From Flavobacteriales bacterium BRH_c54 (GTDB lineage: Bacteria; Bacteroidota; Bacteroidia; Flavobacteriales_E; Vicingaceae): a DNA stretch of 40,700 bases. Positions 1-40,700 of this stretch are shown here, piece by piece (the stretch's first letter is position 1; every line of letters starts with the position of its first letter). The DNA is taken from positions 1-40,700 of the forward strand of contig LADZ01000057.1 in NCBI GenBank assembly GCA_000961845.1, in the 5' to 3' direction. The translations under genes were made by a program, and so were the position numbers. The notes beneath the pieces were generated by a model. That model was not told the origin of the DNA. It did not search any database and saw only the letters and a list, made by a program, of their open reading frames with translations.

Positions 1-1
1 T

Positions 2-1240
2 GAAAATACATTTTATAAGCTTCAGGCAATAGCTAGAAAAGAAGTATTGAAGATATTATTAGAAAATAATGACTTTGATGAATGTATTAGAAGAGCCTTT
101 GAATATTATCTATTAAATCCTGAAGAAGATACAAATATTTACTACCTTTTAGAAGCGATAAGGAGAAAAGTATATGTTTTTAATAATACGAAAAATGATG
201 GGTTTTTAACGGAAGATTTTTTATCAAATTTTAATAAAGGTGAAGGTATTTTAAACAATATAAATTTTTTAATTAGAGACAGTATTACTCTTGCTAATGT
301 TAAGACAACTGAGTTATTAGACACAACAGATATTAAATTTAACACCTATATAGAAGCATATAATTATTTTAAACAAATAGCAATAAATAAAAATATTATA
401 GAAAGTTATTTAACCATTGCATTATACGAGCATGAGAAAGAATTGAAAGAAAAATATTTAAAATTATATTTAGAATCTGCAAATATTAATCATAAAAAAT
501 TTGCAGATGCTTTATTAAATAATAGGTTGAATGAGGTAATATCTGAGAAAGAAAATCAAGTTTTATATATCAAAGATATTTTATTTTTAGAAGATCATTA
601 CTATGGGTTCCACAATAATCTTATTAAAAGAAACGAGAATAACGAGTATTATTATTTAAGTATAAATAAAATGGTTGAAAAACATTTCCCTCAGAAAACT
701 GTAATATCTTCTAAAAAGATAAAAAATACAAACTTTAATAGATATATTGATAATCTTAATATTATGAAAAATATTTTTTTTTATGATGAATATATGTTAG
801 ATGTTGGTTTTTCATATTCAGAAGGGGGACAAGCAGAAGTTGTATTCTTTAATGACGATAGTAAAAATGAGGATTTTGAATTAAATCAAGAAAGAGTGTC
901 AGAAAATAGTATATTCACACTAAACCCAATGGTTTGGGATTATTATAACGAGAATAATATTAAATCATTTGAATTTGTAAACATTATTAATTACGATGAT
1001 CAAACGTCTATATTAAATTCTATAGGAAATACAATTTTAAATGTTTTTTTAATTCCTTTTGGTCAATTTTCAAACCTTAATTTAGGATCTAACAGGTATG
1101 TTTATGAAATAAATTACGCTAGATATGATGGAGTATCTAATACATCTCTTCAAGATGAAAGAATTGTTAATTTTAAAATGAGAAGACCTTATTTGAACAA
1201 CACGATCTATCATTTATTACATATTGAAGATTATGAATAG
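2..1240 (+). CDS. 5'-truncated CDS, helical-repeat protein (possibly the C-terminal part of an M48-type peptidase)
   Basis: The reading frame is open from the first bases of the window, so the gene begins outside it. A TTG at 47 could be read as a start, but the residues before it (frame 2-46) continue the same amphipathic helix, so I treat the CDS as partial. The first ~60 visible residues look like a TPR-like helical pair (FEYYLLNPEEDTNIYYLLEA). The rest is rich in Asn, Tyr and Phe with no motif I recognise; a C-terminal beta-rich part begins near 790. The N-terminal stretch resembles the tail that follows the peptidase domain in some Bacteroidota M48 metallopeptidases, but no HExxH is in the window, so that is a weak inference. 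The stop overlaps the next gene's ATG by 8 bp, implying co-expression with an outer-membrane protein. Confidence 0.65.
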   Translation, partial: ENTFYKLQAIARKEVLKILLENNDFDECIRRAFEYYLLNPEEDTNIYYLLEAIRRKVYVFNNTKNDGFLTEDFLSNFNKGEGILNNINFLIRDSITLANVKTTELLDTTDIKFNTYIEAYNYFKQIAINKNIIESYLTIALYEHEKELKEKYLKLYLESANINHKKFADALLNNRLNEVISEKENQVLYIKDILFLEDHYYGFHNNLIKRNENNEYYYLSINKMVEKHFPQKTVISSKKIKNTNFNRYIDNLNIMKNIFFYDEYMLDVGFSYSEGGQAEVVFFNDDSKNEDFELNQERVSENSIFTLNPMVWDYYNENNIKSFEFVNIINYDDQTSILNSIGNTILNVFLIPFGQFSNLNLGSNRYVYEINYARYDGVSNTSLQDERIVNFKMRRPYLNNTIYHLLHIEDYE

Positions 1241-1952
1241 ATATATAATTATATTAATTGCCATATTTTTATTATCAAGTGATTCCTTGTTGGCTCAAAA
1301 AAAAGGATTTATGGGAAAAACTAATGAAGTGTCAGTAGATATTTTTTCCATGTATTATATAGGTGCTTTTGGGTTGAATTATAAAAAAGTGATAACAAAC
1401 AATATTGCGGTACAAGCAAATTTTTTTAAATTAAAGAAAAATGGAGATCATTACACTAATAGTAGATTTATTTTTTTCTATGATAAATCAATCGATCCAC
1501 TAGGAACTTTTGAACTTTCAGGTTTTGATTTTGGTATGTCGGTACTTTTTTCTCCACATTATACAGGTATAGAACTTCCAATTGGAGGTTATACAGGTAT
1601 TGGATTTGATTTTCTAAAAAATAATTTGAGCTTTGAAATAGAACAAGAAACAAATCAGTTTAGTCCTAAAAGTTCGCAGCCTTTGGATATTGATTCTGCC
1701 GAGTTTTCTAATACTCAAACAAGAATTTTTGGTTTAGTTGGAAGAAATAATTATATAACAAATAATATAATCTTGGATATATCTGTTCAAGTTGGTCTAC
1801 AAATAGGTAGTTTTAATCAAGTTAGTTCAACTATGGATATATGGTATGATGAAGAGCTAATGTACAGACCCCGAAGAGGCGAAAGTTTTGGTGCAATTGG
1901 TAGTGTATCTTTTTATGTTTATCCTCAAATTAAATTGGGTTATATTTTTTAG
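1233..1952 (+). CDS. Outer-membrane beta-barrel protein, family not recognised
   Basis: A 239-residue protein. The ATG at 1233 is preferred over an in-frame TTG at 1224 because it puts a clean signal peptide at the N-terminus (MNRYIIILIAIFLLSSDSLLAQ, cleavage expected after LLAQ). The mature part alternates short beta strands with Gly/Asn turns and ends in YIF, the terminal aromatic typical of barrels inserted by BamA. There is no known catalytic motif. It starts inside the last codons of the preceding gene, so the two are translationally coupled. The function is unknown; a small porin-like or structural barrel is the best guess. Confidence 0.7.
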   Translation: MNRYIIILIAIFLLSSDSLLAQKKGFMGKTNEVSVDIFSMYYIGAFGLNYKKVITNNIAVQANFFKLKKNGDHYTNSRFIFFYDKSIDPLGTFELSGFDFGMSVLFSPHYTGIELPIGGYTGIGFDFLKNNLSFEIEQETNQFSPKSSQPLDIDSAEFSNTQTRIFGLVGRNNYITNNIILDISVQVGLQIGSFNQVSSTMDIWYDEELMYRPRRGESFGAIGSVSFYVYPQIKLGYIF

Positions 1953-2018
1953 GTTATTAATTTTTAAATAGTTATAATTGTAGTGTTAAATTTAATAAAA
2001 ACTAAAAAATTAAAGATT

Positions 2019-2540
2019 ATGAAAAATTTTATCAAATTTGCTGCAGTTGCTTTAATAGTTGCTGCTTTTACAACAAATGTTAATGCTCAAATCAGAGCTT
2101 CGTTAGGTTTAGAGGTTGCATTACCTTTTGAAGATGGTTATAACTTTGGGATAGGAGCTAGTGCAGGTGGAGAGTTTTTATTAGGAGATAATATGGGGAT
2201 TACTGCAAAGATTGGCTATACTGCTTTAATGGTAGATGCTGATGGTGGTTCTGCTTCTTTAATTCCAATGATAGCTGGATTTAGATATTATTTAGCAGAT
2301 AATGAATCAGGAATTTATTTAACAGGACAGTTTGGAATGACTACTTTTAAATACAAACAAGAATATGAATTTTTTGGTATGAAGCAAACTGTAGAAGGTT
2401 CTTCAACGGATTTATCTTATGCGTTTGGAGCAGGTATGTTATTAGGAGATAATATTGATTTAGGTTTAGGATACAACATTATTTCAGGAGATGGAGGTAG
2501 CTTTAATTATTTAGGTCTTAGAGCTGCATACAACTTCTAA
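2019..2540 (+). CDS. Small outer-membrane beta-barrel (porin/OmpW-like fold)
   Basis: 173 residues from the ATG at 2019. An in-frame GTG at 1983 would add twelve basic residues ahead of a complete signal peptide (MKNFIKFAAVALIVAAFTTNVNAQ), so I reject it. The mature protein is glycine-rich with alternating hydrophobic strands (for example FGIGASAGGEFLLGDNMGI and LGLGYNIISGDGG) and ends in AAYNF, a typical barrel C-terminus. The length fits an eight-stranded barrel of the Bacteroidota 'porin family / outer membrane beta-barrel' group. It is followed by a strong hairpin terminator at 2564-2597, so it ends its transcript. No ligand or partner can be inferred. Confidence 0.8.
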   Translation: MKNFIKFAAVALIVAAFTTNVNAQIRASLGLEVALPFEDGYNFGIGASAGGEFLLGDNMGITAKIGYTALMVDADGGSASLIPMIAGFRYYLADNESGIYLTGQFGMTTFKYKQEYEFFGMKQTVEGSSTDLSYAFGAGMLLGDNIDLGLGYNIISGDGGSFNYLGLRAAYNF

Positions 2541-2563
2541 ACTTCATATTCATAAAAATATAG

Positions 2564-2597
2564 AAAAAACCATCCAAATTTTGGATGGTTTTTTTAT
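2564..2597 (+). terminator. Rho-independent terminator after the beta-barrel gene
   Basis: Inverted repeat AACCATCCAA / TTGGATGGTT with a short AT loop, preceded by A-rich and followed by T-rich sequence (seven Ts then ATTTT). It lies 24 bp after the barrel stop and before the next gene. Confidence 0.85.
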
Positions 2598-2641
2598 TTT
2601 ATAAAAACTTGTTGTACTTTTAACAAATAAATTTTATACGA

Positions 2642-3865
2642 TTGTCAAAAGTTATAAAAAATAAAAATAAGCGAATTCAACTTGGGAGATTGAAACTAGA
2701 TATCTTGTTGCAAGTAACCAAGAGTATTAATAATAACTTGTCTAAAAAAGAGCTTATTCAATTATACAAGCATGTTGTTATTGACCAATTAAATATTGGA
2801 AAATTGCTGTTATATGCTTTTGATGGGATTAATTGGCAACAAGAAATATGTGTTGATACAGCATGTAATTCAGTTGATGTAGAAAATGATTTACTAGGGT
2901 TTAATGAAATTACGTTTATTGATGAAAACTCTTATCCTAAATTAGCAGAGTTTGATGTAGTAATTCCTGTTTACCATAAATCTAACCCAATAGCTTATTT
3001 ACTTTTAGCTGATTTTGATGGTGAAAGTATAGAAGTAAGTCCTATTATCAAACACTTAACTTTTATACAAACCTTAACCAATGTTATTGCTGTAGCATTA
3101 GAAAATAAAAGACTATACAAAGAGAATTTAGAAAAAATTGCTATTAGAAAAGAAATGGAACTGGCTTCTGAAATGCAGGCGTTGTTGTTTCCTAGTTATT
3201 TTCCTAATAACGATAAAATAGAAGTAGCAGCACAATATGTTTCTAATCAATTAGTTGGGGGAGATTATTACGATTTCATTTCACTTTCTGAAAATGAAGT
3301 AGCTTTTTGTGTGGCAGATGTTTCAGGTAAAGGTGTCTCAGCTGCCTTATTAATGTCAAATTTTCAAGCAGCGCTCAGAACCTTAATAGATAAAACAGAT
3401 AGCTTTAAACAGCTTGTAATCGAGTTAAATGCCTTAATCATTAATAATGCTAAAACTGAAAAATTTATTACTGCTTTTATAGGAAAGTATAATTGTGAGT
3501 CTAAAAAGTTGTGCTATATTAATGCCGGACATAACCCACCAATTTTTATTAATAATGGTGAAACATCTTATTTAACTGCGGGAACTACTGTATTAGGAAT
3601 GTTTGACGAGTTACCTAATATAGAAAGTGGAGAAGTAACTATTAATGGTAATGCCTTATTGTTATGTTATACAGATGGTGTTACAGAACAAATCAATATC
3701 AAAAATCAAGAGTTTGGTATTGAGAAACTAACTGAATTGGTAAAGAAAAACCAACAAAAAGAGGTAAACTCAATTATTCAAGTTATAATTGATGAACTTA
3801 ACAAGTTTAATAAATCAGCAACTTTTGATGATGATATTACTTTACTTGGATTGAAATTTAAGTAA
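2642..3865 (+). CDS. GAF-like sensor / SpoIIE-type PP2C serine phosphatase
   Basis: 407 residues. Residues ~20-155 form a GAF-like sensory region; ~160-180 is a coiled linker (ENLEKIAIRKEMELASEMQ); ~185-407 is a PPM/SpoIIE phosphatase with metal-binding motifs VGGDYYDF, VADVSGKGVSAALLM, NAGHNPP, YTDGVTE and a final DDDIT. All the expected acidic residues are present, so it should be active. The family dephosphorylates anti-sigma-factor antagonists or similar partners in the cytosol; no partner gene is adjacent. The start is TTG: the frame is closed by a TAA at 2621 and there is no ATG between that and the conserved N-terminus. Confidence 0.88.
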   Translation: MSKVIKNKNKRIQLGRLKLDILLQVTKSINNNLSKKELIQLYKHVVIDQLNIGKLLLYAFDGINWQQEICVDTACNSVDVENDLLGFNEITFIDENSYPKLAEFDVVIPVYHKSNPIAYLLLADFDGESIEVSPIIKHLTFIQTLTNVIAVALENKRLYKENLEKIAIRKEMELASEMQALLFPSYFPNNDKIEVAAQYVSNQLVGGDYYDFISLSENEVAFCVADVSGKGVSAALLMSNFQAALRTLIDKTDSFKQLVIELNALIINNAKTEKFITAFIGKYNCESKKLCYINAGHNPPIFINNGETSYLTAGTTVLGMFDELPNIESGEVTINGNALLLCYTDGVTEQINIKNQEFGIEKLTELVKKNQQKEVNSIIQVIIDELNKFNKSATFDDDITLLGLKFK

Positions 3866-3882
3866 TGAAGTAAAAAATTCCT

Positions 3883-4725
3883 TTAGTTGTTAAAGTATTT
3901 CAAAGTGAAAGAAATTTTCTCTTTTAATTCATCTCTAGAAACAATAAAATCTAAGAAACCATGCTCTAAAACAAACTCTGAAGTTTGAAATCCTTTTGGT
4001 AACTCTTTTCCGATAGTTTCTTTAACAACTCTAGGTCCTGCAAAAGCTATTAAAGCTCCCGGTTCAGCAATATTAATATCTCCTAACATGGCATAAGAAG
4101 CCGTAACTCCACCGGTTGTTGGATCTGTTAACAATGAAATATAAGGAATTTTTGCTTTTGCTAATAAAGTAAGTTTGGCAGAGGTTTTAGCCATTTGCAT
4201 TAATGAGAAAGCAGCTTCCATCATTCTTGCACCACCTGATTTTGAAATCATTAAAAATGGAATTTTCTTTTCTATAGAATGGTCGATAGCTCTAGCAATT
4301 TTTTCTCCAACTACAGATCCCATGGATCCTCCAATAAAATTAAAGTCCATACAAGCAATTACTAGATCTTGCTTATCAACTTTGCCAACAGCTGTTCTAA
4401 CAGCATCTTTTAAATTGGTATTTTTCTGTGTAGTTTTAATTCTATCTACATATTTTTTTGTGTCTGTAAAATTTAAAGGATCTCCTGAAGTTAAATTAGC
4501 ATCAAGTTCTTTAAATTTATTACCATCAAATAATATTTTAAAATATGCTGCCGAATCAATTTTATCATGGTAACCACAATCACATACACAAAACTTTTCT
4601 GTAAAGTCTTCTTGAGGAATAACTGCACTACATTTTGGACATTTATACCACAAACCTTCCGGTGTTTCTTTCTTTTCCGTTGTAGGAGTTCTAATTCCTT
4701 CTTTTATTCTTTTAAACCAACCCAT
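3883..4725 (-). CDS. accD: Acetyl-CoA carboxylase carboxyltransferase subunit beta
   Basis: 280 residues, the usual AccD size. The N-terminus carries the four-cysteine zinc ribbon (CPKC then CVCDC) after the family's [11 protein letters not shown] start. The crotonase-like carboxyltransferase core has [20 protein letters not shown] and [14 protein letters not shown], which form the CoA/carboxybiotin site and oxyanion hole. With AccA it transfers the carboxyl from biotin to acetyl-CoA, giving malonyl-CoA for fatty acid synthesis in the cytosol. It lies 64 bp downstream of the aldolase gene on the same strand, an arrangement I recall from flavobacterial genomes, and is probably co-transcribed with it. 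Confidence 0.97.
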
Positions 4726-4789
4726 ATATTGTTAATAGTTATTCGTTAAATGTTAATTGTTTACTCTGTCACTATTTTTAATACTAAAT

Positions 4790-5857
4790 TTATAAAGTAT
4801 TAATGTTGTTTAAGTCTTCAAAAGATCTTTTTAGTCTGGCTTTAAAAGTTTTTTCTCCTTCTCTTAACCAAACTCTAGGATCATAATGTTTTTTATTTGG
4901 TTTGTCATCTCCTTCAGGATTACCAATTTGAGATTTAACATATGCTGCTTTTTCATTAAAGTAATCTCTCACTCCTTCTGTAAAAGCATATTGTAAATCA
5001 GTATCTATGTTCATTTTTATTACACCGTAAGAAATAGCTTCTCTAATTTCTTCTAATGTAGAACCAGATCCGCCATGAAAAACAAAATCAACAGGATTTG
5101 CTCCCGTATTGAATTTTTGTTGGATATAATTTTGAGAATTTTTTAAGATAACCGGAGTAAGTTTAACATTTCCAGGTTTGTAAACACCATGCACGTTTCC
5201 AAAAGCTGCAGCAATTGTAAATCTGTTACTGATTTTAGAAAGCTCCTCATAAGCATAAGCCACTTCTTCAGGTTGAGTGTATAAAAGGCTATTATCAACA
5301 TTAGAGTTATCTACACCATCTTCTTCTCCACCAGTAATTCCTAATTCAATTTCTAAAGTCATGCCTATTTTACTCATCCTAGCTAAGTATTCTTTGCAAA
5401 TTGCTATATTTTCTTCAATAGGTTCTTCCGATAAATCCAACATGTGAGAACTATAAAGCGGTTTACCAGTCTCTTTGTAAAATTGCTCTCCGGCAGTTAA
5501 TAAACCATCAATCCAAGGAAGTAAGTTTTTAGCACAATGATCTGTATGTAAAATTACAGGAACATTATAAACTTTTGCCAGTTCGTGTACATGTTTAGCT
5601 CCTGCAATACCTCCTGCAATAGCTGCTTGTTGATTTTCGTTACTTAACCCTTTTCCAGCATTAAAATGACAACCTCCATTAGAAAATTGAATAATTACAG
5701 GTCCATTAACTTCTTTTGCAGTTTCCATTACTGTGTTAATGGTTGAGGAACCGGTAACATTAACAGCAGGCAATGCAAATTTACGCTCCTTGGCTATTTT
5801 AAATATTTCTTGAACAGCATCACCGTGAACAACTCCACCTTGAATAGTTTTTATCAT
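4790..5857 (-). CDS. fbaA: Class II fructose-bisphosphate aldolase
   Basis: 355 residues, matching the long class IIA aldolases. HTDHC at residues ~104-108 supplies the catalytic Asp and a zinc His; NVHGVYKPGN and FHGGSGS supply the other zinc ligands and the phosphate-binding loop. It cleaves fructose 1,6-bisphosphate into dihydroxyacetone phosphate and glyceraldehyde 3-phosphate in glycolysis, or runs the reverse in gluconeogenesis. It heads a probable two-gene transcript with accD. A TAACTTTG box lies 22 bp upstream of the ATG. Confidence 0.96.
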   Translation of the reverse strand: MIKTIQGGVVHGDAVQEIFKIAKERKFALPAVNVTGSSTINTVMETAKEVNGPVIIQFSNGGCHFNAGKGLSNENQQAAIAGGIAGAKHVHELAKVYNVPVILHTDHCAKNLLPWIDGLLTAGEQFYKETGKPLYSSHMLDLSEEPIEENIAICKEYLARMSKIGMTLEIELGITGGEEDGVDNSNVDNSLLYTQPEEVAYAYEELSKISNRFTIAAAFGNVHGVYKPGNVKLTPVILKNSQNYIQQKFNTGANPVDFVFHGGSGSTLEEIREAISYGVIKMNIDTDLQYAFTEGVRDYFNEKAAYVKSQIGNPEGDDKPNKKHYDPRVWLREGEKTFKARLKRSFEDLNNINTL

Positions 5858-5878
5858 AGTTTAAAATTTTTTAGAACA

Positions 5879-5886
5879 CAAAGTTA
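5879..5886 (-). promoter_or_regulatory. Putative -7 box upstream of fbaA
   Basis: On the minus strand this reads TAACTTTG, a perfect match to the Bacteroidota TAnnTTTG element, 22 bp ahead of the fbaA ATG. No good TTG -33 box is seen at the expected spacing, so this rests on one element. Confidence 0.4.
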
Positions 5887-6012
5887 ATATAAAAATGCAA
5901 TTAGAAATTCTTTTAATTGATTGATTTTTCAATTGAGCAGTTATGGAAAAATAACATGAACTTAACGTGATATCTATTTTTTTGTGATAAAATTGTAATA
6001 AAAATAGGGTAT

Positions 6013-6621
6013 ATGCAATTATTTAAAGAACTACAGGACTATGTTCAGCACCAACTTAATGATAATGTTGAACCTAATAGACAACCTATTTTAAATAATT
6101 TAATTGATGTAATAAAGCAAAACACATCAGTTAATAAAGAGGTAGCCATTAATTTTGTTTGTACCCATAATTCCAGAAGAAGTCAGTTTGCTCAATTTTG
6201 GGCAACGGTTATGGCAAGTTATTTTGATGTTCAACATGTTTTGTGTTTCTCAAGTGGGGTAGAAGTTACCGCTCTTCATGCTAACGTGGTAAATATTTTT
6301 AAAAATATTGGAGTAGAGGTTAACCAGTCTGGTAAAGGAAATCCTATATATTTTTTAAAATATGCTGAGAACGCTGCTCCAATTAAAATGTTTTCTAAAT
6401 TGTTGGAAGATCAGGTGAATCCACAACGAAATTTTATAGCAGTTATGACTTGTGCTGAAGCAGATGAAGGATGTCCTTTTGTACCGGGAGCAATTGCTAG
6501 AATTCCTTTGAGATACGAAGATCCAAAACAATTTGATGGAACTAATGAAGTTGAAAAAGCTTATGAAACTACTTCTCAACTTATTGCCAATGAAATGAAG
6601 TATGTTTTTTCGAGAATTTGA
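6013..6621 (+). CDS. ArsC-like low-molecular-weight phosphatase / arsenate reductase family protein
   Basis: 202 residues. The P-loop CTHNSRRS (Cys50, Arg56; CX5R) follows a ~45-residue N-terminal helical extension. MTCAEADEGC places Cys147 and Cys154 with six residues between them, as in thioredoxin-coupled ArsC of the Staphylococcus aureus pI258 type. The general acid is in YEDP (Asp170). So all residues of the triple-cysteine arsenate reductase cascade are present. The loop, however, has THNSRR rather than the TGNSCR of typical ArsC, and no arsenical efflux or ArsR gene is nearby. Known roles in the family are arsenate reduction or phosphotyrosine hydrolysis; which applies here is open. 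Confidence 0.82.
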   Translation: MQLFKELQDYVQHQLNDNVEPNRQPILNNLIDVIKQNTSVNKEVAINFVCTHNSRRSQFAQFWATVMASYFDVQHVLCFSSGVEVTALHANVVNIFKNIGVEVNQSGKGNPIYFLKYAENAAPIKMFSKLLEDQVNPQRNFIAVMTCAEADEGCPFVPGAIARIPLRYEDPKQFDGTNEVEKAYETTSQLIANEMKYVFSRI

Positions 6622-6661
6622 AGTAATAAGAACTATAAACTGTGTGGTTAACATTATTTGT

Positions 6662-7771
6662 TTAACCTTTTAAATATCCAACAATCAATTCAGCAGCTCT
6701 TTTTGAAGCACCTTTACCACCTAATTTAACTTCAATTTCTTTGTAGGCATTAAGCATGTTAGATTTTCCTGGTTCTACTAATATTTTAGAAAGTTCTGTG
6801 GTTAAATTTTCAGTAGTTAATTCATCTTGAATTAATTCTTTAACCACTTCTTTGTCGGCAACTAAATTTACTAAGGAAATGAATTTGATTTTAACCACCA
6901 TTTTTGCCAAATGATAAAAAAGCTTACCGGTTTTGTAGCAAACCACTTGTGGGACATGAAACAGTGCAGTTTCTAAAGTGGCAGTCCCACTAACAACCAA
7001 AGCAGCTGTTGCATGTTGTAATAAATCATAGGTTTTATTTTCTATGATGTTGATGTTGTTGGTTTCAAATTGCTTATAAAAGCTTAATGGTTGTGATGGC
7101 GCTCCTGCAATTACAAACTGGTAATCAGGAAAGTTGTTGGTTACAGAAAGCATGATGTTGAGCATGGCAGTAATCTCTTGTTTTCTGCTTCCCGGTAGTA
7201 AGGCAATTATTGGTTTATCTGAAAGTTGGTATTTGTCTCTAAAATCTTTGAGGGAAATTTTTGGATATTCTGTAATACAATCAATAAGTGGATGTCCTAC
7301 AAAATCTACGTTGTAATCGAATTTCTTATAAAAATCTTCTTCAAAAGGAAGGATAACAAACATTTTGTCAACCACTTTTTTAATTTGGTGAACCCGTTTT
7401 TGGTTCCATGCCCAAATTTTAGGAGAGATGTAGTAAAAAACCTTAATATTATTCGCTTTTGCCCATTTAGCAATCTTCATATTAAAACCTGGATAATCTA
7501 CTAAAATTAATACATCTGGTTGGTAGACTTTAATGTCCTCTTTGCAAAAAGCGATATTCCTAAAAATAGTTTTTAGGTTCATTAATACATCTTCAACACC
7601 CATAAAAGCTAACTCTTTGTAATGCTTAATAATTTCAGCACCTTCGGCTTCCATTAAATCGCCACCAAAACAACGGAATTGAGCATCCTTATCCGTGATT
7701 TTTAATTCCCTGATAAGTAAAGAGGCTTGTAAATCTCCTGATGCTTCTCCGGCTATAATGTAATAATTCAT
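6662..7771 (-). CDS. lpxB: Lipid-A-disaccharide synthase
   Basis: 369 residues, normal for LpxB. Family motifs seen are AGEASGD at the N-terminus, FMGVEDVL, the YPGFN and YYISPKIWAWNQKR segments, VGHPL and LLPGSRKQEI. It joins UDP-2,3-diacylglucosamine and lipid X to form the tetraacyl disaccharide 1-phosphate of lipid A at the cytoplasmic face of the inner membrane (GT19). It lies 61 bp downstream of the small membrane protein gene, which itself overlaps surE, so the three probably form one operon. Confidence 0.96.
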   Translation of the reverse strand: MNYYIIAGEASGDLQASLLIRELKITDKDAQFRCFGGDLMEAEGAEIIKHYKELAFMGVEDVLMNLKTIFRNIAFCKEDIKVYQPDVLILVDYPGFNMKIAKWAKANNIKVFYYISPKIWAWNQKRVHQIKKVVDKMFVILPFEEDFYKKFDYNVDFVGHPLIDCITEYPKISLKDFRDKYQLSDKPIIALLPGSRKQEITAMLNIMLSVTNNFPDYQFVIAGAPSQPLSFYKQFETNNINIIENKTYDLLQHATAALVVSGTATLETALFHVPQVVCYKTGKLFYHLAKMVVKIKFISLVNLVADKEVVKELIQDELTTENLTTELSKILVEPGKSNMLNAYKEIEVKLGGKGASKRAAELIVGYLKG

Positions 7772-7832
7772 TAGTTAGTTTGTGGGGGTTAAAAGTTTAT
7801 TATTTATATTCTACATTACATATCTGATTAGC

Positions 7833-8138
7833 TTAAATAAAAACTATGTAGTATAGATAAAAAGCACCGTATATAAGTGTGGCCAATATTACACCTCTTG
7901 CCGAAAGGTCTTTTCTGAACCAATAAAACAAAAAGAACAAACCTAAATTACAAAACAAACTGCCTTTAAGTACATTAATTATTTCACTAAAAAACGGATT
8001 GAAAATAATATCCATTAGTGATAGATTAGAATACATTTGTAACCAAAAATACATGATAATATAGGGGAGGAGTAAACCTAAAACTAACCCTATAGCAATA
8101 TGATTAAATTCTTTAAAGTTATTTCTAATCATGCTCAA
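7833..8138 (-). CDS. Small inner-membrane protein, unknown
   Basis: 101 residues with about three hydrophobic segments: HIAIGLVLGLLLPYIIMYFW, a central NLGLFFLFYWF and a terminal GVILATLIYGAFYLYYIV. Its ATG lies inside the 3' end of surE (14 bp overlap) and lpxB follows after 61 bp, so it is co-translated with surE. I do not recognise the family. The position between surE and lpxB hints at an envelope role, but nothing in the sequence specifies one. Confidence 0.75.
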   Translation of the reverse strand: MSMIRNNFKEFNHIAIGLVLGLLLPYIIMYFWLQMYSNLSLMDIIFNPFFSEIINVLKGSLFCNLGLFFLFYWFRKDLSARGVILATLIYGAFYLYYIVFI

Positions 8139-8889
8139 ACAATTTTATTTTTTCTAAATGTTCGTAATTGGTAATATCATGTTTAACAGGAACAACCGAA
8201 ACATAATTGTGTGCTAACGCCCATTCGTCAGAGTCTGTACCGTTATCGTTTACCACAAATTTACCCGAAAGCCAATAATAGGTTCTTCCTTGTGGATCTT
8301 TACGTTCATCATAATCTTCTTCCCAATTGCCAATAGCTTGTCGGCAAACTTTTATTCCTGCAATTAAATCCATGCTTACATTGGGAATATTTACATTTAA
8401 GCAAACATCCTTAGGCATTTGATTTTCAATCATGTTAGCAATGATTTTTTTTGCAATTACTTTAGCAGCATCAAAATTAGCATCAATAGAATGATCTAAT
8501 AAAGAAAAACCAACAGAAGGAATGTTTTGTAAAGCTCCTTCTACCGCTGCCGACATTGTTCCTGAATAAATTACATTGATAGAAGAATTGGCTCCATGGT
8601 TAATTCCCGAAACAATTAAATCGGGCTTTTTGTTTAAGAGTTTGTTTACGGCAATTTTTACGCAATCAACAGGGGTACCACTGCAAGCATAGCCTGTAAC
8701 ACCCATCACTTTGGTTTTGTTTAGGTGTAGGGTAGAATTAAAAGTTACGGCATGGCCCATTCCGCTTTGAGGTTTGTCGGGAGCTACAACCACTACATCA
8801 CCTAATTCTTTACTTACTTCTATTAAGGCTTTAATTCCCGGAGCGGTAATGCCATCATCATTTACAACTAATATATAAGGTTTCTTCAT
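8125..8889 (-). CDS. surE: 5'/3'-nucleotidase SurE
   Basis: 254 residues. VNDDGITAPGI gives the metal-binding Asp pair near the N-terminus; SGINHGANSSINVIYSG and GTMSAAVEG form the rest of the metal and phosphate site; NVNIPN is also a family landmark. SurE hydrolyses nucleoside monophosphates and is linked to survival under stress. It is first in a probable surE - membrane protein - lpxB operon, with a TAAGTTTG box 22 bp upstream of the ATG. Confidence 0.96.
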   Translation of the reverse strand: MKKPYILVVNDDGITAPGIKALIEVSKELGDVVVVAPDKPQSGMGHAVTFNSTLHLNKTKVMGVTGYACSGTPVDCVKIAVNKLLNKKPDLIVSGINHGANSSINVIYSGTMSAAVEGALQNIPSVGFSLLDHSIDANFDAAKVIAKKIIANMIENQMPKDVCLNVNIPNVSMDLIAGIKVCRQAIGNWEEDYDERKDPQGRTYYWLSGKFVVNDNGTDSDEWALAHNYVSVVPVKHDITNYEHLEKIKLFEHD

Positions 8890-8911
8890 ATGAATTTTTA
8901 TTGGTAAAGTG

Positions 8912-8919
8912 CAAACTTA
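8912..8919 (-). promoter_or_regulatory. Putative -7 box upstream of surE
   Basis: The minus strand reads TAAGTTTG, a perfect TAnnTTTG match, 22 bp before the surE start. No convincing -33 TTG at 17-23 bp spacing. Confidence 0.4.
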
Positions 8920-8942
8920 ATGATAATGCCAAGTTAACGATG

Positions 8943-10028
8943 TTAAAGCCATTTTTTTCTTTTGAAATAAATCAGCATTAGTATGAAAATGAGCAACATC
9001 AATCCCCAAACAACAAAGTAGCTGTATTTCCAACTAAGTTCGGGCATGTTTTCAAAGTTCATTCCGTAAACCCCTGCAATAAACGTTAGCGGAATAAAAA
9101 TGGTAGAAATAATGGTAAGCAATTGCATTACATTATTGGTTTTATTATTCACTCCAAATTGGTAGGATTCCATAACAGAACTGATGTTGTCTCTATGTAA
9201 ATCAACTGCGTCATTAAGATGGATAATATGTTCATGTACATCTCTAAAAAAGCGTTTGATTGGTTTTTTAAGCATGCTTTCACTGTCTTTTTCTAATAGA
9301 GAAATAGCTTCTTTAGTGGGTATTATTGTTCTTTTAAGTTTAATAACTTCTTTTTTTATTAGTTGTATTTCTTCTAAAAGATTGCTTTCAAAATGATGTA
9401 GTACGTCATGTTCATGAGTTTGAATTTTTTCACTTAAAAAATCGGAGACATAGAAATAATAATCTACTGTAGTATCAATAAGTCTATAGAAAAGGTATTC
9501 TGCACTTAAATCTCTTAGCTTGCCAACTTTATTTTTCAGACGTTCTCTAATGTTATTAAAAATATCGCCATCTCTCTCTTGAAATGTAATAAGCCAATCA
9601 TCTCCTAAAACAAAACTTACTTGTTCATAATCAATGTCTTTTTGGTTAGTGTGGATGCCAATCATTTTTAAAGTGAAAAACAAGTGGTCTTCAAAAAAAT
9701 CAACTTTTGGTCTATGATTGGTATTTAAAACGTCTTCTAATATCATTATATCCAAATTAAAGATAGTACCAACTTTTTCAATTAATGAAATTTCATGTAA
9801 CCCTGAAATGTTTATCCACGACTTTGTATTGTTTTGTTTATATTTAATTAACTCTTCTAAATTTTTAATTTCTTGTTCTTCAAAAGTATCGCTAGTATAA
9901 TTATAAACGGTAACAATCACTTTTTCGGTAGTTTTTTTACCGGTATAAATCAATGTACCTGGTGGTTGTCCGGCTTTTTTTGCAGTAGATGAAGTGGTGC
10001 TTTTAACGGTTTTTTGAATTTTAGCCAT
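8943..10028 (-). CDS. corA: CorA-type magnesium/cobalt transporter
   Basis: 361 residues. The C-terminus has the two CorA membrane helices separated by the signature YGMN (GMN at ~322-324) and a basic tail (FKRKKWL). The large cytosolic N-terminal region has the alpha/beta start (WINISGL) and the long stalk helix containing MESYQFGVNNKTNNVMQLLTI. CorA pentamers import Mg2+ (or Co2+/Ni2+) across the inner membrane. The first ~25 residues are basic and Ser/Thr-rich (KTVKSTTSSTAKK), probably disordered. It is monocistronic, with a TATTTTTG box 29 bp upstream. Confidence 0.95.
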   Translation of the reverse strand: MAKIQKTVKSTTSSTAKKAGQPPGTLIYTGKKTTEKVIVTVYNYTSDTFEEQEIKNLEELIKYKQNNTKSWINISGLHEISLIEKVGTIFNLDIMILEDVLNTNHRPKVDFFEDHLFFTLKMIGIHTNQKDIDYEQVSFVLGDDWLITFQERDGDIFNNIRERLKNKVGKLRDLSAEYLFYRLIDTTVDYYFYVSDFLSEKIQTHEHDVLHHFESNLLEEIQLIKKEVIKLKRTIIPTKEAISLLEKDSESMLKKPIKRFFRDVHEHIIHLNDAVDLHRDNISSVMESYQFGVNNKTNNVMQLLTIISTIFIPLTFIAGVYGMNFENMPELSWKYSYFVVWGLMLLIFILMLIYFKRKKWL

Positions 10029-10056
10029 ATGTAGTTACTATGAAAATTAGTTGTAA

Positions 10057-10064
10057 CAAAAATA
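10057..10064 (-). promoter_or_regulatory. Putative -7 box upstream of corA
   Basis: The minus strand reads TATTTTTG (TAnnTTTG), 29 bp before the corA ATG in an otherwise gene-free stretch. No clear -33 element. Confidence 0.35.
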
Positions 10065-10113
10065 TAAAAATAAAATCAGTTATTAAGAAATGGCTAATTT
10101 AAGACAGAAAAAG

Positions 10114-10198
10114 CAGAGAGGAAGGGATTCGAACCCCCGATACGTTACCGTATACACGCTTTCCAAGCGTGCGCCTTAAGCCACTCGGCCACCTCTCT
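10114..10198 (-). tRNA. tRNA-Ser(GGA)
   Basis: The minus strand folds as an 85-nt class II tRNA. The acceptor stem AGAGAGG pairs with CCTCTCT, with discriminator G at 10114. The anticodon arm is CACGC-TTGGAAA-GCGTG, giving anticodon GGA. There is a variable arm (TATACGGTAACGTA) and a T loop GGTTCGAATCC. A long variable arm plus anticodon GGA identifies serine. The 3' CCA is not encoded (AAG on the plus strand flanks the discriminator), so it is added by tRNA nucleotidyltransferase. Confidence 0.97.
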
Positions 10199-10217
10199 GT
10201 TTTGAAATTAAGGATTG

Positions 10218-10225
10218 CAAAAATA
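10218..10225 (-). promoter_or_regulatory. Putative -7 box for tRNA-Ser
   Basis: The minus strand reads TATTTTTG, a perfect TAnnTTTG, ending 19 bp before the tRNA 5' end. That distance suits transcription starting a few bases before the mature tRNA. Confidence 0.45.
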
Positions 10226-10296
10226 TCTTTTTTTTATAGAACATTATCGAGTGAAGTTAAATAATCTTAAAAAAATACAGGCATTAAAAAAAATCT

Positions 10297-10304
10297 TACC
10301 TTTG
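10297..10304 (+). promoter_or_regulatory. Putative -7 box for the HMA-domain gene pair
   Basis: TACCTTTG on the plus strand, a perfect and very typical flavobacterial -7 element, 19 bp before the ATG at 10324. The predicted leader would be only about a dozen bases. No clear TTG at -33. Confidence 0.5.
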
Positions 10305-10323
10305 AGGTGTTAAATTATTAAAG

Positions 10324-10527
10324 ATGAATGTAGCATTAAAAATAGAAGGATTGAGTTGCGGACATTGTGTGAAAGCAGTAGAAAACATTCTTGGTGATTT
10401 AGAAGGAGTGAAGCAATATACGGTTAATTTACCTGATAAAGCTACTGTTGAGTTTGATGAGAATACAATCAACATTGAACAAATAAAACAATCTATAAAC
10501 GATTCTGAAATATATAAAGCCCTATAG
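10324..10527 (+). CDS. Heavy-metal-associated (HMA) domain protein, CopZ-like
   Basis: 67 residues making a single ferredoxin-like HMA domain. The metal-binding motif is GLSCGHC (Cys12, Cys15) followed by VKAVENIL, with the usual later GVKQYTVNLPDKATVEF strand pair. Stand-alone HMA proteins bind Cu(I) or similar soft metals in the cytosol and pass them to P-type ATPases or regulators. It has no signal peptide. The next gene, an HMA lipoprotein, starts 2 bp after its stop, so the two form an operon. No copper ATPase is in the window. Confidence 0.9.
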   Translation: MNVALKIEGLSCGHCVKAVENILGDLEGVKQYTVNLPDKATVEFDENTINIEQIKQSINDSEIYKAL

Positions 10528-10529
10528 TT

Positions 10530-11015
10530 ATGAATGCGACCAACTATTTTTTAGCCCTTACAGTAGCTTCATTAAGTTTTTTTGCAGCTTGCAATAATCC
10601 TTCAGAAAACAATGAAGAAGAAACAGCCACTTCTTTCGAAAAATCGGTTATTGATGCATCTAAAGTATTAGCTGTTGATTATAAAATTGACGGTATGACT
10701 TGCAAAATGGGTTGTGCTAAAACCATAGAAAAAACAGTAGCTGGTTTAAACGGGGTTGTTGCGAGTACTGTTGATTTTGATGCAGAAAAAGGTCATTTTG
10801 AATTTGATGCTTCTATTATTTCTGAAAAAGAAATTATTATTGCTATAGAAAGTGTTGCTGACCAATATAAAGTGGAGGAGTGGAAAGAGGAAAAAGATAC
10901 TTCAAAAGAAAAAGCTCCTTCAGCAACTAAAAGTGCAGATAAACCTGTTACAAATGTTAAAATGCCAACATTTGAAATTCCTAATATCTTTGAATTGTTG
11001 ATAAATCAACTCTAA
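10530..11015 (+). CDS. Lipoprotein with a CxxxC variant HMA domain
   Basis: 161 residues. The N-terminus is a lipoprotein signal (LSFFAAC, Cys21 lipidated) followed by an acidic linker (SENNEEETA). Residues ~45-120 form an HMA fold with GMTCKMGCAKTIEKTV. The two cysteines (58 and 62) are separated by three residues instead of the canonical two. I recall similar 'GMTC.MGCAKTIE' lipoproteins in other Flavobacteriia. The tail is Lys/Glu-rich, then ends in PTFEIPNIFELLINQL. It sits outside the cytoplasm, while its operon partner is cytosolic, suggesting metal handling on both sides of the inner membrane. Confidence 0.85.
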   Translation: MNATNYFLALTVASLSFFAACNNPSENNEEETATSFEKSVIDASKVLAVDYKIDGMTCKMGCAKTIEKTVAGLNGVVASTVDFDAEKGHFEFDASIISEKEIIIAIESVADQYKVEEWKEEKDTSKEKAPSATKSADKPVTNVKMPTFEIPNIFELLINQL

Positions 11016-11046
11016 GGATAGAAGTTTCAATTGGTAATTTTAATTA

Positions 11047-12381
11047 CTACAATTCTTTCAAGATAGCATTTTCTACTTCTTGGCTATTCCATTTATCTTC
11101 AATATTATCAGTATTTGCCATAACTTTTTTCATAATAGCATCTTGAACTTGACCTTTTTTCCAAGCTTCAGAATAACGTATATGGCTAAAAGTTACCTGA
11201 CTATAAAGCGGCATCCATTTATCTGGATGTTTTTCTGAGAAGTGAGCTTCAATTTTCTTTTGCAATAAAAATTTGGGGTCGGCAACATAATCTCGCATCA
11301 CATAATAATTGTGCAGTGATAAATCCTGAACGCCATCACCATCAGGTTTCCTCATTATTTGGTATTCATCAAAAATTTTTTTCCAATCTTCCTTATGTTT
11401 TTGCATTAATTCCCATAAAACAGTACAATCTTCAAAACCGGCATTCATTCCTTGTCCGTAAAATGGCACTGTTGCATGTGCAGCATCTCCCATGAGAGCA
11501 GTTTTACCATGTGTCCATGGGTAGCAACGTATAATTGCTAATGAAGAAAGAGGATGATCTTCCCAAGCATTAGCAATGTTGGGCATCATCTGGTAAAAAT
11601 CAGGAAAAGTGTTTTGGAAAAAAGTATTTACAGCTTCTTTGGTTGTAAGTGTCTCAAAAGAATTTTCACCTTTAAAAGGCATAAACAAGGTACAGGTAAA
11701 AGAACCATCTTCATTTGGAAGTGCAATTAACATAAATCTTCCTCTAGGCCATATGTGTAGAGCGTTTTTTTCTAATTTATAAGAACCGTCTTCATTGGCT
11801 GGAAGTAAGATTTCGCGGTAACCATCTTCAATATAATTCTGACTAAAATTAAATCTGTCTAAAATTTGAAAAGAATTGTATCGAACAGCAGAAAAAGCTC
11901 CATCAGCAGCAAAAACTACATCCGATTGGTATTGTTTTTTTTCACCTGAAGCTGTTTCAGTATAAACGATACCGTTTTCTAAATCAGCTTTGTAGCAGCG
12001 TTCATTATAGAAAATTTGAGCACTTCCGTGTTCTTCGGCAATATCCATCATTTTAGCATTTACACCACCACGAGAAACTGAATAAATAGCTTGACCTTCT
12101 TTACCATAAGGCTGAAAAGTAAGATTTCCCTGTAAATCATGCATCATTCTGCCTGGCATTGGAATAGCAATTTTTCTTATTTCATCACCTACACCCACAG
12201 TATCTAACGCTTTCCAACCTCTTGTAGATAAAGCTAAATTAATAGATTTTCCTGCTGAAATTTCTGCTTTTCTAATATCCGGACGTCTTTCTACTATAGT
12301 TACTTTATATCCTGCTTTTGAAAGATATACTGCCCATAAAGAGCCTACTAATCCTGCTCCTACTATTGTTGCTGTTTTCAT
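11047..12381 (-). CDS. kmo: Kynurenine 3-monooxygenase
   Basis: 444 residues. FAD-binding Rossmann motif GAGLVGS at residues 8-14 with ERR ending the second strand; the second flavin motif GDAAHATVPFYGQGMNAGF lies near residue 300, and INLALSTRG is a KMO-specific segment. The enzyme hydroxylates L-kynurenine to 3-hydroxykynurenine with NADPH and O2. It lacks the two C-terminal membrane helices of eukaryotic KMO. It follows kynureninase by 58 bp on the same strand; together they convert kynurenine to 3-hydroxyanthranilate and alanine, in tryptophan breakdown or de novo NAD synthesis. Confidence 0.95.
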   Translation of the reverse strand: MKTATIVGAGLVGSLWAVYLSKAGYKVTIVERRPDIRKAEISAGKSINLALSTRGWKALDTVGVGDEIRKIAIPMPGRMMHDLQGNLTFQPYGKEGQAIYSVSRGGVNAKMMDIAEEHGSAQIFYNERCYKADLENGIVYTETASGEKKQYQSDVVFAADGAFSAVRYNSFQILDRFNFSQNYIEDGYREILLPANEDGSYKLEKNALHIWPRGRFMLIALPNEDGSFTCTLFMPFKGENSFETLTTKEAVNTFFQNTFPDFYQMMPNIANAWEDHPLSSLAIIRCYPWTHGKTALMGDAAHATVPFYGQGMNAGFEDCTVLWELMQKHKEDWKKIFDEYQIMRKPDGDGVQDLSLHNYYVMRDYVADPKFLLQKKIEAHFSEKHPDKWMPLYSQVTFSHIRYSEAWKKGQVQDAIMKKVMANTDNIEDKWNSQEVENAILKEL

Positions 12382-12439
12382 TTTAGTTTAAAAGTTTAAA
12401 AGTTTATCCACATTTCCTCACTTACGCAAATCTACACAT

Positions 12440-13723
12440 TCACACATTATTCTTCAAAATCTCTCCAAAACGATATACATCCTCAAAAGAATTATAAAGT
12501 GGAACGGGAGCCATTCTGATAGCGTTTGGTTCTCTCCAATCGGAAATTACTCCTTTTTTGGTAAGTTGGTTAAATAAATCTTTCCCAAATCCATGAGCTA
12601 TTACAGAAACCTGACAACCTCTTTCTTTCCAATTTCTAGGAGTGATAATTTCCAACCATTTTCCTGAAGATTTATCTAAGTGTTTTTCGTTGATATCGTC
12701 AATAATAAATTCTAAATATCCAGAAAGCACTTTTTGTTTTTTAAGAAGTTTCTCCATGCCTACTTCATCAAAGATATCTACTGCGGCTTTATGTGCTGCC
12801 ATGGTTAAAACAGGAGCATTACTCATTTGCCATGCCTCAGCAGATTTCATAGGTTGAAAGCCTTTTTCCATTAAAAAACGAGTTTCTTTGTCGTGGCCCC
12901 ACCAGCCTGCAAATCTTGGCAAATCTGTATTGTTACAATGGCGTTCATGTATAAAAACTCCAGAGACTCCACCAGGTCCTGAGTTTAAATATTTATAAGA
13001 GCACCAACAAGCAAAATCAACATTCCATTCGTGGAGTTTTAATTCGATGTTTCCAGCACCATGAGCCAAATCAAAACCAACATTTGCACCAACTTTATGA
13101 CCTGCTACAGTAATCGCTTTCATGTCAAAAACTTGTCCTGTAAAATAATTTACTCCGCCTATCATTACACAAGCTAAGCTGTTTCCTGCATTTTCAATAG
13201 CTGTAATAATGTCTTCATGCCTAAGGGTTCTTTTACCTTCACGTGGTGCTACTTCAATGATAGCATCTTCAGGATTGAAGCCTGCATTCCTAACTTGCAT
13301 TTCTAATGCGTATTGGTCGGAAGGAAACGCTTTGGCTTCACAAACAATTTTATATCTTTGGTTGGTTGGACGGTAAAAGGAAACCATTAATAAATTTAGG
13401 TTTACGGTAAGGTTATTCATTACCACCACCTCTTTGGGTAAAGCTCCAACAATTTTTGCAATAGGAGCTGCAAATTGCTCGTGGTAAGAAAACCAAGGGT
13501 TTTCAGCTTTAAAATGTCCTTCAACGCCCCATTTTGCCCAATCTTCTAGCTCTTGATTAATGTATGCTGCTGTTGACTTTGGTTGTAAACCCAATGAGTT
13601 TCCTGTAAAGTAAATGGTTTTCTTACCGTTAATTACAGGAATGTGGAATTTATTTCTGTAGCTTTTTAATTCATCTTGTTCGTCCAGTTGTTGAGCAAAT
13701 TTTAATGAGTTTTGAAAAATCAT
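12440..13723 (-). CDS. kynU: Kynureninase
   Basis: 427 residues, a fold-type I PLP enzyme. FTGNSLGLQP near the N-terminus is the substrate loop, NNLTVNLNLLM the phosphate-binding part, GFDLAHGAGN holds the Asp that contacts the PLP nitrogen, and WCSYKYLNSGPGG holds the Schiff-base Lys244. It cleaves kynurenine or 3-hydroxykynurenine to (3-hydroxy)anthranilate plus alanine. It precedes kmo by 58 bp and starts 32 bp after the stop of the O-antigen ligase-like gene, so it could be the distal part of that transcript or have its own promoter within the ligase 3' end. Confidence 0.95.
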   Translation of the reverse strand: MIFQNSLKFAQQLDEQDELKSYRNKFHIPVINGKKTIYFTGNSLGLQPKSTAAYINQELEDWAKWGVEGHFKAENPWFSYHEQFAAPIAKIVGALPKEVVVMNNLTVNLNLLMVSFYRPTNQRYKIVCEAKAFPSDQYALEMQVRNAGFNPEDAIIEVAPREGKRTLRHEDIITAIENAGNSLACVMIGGVNYFTGQVFDMKAITVAGHKVGANVGFDLAHGAGNIELKLHEWNVDFACWCSYKYLNSGPGGVSGVFIHERHCNNTDLPRFAGWWGHDKETRFLMEKGFQPMKSAEAWQMSNAPVLTMAAHKAAVDIFDEVGMEKLLKKQKVLSGYLEFIIDDINEKHLDKSSGKWLEIITPRNWKERGCQVSVIAHGFGKDLFNQLTKKGVISDWREPNAIRMAPVPLYNSFEDVYRFGEILKNNV

Positions 13724-13755
13724 ACTTTAGTTTAATAGTTTAAATGGTTATGAGT

Positions 13756-15231
13756 TTAGTTTTTTTTGTTATTCATGTCGCCTAGTGTGTTGGGTAAGTC
13801 CCCTTTCGGGGGATTTAGGGGGCTTTTCTTATAATTCACATCCATAGCTACAATTAATGCTATAAATCCCCAAAAAGGAACAGATAATTTATCTGTATCT
13901 AGATAATTATTCATAAACCCGTGAAGTACATAGGTAAACAAGCCTAAAAGTGTAAAAAGTATAACGGTTTTCTTTTCGCCTTCGAGTTTATGGTAGAGTA
14001 GGGAGCCTCTGTAAAAAACAATTATAACTATCATTAAAAAAGTGAGTGTTCCTAAAACACCTGATTCTGCTAAAGGACCGATATATTCGCTGTGGGCATT
14101 ACCATTGGAACTAGTATTGGTGCTTATAATAGTCATTTCATTAGAAAGTTGAAATGGAGCATATTGAAAAATATAAGTTCCAGGCCCCCAACCAACAATA
14201 GGTTTTTCTAGAAACATATGCCAAGCACAACTCCAACGGTTTAATCGTTCTAAGTTAGAAGCATCTGTTGAAACATTAGACATGGATTCTACATGTTCTG
14301 TTAGTTCTCCCGAAGAATCTTGATCATTTTTTTCTAAATTATGCATAATACTTGTCCAACTAGAGGCAAGCATAATACCCATAAAAATTCCTACTAAAAT
14401 AAGTGAACTGAATTTAATTTTTAGTTTGTAGATTATAAATAAGGCAGCGGCAGCAATTAAACTTAACCATGCGGCTCTAGTATATGATAAAATAATCCCA
14501 ACAACAAAAATTCCAATAATTGAAAAGGTGATTAATTTAAATAAAGCTGTATTTTTTTTGAAAAGAAAGATAAATAATATAGGAAAATACATTGCTAACG
14601 CAGCTCCGTAAGAGGTGTGGTCTTTATAAAAAGGAGACATTACCCAATGGGAAGCTTTTTCATCAAAACTATAAATAGAAAGTCTGATTACAGAGAAAAA
14701 TATAACGGCAATCAATGGTATGATATAAGCCCAAAAGTAAATTTTATAATTTTTATAATTGCTAAAAAGTTGGGTAGCTAAAAAGTAAAAACAAACTACA
14801 AACCACATTCTAGCTAATAAAAATTTAAATGAAACTACAGGCATAGAACTAGTAATAGAGGTGAAAAGTAACCATATTAAGTTGATTACAATTGCTATGG
14901 TAACAGGGTGTTTAAAGATATTGATGTCGTATCTTTTATGATAAAATAATTTAAAGAAAAACAATATCATAACGCCAAACATTAGTGGGTCGGTTGGTAA
15001 GTACATACCAATGCCACCATGTCCGCCAATTTCGAGATTAAAAGATAGGGGGGTAGCAAAAACAATAAACCACATGAGTTTATCTATATGGAAAAAAGCC
15101 ATAAAGATTAATGCAGCAGCTAGTGGTAAGAGTGCTAAATAAGGAAAGTCGATATAAAAAAGATAACTGTTTAGCAGTATAAACAAAAAACTAGCAAGGT
15201 AAATCCAATATGAATTAAGAAGTTTAATCAA
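13756..15231 (-). CDS. O-antigen ligase / Wzy-type polymerase-like membrane protein
   Basis: 491 residues with about twelve hydrophobic segments and a large hydrophilic loop at ~320-390 (DQDSSGELTEH, then LNRWSCAWHMFLEKPIVGWGPG, HSEYIGPLAESG). The RW...PI.GWGPG and H.EY...L.E.G segments are hallmarks of the Wzy_C/O-antigen ligase family (PF04932). It probably polymerises undecaprenyl-linked glycan repeats or ligates them to lipid A core in the periplasm; the sequence cannot separate WaaL from Wzy. Wzz-like protein is encoded 10 bp upstream. The last ~20 residues (SPLNPPKGDLPN) come from a dispersed repeat (see 13787-13830) and are probably not part of the fold. Confidence 0.88.
   Translation of the reverse strand: MIKLLNSYWIYLASFLFILLNSYLFYIDFPYLALLPLAAALIFMAFFHIDKLMWFIVFATPLSFNLEIGGHGGIGMYLPTDPLMFGVMILFFFKLFYHKRYDINIFKHPVTIAIVINLIWLLFTSITSSMPVVSFKFLLARMWFVVCFYFLATQLFSNYKNYKIYFWAYIIPLIAVIFFSVIRLSIYSFDEKASHWVMSPFYKDHTSYGAALAMYFPILFIFLFKKNTALFKLITFSIIGIFVVGIILSYTRAAWLSLIAAAALFIIYKLKIKFSSLILVGIFMGIMLASSWTSIMHNLEKNDQDSSGELTEHVESMSNVSTDASNLERLNRWSCAWHMFLEKPIVGWGPGTYIFQYAPFQLSNEMTIISTNTSSNGNAHSEYIGPLAESGVLGTLTFLMIVIIVFYRGSLLYHKLEGEKKTVILFTLLGLFTYVLHGFMNNYLDTDKLSVPFWGFIALIVAMDVNYKKSPLNPPKGDLPNTLGDMNNKKN
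13787..13830. repeat. GC-rich palindromic dispersed-repeat copy inside the ligase 3' end
   Basis: A locally GC-rich patch in AT-rich DNA: TCCCC-TTTC-GGGGGA is an inverted repeat and GGGGGATTTAGGGGG follows. Read in the minus frame it gives SPLNPPKGD. I recall nearly identical segments scattered in many Bacteroidota genomes, often at gene ends. Only one copy lies in this window. Confidence 0.55.
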
Positions 15232-15241
15232 ATTAAATTTT

Positions 15242-16261
15242 TTAATCTTGTTTTAGTTCAGTTAAATTAGAAATACTATCTTTTATTAATAAAAATACAA
15301 AAGTTAAAAGAAATGCAGACATCACCGAAATTAAAACAATTAGCATTCTTTTTGGAGCATGTTTTTTATCAGCTGGAGTGGCATAATCTAACACAAATTT
15401 GTGCGATAATAAATTGTTAGCATCTAATTGAGCTTCTTCTAATTTAGACCGTAGAAATGCAAGTTGTTTTTTTTCATAGGAAAACAAATCTCTAAACTTT
15501 GTGAATTTTGCTCCGTGTTTTGCAAATATGTCTAATTTTTCTTCGAGGGATTTAATAGCAGAAGTTTTTCCTTGCAATATGGCAACAGAAAGTTGTTCTG
15601 TGTATCTTTCTACTTGAGATTCATAGTCTATAATCCCCAATTCCATATATATTTTAAGCGAATCTTGTAAAATGTTAACGTATTTTATCTGATCATCATG
15701 TTTTTTTTGAACTAAAGCAAAAGCTTGTTGACTAGTTTCTTTTTGCATTTCCATAATGGTTACATCAACTAACCCTGCAATTTCGTTGGCAATTTTTGCA
15801 GCCATTTCGGGAGATTTGTCTAAAACTTCAATTTCTACAGCAGAAAACTTAGTAATGTTAAAAGTAATATTCCCTTGAAAAACTTCAATTAATTTTGCTT
15901 TCCATTTGGGTTGTAATGTATCAATTTTGTAATAGGTAATTAGATTAAGGTTTTTAACCGTTTGATTACGTATGTTATCTGATTTTAAAATTTGCATTAA
16001 CGTCTCTGCTTCTTCTTTTTCACCAAATTTTAAGATGTCTTCTTTATATGGAGTACTACCTATTAATGGTCGAGAAATGGAACTTATTGCCTTAGGAAAC
16101 ATGGTAACAGTTGATTTGTACATATCAGTCATTAATAGAGAAGCTATTACAGAAACAACAAATGCAATTATGCTTACAATGATTAATGGTTTTCTCCATT
16201 TAAACATTAAAACCAATAAGTTTTGGTTATTAAGAAAGTCTGTAGATTTTTGTGAGTTCAA
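15242..16261 (-). CDS. Wzz-like polysaccharide chain-length determinant
   Basis: 339 residues. One transmembrane helix near the N-terminus (PLIIVSIIAFVVSVIASLLM) and one near the C-terminus (MLIVLISVMSAFLLTFVFLLI) flank a periplasmic coiled-coil domain, the topology of Wzz/PCP co-polymerases. The Wzz start YKSTVTMFPK follows TM1. The cytosolic tail is very short and no tyrosine kinase domain is present. It should set the chain length of the glycan handled by the following ligase/polymerase-like protein, 10 bp downstream, with which it is surely co-transcribed. Residues ~170-280 carry long heptad-like helices. Confidence 0.88.
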   Translation of the reverse strand: MNSQKSTDFLNNQNLLVLMFKWRKPLIIVSIIAFVVSVIASLLMTDMYKSTVTMFPKAISSISRPLIGSTPYKEDILKFGEKEEAETLMQILKSDNIRNQTVKNLNLITYYKIDTLQPKWKAKLIEVFQGNITFNITKFSAVEIEVLDKSPEMAAKIANEIAGLVDVTIMEMQKETSQQAFALVQKKHDDQIKYVNILQDSLKIYMELGIIDYESQVERYTEQLSVAILQGKTSAIKSLEEKLDIFAKHGAKFTKFRDLFSYEKKQLAFLRSKLEEAQLDANNLLSHKFVLDYATPADKKHAPKRMLIVLISVMSAFLLTFVFLLIKDSISNLTELKQD

Positions 16262-16336
16262 TTGATTTAAGTTTAAAAATGAACATCAAAAATACCTAAT
16301 TTATTTTGATTGTTGAGTAACTTTAAAGTAGAGAGG

Positions 16337-17239
16337 CTAATTATAAGTAATAAAACTTTTTAACTCATCAACATCAAAAAACTCGCCTGTCCATTTTTTT
16401 CTAACTACACTTCCTTCAATATAATAAATGGAAGGTAAAGATCCTCCGCTATATTTAAAAAAAGAATCATCAGTCATCCATAATATAGGGTAATTTAAAG
16501 CTGTAGATGCTATAAATTCATTTAAGTTATCTTCTTTTTTTGAGGCGATAACAATAATTATATTATTAATGTTATTTTTTTTGTTTAGAAAAGAGAGTTT
16601 GTGAGCAGCATTTTTACAATGTTCGCAACTGGCACTAAAAAAGACCAATATTTTTTTTCCAGAAGTAAAATCGATTGTAGTATTAGATTGATAAAAAGTT
16701 TGAGGTAGCCCAGACCAATCAACCGATTTGTTTAATGATTTAGAAGGCGTATTTTGTAAACCAACTCTGTTGAGTAAAAAAGTAGCAACAAAAGAAGTGA
16801 TTAAAATACCAATAATAAAAAGCCATTTTTTTGGAAGCCAATCTTTTTTAGGGATTACGAATAAAATCAGCATTAAAACAATATTTTTTATTAATGAATT
16901 TAGTGGAGAAAGAGCTATAAGTTGACCAAAACAACCACAATCAGCTGTGTTCCCTTCGGTAAATAGTAAAAAAACAAGGTAAACACTAAATACTACTAGC
17001 ATTGATTGGGCTAAATAGTAAATTAGTTTATTTGCCCATAGATTAATTAAAATAGCTATTCCGATAAAAATCTCAATGGCAATAATAGTTCTAGCTATAA
17101 ATGGAGCTAATATCCAATTTGACATTCCTAAGTTTATAAAAATAATCTCAAATGGTTCTATAGGGAACAGTTTACTTATTCCAGAGAAAATAAACACTCC
17201 AGCAGCTAAAAATTGTAATATAAAAAATAGTATCTTCAT
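16337..17239 (-). CDS. MauE/DoxX-type membrane domain fused to a thioredoxin-like domain
   Basis: 300 residues. Residues ~1-155 hold four or five membrane helices; the DCGCFG motif (Cys101, Cys103) is the MauE/VKOR-like redox pair. Residues ~185-300 are a thioredoxin/TlpA-type domain with FFSASCEHCKN (Cys205, Cys208) and the cis-Pro region SLPSIYYIEG. The family passes electrons across the inner membrane to an extracytoplasmic thiol site. It starts 67 bp after a cysteine-rich lipoprotein gene, but a hairpin terminator ends only 4-10 bp before its ATG, so expression likely depends on readthrough. Similar fusions are common in Bacteroidota; the exact substrate is unknown. Confidence 0.87.
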   Translation of the reverse strand: MKILFFILQFLAAGVFIFSGISKLFPIEPFEIIFINLGMSNWILAPFIARTIIAIEIFIGIAILINLWANKLIYYLAQSMLVVFSVYLVFLLFTEGNTADCGCFGQLIALSPLNSLIKNIVLMLILFVIPKKDWLPKKWLFIIGILITSFVATFLLNRVGLQNTPSKSLNKSVDWSGLPQTFYQSNTTIDFTSGKKILVFFSASCEHCKNAAHKLSFLNKKNNINNIIIVIASKKEDNLNEFIASTALNYPILWMTDDSFFKYSGGSLPSIYYIEGSVVRKKWTGEFFDVDELKSFITYN

Positions 17240-17242
17240 AGG

Positions 17243-17277
17243 TAAAAAAATATCCTACTATTTTAATAGTAGGATAT
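17243..17277 (-). terminator. Hairpin terminator/attenuator between lipoprotein gene and MauE-thioredoxin gene
   Basis: Perfect inverted repeat ATATCCTACTAT / ATAGTAGGATAT with a 4-base loop, followed on the minus strand by seven Ts. It lies 30 bp after the lipoprotein stop and its T-tract ends a few bases before the next ATG (17239). Confidence 0.8.
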
Positions 17278-17306
17278 TAATTAATGATGATTAAAAAATG
17301 TAAGGA

Positions 17307-17489
17307 TTACTCAACTTTACAGTCAGCACCTAAAGCTTTTAAGTTATCACAAGTTTCTTTTACATTACAATCGCAATCATCTTCATCAAAAGATTCAGCA
17401 CCTGTACATTTACATTCTTCTTTAGAACATGATGTAGTAGTAAAAGCAACACCACCAACAACTAAAAGAGTTAAAAATAATTTTTTCAT
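17307..17489 (-). CDS. Small cysteine-rich lipoprotein with a surface-export-like signal
   Basis: 60 residues. MKKLFLTLLVVGGVAFTTTSC is a lipoprotein signal with Cys21 lipidated. The mature 40 residues contain six further cysteines (EECKC, DDCDC, ETC, ADC) and many acidic residues. The sequence right after the lipidated Cys, CSKEE, fits the X-K-(D/E)2 lipoprotein export signal described for Capnocytophaga, which would send it to the cell surface. Its neighbour downstream is a membrane thiol-redox protein, suggesting that its cysteines form disulfides. The plus-strand frame opposite is a shadow. No known family; similar 'SCSKEE' small lipoproteins are common in the phylum. Confidence 0.8.
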   Translation of the reverse strand: MKKLFLTLLVVGGVAFTTTSCSKEECKCTGAESFDEDDCDCNVKETCDNLKALGADCKVE

Positions 17490-17548
17490 AATAAATAGTT
17501 AAATGTTAATAAAAATTTTGGCTAAAGTATAAATAATAATTGTAAAAA

Positions 17549-17587
17549 AAAAAAGCTTTCTAGCATAAAATGCTAGAAAGCTTTTTT
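17549..17587 (-). terminator. Strong Rho-independent terminator after the TPR lipoprotein gene
   Basis: Eleven-base perfect stem GCTTTCTAGCA / TGCTAGAAAGC, loop TAAAA, flanked by A-tract and T-tract on both sides, so it could work in both directions. On the minus strand it lies about 20 bp after the stop at 17605. Confidence 0.9.
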
Positions 17588-17604
17588 AATGAGAGTTGTA
17601 ACTA

Positions 17605-19320
17605 TTAATTTACAGCTGCTTGAAATTCAGCATCATCTCTGTATTTGATAAATTCAGCATCATCTTTAGCTTTAGCTTTTAAAGAAGCATCTTTAGCTGT
17701 AGCTGATTTAAGGTTGTTAACCATCATTCCTTTATCTCCAGATCTTGCTCCTGCAATAGCTTTTAAGTAGTAAGCTAACGCTTCGTCTTTATCAGCAGAG
17801 TTATCTATAGTTTGACCTATGTTGTTGTCTCCATTAAGTAATTTAGCTAATGCAGCATTGAAAGAATTAACACCAGAATAGTTAGCAACAGCATCAGCAT
17901 AATTACCTTCCATAATGTTAATAATTCCTTTGTTTTCATTAACTTCACTACCAGCACCGTTAGCTTTTTCGTAGTATTCTTTTGCAGTAGCATTATCTCC
18001 ATTTAATCTTGCAACAACACCTAAGTTATTATTTACAATCGGAGTACTTTCAATTGCATTTGCTTTTTCAAACTCAGTTTTAGCATCAGCTATTTTGTTT
18101 TGAGAAACGTATAAATAACCCAAGTTGTTTGGACCTCTCCAATCGTTAGGGAATTTAGTTACAAAACTTTTGTATATAGATTCTTTTTTAGCCATATCAT
18201 CATAAAGAGTAGCAGCGTATAACATTTGTTCAGCATCTAAAGAATCAATTTTAGTATCAACTAATGTTTTAATTTCATCATCAGTTAAGTTATGGTGTTT
18301 CATCACTAAGTTAACTTGAGATCTTCTTAAAACTGGAAGTACTTTTTTAGAAACTTCTTGGTAAGTAGCAGCTAAGTTTTTAATTTCTTCTTCTCTTTTA
18401 GTAACATCCGAGTATTGTTCTAGCACTCTAATAATAAGTTCTTTGTCTTTAATATCAGATTCTTGCATTAATTTTTTGAAACCTTCCCAGTCCTCACCTT
18501 TACCTGTTTCTTTAGCAAAACCTTCTGGAATTTCAATTTTATGTTGTTTCAATAAAGCAATAATGCTTTTTGCAGCAGAAGCAGCTCTTTCGTTAGCTAA
18601 GTTTTCATTTTTGCTAATTTCACCCTCAGGAGAAGCATAAGCATCAACAACTAAGCTATTGAATTCCATTTTAACATCTTCATTCCATCCTTTTATTTTA
18701 GATTTTAAGTCTTTGATGTCTTTATCATTCATTTCAGAACCTCTAACAACAGAGTTATTTACTAAATAGTGAATTTCAACATTGTTGTTTTCTAAATTAA
18801 ATTTCTCAAATTTATCAGTACCAATAATTGCCTTATCAGCAGCCATAACTAATTTTGGAGTAATAATAGTTCCATCAGCAGCTTTTCTTGGGTCTAAATC
18901 TTTAGTTTTTGTTTTATATTCACCGCTAGCTCTTAATTCTAAGGTAGCTTTTTGCATTCCGTCTTTATAAGGAATTTTTGCAGTATGAGAAAAACTTCCA
19001 CCTTTTTCGTAGCTAATAACAGTTCCTTCAGCTTCAGAATCTTCGCCTTTTAATTTAAAAGCTTTAAATTCTTCAGTTCCTCCATTATATACAATTACAG
19101 GAGTAATAGTGGCAGCCACTTTTTTGTGAAAATATTTTGTAGGGAAGCTTCCATTAACAGAGATTTGAATACTATCTCCATGCATTTCCATAGGATTAGG
19201 AGTTACTTCGTAGTTTACTTCGCCCTGTCTTTTTACCATCTTTGCTAGTGGATTACAAGCAACAAATACGGTTGATGTAGCCACAAATAGAGAAAATAGT
19301 CTTAAATTGTTAGTTCTCAT
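17605..19320 (-). CDS. Periplasmic/outer-membrane lipoprotein with OmpA-like segment and TPR repeats
   Basis: 571 residues. Lipoprotein signal TVFVAC (Cys22). Residues ~35-160 are beta-rich with no family I recognise. Residues ~170-260 resemble an OmpA-type peptidoglycan-binding start: strand NVEIHYLVNNS, then VVDAYASPEGEISKNENLA and NERAASAAKSI, which mirrors the 'G.tD..G....N..LS..RA..V' pattern of OmpA. Residues ~365-560 contain TPR units (NNLGYLYVSQNKIADAKTEFEKA; NNLGVVARLNGDNATAKEYYEKA). A plausible role is an envelope scaffold attached to outer membrane and cell wall. It is monocistronic, ended by a strong terminator. It is not the PorE type, because no beta-propeller is present. Confidence 0.75.
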   Translation of the reverse strand: MRTNNLRLFSLFVATSTVFVACNPLAKMVKRQGEVNYEVTPNPMEMHGDSIQISVNGSFPTKYFHKKVAATITPVIVYNGGTEEFKAFKLKGEDSEAEGTVISYEKGGSFSHTAKIPYKDGMQKATLELRASGEYKTKTKDLDPRKAADGTIITPKLVMAADKAIIGTDKFEKFNLENNNVEIHYLVNNSVVRGSEMNDKDIKDLKSKIKGWNEDVKMEFNSLVVDAYASPEGEISKNENLANERAASAAKSIIALLKQHKIEIPEGFAKETGKGEDWEGFKKLMQESDIKDKELIIRVLEQYSDVTKREEEIKNLAATYQEVSKKVLPVLRRSQVNLVMKHHNLTDDEIKTLVDTKIDSLDAEQMLYAATLYDDMAKKESIYKSFVTKFPNDWRGPNNLGYLYVSQNKIADAKTEFEKANAIESTPIVNNNLGVVARLNGDNATAKEYYEKANGAGSEVNENKGIINIMEGNYADAVANYSGVNSFNAALAKLLNGDNNIGQTIDNSADKDEALAYYLKAIAGARSGDKGMMVNNLKSATAKDASLKAKAKDDAEFIKYRDDAEFQAAVN

Positions 19321-19421
19321 TTTTAATTATTTAAGTTTAATTAATTTAGTTTTCGTGATGCAATATTAACTAATGTTTTTCACAAAAAAAAAACTATTTC
19401 TTATAAATATTGTTAGATAAC

Positions 19422-19925
19422 TTAATATTTAAAGACTTTTAAGCTATCGGTACAATCAATTTTAAGTTGACTAATGCTTTTATTTAGAATAGGATGTATA
19501 AATTCAGGTATGATTTCGGCTAGAGGGTGCAATATGAAATTTCTTTCAGATATTTTTGGATGTGGTATTTGCAGATTTTCTGTTTGGATTATTTCAGAGT
19601 TAAAAAAAAGTAAATCGATATCTATTGTTCTTTCTCCCCATCGTTTCATTCTTTTTCGTCCTAACTCCATTTCAATTACCAAACACTTTTCTAATATAGT
19701 TATAGGGGAAAGTTTTGTTTCCACAACAATTACTTGATTTAAGAAATCAGGTTGATTTTCTACTCCCCAAGCTTGTGTTTGATAGATTGATGATTCTTTT
19801 ACAATTGTTCCAATTTCTTGAGCAATGTTATTTTTAGCTGATAAAAATGTTTTTTTTATATCTCCTTGGTTTCCACCAAGAGATAATATTAGTTGATTAT
19901 AATTATTTGTTTTTCCACTCATCAT
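19422..19925 (-). CDS. folK: 2-amino-4-hydroxy-6-hydroxymethyldihydropteridine pyrophosphokinase
   Basis: 167 residues, the HPPK length. SLGGNQGD at the N-terminus, YQTQAWGVENQPDFLN (substrate loop), and RWGERTIDIDLLFF (ATP/Mg site with the DxD) followed by IPHP are all family signatures. It transfers pyrophosphate from ATP to 6-hydroxymethyl-dihydropterin in folate synthesis. It is divergent from sppA across 131 bp, a neighbourhood I recall from other Bacteroidota. A second Met codon follows directly (MM), so the start could be three bases later. Confidence 0.95.
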   Translation of the reverse strand: MMSGKTNNYNQLILSLGGNQGDIKKTFLSAKNNIAQEIGTIVKESSIYQTQAWGVENQPDFLNQVIVVETKLSPITILEKCLVIEMELGRKRMKRWGERTIDIDLLFFNSEIIQTENLQIPHPKISERNFILHPLAEIIPEFIHPILNKSISQLKIDCTDSLKVFKY

Positions 19926-19975
19926 TTTTTCTTACCACTAGTGTATTTTATACCTTTTTATATTTAAAAGGGATA

Positions 19976-19983
19976 TACATTTG
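19976..19983 (+). promoter_or_regulatory. Putative -7 box upstream of sppA
   Basis: TACATTTG on the plus strand, a perfect TAnnTTTG, 73 bp before the sppA start. A second perfect box, TACCTTTG, lies on the minus strand at 19996-20003 facing folK, so this 131-bp gap may hold two divergent promoters. Neither has a clear -33 element. Confidence 0.35.
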
Positions 19984-19995
19984 TATTTATGTTGA

Positions 19996-20003
19996 CAAAG
20001 GTA
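19996..20003 (-). promoter_or_regulatory. Putative -7 box upstream of folK
   Basis: Minus strand reads TACCTTTG, a perfect TAnnTTTG, about 70 bp before the folK start and 12 bp from the oppositely directed box for sppA. Confidence 0.35.
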
Positions 20004-20056
20004 ATTAAATCAACATCAATTAATTTGTAACTTAAACCATATAAAAAAATAAAACG

Positions 20057-21853
20057 ATGAAACAGTTTTTTAAAATTATGTTAGCTTCCATTGCAGCAAT
20101 GATAGTAATGGGTGCATTATTTTTCTTTATTACATTTGGAATTATAGGAAGTTTGATTTCTTCATCTGAGTCTGATAAAGAAGTAAAAATTAAAGAGAAC
20201 TCAGTAATGCATATAAAATTTACTGAACCTATTCCTGATAGAACCTCTGAAAATCCGTTTGAGAATTTTGATTTTGGAAAAATGCAGCCTTCTAAACAAT
20301 TAGGGTTGGATAAAATTCTAAAAACTATTGAAAAAGCTAAAACCGATGATAGAATTAAAGGAATTTATTTAGATTTAAATGTGGTAAATGGCGGAATGGC
20401 TACTGTTGAGGAGATTAGAAATGCCTTGGAAGATTTTAAAACTACCGGAAAATGGATAGTAAGTTATTCAGAAATTTATACTCAAAAAGGATATTACTTA
20501 GCATCAGTTGCAGATAAAATTTATTTAAATCCTGCAGGAATGATGGAATTAAGAGGGTTGTCTTCTCAATTAATGTTCTTTAAAAATGCTTTAGCTAAGT
20601 TAGATGTTGATATGCAAGTTATTCGTCATGGTAAGTTTAAAAGTGCTGTAGAACCATTTATGTTAGAAAAAATGAGTGAATCTAACAGAAAACAAATGGA
20701 GTTAATTTTAAACACCACTTGGGGAAGCATGTTGGAAAAAGTTGCTGCATCAAGAAAAATAAGCATTGAAAAAATTAATGAATTAGCTGATGGAATTAAA
20801 ATTCAGAAAGCTATAGATGCTAAAAATGAAGGTTTTGTTGATGAAATAATGTACAAAGATGAGTTATTAGATATGTTTAAAGAAAAATTAGAGGTTGCAT
20901 CTTACGAAGATATTAATTTTATTGAATTACCTAAGTACTTATCAGCAAGTAAAGACCCATTAAAAGAATTAAAAGAGAAAACATCTGAACCAAGTTCTAA
21001 TCAGATAGCAGTTGTTTATGCTAGTGGAGATATTGTTAGCGGTAAAGGAGATAAAGGACAGATGGGGTCAGAAACTATTTCTAAAGCAATTAGAGAAGCT
21101 CGTTTAGATAGTAATGTTAAAGCAATTGTTTTAAGAGTGAATTCTCCAGGAGGAAGTGCAATGGCTTCTGATGTTATGTGGAGAGAAGTAGTTTTGGCTA
21201 AAAAAGTAAAACCTGTTGTAGTTTCTATGGGTAATGTTGCTGCATCGGGTGGGTATTATATTTCTTGTGCAGCTGATAAAATTGTTGCCGATGAAAAAAC
21301 AATAACAGGCTCAATAGGTGTTTTTGGTTTAATTCCTAATGCTCAGGGATTTTTCAATAATAAATTGGGAATTACTTTTGATACAGTTAAAACGAATACA
21401 CATGCAGATATGTTAACTATTTTCAGACCATTAACCCAAGAAGAAAAAGATATTATTCAAATTGGAGTAGAAAATATTTACGATGATTTTATTACTAAAG
21501 TAGCCGAAGGTAGAGGAATGACTAAAGAACAAGTTGACTCTATCGGACAAGGAAGAGTTTGGACGGGTATTGATGCTAAAAAGATTGGTTTAGTAGATGA
21601 AATAGGAGGTATAAATAAAGCAGTTGAAATAGCTCAGAATTTAGCAGAAATGGAAGATTATACCTTAACAGCATATCCAAAAGCTGAGAAAAACCCGTTT
21701 AATGAGTTATTAATTACGTTGTCGGGAGATATGGAAGCTTATTTTATGAAAAAGCAAATGGGTGAGGGATATAAATACTACCGAGCTGTTGAAAGACTAT
21801 CTACTCAGCAAGGAATTTTAGCAAGAATGCCTTATGAAATAGAGATTCATTAA
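20057..21853 (+). CDS. sppA: Signal peptide peptidase SppA, 67K (long) type
   Basis: 598 residues with one N-terminal membrane helix (MLASIAAMIVMGALFFFITF) and two tandem S49 domains, as in E. coli SppA. The catalytic Lys is in GKFKSAVEPF (Lys195) of the first half and the catalytic Ser in NVAASGGYYIS (Ser397) of the second, so the dyad is intact. NSPGGSAMASD and TGSIGVFG are other S49 landmarks. The enzyme degrades cleaved signal peptides in the inner membrane, with its active site in the periplasm. It stands divergent from folK and ends at a shared hairpin terminator at 21881-21910. Confidence 0.95.
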   Translation: MKQFFKIMLASIAAMIVMGALFFFITFGIIGSLISSSESDKEVKIKENSVMHIKFTEPIPDRTSENPFENFDFGKMQPSKQLGLDKILKTIEKAKTDDRIKGIYLDLNVVNGGMATVEEIRNALEDFKTTGKWIVSYSEIYTQKGYYLASVADKIYLNPAGMMELRGLSSQLMFFKNALAKLDVDMQVIRHGKFKSAVEPFMLEKMSESNRKQMELILNTTWGSMLEKVAASRKISIEKINELADGIKIQKAIDAKNEGFVDEIMYKDELLDMFKEKLEVASYEDINFIELPKYLSASKDPLKELKEKTSEPSSNQIAVVYASGDIVSGKGDKGQMGSETISKAIREARLDSNVKAIVLRVNSPGGSAMASDVMWREVVLAKKVKPVVVSMGNVAASGGYYISCAADKIVADEKTITGSIGVFGLIPNAQGFFNNKLGITFDTVKTNTHADMLTIFRPLTQEEKDIIQIGVENIYDDFITKVAEGRGMTKEQVDSIGQGRVWTGIDAKKIGLVDEIGGINKAVEIAQNLAEMEDYTLTAYPKAEKNPFNELLITLSGDMEAYFMKKQMGEGYKYYRAVERLSTQQGILARMPYEIEIH

Positions 21854-21880
21854 GTAAATAATTATTTGTTTATGAAAAGG

Positions 21881-21910
21881 TAGCCACTGAATTTCAGTGG
21901 CTATTTTTTT
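21881..21910 (+). terminator. Bidirectional terminator between sppA and the GT-C gene
   Basis: Ten-base perfect stem TAGCCACTGA / TCAGTGGCTA with a three-base loop, then seven Ts on the plus strand. It lies 28 bp after the sppA stop and just past the convergent GT-C stop at 21909, so it can serve both. Confidence 0.85.
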
Positions 21911-23888
21911 ATTTACACAACTTAAAATACTGCTGGGCTCTTTTTAAATTACCTGAATTTACTAATAGAGAATGAATGTGGGCACAAAGTTGTTTGTCGT
22001 TCGAATCAAGCTGAAAGGCTTTTTCAAAATAATAAATGGTAAATTGATTTCCATTTGGTATAAGTGAGTATAAGTTAGCCAAACTGATAAAATAGACTTT
22101 AGATTCAGGAATTTTTTCTTTTAACTTTTCCAGCAATTGTATGGCATATTCTGCTTTATTGGCATCTCTAGCAATGTTCATCAATTTTTCGTAGGTTGCT
22201 AAGTTTTCAGGAGTTAGTTCTATTACTTTAGCGTAATGTCTTAAAGCTAAATCGTGCTTGCCGAGTTTATTATAAGAAAATGCTAAATTAGTATGTGCTT
22301 CTAAATAGCTAGAGTCCATTGCTACAGCTTTAGAACAATAATAAATAGCTTTCTCATAGTCTTGTAAAAAATTCACATAAACAGACCCCAAATTATTAAT
22401 AGAAGTTAAGTAAGTGGAATCAATTATTAAAGCTTCATTATAGTGATGAATAATTTTTTTGACATCATTTTGAAGTTGAGGGTTATTAGAGTTGTTCCTT
22501 AATTCTTTAGCAACTTTAGGGTATAAGGTATTAGCAATTAAAGCATGTGCTTTTGCAGATTCTGTTAAGTGTTTAATATCATTCTCATAAAGTGTTAGTT
22601 TATCGTGCCAATCTGGATTTCTGGAAATTGTCCTAGCAGAATAAGCTATAGAAATAACGCTAAACACAAGTAAAAAAGTAGCTGGTAGTTTCACTCCAAT
22701 TGTTTCGGAATCAATATCAATTTTAAATATTTTGAGTAATAAAAAACCAACGACTATACAAAAACCGATTGAAAAAATATAAGTAAACCTATCTGCGACT
22801 ATTCCTACAATAGGAAAAAACACATTTATTACTCCAAGCATTACTCCAAACCAAATAACTATTCCCAACCCCATTACTTTTCTTTTTATAAACTGTATGA
22901 ACCCATAAATTCCAATTGGAATAAAAAAGATAATGGCTGTCCAAACTTGCCAATTGGATAAAGTTGCCATTGGTATTTGATTGTATCCATAATAAAAAGA
23001 AAGATTGACAGGGAAAATCAACATTTCTAAATAAAACCAAGAGGAGTACAAACCGACTAAAACGCTATCTAAAAAATTACCTTCATAAACTAATGGATTT
23101 TCAAAAAAGAGCATTTCTCTGGTAGCTTTTCCAGTTAGCAAACCTTTTTTCATCAATACAAAATTTAATATTACTAATACAACAGAAAAAGTACTAATTA
23201 ATATTTTTTTATAATCTGCTTTTACAAAATATAAAACCACGGGGACTAAGCCCAAAGCGGCTATTGCATTTTTTTTAGATAGGATGGCAAACAAAACAAA
23301 AATCATAGCAAAACCTGCATATTTTAGCTGATTAGTAACCGTATATTTAAGGTACAATTTTAATGAAATGATAATACCCAACAACACAAAAAGTTCGTCT
23401 CTACTTTTAATATTAGCTACAGCTTCCGTATGTAGTGGATGGATTAAAAATAATATTGTTATTAACAGTGGAAGTAAAACATTGTATTCTTTAAAAATGT
23501 TTTGAAGTAAGGAATAAAGCAACATACAAGTGAGGATATATAGCAATAAATTAATAAAATGACTGATGTTTGCTTGGGTTAATAGGTTATTTTTTTCTTT
23601 TTCTTTTTTGGATTGACTAGCAGGTAATCTTCCAAAAAATTGTTTTTCTAAGGCAAAAGAAGAAGTAACCATTGGTCGATATTCGTATTCTTGTTTTCCA
23701 ACAGCATACCTCGATTTAAAAATTCTAGGAATAGCTTTAATTCCATGAGAAACTAGTATATTATCGACCACCATATCATCATCTAATGCATATTCATTAT
23801 TAATGCTATTACCATATAGCAAAAGGGACATAACTGCAATTAGTAGATAAACTTTTTTATTGGTAATTTTTGATAAATTTATTATCAT
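21909..23888 (-). CDS. TMTC-like GT-C glycosyltransferase with C-terminal TPRs (paralogue A)
   Basis: 659 residues. Residues ~10-430 hold about ten to twelve membrane helices; ~440-659 hold TPR units (SINNLGSVYVNFLQDYEKAIYYCSKA; AHTNLAFSYNKLGKHDLALRHYAKV). The first periplasmic loop has the acidic pair YALDDD (residues 34-38), the GT-C catalytic/metal position. HPLHTEAVANIKSRDELF (~150-167) matches the HP.HTEAV....R.DLL pattern of eukaryotic TMTC O-mannosyltransferases. GT-C enzymes use polyprenyl-phosphate sugars and act outside the cytoplasm. It ends the accessory cluster that encodes an ArnC-like enzyme making such donors. A paralogue lies at 35432-37438. Confidence 0.82.
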   Translation of the reverse strand: MIINLSKITNKKVYLLIAVMSLLLYGNSINNEYALDDDMVVDNILVSHGIKAIPRIFKSRYAVGKQEYEYRPMVTSSFALEKQFFGRLPASQSKKEKEKNNLLTQANISHFINLLLYILTCMLLYSLLQNIFKEYNVLLPLLITILFLIHPLHTEAVANIKSRDELFVLLGIIISLKLYLKYTVTNQLKYAGFAMIFVLFAILSKKNAIAALGLVPVVLYFVKADYKKILISTFSVVLVILNFVLMKKGLLTGKATREMLFFENPLVYEGNFLDSVLVGLYSSWFYLEMLIFPVNLSFYYGYNQIPMATLSNWQVWTAIIFFIPIGIYGFIQFIKRKVMGLGIVIWFGVMLGVINVFFPIVGIVADRFTYIFSIGFCIVVGFLLLKIFKIDIDSETIGVKLPATFLLVFSVISIAYSARTISRNPDWHDKLTLYENDIKHLTESAKAHALIANTLYPKVAKELRNNSNNPQLQNDVKKIIHHYNEALIIDSTYLTSINNLGSVYVNFLQDYEKAIYYCSKAVAMDSSYLEAHTNLAFSYNKLGKHDLALRHYAKVIELTPENLATYEKLMNIARDANKAEYAIQLLEKLKEKIPESKVYFISLANLYSLIPNGNQFTIYYFEKAFQLDSNDKQLCAHIHSLLVNSGNLKRAQQYFKLCK

Positions 23889-23986
23889 TTAGTTTTTGGG
23901 GTTACAAATAAATATATTGATTGTAGTAATAATTAGTTTTAAACATATTTAGATTAACAATAAAATAAGACTCTTAAAAATTCACT

Positions 23987-24574
23987 TTATTTCTTAAGTT
24001 TATTAAAATTATAAGGAAAATCAATTGCAATGTTAATTCTGTTGGTATTAGAAAAGTTAAATGATGAATGAGATACCGAAGTGTCAAATATAGCCCAATC
24101 ACCTCGGTTTTTCAAAATACGTTTTTCGTTACCACAATAGATTTCTGAATGCCCATCCAAATTCTCTAAACATAAATGAAAAGCAAGATGTCGTTCAAGG
24201 TGTTTATGACTTTTTATTCCTTTTTTTGCAGCCAATTTTATAAAAGATGAAAAATAAAGGTTTGGAACTTTTAATATATTTTTTAAAGCTGTTGGGAAAA
24301 CTCTATTTACATTGTACCATTTTATTTCAAAACCATTCTTATATAATGGAAAAGCACCCCAAGCTTCATTTCTAAAATCAAACCCTAAGTTAGTCGGTGT
24401 TATCTCTTGTTCTTTAGCATAGTAATCAATGTGAGAACATCCTTCAGGAAAATCGTTGGAAATAAAATCTTTTAATAAAGGGCTTGATTGTTGGGCTTTA
24501 AATTCAGCAGCAATTAAATCTACTTCTTTTAGAATTTCTTGTAAGAAAGGAAAATTGTCAATTTCGTAAAACAT
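23987..24574 (-). CDS. Aspartyl/asparaginyl beta-hydroxylase-like oxygenase
   Basis: 195 residues. The double-stranded beta-helix core has SHKHLERHLAFHLCL (iron His123 and the R.HL segment), YCGNEKRILKNRGDWAIFDTSVSH (iron His169, with the family's FD....H) and an Arg179 that would bind 2-oxoglutarate. The family (PF05118) uses two His rather than a full HxD..H triad, as here. Members hydroxylate Asp/Asn in proteins, free amino acids, or lipid A acyl chains (LpxO). No membrane helix or signal is seen, so it is cytosolic. It starts 8 bp after the preceding unknown gene and is co-transcribed with it. The substrate is unknown. Confidence 0.78.
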   Translation of the reverse strand: MFYEIDNFPFLQEILKEVDLIAAEFKAQQSSPLLKDFISNDFPEGCSHIDYYAKEQEITPTNLGFDFRNEAWGAFPLYKNGFEIKWYNVNRVFPTALKNILKVPNLYFSSFIKLAAKKGIKSHKHLERHLAFHLCLENLDGHSEIYCGNEKRILKNRGDWAIFDTSVSHSSFNFSNTNRINIAIDFPYNFNKLKK

Positions 24575-24582
24575 ACATAAAA

Positions 24583-25389
24583 TTATTTAATTAATAAATT
24601 AATAGTTTGCATTGGAAAATTTTCATAGTATACTTCTCTTGGTACATAATAAATTGCTTTAGTAGTATTGTTGATTCTATATCCGGGAGCAAAAAAATAT
24701 AAATTAAATTTATTATAAAAATAGAAACTTAGTTCTTTTAAACGTTGATTGTTTTCTATAGTCAGTATTTTTTTTACAGAATCTGTATTATTAAGTCCTA
24801 AGTTAATTTTTCTTTCCAATTCACTTTCAGTGTATTCAATGACATTTAAATTTTTAATAGTAGCCTTATTTTCAATGCCAAAATCTTTTAATAGTTTCAA
24901 TTTATTTTCAATAGAATTAATGTAAAAATACTTTTTTTCTTCAATATAACTGTTGTGAAATTCCAAACATATACCTGGATTTATTTTGTCTTCATCAAAA
25001 AGGTTAAGTTTACTTGGCAAACCTAAAGCAAAATTAGATGTTCTAAAATGTACATATTTATTAATAATTACTTTTCCATTATTAAGGTAACATTTTAATC
25101 CAAAAGTTAATCCTTGATGTATAAAATTGTATGTTTTTGAAGGTTTCCAATTGTTAAAAATTAAATTTTTATATATATCATTAATTTCAAATGTATTTAA
25201 AAAACTATTAGATGGATTTTTAAAAAACGAAAAATATAATTTCACAGAAACAAGTTTTTCTTTATTATAATTAACTCCAAAATAGTTAATAAATAATGAA
25301 TGTTTGTCTCCTTCATCTAGAATAAAACGGATATTTTCGTTAACCTTTTGGTTATTAATAATAAAGTTAAATTGTTCTATAAAGTTCAT
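24583..25389 (-). CDS. Unknown protein paired with the AspH-like oxygenase
   Basis: 268 residues. I do not recognise the family. It has no signal peptide or membrane helix; it is rich in Asn, Lys, Phe and Ile, with predicted mixed alpha/beta structure. Visible segments include SLFINYFGVNYNKEKLVSVK, GLTFGLKCYLNNGK, INPGICLEFHNSYIEE and LYFFAPGYRINNTTKAIYY. It lies 8 bp upstream of the AspH-like gene and is divergent from the sulfotransferase across 197 bp. Its location between tailoring enzymes suggests a role in the same pathway, perhaps as an enzyme or a peptide/acceptor-binding partner, but this is guesswork. Confidence 0.7.
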   Translation of the reverse strand: MNFIEQFNFIINNQKVNENIRFILDEGDKHSLFINYFGVNYNKEKLVSVKLYFSFFKNPSNSFLNTFEINDIYKNLIFNNWKPSKTYNFIHQGLTFGLKCYLNNGKVIINKYVHFRTSNFALGLPSKLNLFDEDKINPGICLEFHNSYIEEKKYFYINSIENKLKLLKDFGIENKATIKNLNVIEYTESELERKINLGLNNTDSVKKILTIENNQRLKELSFYFYNKFNLYFFAPGYRINNTTKAIYYVPREVYYENFPMQTINLLIK

Positions 25390-25586
25390 GAGAAAATAAT
25401 ATATTTAATAGAAAAGGTCATTAACTTTAGTGTGAACCAAAATATATAGATACTAATTAATAGTAGTTTTTATAATTTATGACAAAATAAGAAATTACAT
25501 AGTCGTCTATTATTTATAATAATAACTTGGAAACAAATATATAAATATTAATTTTATCGGTACTTTATATCGAATAAATATTCTTT

Positions 25587-26636
25587 ATGCTTGATATTGA
25601 AAAATTAGATTATATTCCTTTCTTTTTTATTATAGGACGACCACGTTCTGGCACAACAATGCTTAGTACAATTCTAGATGCTAATAAACAAACGGCTATG
25701 CCAATTGAAAGTAAGGTTATTATTTTTATGTATTTTAAATTTAGAAATGTAAAATTTTGGAATGAAAAATTACTTCTAAAATTTTATGATGCTATTTTTA
25801 AACAGCCTAAAATAGAAACTTGGACGATTAATAAAGAACAACTAAAAAAAGATATACTTCAACTTGGTGAGAATGCTACTTTTCAAAGATTGATTAAGTT
25901 GATTTATCTAAATTATATTTCCTTTTTTGATAAAAAAAACATTACGATTATAGGAGATAAAAATCCTGGATACTCTTATGTGATAAGTCATCTAGAAATA
26001 TTATTAAAACTTTTTCCTGATGCTAAAATTATTCATCTAACACGTGATTACCGTGACCATTATTTATCTATGAATAAGGTAGACTTTGAAGGAAATCATC
26101 TTTCTCTTGTTTGTTACAGGTGGCAATATTCTTTTATACAAGTCAGAAAATTAATGAAAAATAAACCTGAGCAGTACTATTTTTTACGCTATGAGGATTT
26201 GGTTCAACAGCCTGAAAAGCAGGTTAAAGACATCTGTGATTTTTTAGGAATAATATACCATTCGTCCATGTTGGAGTATTACAAAATAAAAGAAAAAGTA
26301 CTCAGTGTATATCCTGAAGATTTAGTAATGAAATACCATAGTAGTTTGTTTCAGCCTATAAGTGTAGATTTTATTGGAAAATGGAAACAAAAACTTAGCC
26401 CGCAACAAATTGAAATGGCTGATGCTATAGTTGGAAAGGCTGCTAATGAAGCAGGATATGAAAGACAAGTAATTTTAACCAAATGGAAATTCTTTTGGTA
26501 TTTATTGCCAGATATGGTATATTCACAATTATGGTTATTTTACAAAAAATGGTATGATCAATTTTTTAAACCAAAAGGAAGTAATAAAGGAAATGGGTCA
26601 ATGTCAAGGTTATATTTCTTAATTTTTAAGCGATAA
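25587..26636 (+). CDS. PAPS-dependent sulfotransferase family protein
   Basis: 349 residues. The 5'-phosphosulfate loop is IIGRPRSGTTML (residues ~15-26) and the 3'-phosphate motif is KIIHLTRDYRDHYLS, with YYFLRYEDLVQQPEKQV typical of Sulfotransfer_3 proteins. It would move sulfate from PAPS to a hydroxyl or amine on a glycan, lipid or small molecule. It is the only plus-strand gene in the accessory cluster: its last 11 bp overlap the 3' end of the GNAT gene, and its start faces the unknown/AspH pair. No PAPS synthesis gene is in the window. Confidence 0.87.
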   Translation: MLDIEKLDYIPFFFIIGRPRSGTTMLSTILDANKQTAMPIESKVIIFMYFKFRNVKFWNEKLLLKFYDAIFKQPKIETWTINKEQLKKDILQLGENATFQRLIKLIYLNYISFFDKKNITIIGDKNPGYSYVISHLEILLKLFPDAKIIHLTRDYRDHYLSMNKVDFEGNHLSLVCYRWQYSFIQVRKLMKNKPEQYYFLRYEDLVQQPEKQVKDICDFLGIIYHSSMLEYYKIKEKVLSVYPEDLVMKYHSSLFQPISVDFIGKWKQKLSPQQIEMADAIVGKAANEAGYERQVILTKWKFFWYLLPDMVYSQLWLFYKKWYDQFFKPKGSNKGNGSMSRLYFLIFKR

Positions 26637-27297
26637 TTTCGTATTCAAAGTAAGTATAATTATCAATTACTTTTATTGAAGCATTGATATTAAATTTAGT
26701 AATCATTTTTTTTATTTTATTAATGAAGTTAGTATCTGTGTTTTTAACCTTTACCTTTAAGGTTTTTTCTTCATAAATTTTGGTTAGAAAAACAATCATT
26801 TTTCTTGTTTTTTCTATATAGTTAGTTCTATCTAACTCCATGAATATGACACCATTTTTTTCAGAAGTAGTTTTAAAACCAATTTGTTTATTATAAGCTA
26901 TTCCTTCTTTATTAGAATTGAGTACTCTTATTAAAGTTTTATTCCAAGATAGTATCTCAAATCCTAATTCTATAATGGTTAGAGAGGCTAATGCGGGAAC
27001 AATTGTTTTTAAATAGTTGCTTTCCCAAATAAATAAACCAGCTTCAGACGTTAAGTTTTCCCAATCTAAATTTCTATCATTAATTAACCCAATAGGTTGT
27101 TGATTATAAATGATTAGGTAATAAAAATTATTAAAGTTATTTATACTTTTGAACCATTCTATTTGCTGATCCATAGAAATGTACCCTCTGTAAATCATTT
27201 TTGATGATATATTATCAGCATTTCTTTTGATTCTAATCAACTCAATATCATCAATGGTAATTTTTTTGAGTTGAATACCATATTTTTCAACTATCAT
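26626..27297 (-). CDS. GNAT-family acyltransferase (PseH-like N-terminal domain) with extra C-terminal domain
   Basis: 223 residues. Residues ~8-155 are a GNAT domain of the Acetyltransf_3/PseH-like kind: ITIDDIELIRIKRN, then ISMDQQIEWFKSI, the central AGLFIWESNYL and the final RVLNSNKEGIAYNKQIGF, where acyl-donor contacts lie. PseH-type enzymes acylate the amino group of nucleotide-activated 4-amino sugars. Residues ~160-223 form a short alpha/beta extension not found in PseH. The ATG overlaps the GT2 stop by 4 bp (ATGA), so it is the last gene of the tight operon. Acyl-ACP instead of acetyl-CoA as donor is my inference from the context. Confidence 0.78.
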   Translation of the reverse strand: MIVEKYGIQLKKITIDDIELIRIKRNADNISSKMIYRGYISMDQQIEWFKSINNFNNFYYLIIYNQQPIGLINDRNLDWENLTSEAGLFIWESNYLKTIVPALASLTIIELGFEILSWNKTLIRVLNSNKEGIAYNKQIGFKTTSEKNGVIFMELDRTNYIEKTRKMIVFLTKIYEEKTLKVKVKNTDTNFINKIKKMITKFNINASIKVIDNYTYFEYEIIA

Positions 27298-28223
27298 TTA
27301 CTAATCTTTTGTTTAATAAAAAAGGTAGGTTTTTTATTCTGAACTTGATAAAGTTTATAGATATATTGACCTAAAACACCTAATGAGTATAAGATGATAC
27401 TTGCAGAAAATAATACGGCAACAATGATTGAAGTATAGCCTATAGGAACATCCTTAAATATTTTTCTGTGAATAAAATAAATACCTAATATAAAAGATAA
27501 AAATGATGAAATTAAACCTAAGTATGTAATTAATTTTAAAGGAAGAGCAGTATAATTTGTGGTAATATTAATAGACATTTTCAATAAACTAAATATGGAA
27601 TATCTTGATTTTTTATTTCTTTTGTGTTCAACTTCTACAAAAGAAATGTTATCGGTGTACCAAAGTAATAATTCATCAATATAAATAAAACTTTGGCTAT
27701 GTTCTAGAATTTTTTTAGAAATAAACGCTGTAAATAGCCTAAAGGAAGAACCTTTCCCATGTGATCCTAAAAATAACTTAGCTATTCTTTTTAGTAAGCT
27801 GCTACCTATATTTCTAATAGTATTATGTTTTTTGTTTCTATAAATACCATAAACAACTTCAGAATTATTGCTGTTATATTCACCAATCAATTTTAGTATT
27901 TCTTTGGGATTAACTTGTAAATCATCATCAATGGTAATAATTATATCGCCTAGGGAATTTTTTATTCCACAAAGAGTAGCGTTATGTTGCCCGTAGTTTC
28001 TCGAAAGTCTTATAATACTTATTTTACAGTTGAGTTGATGATAAACTTTTTCAATATCCTTCCAGGTTGAAAGTTTACCACCGTCATTTACTATAATAAT
28101 TTCAAACGAAGATTCGATAGAATTAAAAACAGTTACAATTTCTGAACATAATTGGTTAATAGATTCTCCACTATTAAAAGCAGGGATTATAATAGAGTAG
28201 GTTACGTTATTTTGTTTTTCCAT
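27294..28223 (-). CDS. ArnC-like polyprenyl-phosphate glycosyltransferase (GT2)
   Basis: 309 residues. The GT2 domain (1-~215) has SIIIPAFNSGESI, IIVNDGG (Asp47), SRNYGQHNATLCG and TIDDDLQVNPKEI (DDD at 99-101). RNYGQHNA plus DDDLQ.NP.EI closely follow ArnC/PmrF, which moves an N-formyl-aminoarabinose onto undecaprenyl phosphate. Two membrane helices follow (LITYLGLISSFLSFILGIYF; SIIVAVLFSASIILYSLGVLG). It should make an undecaprenyl-phosphate sugar at the cytosolic face, usable by a GT-C enzyme after flipping. It sits 1 bp after the SDR gene and overlaps the GNAT gene by 4 bp. Confidence 0.88.
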   Translation of the reverse strand: MEKQNNVTYSIIIPAFNSGESINQLCSEIVTVFNSIESSFEIIIVNDGGKLSTWKDIEKVYHQLNCKISIIRLSRNYGQHNATLCGIKNSLGDIIITIDDDLQVNPKEILKLIGEYNSNNSEVVYGIYRNKKHNTIRNIGSSLLKRIAKLFLGSHGKGSSFRLFTAFISKKILEHSQSFIYIDELLLWYTDNISFVEVEHKRNKKSRYSIFSLLKMSINITTNYTALPLKLITYLGLISSFLSFILGIYFIHRKIFKDVPIGYTSIIVAVLFSASIILYSLGVLGQYIYKLYQVQNKKPTFFIKQKISK

Positions 28224-28224
28224 T

Positions 28225-28920
28225 TTAATGATTTAACCCAGTATTGAAATTTCCAACTTGTAAAATTTGTCCAGTAATAGAACTGTTTTTATCACTCACT
28301 AAAAAATGAATGAGTTCATTAACCTCTTTTTTATCAACATTGCCAAAGGGATGTTTTTTCTCAAACTCTTTTATTTTTTCTTCTGTTGTAAAGTTGGTGA
28401 TTGAATCTGCCATCTCTCCTTTTACAAAAGTAGGAGCTACTGCATTGACCTTTATTTTTTTTGATGCTAATTCTATTGCCAAGGTTTTTACAAGCCCTTC
28501 TAGTGCCATTTTAGAGCTCACGTATAAAGCCCCTCCATAGTAAGGGAATCGAGTAGCAACAGAACTCAGAAATACTAATGAAGCATTATTTTTTATTTTA
28601 TTATTTTTTAATAATGTAGAAACAGAAACTAAAGCCCCATAAAAGTTAGCATTAAAAATCGTATCGTAATGTCTTTTTTTTGTGAATTTAATAGGTGTAT
28701 GACTGGCTACTCCTGTAAAATATATAACTCCATCTAATTGAGATAAATTATCAAAACAAGATGTATCAAACTGATCGAAATCTATTTTAATTATATTAGG
28801 ATGTTTTTCTAATTTTAATGTATTTCTTGCTGCTAAATAAAATTCATATATTTTACTGTAAGTTGTTACAAAATCTTCAGCAATTTCTGATGTAGCTCCT
28901 ATGATTAAAATTTTTTTCAT
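28225..28920 (-). CDS. Short-chain dehydrogenase/reductase, FabG-like
   Basis: 231 residues. Cofactor loop IIGATSEIA replaces the classical TGxxxGxG glycine-rich loop. Catalytic Ser is in VFLSS (119/120), with Tyr133 and Lys137 in YVSSK, followed by KVNAVAPTFV, which is typical of FabG. It is slightly shorter than E. coli FabG (244). Located 3 bp downstream of a KAS III gene that follows an ACP gene, it most likely reduces a 3-oxoacyl-ACP to the 3-hydroxyacyl form. A sugar ketoreductase is a possible alternative. Confidence 0.85.
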   Translation of the reverse strand: MKKILIIGATSEIAEDFVTTYSKIYEFYLAARNTLKLEKHPNIIKIDFDQFDTSCFDNLSQLDGVIYFTGVASHTPIKFTKKRHYDTIFNANFYGALVSVSTLLKNNKIKNNASLVFLSSVATRFPYYGGALYVSSKMALEGLVKTLAIELASKKIKVNAVAPTFVKGEMADSITNFTTEEKIKEFEKKHPFGNVDKKEVNELIHFLVSDKNSSITGQILQVGNFNTGLNH

Positions 28921-28923
28921 AAA

Positions 28924-29979
28924 TTAATCCATTTCAATTATTGGTAAACAAACCACATTGTTAAAATCTATGATAACAGAACCCCAAGATAAACCAACTC
29001 CAAAACCTGATAGTAAAAGTTTTTTATTTTGATTTACGAGATTTTCTGACAAAGCTGCTAAAATAGTAATAGGGATTGAAGCAGAACTCGTATTTCCATA
29101 ATTTTCTATTGAATAAGGTACTTTTTCTAAAGGTAATTTTAATTTTTTTCTAATACTTTCATTAATCAATTTATTGGCTTGATGAAACACAAAGTAATCT
29201 ATTTCCTCTTTAGATACTCCTGAAGAGCTCAAAAGTTCGTTGATATTTGGAGTAATTTCTTTTAAAGAAAAATTAAAGACATCTATTCCATTAAGTTCAA
29301 GTTGAATATTATTTCGTTCTATTCCTTCACTAATTTTTTTTGATTTTAAAGATGTTTCTGAAACATAATTTCTTGCACCACCATCTCTTATTATAATAGC
29401 TTCATAACCTTTTCCGTCTGTTTGCAAGTTATAAAATGATTTATAAGCATTAGTATTAAACTCTACTGCAGTACAAGTTCCAGCATCTCCAAAAAGAGGG
29501 AAAGTACTTTTGTCTTTTGGAGATGTGTGTAGGGTTGAAATATCTCCAACCAATAATAATCCTTTTTTTAGTTGACTATTTAACATAGAGGAGATTACAG
29601 AAAGACCATATACGTAACCAGAACACCCCATAGTTAGGTCAAAAGCAATACATGATTTTGATAAATTTAGTTTGTGTTGTAAAATGCAAGCAGAAGAAGG
29701 AATGACATAATCTCTAGATTGAGATACAAAGATTAGAATATCAATATCTTCCCGTTTCCAATTGATTTTATCGAGTAAATCATTGGTTGCTCTTTCACAT
29801 AAATCGGAAGTGGTTGTTCCAAAATTGGCTACATGTCTTTTTGATACTCCTGTAGTTTTAATAAACATTTCTCGCTCTTTTGCAGATATCCAATCATAGT
29901 TCATATTAATATAAACATTGGATGGGACAGCAGCAGCAATGCCTTTAATTTCAATATTTTCAACTGAAAATTTAGCCAT
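28924..29979 (-). CDS. Beta-ketoacyl-ACP synthase III (copy 1)
   Basis: 351 residues, somewhat longer than FabH. Catalytic triad visible: Cys119 in DLTMGCSGYVYGL, His266 in VFHQANKLI, Asn296 in YGNTSSASIPI, with the C-terminal SGFGVGLSWGS. So it should be a functional decarboxylating condensing enzyme. Its start overlaps the ACP gene by 8 bp, which means these two are a matched pair. A second KAS III lies on the other side of the ACP, so this cannot be the housekeeping fabH alone. Probable role: adding a two-carbon unit to a specific starter on the dedicated ACP. Confidence 0.92.
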   Translation of the reverse strand: MAKFSVENIEIKGIAAAVPSNVYINMNYDWISAKEREMFIKTTGVSKRHVANFGTTTSDLCERATNDLLDKINWKREDIDILIFVSQSRDYVIPSSACILQHKLNLSKSCIAFDLTMGCSGYVYGLSVISSMLNSQLKKGLLLVGDISTLHTSPKDKSTFPLFGDAGTCTAVEFNTNAYKSFYNLQTDGKGYEAIIIRDGGARNYVSETSLKSKKISEGIERNNIQLELNGIDVFNFSLKEITPNINELLSSSGVSKEEIDYFVFHQANKLINESIRKKLKLPLEKVPYSIENYGNTSSASIPITILAALSENLVNQNKKLLLSGFGVGLSWGSVIIDFNNVVCLPIIEMD

Positions 29980-30211
29980 TATTAGTTTTTGATTGAACTA
30001 GATTAAATAAATCTTGAATGGTTTGGGTTTCTTTTAAATCATCTCCTTTAAGTAATATATCATATTCAGAATCAATTAAAGCAATAATTATTAAAGCATG
30101 CATAGAACTCCAACCTTCAATTTCTCTATAATTTGTTTCAGGGTTTAAAGTTCCCTTTTCAAGTTCTTCAAACTCATGTTCAATATTTTCTATAAATGTT
30201 TTTATATTCAT
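29972..30211 (-). CDS. Acyl carrier protein, atypical phosphopantetheine site
   Basis: 79 residues, acidic and helical, the ACP size. The attachment site reads GWSSMHALIIIALI, so Ser36 in SSM stands where DSL is usual; the Trp before it is common in ACPs of O-antigen and flagellin glycosylation clusters. The helix II/III end DDLKETQTIQDLFNLV is typical ACP. It is flanked by two KAS III genes, overlapping one by 8 bp and lying 4 bp from the other. It probably carries a pathway-specific acyl group rather than serving bulk fatty acid synthesis. Confidence 0.88.
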   Translation of the reverse strand: MNIKTFIENIEHEFEELEKGTLNPETNYREIEGWSSMHALIIIALIDSEYDILLKGDDLKETQTIQDLFNLVQSKTNNG

Positions 30212-30215
30212 GGTA

Positions 30216-31256
30216 CTAAGTTTTTAAAATTGTTCCACCCCAAGATAAGCCAATTCCAAATCCTGAAATTAATATTTGTTGACTTTTTTGTAGTTTTTTT
30301 TCCTTAAATATTTGATAAAGGGCTATTGGAATAGAGGCTGAAACAGTATTTCCAATTTCTTTAATATTAATTATAAATTTTTCTTCGTCAATGTTAAGTT
30401 TTTTTCTAATAAAATCAAGCATTTGTCCATTAGCTTGATGTAATACAAAATAATCTATTTCTGAAATAAGTAAGTTTTCTTTGATTAATATCTCTTGTAT
30501 TAATTGAGGAAGTTTTTTGAGAGCAAAAAGAAAAATTTTGCTACTGTTCATTCTTAACCTCCCTCCCTCTAGTCCGGTTGGAATCTTTTTGAATTGAGTT
30601 AACCATTTTATGCTCGCAGGTTCTTTAGTTGCGGAATGTTCAACAAATAAACTTTTTGCACCGGATCCATCAGTACCAAAAGTAAAGTTGGTAGGTCGTG
30701 CATTAATACCAGCATTAATTTTTTTATTACTAATTAGTGTAGCAGCAGCAGCATCACTAAAAATAGCTCTTAAATCTAAATCTAAGGGATGAATTACCTT
30801 GGTAGGGACATCGGCTGTTATTAATAATACATTAGTGACTTGTTTACTTTCTATTAATGCTTTAGCTAAACTAAGTCCATAAATAAATCCTGTGCATCCG
30901 TGCAGGACATCTATAGCTCCACAATTTTGTGATAAACCTAAATCATTTTGAATGATACAGGCTGTTGTAGGACCTTTATATTCTAATGCATCAGAAACAA
31001 AAATAATGTATTCAATTTCATTTTTATTAATGTTCCATTCTTTAAATAATTTATTGGCTGCTGCATTTCCTAAGTCTTTAGCAGTTTCATCTAAACGGGA
31101 TATATATCTTTTATTTACCCAACATTGATTGTATAATTCTTCTGAAGATATTTTAATTTTTTCTTTATTCCAATTGGTATTAAAATCAGTAATTAATTCT
31201 TCATTAGTTATTGATTTTTCAGGAAAATGATAACTTATTGCATTAATATATATCAA
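30216..31256 (-). CDS. Beta-ketoacyl-ACP synthase III (copy 2)
   Basis: 346 residues. Triad: Cys121 in DVLHGCTGFIYGL, His273 in VLHQANGQMLDFI, Asn303 in IGNTVSASIPI; the C-terminus has SGFGIGLSWGG. Sequence divergence from copy 1 is wide, so the two are not a recent duplication and may take different starters. It is the first gene of the operon; the ACP follows 4 bp downstream. Promoter must lie in the ~60 bp between its ATG and the terminator at 31316-31344; that AT-rich stretch holds only a near match (TATCTTTA on the minus strand) to the -7 box. Confidence 0.92.
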   Translation of the reverse strand: MIYINAISYHFPEKSITNEELITDFNTNWNKEKIKISSEELYNQCWVNKRYISRLDETAKDLGNAAANKLFKEWNINKNEIEYIIFVSDALEYKGPTTACIIQNDLGLSQNCGAIDVLHGCTGFIYGLSLAKALIESKQVTNVLLITADVPTKVIHPLDLDLRAIFSDAAAATLISNKKINAGINARPTNFTFGTDGSGAKSLFVEHSATKEPASIKWLTQFKKIPTGLEGGRLRMNSSKIFLFALKKLPQLIQEILIKENLLISEIDYFVLHQANGQMLDFIRKKLNIDEEKFIINIKEIGNTVSASIPIALYQIFKEKKLQKSQQILISGFGIGLSWGGTILKT

Positions 31257-31315
31257 AATATTTTTAGCTTTAAAGATACAATTCTTTTCAAATTAAAAAA
31301 GAAATTTATTTAAAT

Positions 31316-31350
31316 AAAAAGAGGAACTTTTAGTTCCTCTTTTTATGGGG
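31316..31350 (-). terminator. Terminator after the repeat-rich type IX cargo gene
   Basis: Twelve-base stem AAAAAGAGGAAC / GTTCCTCTTTTT around a five-base loop; its ends give T-tracts on either strand. On the minus strand it lies 14 bp beyond the stop at 31358 and isolates the biosynthetic operon starting at 31256. Confidence 0.88.
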
Positions 31351-31357
31351 GTATTTT

Positions 31358-34300
31358 TTATCTTATCAATGTTAGTGTTCCTTTTTGAAAATATTCTTTG
31401 CCATCTATGCCTTCTGCTCTAATAATGAAATAATAAGTTCCATCAGCAGCATCTGCACCAGAAAGTGTTTTTCCATCCCACATACCGTTTACATTATCCC
31501 AAGCAAACATTTTTTGTCCCCATCGGTTGTAAATCTCCCCTTCTACATGTTTTAAGTTTACACCATCAACTCTAAAAAAGTCATTGCTTCCATCACCATT
31601 AGGAGTAAAAATAGTAGGTATTAAAATACTTGATTCATCAAATACTTCTATTATAACAGTAGCTGTATCCCAACAAACTCCATTAGTTACAATTAGTGTT
31701 GCAGTAAATGACCCTGGGTTGGTATAAGTATGAGTTGGTTCAAAGATGGTATCTGTAGAACCGTTTCCAAAATCCCAAAAATAGTTGGTAGCACCAGTAC
31801 TTCCATTTCCGAAGAATACATCTAATGGAGATGAACCTGTTACAGGTGTAGCATTAATTACGGCATCTACAAAATTAACAGTTATAGTTACGGAATCTAT
31901 TTCACTCGAACAAGAACCAACATTGTTAGCATATATGGTAACAATCCCACCACTTGTCGGAACATAAGCAAGAGGGTTTCCTGTTCCAATAATAATAGTA
32001 CCAGCAGCATCAGCGTACCATGTTACAGTTCCTGTACCTGTTGTATTTGCAGAAAGATTTAAGGTGTCATTTAAGCAAATAGGGTTAACAGGATTTATAC
32101 TAATTGTATTTTGTGGATTAATTGTTATTTGTACAGAATCTACAGAAGGACAAGCATTTCCTGCAGAAGTCGTATTATAATAAATAGTATAACTACCAAT
32201 CCCTGTTAATGTAATATCAATTTCTCCTGTTGTTGCATTAATAGTTCCTGATGGAGATATAGTAAATGTACCACCATTAGTTCCTGTAATGTTAGGTATA
32301 GGGTTATTATCTGCTTCACAGAAAGTAGTTGAAGAATAATTAAATGAAGCATCATCATCTGCATTAATCACAACAGAATGTATTAATGTATCAGTACACG
32401 GAGCAGCACCAACAGTATAGGTTATATTTACATTAGTACCTCCTAAACCTGATGGGTCAAAATTATTTCCTGTAACTCCTGTTCCTGAGAAACTGCCACC
32501 GCTAGAGCCGGTTATTAATGTTGATAAATCTATAGGTGTAGCACTTTCACACATTGGTCCCGGATTAGTCCATGAAGCATCAAATGTTGAAACATTTATA
32601 GTGTGTGTTTGAGTTTCTTGACAAGGAGCTGTTCCAACTGTATAAGTTACAGATTGAGAGCCTGAATTTGGATCAAACATATTACCTGTAACTCCTGTTC
32701 CACTCCAAGTACCGCCAGTAGTACCAGTTACTAAATTATCTAAATTGATATTTCCGGCAGCAGCACAAACCGGAGATGGATTAGTCCAACTAGGATCAAC
32801 ATCTGGTAATATATTTATGGTATGTGTTTGAGTCTCTGTACATGGAGCAGCACCAACAGTATAGGTTACACTTACATTAGTTCCCCCTAGACCTGAAGGA
32901 TCAAAATTATTACCTGTAACTCCTGTTCCCGAAAAACTTCCACCAGCTGAGCCAGTTATTAATGTTGATAAATCTATAGGTGTAGCATTTTCACATATTG
33001 GACTTGGGTTGGTCCATGAAGGGTCAAATGCAGAAACATTTATAGTGTGTGTTTGAGTTTCTTGACAAGGGGCTGTGCCAACTGTATAAGTTACAGATTG
33101 AGAGCCTGAATTTGGGTCAAACATATTACCTGTAACTCCTGTTCCTGACCAAGTACCTCCTGCAGTACCAGTTACTAGATTATCTAAGTTGATATTTCCG
33201 GCAGCAGCACAAACCGGAGATGGGTTAGTCCAAGTGGGGTCAACATCTGGCAATACATTTATGGTGTGTGTTTGAGTTTCTTGACAAGGGGCTGTTCCAA
33301 CTGTATAGGTTACAGATTGAGTCCCAGATGAAGGACTAAATGAAGTACCTGTAACTCCTGTTCCTGACCAAGTACCACCTGTAGTACCAGTTATTAAGTT
33401 ATTTAAATTTATATTACCTGCAGCTGCACAGATTGGAGATGGATTTGTCCATGCAGGATTAACATCTGGAACTACTGTAATAGTTTGAGTAAGTGTTTGG
33501 GTACAAGGAGAAGAACCAACAGTATATGTAACACTTTGTGATCCAGATGCAGGATTGAAACTTGTTCCTGAAACACCAGTACCACTCCAGGTGCCACCAG
33601 TAGTACCAGTTATTAAACTATTAAGATTAATAGAACCGGCAGCCGCACAAATAGGTGAAGGGTTAGTCCAAGCCGGATTTACAACAGGATTTACTGTTAC
33701 AGTTACGGATTGACAAGTAGTGTTATTACAAGTTCCTTCTGCTCTAACAAAATAAGTTGTTGTTGTGCCAGGAGATATAGTTATGGTAGATCCAGAACCT
33801 ACTGAGGTACCTCCACAACTTCCTGAATACCATTGCCAACCAGCACCAGTACCTAGTGAACCACCATTTACTGTTAAATTAGTAGTTGATCCAACACATA
33901 TTGGGTTGGGAGTTGCTGTTGCACTAGTTGGAGCAACAGAAGGATTACTTACAGTAACAGCAAAACATCTGGGAGCACTTGTTCCACAAAGATTATTTGC
34001 AGTTACACAAATATTTCCAGTACTTCCTGGTGTGGCAGTAATAGAGGTTGTTCCTTGACCGGAATTTATTGTCCACCCGGCAGGAACAGTCCATGTATAA
34101 CCAGCAGCATTAGCTACCGGTGGTATAGAAAAAGTGGTGGCAACTCCAGTACAAACGTTGGAGTTCCCTGTTATTGTTCCAGGCTGTGTTGCAGGAGTAG
34201 CTTGGTTGGCAGGGACATATGTCATTGTTAATACTGCTCTATTTATACAAACTCCTTGTCCTGTACAAAGTTGGAAACTATTATTTCCTCCATAGTTATA

Positions 34301-34726
34301 GCCCGGTACACCACAAGGAAAGGTTTGTCCTGTAGTAGCAGATGTCCCACAAGGCAAAGACGAACAAGGACAACCTGGGTTTCCCTCATTAACAGTTGGA
34401 AAAGTGTTGCCATTAATGGTAGCAGTTAAGCTTCCTCCTTGACATTGTGCTGAATAATAACTAATAGCAATATTAGTAACAATATTTCCAGGAGGAACAG
34501 GATCCACAAAATTTTGAGTTCCACAAGCTGCGGTATTTCCACACCAACTTGATGTTGTATTAAAACACCAATAATCGGCACCACAAACAGTACATCCACC
34601 ACACGCTTGAAAACCACTATAAGTAATAGTGGTTGTTGCTGTTTGAGCATTTAGATTGTTATCTTGAAAAGCATTTAGAAAAAATAAACAACTGAATATT
34701 AGAATTGAAAGTATTGATTTTTTCAT
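31358..34726 (-). CDS. Large secreted repeat protein with CHU_C type IX secretion domain
   Basis: 1122 residues. Signal peptide 1-28 (LFFLNAFQDNNLNAQ). Residues 36-170 are Cys/Gly-rich, with about 14 cysteines likely in disulfides. A PKD-like domain (~182-260) and an Ig-like one (~262-346) follow. Six repeats of ~73 residues with WTNPSPIC start at 347; two further beta domains (~789-950), a PKD domain (NYFWDFGNGS, ~952-1028) and the CHU_C gliding motility-associated C-terminal domain (IPTIFTPNGDGSNDFF, RWGQKMF, WDGK, GTYYF) end it. CHU_C-type cargo passes the outer membrane through the type IX system and is usually served by a PorP/SprF-like partner; none is adjacent. Likely a cell-surface adhesin or matrix protein. 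Confidence 0.9.
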   Translation of the reverse strand: MKKSILSILIFSCLFFLNAFQDNNLNAQTATTTITYSGFQACGGCTVCGADYWCFNTTSSWCGNTAACGTQNFVDPVPPGNIVTNIAISYYSAQCQGGSLTATINGNTFPTVNEGNPGCPCSSLPCGTSATTGQTFPCGVPGYNYGGNNSFQLCTGQGVCINRAVLTMTYVPANQATPATQPGTITGNSNVCTGVATTFSIPPVANAAGYTWTVPAGWTINSGQGTTSITATPGSTGNICVTANNLCGTSAPRCFAVTVSNPSVAPTSATATPNPICVGSTTNLTVNGGSLGTGAGWQWYSGSCGGTSVGSGSTITISPGTTTTYFVRAEGTCNNTTCQSVTVTVNPVVNPAWTNPSPICAAAGSINLNSLITGTTGGTWSGTGVSGTSFNPASGSQSVTYTVGSSPCTQTLTQTITVVPDVNPAWTNPSPICAAAGNINLNNLITGTTGGTWSGTGVTGTSFSPSSGTQSVTYTVGTAPCQETQTHTINVLPDVDPTWTNPSPVCAAAGNINLDNLVTGTAGGTWSGTGVTGNMFDPNSGSQSVTYTVGTAPCQETQTHTINVSAFDPSWTNPSPICENATPIDLSTLITGSAGGSFSGTGVTGNNFDPSGLGGTNVSVTYTVGAAPCTETQTHTINILPDVDPSWTNPSPVCAAAGNINLDNLVTGTTGGTWSGTGVTGNMFDPNSGSQSVTYTVGTAPCQETQTHTINVSTFDASWTNPGPMCESATPIDLSTLITGSSGGSFSGTGVTGNNFDPSGLGGTNVNITYTVGAAPCTDTLIHSVVINADDDASFNYSSTTFCEADNNPIPNITGTNGGTFTISPSGTINATTGEIDITLTGIGSYTIYYNTTSAGNACPSVDSVQITINPQNTISINPVNPICLNDTLNLSANTTGTGTVTWYADAAGTIIIGTGNPLAYVPTSGGIVTIYANNVGSCSSEIDSVTITVNFVDAVINATPVTGSSPLDVFFGNGSTGATNYFWDFGNGSTDTIFEPTHTYTNPGSFTATLIVTNGVCWDTATVIIEVFDESSILIPTIFTPNGDGSNDFFRVDGVNLKHVEGEIYNRWGQKMFAWDNVNGMWDGKTLSGADAADGTYYFIIRAEGIDGKEYFQKGTLTLIR
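32363..33688 (-). repeat. Six tandem ~73-residue repeats inside the cargo protein
   Basis: WTNP(S/G)P(I/V/M)C recurs at residues 353, 426, 499, 571, 647 and 719 (spacings 73, 73, 72, 76, 72). Each unit continues with I(N/D)L..L(I/V)TG..GG(T/S)(W/F)SGTGV.G and ends in VTYTVG.(A/S)PC..T. Units 3+4 and 5+6 are nearly the same at both protein and DNA level, showing duplication of a ~441-bp pair. Confidence 0.9.
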
Positions 34727-34776
34727 AGTTAAGTAGTTTTATAAATAGTATAGTAAGTTATTATTTTATTAATAGG

Positions 34777-35274
34777 TTACTTTATCTTTTTTACTTTTAT
34801 AGTTTTAAAAACATGTTTTTTAATTGCATTTTTTTCCGATTCATCAGGTGCTTCAATAACTAATTTAGAAATGTTTTTGTCAGTTGAAGAACATGAGCCT
34901 TCATAGTCTTTTCTAGCAGGAATACTTACAACAACTTTTTTTGAAGTTGGAGTTAATTGCCACTCAACTTCAACGTCAGATTCGTTAGTATTGATTAACT
35001 TTAGAAGAATTACTTTTTTAGAATTGCAAACACTTTTCATTGTATAAAAAGTAACACCTTCCAACATGTTTGTAAGTGGAGCAGGAGCAATAATTGTATT
35101 GCCTGATGGCTCATCATGAGTATGAGGGGTAAATTTATTTACTGGCATCCATGATTCTCCATGAGGAGTGGCTGCAGTAGATTTTTCATGCTCATGGTTT
35201 TGAGAAAAGCCTGTTAAACTTGTTATTAGAATAGTAATTAAAACTACTGAACGAAATGTTTTGATGTTTTTCAT
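34777..35274 (-). CDS. Exported His-rich small protein, unknown
   Basis: 165 residues. Signal peptide SVVLITILITSLTGFSQ, mature start NHEHEKSTAATPHGESW. The first ~35 mature residues hold seven histidines (HEH, PHGE, PHTHDE), which may bind metal. The rest looks like one beta-sandwich domain (KKVILLKLINTNESDVEVEWQL; KKVVVSIPARKDYEGSC) with two cysteines (Cys83 region and GSCSS) and a basic tail. I know no family. It lies 50 bp upstream of the cargo gene and 157 bp downstream of the GT-C gene, with a TATATTTG box in front, so it may be co-expressed with the cargo gene. Confidence 0.78.
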   Translation of the reverse strand: MKNIKTFRSVVLITILITSLTGFSQNHEHEKSTAATPHGESWMPVNKFTPHTHDEPSGNTIIAPAPLTNMLEGVTFYTMKSVCNSKKVILLKLINTNESDVEVEWQLTPTSKKVVVSIPARKDYEGSCSSTDKNISKLVIEAPDESEKNAIKKHVFKTIKVKKIK

Positions 35275-35318
35275 GATTTATTTATATTAATGTTGTATAT
35301 GTTTGATTATTAGTAAAA

Positions 35319-35326
35319 CAAATATA
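35319..35326 (-). promoter_or_regulatory. Putative -7 box for the His-rich protein and cargo gene
   Basis: The minus strand reads TATATTTG, a perfect TAnnTTTG, 44 bp upstream of the ATG at 35274. No TTG at the -33 spacing. The site would drive the His-rich gene and possibly the repeat protein 50 bp further on. Confidence 0.35.
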
Positions 35327-35431
35327 AAAAGTTAATTGTAAATATAAAATTATATTTTATTGATTGTCATGACGTGTTTTATTTTTAAATAGTTGCATAT
35401 CAGTATATAATATTTTTTTTTGCCATATAAT

Positions 35432-37438
35432 TTAATGAATAGTTGAGTTTTTGGGCATAACTATCCTTGATTTTTCAGCATATTCTTTTGCTTTTTGTTC
35501 ATTTCCTACTACTTTAAATACATTAGAAACATTTTGCAGCAATACATAATCTAAAGGAGGAATTGCTGCTGCTTTTTCAAAATAATCTAACCCACTTAAT
35601 GTATCTTTTTCATACATGTATGCATTGCCAACATTTATGTATAGAGCAACTTTTTCAGGATAGATTTCTATGGCTTTTTTACTGCTTTCTATGGCTTTTT
35701 TGTAAGCTTGTTTTTGAAGATGTAATTCGTATAGTCTTTGGTAAGCAGGTAAGTATTCTATTTTCTTGCTAAGCATATTTTCATACCAATAGATGGCAGA
35801 ATCAGGTAAATTTCTTTTTTCATAACAATAGCCATAATTATATTGACCTTCAACATTTTTAGGATTAAGTTCTATTACTTTTTTAAAGATAGGTTGAGCA
35901 GATTTCGCATCATTAAAAATATCTACATAAATAGTAGCTAGGTTGTTTTGTGTAGTAAAATCGTTTGGATATTTTTTTAAACCTTCACTCATTAATTCGG
36001 TTGTCTTTTTAAAATGAACCTTTGCCTCTTTGATTAATAAGCTTTTTGCTGCTTCATTTTGTGTTAATGCAATTTCTTTAGAGAGTGCATTTGCTAGAAT
36101 ATAATTTAAATTACATGAGTTTTCAAAATTTATAACATCATGTCTGAATAAAGTTAATTCATTTTTCCATGCCGGATTTCTGGAAAAACTTTTGATCGAA
36201 TATAGCGACAATAGAATTATGCAAGAAGTTTTGAAATAAGAATTTAAGTATTTAAAGTGTATTTCTTTATTGTAATATTCAATTTTAAATAGGGTTAAAA
36301 TTAAATAACTTATGCTGATGCAAAATCCTAATGAAGCAAAGTAAACAAAGCGTTCTCCTATTATTCCAACAACAGGGGTGAATAAATTGGTAAAAGGAAA
36401 AATACCTATTAAATAAATAAGTATTCCATAAGAAATAATTTTTTTCTGTGGTAGTTTTATTAATGCAAAAACAGTTAAAGAAATATGAAACAGCATTGAA
36501 AACCATACAATAATGTTTGACCAATTTGCCATTGGTATTATATTGTATCCGTAATATGAGGAAAGGGGATGTGGATATATAAACAGTTTTAAATAATAAC
36601 CGGCAGTGTAAAATGCAAAAGGAATACGTTCCCAAAAATTATCTATATAAAATAATGGGTTTTCAAAAAAAGCATAAGCTCTTAATTGTATTGATTCTTC
36701 TAACAAAAAGAATTTTAAAAGTTTAAAAAATAAAAATGCAACAATAGGAATTAATGAAAATAGGATAAGTTTTTTTGGTTTAATAGTAGTGAAGAAATAA
36801 AGCGTAAGAGGTATAAGGATAAAAAATAATACTGCTGTTTTCTTGCTTAATAAGGCTAATAGTAAAAAGATTACTCCAAAAATTATATTTGTTGCTTTTA
36901 TATTTTCAACATTTTTAATAAAAAAATACAAAGCACTAATGCCAAATAAAAAAGAAAGCAATTCATCTCTACTTTTTAAGTTGTTTACTACTTCTGTATG
37001 AATAGGGTGTGTAGTAAATAAAAATGTAATAAGAATAGGAAAAATTATATTGTAATGTGTTAATAGTTTAATTAAAACAATGAATAGCATTATACAACTT
37101 AATATATAAAAAAGTAAGTTTATAAAATGACTTATATGAGGATTTATCCCAAAAAATTCATACTCAATGGCAAATGTTGTTAATACAACTGGTCTGTATT
37201 CAAAATTTTGTTGTCTTGATTCAATATAATGACTAGAAAAAATTTCAGGAATTCCTTTTATACCTTGTTGAACTCTTGGGTGTGGGGTTTTATCACTGGT
37301 AGTCGTAACATAATTATCATCTAATGCAAATTCATTTTTTAAACTGTTACCATATATCAAAAAACAAACAAGACTTATAAAAACTATAATTATTTTTAAT
37401 TGCTTTTTAGTAATAGTGTGTACCTGATAAAGCTTCAT
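35432..37438 (-). CDS. TMTC-like GT-C glycosyltransferase with C-terminal TPRs (paralogue B)
   Basis: 668 residues with the same layout as the protein at 21909-23888: a first helix ending in FLIYGNSLKNEFALDDNYV (acidic pair at 40-41), THPIHTEVVNNLKSRDELL (~143-161), ten or more membrane helices, then four or five TPRs (TQNNLATIYVDIFNDAKSAQPIFKKVIELNP; GQYNYGYCYEKRNLPDSAIYWYENM). Shared segments such as IPMA..SN...W and RNPAWK/RNPDWH show clear paralogy. As a GT-C enzyme it should transfer sugar from a polyprenyl phosphate outside the cytoplasm. It lies between two type IX cargo genes on the same strand, 69 bp after the first, which makes exported cargo a candidate acceptor. Confidence 0.82.
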   Translation of the reverse strand: MKLYQVHTITKKQLKIIIVFISLVCFLIYGNSLKNEFALDDNYVTTTSDKTPHPRVQQGIKGIPEIFSSHYIESRQQNFEYRPVVLTTFAIEYEFFGINPHISHFINLLFYILSCIMLFIVLIKLLTHYNIIFPILITFLFTTHPIHTEVVNNLKSRDELLSFLFGISALYFFIKNVENIKATNIIFGVIFLLLALLSKKTAVLFFILIPLTLYFFTTIKPKKLILFSLIPIVAFLFFKLLKFFLLEESIQLRAYAFFENPLFYIDNFWERIPFAFYTAGYYLKLFIYPHPLSSYYGYNIIPMANWSNIIVWFSMLFHISLTVFALIKLPQKKIISYGILIYLIGIFPFTNLFTPVVGIIGERFVYFASLGFCISISYLILTLFKIEYYNKEIHFKYLNSYFKTSCIILLSLYSIKSFSRNPAWKNELTLFRHDVINFENSCNLNYILANALSKEIALTQNEAAKSLLIKEAKVHFKKTTELMSEGLKKYPNDFTTQNNLATIYVDIFNDAKSAQPIFKKVIELNPKNVEGQYNYGYCYEKRNLPDSAIYWYENMLSKKIEYLPAYQRLYELHLQKQAYKKAIESSKKAIEIYPEKVALYINVGNAYMYEKDTLSGLDYFEKAAAIPPLDYVLLQNVSNVFKVVGNEQKAKEYAEKSRIVMPKNSTIH

Positions 37439-37507
37439 AATTGTGTCTTACGATTACGATATTGTTTGAAGCAAATTAAATACATTCGTAATTCATTATC
37501 AAAATAA

Positions 37508-40500
37508 TTATTTAATTACAGAGACTCGGCCAGTAAAGTCATGCCATTCTCCAAAGATGTCCCTTGCTTTTACTTTATATACATAAACATCAGTTTTAAC
37601 TAACTTTCCTTTGTAAACACCATTCCATTTAGGTTCTAATTCAATGCTGTTAAAAACAATTTCTCCCCATCTGTCAAAAATTAATGTTTCTAGTTGAATA
37701 ATTCCATAGCCTTTTATGGTAAAGTAATCATTAATATTATCGCCATCAGGAGTAAATGCATTAGGTATCCAAATAGCAAAAGTGGGTTTAATTTTGAGTG
37801 GTTTTTGAGTGGTGTCTTTACATCCATAAATATTTTCTATGTAAAGTGTAATATAGTATAGACCAGAGTCTGCATACTCATGTACAGGATTTTGAACCAT
37901 AGATGTAGTTCCATCACCAAGCTCCCAAAACCATTGACTAGGAATGATAGAGTTATCTGTAAAGGTGATTTCACTACTATATATATCAGTATCAATAGGG
38001 GTATAAGTAAAGCTAGCTAAAGGTTTTGGATAGGAGGTTATCATATTAATAATAGAATCTTTACTGACACAACCTTTATCTGAAGTGGCGGTTAAGCTAA
38101 TGCCAAATGTAGCAACAGCAGCATGAGATGGATTGACAAATGAAATATTAATTGGATTTTCTTGATTTGAAGTGCCTGCATTCCCAAAATTCCAAAACCA
38201 TGAAACGATATTTCCTGAGGTAATAGAAGAGTTGTTGGTGAAGTTAACTATTACAGGAGTACATCCCTCTGTGATATCTGCTGAAAAATCAATTTCAGGA
38301 AGAGGATGTACAGTAACAGCTTTGGTAACAGAATCGATACAACCTTTGTCGGTTGTAACAATTAGCTGCACTTGATAAATACCTTCAGAAGTGTAAGTAT
38401 GTATTGGACTTTGTATAACACTTCCTGAGTTATCATCAAAATCCCAATTCCAAGATACATTACTGCCCGAACTAACATTCGATTGGTCAATGAAACGAGT
38501 AAAATCATTCAAACAAACGGTAGTGGGAGAGAAGTCAACTACAGGTAATGGCCATACATTAATGTTTTTAATAACAGTATCAGTACATCCGTTATCAGAA
38601 GTTACAATTAATGTCACATCATAATCACCATCATTAGCATAAAGTTCTGAAGGGTTTTGAATAGTTGAGTTATTTCCGTTATCAAAATTCCAGTTCCAAT
38701 TGGTAATATTTCCAGAACTAACATTAGAGTTGTCTGTAAAGTTAATAGCTGTTCCAAAACATTCATCATTGAATGTGAAATCAGCTACAGGAGAAGGAAA
38801 AATAGTAATGGTTTCAGTTGTTGTATCAGTACATCCTGAGTTGGTTGTAATAATTAGTTGAACGGTATAAGTTCCTGAGGTAGCATAGTTATAATTTGGG
38901 TTTTGAGTAGTATCATCAGTGGTGTGAGTAACACCATTAAAATCGAAATCCCAATTCCACTGAGAAATTGTGCCTCCATTTCCGTTAGAGGTTGAGCTGT
39001 TAAAGTTAGCTAAGGTATTTAGACAGACATCATTAGTAGTAAAGTTAGCAGTAGGATTCGCATAAACATTTACCGGTAGTGTAATGGTGTGAATACAACC
39101 ACTGTCAGACGTTACGGTTAAACTTACATTGTAAGTTCCAGCATTAGCGTAAGTGTAAGTAGGATTTTGTGCTGTGCTAGTTCCAACTCCATCATCAAAA
39201 TCCCAAGCCCAATCGGTTATTGTTCCGGAACTTATTGTTGAAGAATCAATAAAAGTGGTTGTTGCTGAAAGACAAACACTAGCAGCAGAAAAATTAGCTA
39301 CAGGAAGTGGGTTGACATAAACGGTTTGAACCACAGAATCCTTGCAGCCACCTGAAGTTTCTACTAGCAGTTCAACATCATAACTTCCTGCTGTTGGGTA
39401 ACCATGAGCAGGGTTTTGGTTGGTATTGTCAACAGTACCATTATTTTGAAAATCCCAACTCCAGTTGGAAATAACTCCTCCATTTGAATTAGATGTGTCT
39501 GTGAAGTTCATTAAAGTTCCATAACAAACATTGTTAAATGTAAATCCGGCAGTTGGTCCGGCATTAACGTTTATAGTAACAGTAGATGTATCCGAACATC
39601 CATTTGTCCAGACTCTAAGTTGGGCTGTGTAAATCCCAGGAGTACTATAGACATAAGGAGGAGGAGTTTGAGTGGTGTCATCAACTAGTCCATCACCGTC
39701 AAAATCCCAAGCCCAATCAGAAATAGACGATGTTCCTACAACATAAGATTGGTCTGTAAAAGTAACACTCTCTCCAACACATATATTAATAGGAGAAGCT
39801 GTAAAATCTGATACAGGATAATCTGTAGAACCATAAATGGTAGTGGTAAGTGTAACAGAACAAGTAGAACCTGAAACGGGAGTTACTACAACACTATAAT
39901 TACCCGGTGTAGCTGTTGTGATTGATTGAGTAGTTTGCCCTCCCGGACTCCATAAATAGCTTGCAGCACCAGCAGGAGCTGTTAAAGTTACTGGCCCACC
40001 ACCACAAACTACGGTATCAGATTCAATAATTTCTAAGGGAGCACAATTAGCATCTATATAGCCATAACCATAGTGTCCGCTCTGAGAGCAATCTCCAATA
40101 ATGAATTCAATAGTAACATTTTGTCCAACGTAAGCATTAAGAGGAGCAAAAGTAGTTCTCCAAGGTAAATAAAAACCTGCAGCATAAGGTAAAAAGTCAG
40201 GGTCTCCACCGGAGTTTATTGGTCCCGAAATTACTTCATATTCACCACAAGCTATAGGGTTGTTATTTTGATCATACATGTTTACTTTAAAAAAAGGTTT
40301 TTCTCCAATAGTGTGTCCTGAAGGATCTTCTAATACTAACGCATAGCTATAAGTAAAAGATGTGGTTTGCGGAGTTACTAAAAATGTTTGTCTCATGCTG
40401 GCAGCACCATTTCCTGTTCCTGTGTAATCTCCCAACATTACAGAACAGCCACCACCATTTGGGTCTGTAGTTGGAATTCCAACTAAAGGATCAGTTCCAG

Positions 40501-40699
40501 GAGTAGTAATTGTGTGATTTCCTCCAGGTGTACTAGGAGTTATATTTATCATTTCATAAGGGTTGTTATTTACATTTCCATCAAATAAATCCCAACCGGT
40601 AAAATCGCAAGTTTCAAAATCAGCATTATTACACGGGTCCCCCGGTCCTTTATCATTTTGGTCGCCTTTCTTTTGATTAGATGTAATTGTAAGAGTTTG
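37508..40699 (-). CDS. PKD-repeat surface protein with CHU_C domain, 5' end cut by the window edge
   Basis: The frame stays open from an internal Met (40552) to the window end, and the extra ~49 residues include NADFETCDFTGWDLFDGN, a conserved N-terminal segment of such proteins. The true start is therefore outside. Visible parts: an N-terminal jelly-roll-like domain (to ~40000, ending YIDANCAPLEI), a SprB-like strand region, eight PKD domains (~39817-37780; WDFDGDG, WDFDDG, GTY.V.L.V signatures) and a C-terminal CHU_C domain (WIPNAFTPDGDNINDYF, FDRWGEIVF, WNG, VYVYKVKARD). Cargo of the type IX secretion system, probably a surface adhesin. Confidence 0.92.
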   Translation of the reverse strand, partial: QTLTITSNQKKGDQNDKGPGDPCNNADFETCDFTGWDLFDGNVNNNPYEMINITPSTPGGNHTITTPGTDPLVGIPTTDPNGGGCSVMLGDYTGTGNGAASMRQTFLVTPQTTSFTYSYALVLEDPSGHTIGEKPFFKVNMYDQNNNPIACGEYEVISGPINSGGDPDFLPYAAGFYLPWRTTFAPLNAYVGQNVTIEFIIGDCSQSGHYGYGYIDANCAPLEIIESDTVVCGGGPVTLTAPAGAASYLWSPGGQTTQSITTATPGNYSVVVTPVSGSTCSVTLTTTIYGSTDYPVSDFTASPINICVGESVTFTDQSYVVGTSSISDWAWDFDGDGLVDDTTQTPPPYVYSTPGIYTAQLRVWTNGCSDTSTVTINVNAGPTAGFTFNNVCYGTLMNFTDTSNSNGGVISNWSWDFQNNGTVDNTNQNPAHGYPTAGSYDVELLVETSGGCKDSVVQTVYVNPLPVANFSAASVCLSATTTFIDSSTISSGTITDWAWDFDDGVGTSTAQNPTYTYANAGTYNVSLTVTSDSGCIHTITLPVNVYANPTANFTTNDVCLNTLANFNSSTSNGNGGTISQWNWDFDFNGVTHTTDDTTQNPNYNYATSGTYTVQLIITTNSGCTDTTTETITIFPSPVADFTFNDECFGTAINFTDNSNVSSGNITNWNWNFDNGNNSTIQNPSELYANDGDYDVTLIVTSDNGCTDTVIKNINVWPLPVVDFSPTTVCLNDFTRFIDQSNVSSGSNVSWNWDFDDNSGSVIQSPIHTYTSEGIYQVQLIVTTDKGCIDSVTKAVTVHPLPEIDFSADITEGCTPVIVNFTNNSSITSGNIVSWFWNFGNAGTSNQENPINISFVNPSHAAVATFGISLTATSDKGCVSKDSIINMITSYPKPLASFTYTPIDTDIYSSEITFTDNSIIPSQWFWELGDGTTSMVQNPVHEYADSGLYYITLYIENIYGCKDTTQKPLKIKPTFAIWIPNAFTPDGDNINDYFTIKGYGIIQLETLIFDRWGEIVFNSIELEPKWNGVYKGKLVKTDVYVYKVKARDIFGEWHDFTGRVSVIK
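37780..39817 (-). repeat. Array of eight PKD domains
   Basis: Eight ~80-90-residue units, each with a P..(D/N/S)F start, a W.WDF/W.W(N/E) core and a G.Y.V.L.(V/I)....GC.D(S/T) end. Divergent at DNA level, so an old array, unlike the repeats of the other cargo protein. Confidence 0.88.
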
Positions 40700-40700
40700 G

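Follow-up and report, generated by a model that had tools for sequence, protein, structure and literature searches.

A recurring six-gene operon of Flavobacteriales bacterium BRH_c54 with a likely role in making an acylated-sugar donor for glycosylation

The window analyzed here is a 40,700-nucleotide stretch of Flavobacteriales bacterium BRH_c54 (GCA_000961845.1, contig LADZ01000057.1, positions 1 to 40,700 of the forward strand). Within it, six open reading frames form a minus-strand run that is transcribed in the direction 31256 to 26626, with successive intergenic gaps of 4, -8, 3, 1, and -4 bases. In order of transcription, they encode KASa, a 3-oxoacyl-ACP synthase III with a TTG start (30216..31256); a dedicated acyl carrier protein, ACP (29972..30211); KASb, another 3-oxoacyl-ACP synthase III that belongs to a distinct clade (28924..29979); a FabG-like SDR (28225..28920); a GT2 glycosyltransferase (27294..28223); and a GNAT (26626..27297). 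The positions of these frames and their Pfam and NCBIfam assignments agree with a first-pass annotation of the locus, which had described a six-gene run with small gaps or overlaps. Between the stop codon of the upstream gene and the start of KASa lies a hairpin with a 15-bp stem followed by U-rich sequence (31314..31346, minus strand; -17.7 kcal/mol, z -6.3), likely the terminator of the upstream CHU_C gene, and the presence of so strong a hairpin ahead of KASa suggests that the operon probably has its own promoter. Looking elsewhere for the same gene order, as the first-pass annotation had proposed, we found that 26 of the 70 cassette loci have KAS-ACP-KAS-SDR-GT2-GNAT in exactly this order (24 of 68 once two near-copies were dropped), and the arrangement is therefore not due to chance. 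The six-gene set is a conserved module that also occurs in shorter forms, and it is rare yet recurring among bacteria.

The first four genes appear to form a short acyl-building module. ACP_syn_III domains are present in both KAS proteins in Pfam and NCBIfam alike (for KASa, Pfam ACP_syn_III_C at 107 bits). The ACP has no Pfam match and has weak NCBIfam ACP matches (E 0.001 to 0.004); of 55 cassette ACPs, 53 carry a Trp-x-Ser-(Met/Leu/Ile) motif and two retain just its serine. The SDR (Pfam adh_short_C2, 110 bits; best NCBIfam model FabG, 105.9 bits, under the cut-off of 222) is a probable 3-oxoacyl-ACP reductase that could act on some other substrate. Consistent with the earlier claim of intact catalytic residues, Cys119, His266, and Asn296 of KASb and Asp99-100-101 of the GT2 are invariant in alignments of 15 and 24 sequences, respectively, and inspection by eye revealed the same C/H/N motifs in KASa and the Ser and Tyr-xxx-Lys of the SDR. 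In a KAS tree, KASa and KASb are separate: KASa groups, at a fork with 98/98 support, with the upstream KAS of its relatives and one KAS from each of eight Flavobacterium-type clusters, and the KASb clade (100/99) also includes the single KAS of the four- and five-gene forms. Ten Flavobacterium-type clusters are represented in the tree by more than one KAS, and eight of these have one on each side; the pairs of three Flavobacterium species other than F. psychrophilum are split in this way, as are those of one further Flavobacterium and two Mucilaginibacter clusters. Because there are two old KAS types, we propose two rounds of condensation and ketoreduction, by which KASa and KASb, with the operon's own ACP and SDR, would build a short beta-hydroxyacyl chain.

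Since KAS III, ACP, and SDR proteins occur in pigment and lipid pathways too, the product might instead be a free or membrane lipid (an aryl polyene, dialkylresorcinol, or aminolipid) on which the GT2 and GNAT act, and there are matches of the SDR to FlxB (69 bits) and of the KASs to DarB/StlD-type enzymes (30 to 47 bits), all far under cut-off. We consider such a product very improbable: the six genes include no dehydratase, aromatase, or cyclase, both KAS types are common to clusters with DegT-type aminotransferases, and the annotated relatives adjoin sulfotransferases, hydroxylases, GT-C proteins, and, in some cases, sugar aminotransferases. An exclusive association with lipid or pigment pathways, which the first-pass annotation had named as evidence against its own reading, was not seen among these annotated neighbors.

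The acyl half of the operon is not new, because the wfpC-wfpG genes of F. psychrophilum (two KAS, ACP, reductase, and acyltransferase) have already been predicted to provide a route to the 3,5-dihydroxyhexanoyl amide that chemistry and NMR have established on a 4-amino sugar of the O-antigen (PMC6519341, available text). As far as that text describes wfp, whose gene order we took from the gene letters alone, both systems combine an ACP of their own with a pair of different 3-ketoacyl-ACP synthases, a 3-ketoacyl-ACP reductase, and an N-acyltransferase. The dedicated short acyl module of the first-pass annotation is supported. The wfp system, according to the same text, has a PglD homolog, UDP-Qui2NAc4N, and a location within a Wzx/Wzy O-antigen locus (PMC6519341), whereas the BRH_c54 operon has a GNAT in place of the PglD/NeuD-type acyltransferase and adds a GtrB/ArnC-like GT2 and GT-C neighbors. 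Kin of TIGR03570 are found in two scanned Flavobacterium clusters, at 147 of 160.8 bits. The precedent originally put forward, the viosamine island of Pseudomonas, is related but less close than wfp (PMC6519341). The ORFs listed for it in the available text are vioA, vioM, vioT, vioS, vioB, vioR, and acp; its product is dTDP-N-(3-hydroxy-1-oxobutyl)-2-O-methylviosamine, and a vioR mutant lacks the modified sugar (PMC3927599). Like the BRH_c54 operon, the island has KAS III, ACP, reductase, and acyltransferase genes, but it has one KAS and includes a methyltransferase and an aminotransferase; its large transferase VioT attaches the sugar to flagellin's rhamnosyl glycans, and no polyprenyl-phosphate GT2 is among the seven listed ORFs (PMC3927599). 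We found no methyltransferase among the six operon genes and the three neighbors scanned. The first-pass annotation knew of no description of this exact six-gene set with an ArnC-like enzyme; the acyl half is already described, and the GNAT, the GT2 inside the operon, and the association with a GT-C/TPR enzyme set the BRH_c54 system apart from what is described for wfp.

The GNAT is probably a nucleotide-amino-sugar N-acyltransferase of the FdhC/PseH-like type (phmmer E values of 4.7e-7 to FdhC and 1.7e-4 to PseH). Its best single-sequence PDB match is FdhC (PDB 5kta and 5ktc), solved with a 3-hydroxybutanoylamino sugar and with CoA; for the operon GNAT, acyl-ACP is the assumed donor. The two are about 17% identical in a structural alignment. 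In the single-sequence alignment FdhC has no usual GxG/A loop, and 54 of 60 cassette GNATs likewise lack one. A model of the GNAT (pLDDT 95.4) matches FdhC at Z 18.6 and PseH and SpeG at 19.1, effectively a tie, and a profile search likewise ties the three. By single sequence the protein is nearer to FdhC than to PseH, the kin named in the first-pass annotation; the tie by profile and fold with SpeG, a spermidine acetyltransferase, weighs against a sugar substrate. PseH, its sole NCBIfam match (E 0.01), gives 44.7 bits where the cut-off is 93.1; here, as for the GT2 below, the score lies so far under the cut-off that these proteins are kin of PseH and ArnC rather than equivalogs.

Several observations point to an amino sugar as the GNAT substrate, as first suggested. 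WecE-type aminotransferases adjoin some cassettes, four of them scoring 427 (L071), 415 (L073), 393 (L078), and 359.5 bits (L080) on the WecE equivalog model NF008687 (cut-off, 375 bits), and a WecE homolog lies within 6 ORFs of only 1 of the 24 distinct six-gene loci. At E 1e-90, a WecE-type match is present in 24 of 27 GNAT-bearing genomes, the other three having none, and in 6 of the 19 genomes compared with these (Fisher p 9.7e-5, a value that overstates independence because the compared genomes are related). Together with the FdhC match, this co-occurrence strengthens the case for an amino-sugar role as read from sequence. Searches of the operon's contig for a DegT aminotransferase, a 4,6-dehydratase, and FdtA found none, which weighs against this reading; the four DegT matches of the BRH_c54 genome are all on other contigs, and the best candidate aminotransferase is the WecE-type protein on contig 25 (G000:C25), at 470.8 bits on NF008687. 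RmlA is present in the genome above cut-off; no RmlB above cut-off was found there, and a dehydratase-like gene adjoining RmlA scores 162 of 365 bits. The sugar might instead be a 3-amino-3,6-dideoxy sugar made by the FdtA/FdtB route, as for FdhC, whose product, according to the PDB title, is 3-(3-hydroxybutanoylamino)-3,6-dideoxygalactose. Three FdtA matches were found in the genome, and one of them adjoins a DegT aminotransferase on contig 42; the amino group may thus sit at position 3 or at position 4. FdtA is found in only 10 of the 27 GNAT genomes (and in 2 of the 19 others), against 24 of 27 for WecE, and the scanned cassette-adjacent aminotransferases are WecE-like; we regard the 3-amino sugar as rather unlikely and favor a 4-amino-4,6-dideoxyhexose.

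The GT2 (Pfam Glycos_transf_2) is homologous over nearly its full length to two enzymes of solved structure, GtrB sll0501 (phmmer 2.8e-35, residues 6-303 of 309) and ArnC (1e-31, residues 9-307), in line with the earlier ArnC-like assignment, and a C-terminal hydrophobic segment is visible by eye. Its top NCBIfam model is ArnC (PRK10714), at 129.2 bits against a cut-off of 529, and it scores 104 of 500 bits on the streptococcal glycosyltransferase model PgfS. It is probably a polyprenyl-phosphate transferase of the GtrB/ArnC type, not an ArnC equivalog. The substrate of ArnC, as its name states, is an N-formylated 4-amino sugar, and the six genes do not include ArnA or ArnD.

The most informative neighbors of the operon, which the first-pass annotation did not name, are a GT-C/TPR pair, a sulfotransferase, a hydroxylase-domain protein, and CHU_C proteins. 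The sulfotransferase gene (25587..26636, plus strand; Pfam Sulfotransfer_3, 102 bits) is convergent with the operon and overlaps the GNAT stop, and a homolog lies within 6 ORFs in 16 of the 24 distinct six-gene loci. Beyond it, on the minus strand, are genes for a 268-aa protein with no Pfam match (E 0.001) or NCBIfam match (E 0.01) (24583..25389) and an Asp_Arg_Hydrox-domain protein (23987..24574; PF05118, 40.6 bits), a distant relative of the LpxO/OlsC acyl hydroxylases (OlsC, 23.7 bits against a cut-off of 450) that scores just 28 bits on the hydroxylase profile of the relatives. Upstream of KASa, also on the minus strand, are a CHU_C-domain (type IX secretion) surface protein with PKD and Ig-like domains (31358..34726; CHU_C, 65.8 bits), a 165-aa protein of no Pfam family (34777..35274; cluster c25, four loci) with related ORFs adjoining GT-C genes in three other loci, and, near the contig end, a second CHU_C-domain surface protein with eight PKD_4 stretches (37508..40552; CHU_C, 54.2 bits), whose start is unsure because the open frame runs on to 40699.

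The GT-C-type membrane proteins, both with TPR matches in the tail, flank the operon on the minus strand (copy 1, 21909..23888; copy 2, 35432..37438) and are 35% identical; they are the two copies that were found in the BRH_c54 genome. Copy 1 scores 862.8 bits on profile A4, of which it is itself a member, and 19.8 bits on TMTC_DUF1736, under the cut-off of 27, a model unlisted for copy 2. In a structure model of copy 2 (pLDDT 89), residues 8-454 resemble AglB (Z 19.8, 351 aligned), Pmt4 (19.5, 347), PglB (17.5), and OST, and the C-terminal part resembles TPR proteins; the GT-C fold is thus assigned to copy 2 by its model and to copy 1 through the 35% identity alone. A GT-C protein scoring at least 560 bits, a threshold chosen after a score gap (565 to 470) was seen and applied to some candidates per genome, is found in 21 of the 22 genomes that have KASb and in 1 of the 24 others (p 1e-10, again overstating independence among related genomes). 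In the 16 genomes with both on one contig, the nearest GT-C copy lies 2.4 to 12.2 kb from KASb, start to start, and a homolog is within 6 ORFs in 17 of 24 distinct six-gene, 3 of 10 five-gene, and 2 of 21 SDR-less loci.

In eukaryotic O-mannosylation, DPM synthase, a GT2, makes a polyprenyl-phosphate sugar that is used by the GT-C enzymes TMTC or PMT. The BRH_c54 locus shares this two-step GT2/GT-C logic, a fold match to PMT, and a TMTC-like TPR tail; it differs in that the proposed donor is an acylated amino sugar instead of mannose and in that the TMTC Pfam model is barely touched. By this resemblance the GT-C proteins may be protein glycosyltransferases, although a common fold proves no function. 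ArnT and O-antigen-modifying GT-C enzymes decorate polysaccharide or lipid A core, and the pathways of ArnC and GtrB act on lipid A or O-antigen, in line with an alternative in which the GT2 loads undecaprenyl phosphate and the acylated sugar is destined, through the GT-C enzymes, for lipopolysaccharide or capsule. The window also contains an O-antigen-ligase-family gene (13756-15231; Wzy_C, 81 bits) and a weakly Wzz-like gene (15242-16261) about 10 to 13 kb from the operon, ABC-exporter homologs lie near 8 of 21 loci lacking the SDR, and the nearest described acyl module, wfp, serves O-polysaccharide (PMC6519341). ABC-exporter homologs were found beside none of the 24 six-gene loci, 11 of which have CHU_C proteins nearby, and the modeled GT-C, with its TPR tail, resembles AglB, OST, and PMT, which glycosylate proteins. 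We therefore think a polysaccharide destination unlikely, if still a serious alternative.

On balance, we lean toward an operon that makes a lipid-linked acylated amino sugar for use by the flanking GT-C/TPR proteins. The analysis shows the content, order, and conservation of the genes, their co-occurrence, and their assignment to families and folds; each chemical step given below is inferred. Two rounds on the KASa/KASb module would give 3,5-dihydroxyhexanoyl-ACP or a close relative, an identity that we offer tentatively. The GNAT would then acylate a dTDP-amino-dideoxyhexose at its amino group, and this sugar would most likely be the 4-amino-4,6-dideoxyhexose supplied by a WecE-type aminotransferase encoded elsewhere in the genome; we judge sugar N-acylation to be likely. 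Transfer of the acylated sugar to undecaprenyl phosphate by the GtrB/ArnC-like GT2 is the step in which we have most confidence. After flipping, one or both GT-C/TPR proteins would use the donor in the periplasm, which we consider reasonably probable. Acceptors would perhaps be secreted proteins such as the adjoining type IX CHU_C proteins, with the product of 31358..34726 a candidate by adjacency alone; a protein acceptor is conceivable, though we would not count on it. The sulfotransferase and hydroxylase homologs may decorate the sugar or chain. The first-pass annotation is thus partly supported, in that its acyl module belongs together with a probable sugar N-acyltransferase and a transferase of the polyprenyl-phosphate type; its precedent and the kinship of its GNAT needed correction.

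The operon likely supplies an acylated sugar as donor for glycosylation, the targets perhaps being surface proteins. It extends the known repertoire of acyl-sugar modules past O-antigen and flagellin, and it links, in one testable unit, the building of a custom acyl group with an enzyme that probably acylates an amino sugar, a polyprenyl-phosphate transferase, and a glycosyltransferase that is a candidate for action in the periplasm. A bolder reading, which we hold to be possible but doubtful, is of a self-contained Bacteroidota protein glycosylation system paralleling eukaryotic O-mannosylation, in which an amino sugar with a polyketide-like acyl group, possibly sulfated, would be transferred to type IX surface proteins by the GT-C pair. 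According to the available text of a 2025 review, neither the transferase nor the ligase for the general O-glycan of Bacteroidota has been discovered (PMC12871550); we do not claim the GT-C protein as that transferase and present it as a concrete candidate in a parallel system whose donor is predicted. If this reading is true, the GT-C clade would consist of bacterial protein glycosyltransferases for which the donor operon is known.

The six genes lie on the minus strand of the window, itself an entire 40.7-kb contig from a 2.9-Mb draft genome (95% complete), and run from 31256 to 26626 in the order KASa, ACP, KASb, SDR, GT2, and GNAT, KASa and KASb being two KAS III types. The source genome falls in one family (f1) with G022, and the cassette KAS proteins of G022 are identical to those of L123, a Vicingaceae MAG; NCBI assigns Vicingaceae to Flavobacteriales, Bacteroidota. 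The first-pass annotation had described a tight six-gene run, and this was borne out: the mechanically called ORFs are separated by 4, -8, 3, 1, and -4 bases, and family scans confirmed every gene except the divergent ACP. Of 55 cassette ACPs, 53 carry Trp-x-Ser-(Met/Leu/Ile); the remaining two retain the serine. KASa starts with TTG at 31256, and the open frame upstream contains no ATG or GTG. A strong hairpin separates KASa from the upstream gene, which encodes a CHU_C protein (type IX secretion system [T9SS] surface proteins).

KASb was found in 22 (E ≤1e-60) and GNAT in 27 (E ≤1e-5) of the 46 genomes of the same order that were searched. We then examined 111 loci, all selected by similarity to KASb or GNAT: the window, 30 stretches around own-order hits, and 80 loci from named genomes, the best of 577 matches to KASb. 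The profiles were derived from the own-order loci, and a cassette was defined as a KAS with a GT2 of at least 250 bits no more than four ORFs away; 70 of the 111 loci qualified. The same six-gene order had been proposed as something to look for elsewhere, and among these 70 loci, which draw on the best 80 of 577 named matches, it occurs exactly in 26; ACP-KAS-SDR-GT2-GNAT was scored in 10 and ACP-KAS-GT2-GNAT in 13, and in the remaining 21 the set is partial, cut, or rearranged. One of the 10 (L124) has KASa farther upstream, separated from the ACP gene by three cupin-like ORFs (L124:4557-8004). Examples of the four-gene form without SDR are L078:6872-9597, L079:7375-10035, L080:7708-10434, L118, L121, and L154. 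Removal of two near-copies left 68 loci, 24 of them six-gene. Cassette-like or KAS/SDR clusters were also seen in records labeled Saccharibacteria (L111, which may be a binning error), Treponema (L158), Alcanivoracaceae (L159), Chitinivibrionia (L170), and Methylovorus (L179). Of 158 Bacteroidota genomes sampled evenly across the phylum, each with a completeness of 90% or more, only that of the window yielded the cassette GT2 (E 1e-85), and the six-gene set is therefore rare outside certain lineages; for the same reason, this sample cannot test co-occurrence. Matches to GT-C, the membrane protein with a TPR tail that flanks the operon, occurred in 7 of the 158 (E 1e-60) and exceeded 500 bits in the window's own genome only; the first look scored some candidates per genome only (14 and 7 in this sample), and copies may be missed.

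KASa and KASb separate, with support of at least 98, in a tree of 110 proteins from the own-order loci and 36 of the 80 named loci (the best 80 of 577). All own-order KAS upstream of the ACP fall on one side and all those downstream on the other; seven named entries that a coordinate rule had tagged as upstream group with KASb, and all seven follow an ACP or occupy the KASb position. A very long branch connects the genome's own FabH to the KASa side; the tree is rooted at the midpoint only. Ten Flavobacterium-type clusters contribute at least two KAS to the tree, and eight of them (L135, L138, L141, L152, L155, L158, L165, and L177) have one on each side; the KAS of L149 and L174 all group with KASb. 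A DegT-type aminotransferase is present in many such clusters, and both of those scanned contain a NeuD/PglB/VioB-type acyltransferase just under the cut-off (147/160.8 bits). An ORF between the KAS and SDR of one Flavobacterium sugar cluster (L138:9053-10153) has Rieske-type oxygenase subunits as its best NCBIfam match (84/670 bits), and ORFs of similar size occupy this position in related loci. According to PMC6519341, wfpC and wfpE of F. psychrophilum encode KAS, wfpD an ACP, wfpF a reductase, and wfpG an acyltransferase, and wfpC-wfpG are the predicted source of the 3,5-dihydroxyhexanoyl amide in the O-polysaccharide. Two rounds of condensation and ketoreduction with no dehydration would yield exactly 3,5-dihydroxyhexanoyl, which is our first guess for the acyl product of the operon. 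A pigment or lipid pathway was rejected as the main reading: there is no dehydratase, aromatase, or cyclase among the six genes, and matches to flexirubin and resorcinol models fall far under cut-off.

A single-sequence search with GNAT ranked the sugar N-acyltransferases FdhC (4.7e-7) and then PseH (1.7e-4) highest, and a 25-sequence profile left spermidine acetyltransferases, FdhC, and PseH tied. The predicted structure (pLDDT 95.4) gave a similar tie, with Z 19.1 for both the spermidine acetyltransferase SpeG and PseH (159 and 160 aligned) and 18.6 for FdhC (172 aligned). The PseH equivalog was rejected, the GNAT score being under cut-off. The aligned CoA loop lacks GxG/A in 54 of 60 cassette GNATs, comprising 26/26 with two KAS and SDR, 14/14 with one KAS and SDR, and 14/20 without SDR. 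The motif is likewise missing from the FdhC loop but present in the PseH and SpeG sequences compared. Because FdhC was solved with CoA, we dropped the missing motif as a sign of an ACP donor; it stands as a likeness to FdhC only.

Searches of the window contig for DegT, dehydratase, and FdtA genes turned up none. DegT aminotransferases adjoining cassettes elsewhere score above the WecE equivalog cut-off in L071, L073, and L078 and slightly below it in L080. A WecE match (E 1e-90) is present in 24 of 27 genomes with GNAT versus 6 of 19 others (Fisher p 9.7e-5, a test that leans high as the genomes are related). The genome of the window has one WecE-type gene above cut-off, on contig 25, and RmlA above cut-off; no RmlB reaches cut-off in this 95% complete draft, where a dehydratase-like gene adjoining RmlA scores 162/365 bits. 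These matches make dTDP-4-amino-4,6-dideoxyhexose the best guess for the sugar, with a gap in its supply route in the draft. We rank second a 3-amino sugar, made with FdtA, as the main GNAT substrate: FdtA occurs in 10 of 27 GNAT genomes and 2 of 19 others, but the WecE match is found in 24 of those 27. Two adjacent FdtA-type genes in the window's genome (L184:8273-9084) lie, by eye, near ABC-exporter-like ORFs, pointing to a putative separate 3-amino sugar pathway. In G027, an own-order genome, a second ACP-like ORF about 11 to 16 kb past the cassette is followed by ligase-, dehydrogenase-, and flavoprotein-like ORFs (L099:6526-11795, by eye), a group that also has a WecE-type aminotransferase (396 bits).

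GT2 aligns almost end to end with GtrB and ArnC, and its DDD motif is invariant in a 24-sequence alignment. The ArnC equivalog was rejected, the score falling under cut-off. The predicted loading of polyprenyl phosphate by GT2 is the firmest of the functional inferences.

Both GT-C copies found in the window's genome flank the operon (21909-23888, 659 aa; 35432-37438, 668 aa), and each combines a membrane part with a TPR tail. In the model of the second copy (pLDDT 89), roughly residues 8 to 454 match AglB with Z 19.8 over 351 residues, and also yeast OST (19.7), Pmt4 (19.5), and PglB (17.5). With the threshold set where scores drop from 565 to 470 bits, a natural gap, GT-C is present in 22 of the 46 own-order genomes, a scan in which 27 candidates were scored at first look and copies may be missed. 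It occurs in 21 of 22 genomes with KASb and 1 of 24 without (p 1e-10, again leaning high with related genomes). In the 16 genomes with both on one contig, the nearest GT-C start is 2.4 to 12.2 kb from that of KASb; five KASb genomes have GT-C on a different contig, G017 has none above threshold, and G010 has GT-C without KASb. Beyond the own-order set, a GT-C homologue lies within six ORFs in 8 of 11 distinct six-gene loci of named records, which were drawn from the best 80 of 577 matches and some of which possibly belong to the same order.

Neighbor counts, which are affected by contig ends, gave homologues of a sulfotransferase near 16, Asp_Arg_Hydrox near 15, and CHU_C near 11 of the 24 distinct six-gene loci; the hydroxylase in the window itself reaches just 28 bits against the Asp_Arg_Hydrox profile of its relatives. 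Of 21 SDR-less loci, 8 have an ABC-exporter homologue nearby, compared with none of the 24 six-gene loci. The six-gene form is thus associated with GT-C and surface proteins, and polysaccharide export is more often associated with the SDR-less form. A gene of about 302 aa (family c8) is nearby in 12 of the 21 SDR-less loci; one member gave no Pfam (E 0.001) or NCBIfam (E 1e-20) match. Counting against the surface-protein association, the window holds an O-antigen-ligase-family gene (13756-15231, Wzy_C 81 bits) adjoining a weakly Wzz-like one (15242-16261, 22.5 bits, under cut-off). At 11047-13723, a FAD-binding monooxygenase-type gene sits next to one with a kynureninase domain (KYNU_C, 74.5 bits), and the pair probably belongs to a kynurenine pathway.

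In the mechanism we propose, KASa, KASb, and SDR would assemble an acyl-ACP, GNAT would place the acyl group on a dTDP-amino sugar, and GT2 would form Und-P-(acyl-amino sugar), which a putative flippase would turn and from which GT-C would transfer the acylated sugar to an acceptor, perhaps a CHU_C protein. Published work on Cytophaga hutchinsonii (PMC11858162) agrees that T9SS cargo can be glycosylated, and a review (PMC12871550) describes the Bacteroidota O-glycan as one whose flippase, transferase, and ligase are undiscovered; we saw no description of the proposed system in either. Nor did we see the acyl module described with GNAT, a GtrB/ArnC-like GT2, and GT-C in the open-licence literature, which is weak evidence of absence. 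The bolder reading, that the operon and GT-C serve protein glycosylation, is possible but somewhat doubtful. The acyl module is already known in kind; its pairing with GNAT, GT-C, and a GT2 like GtrB and ArnC would be the new element.
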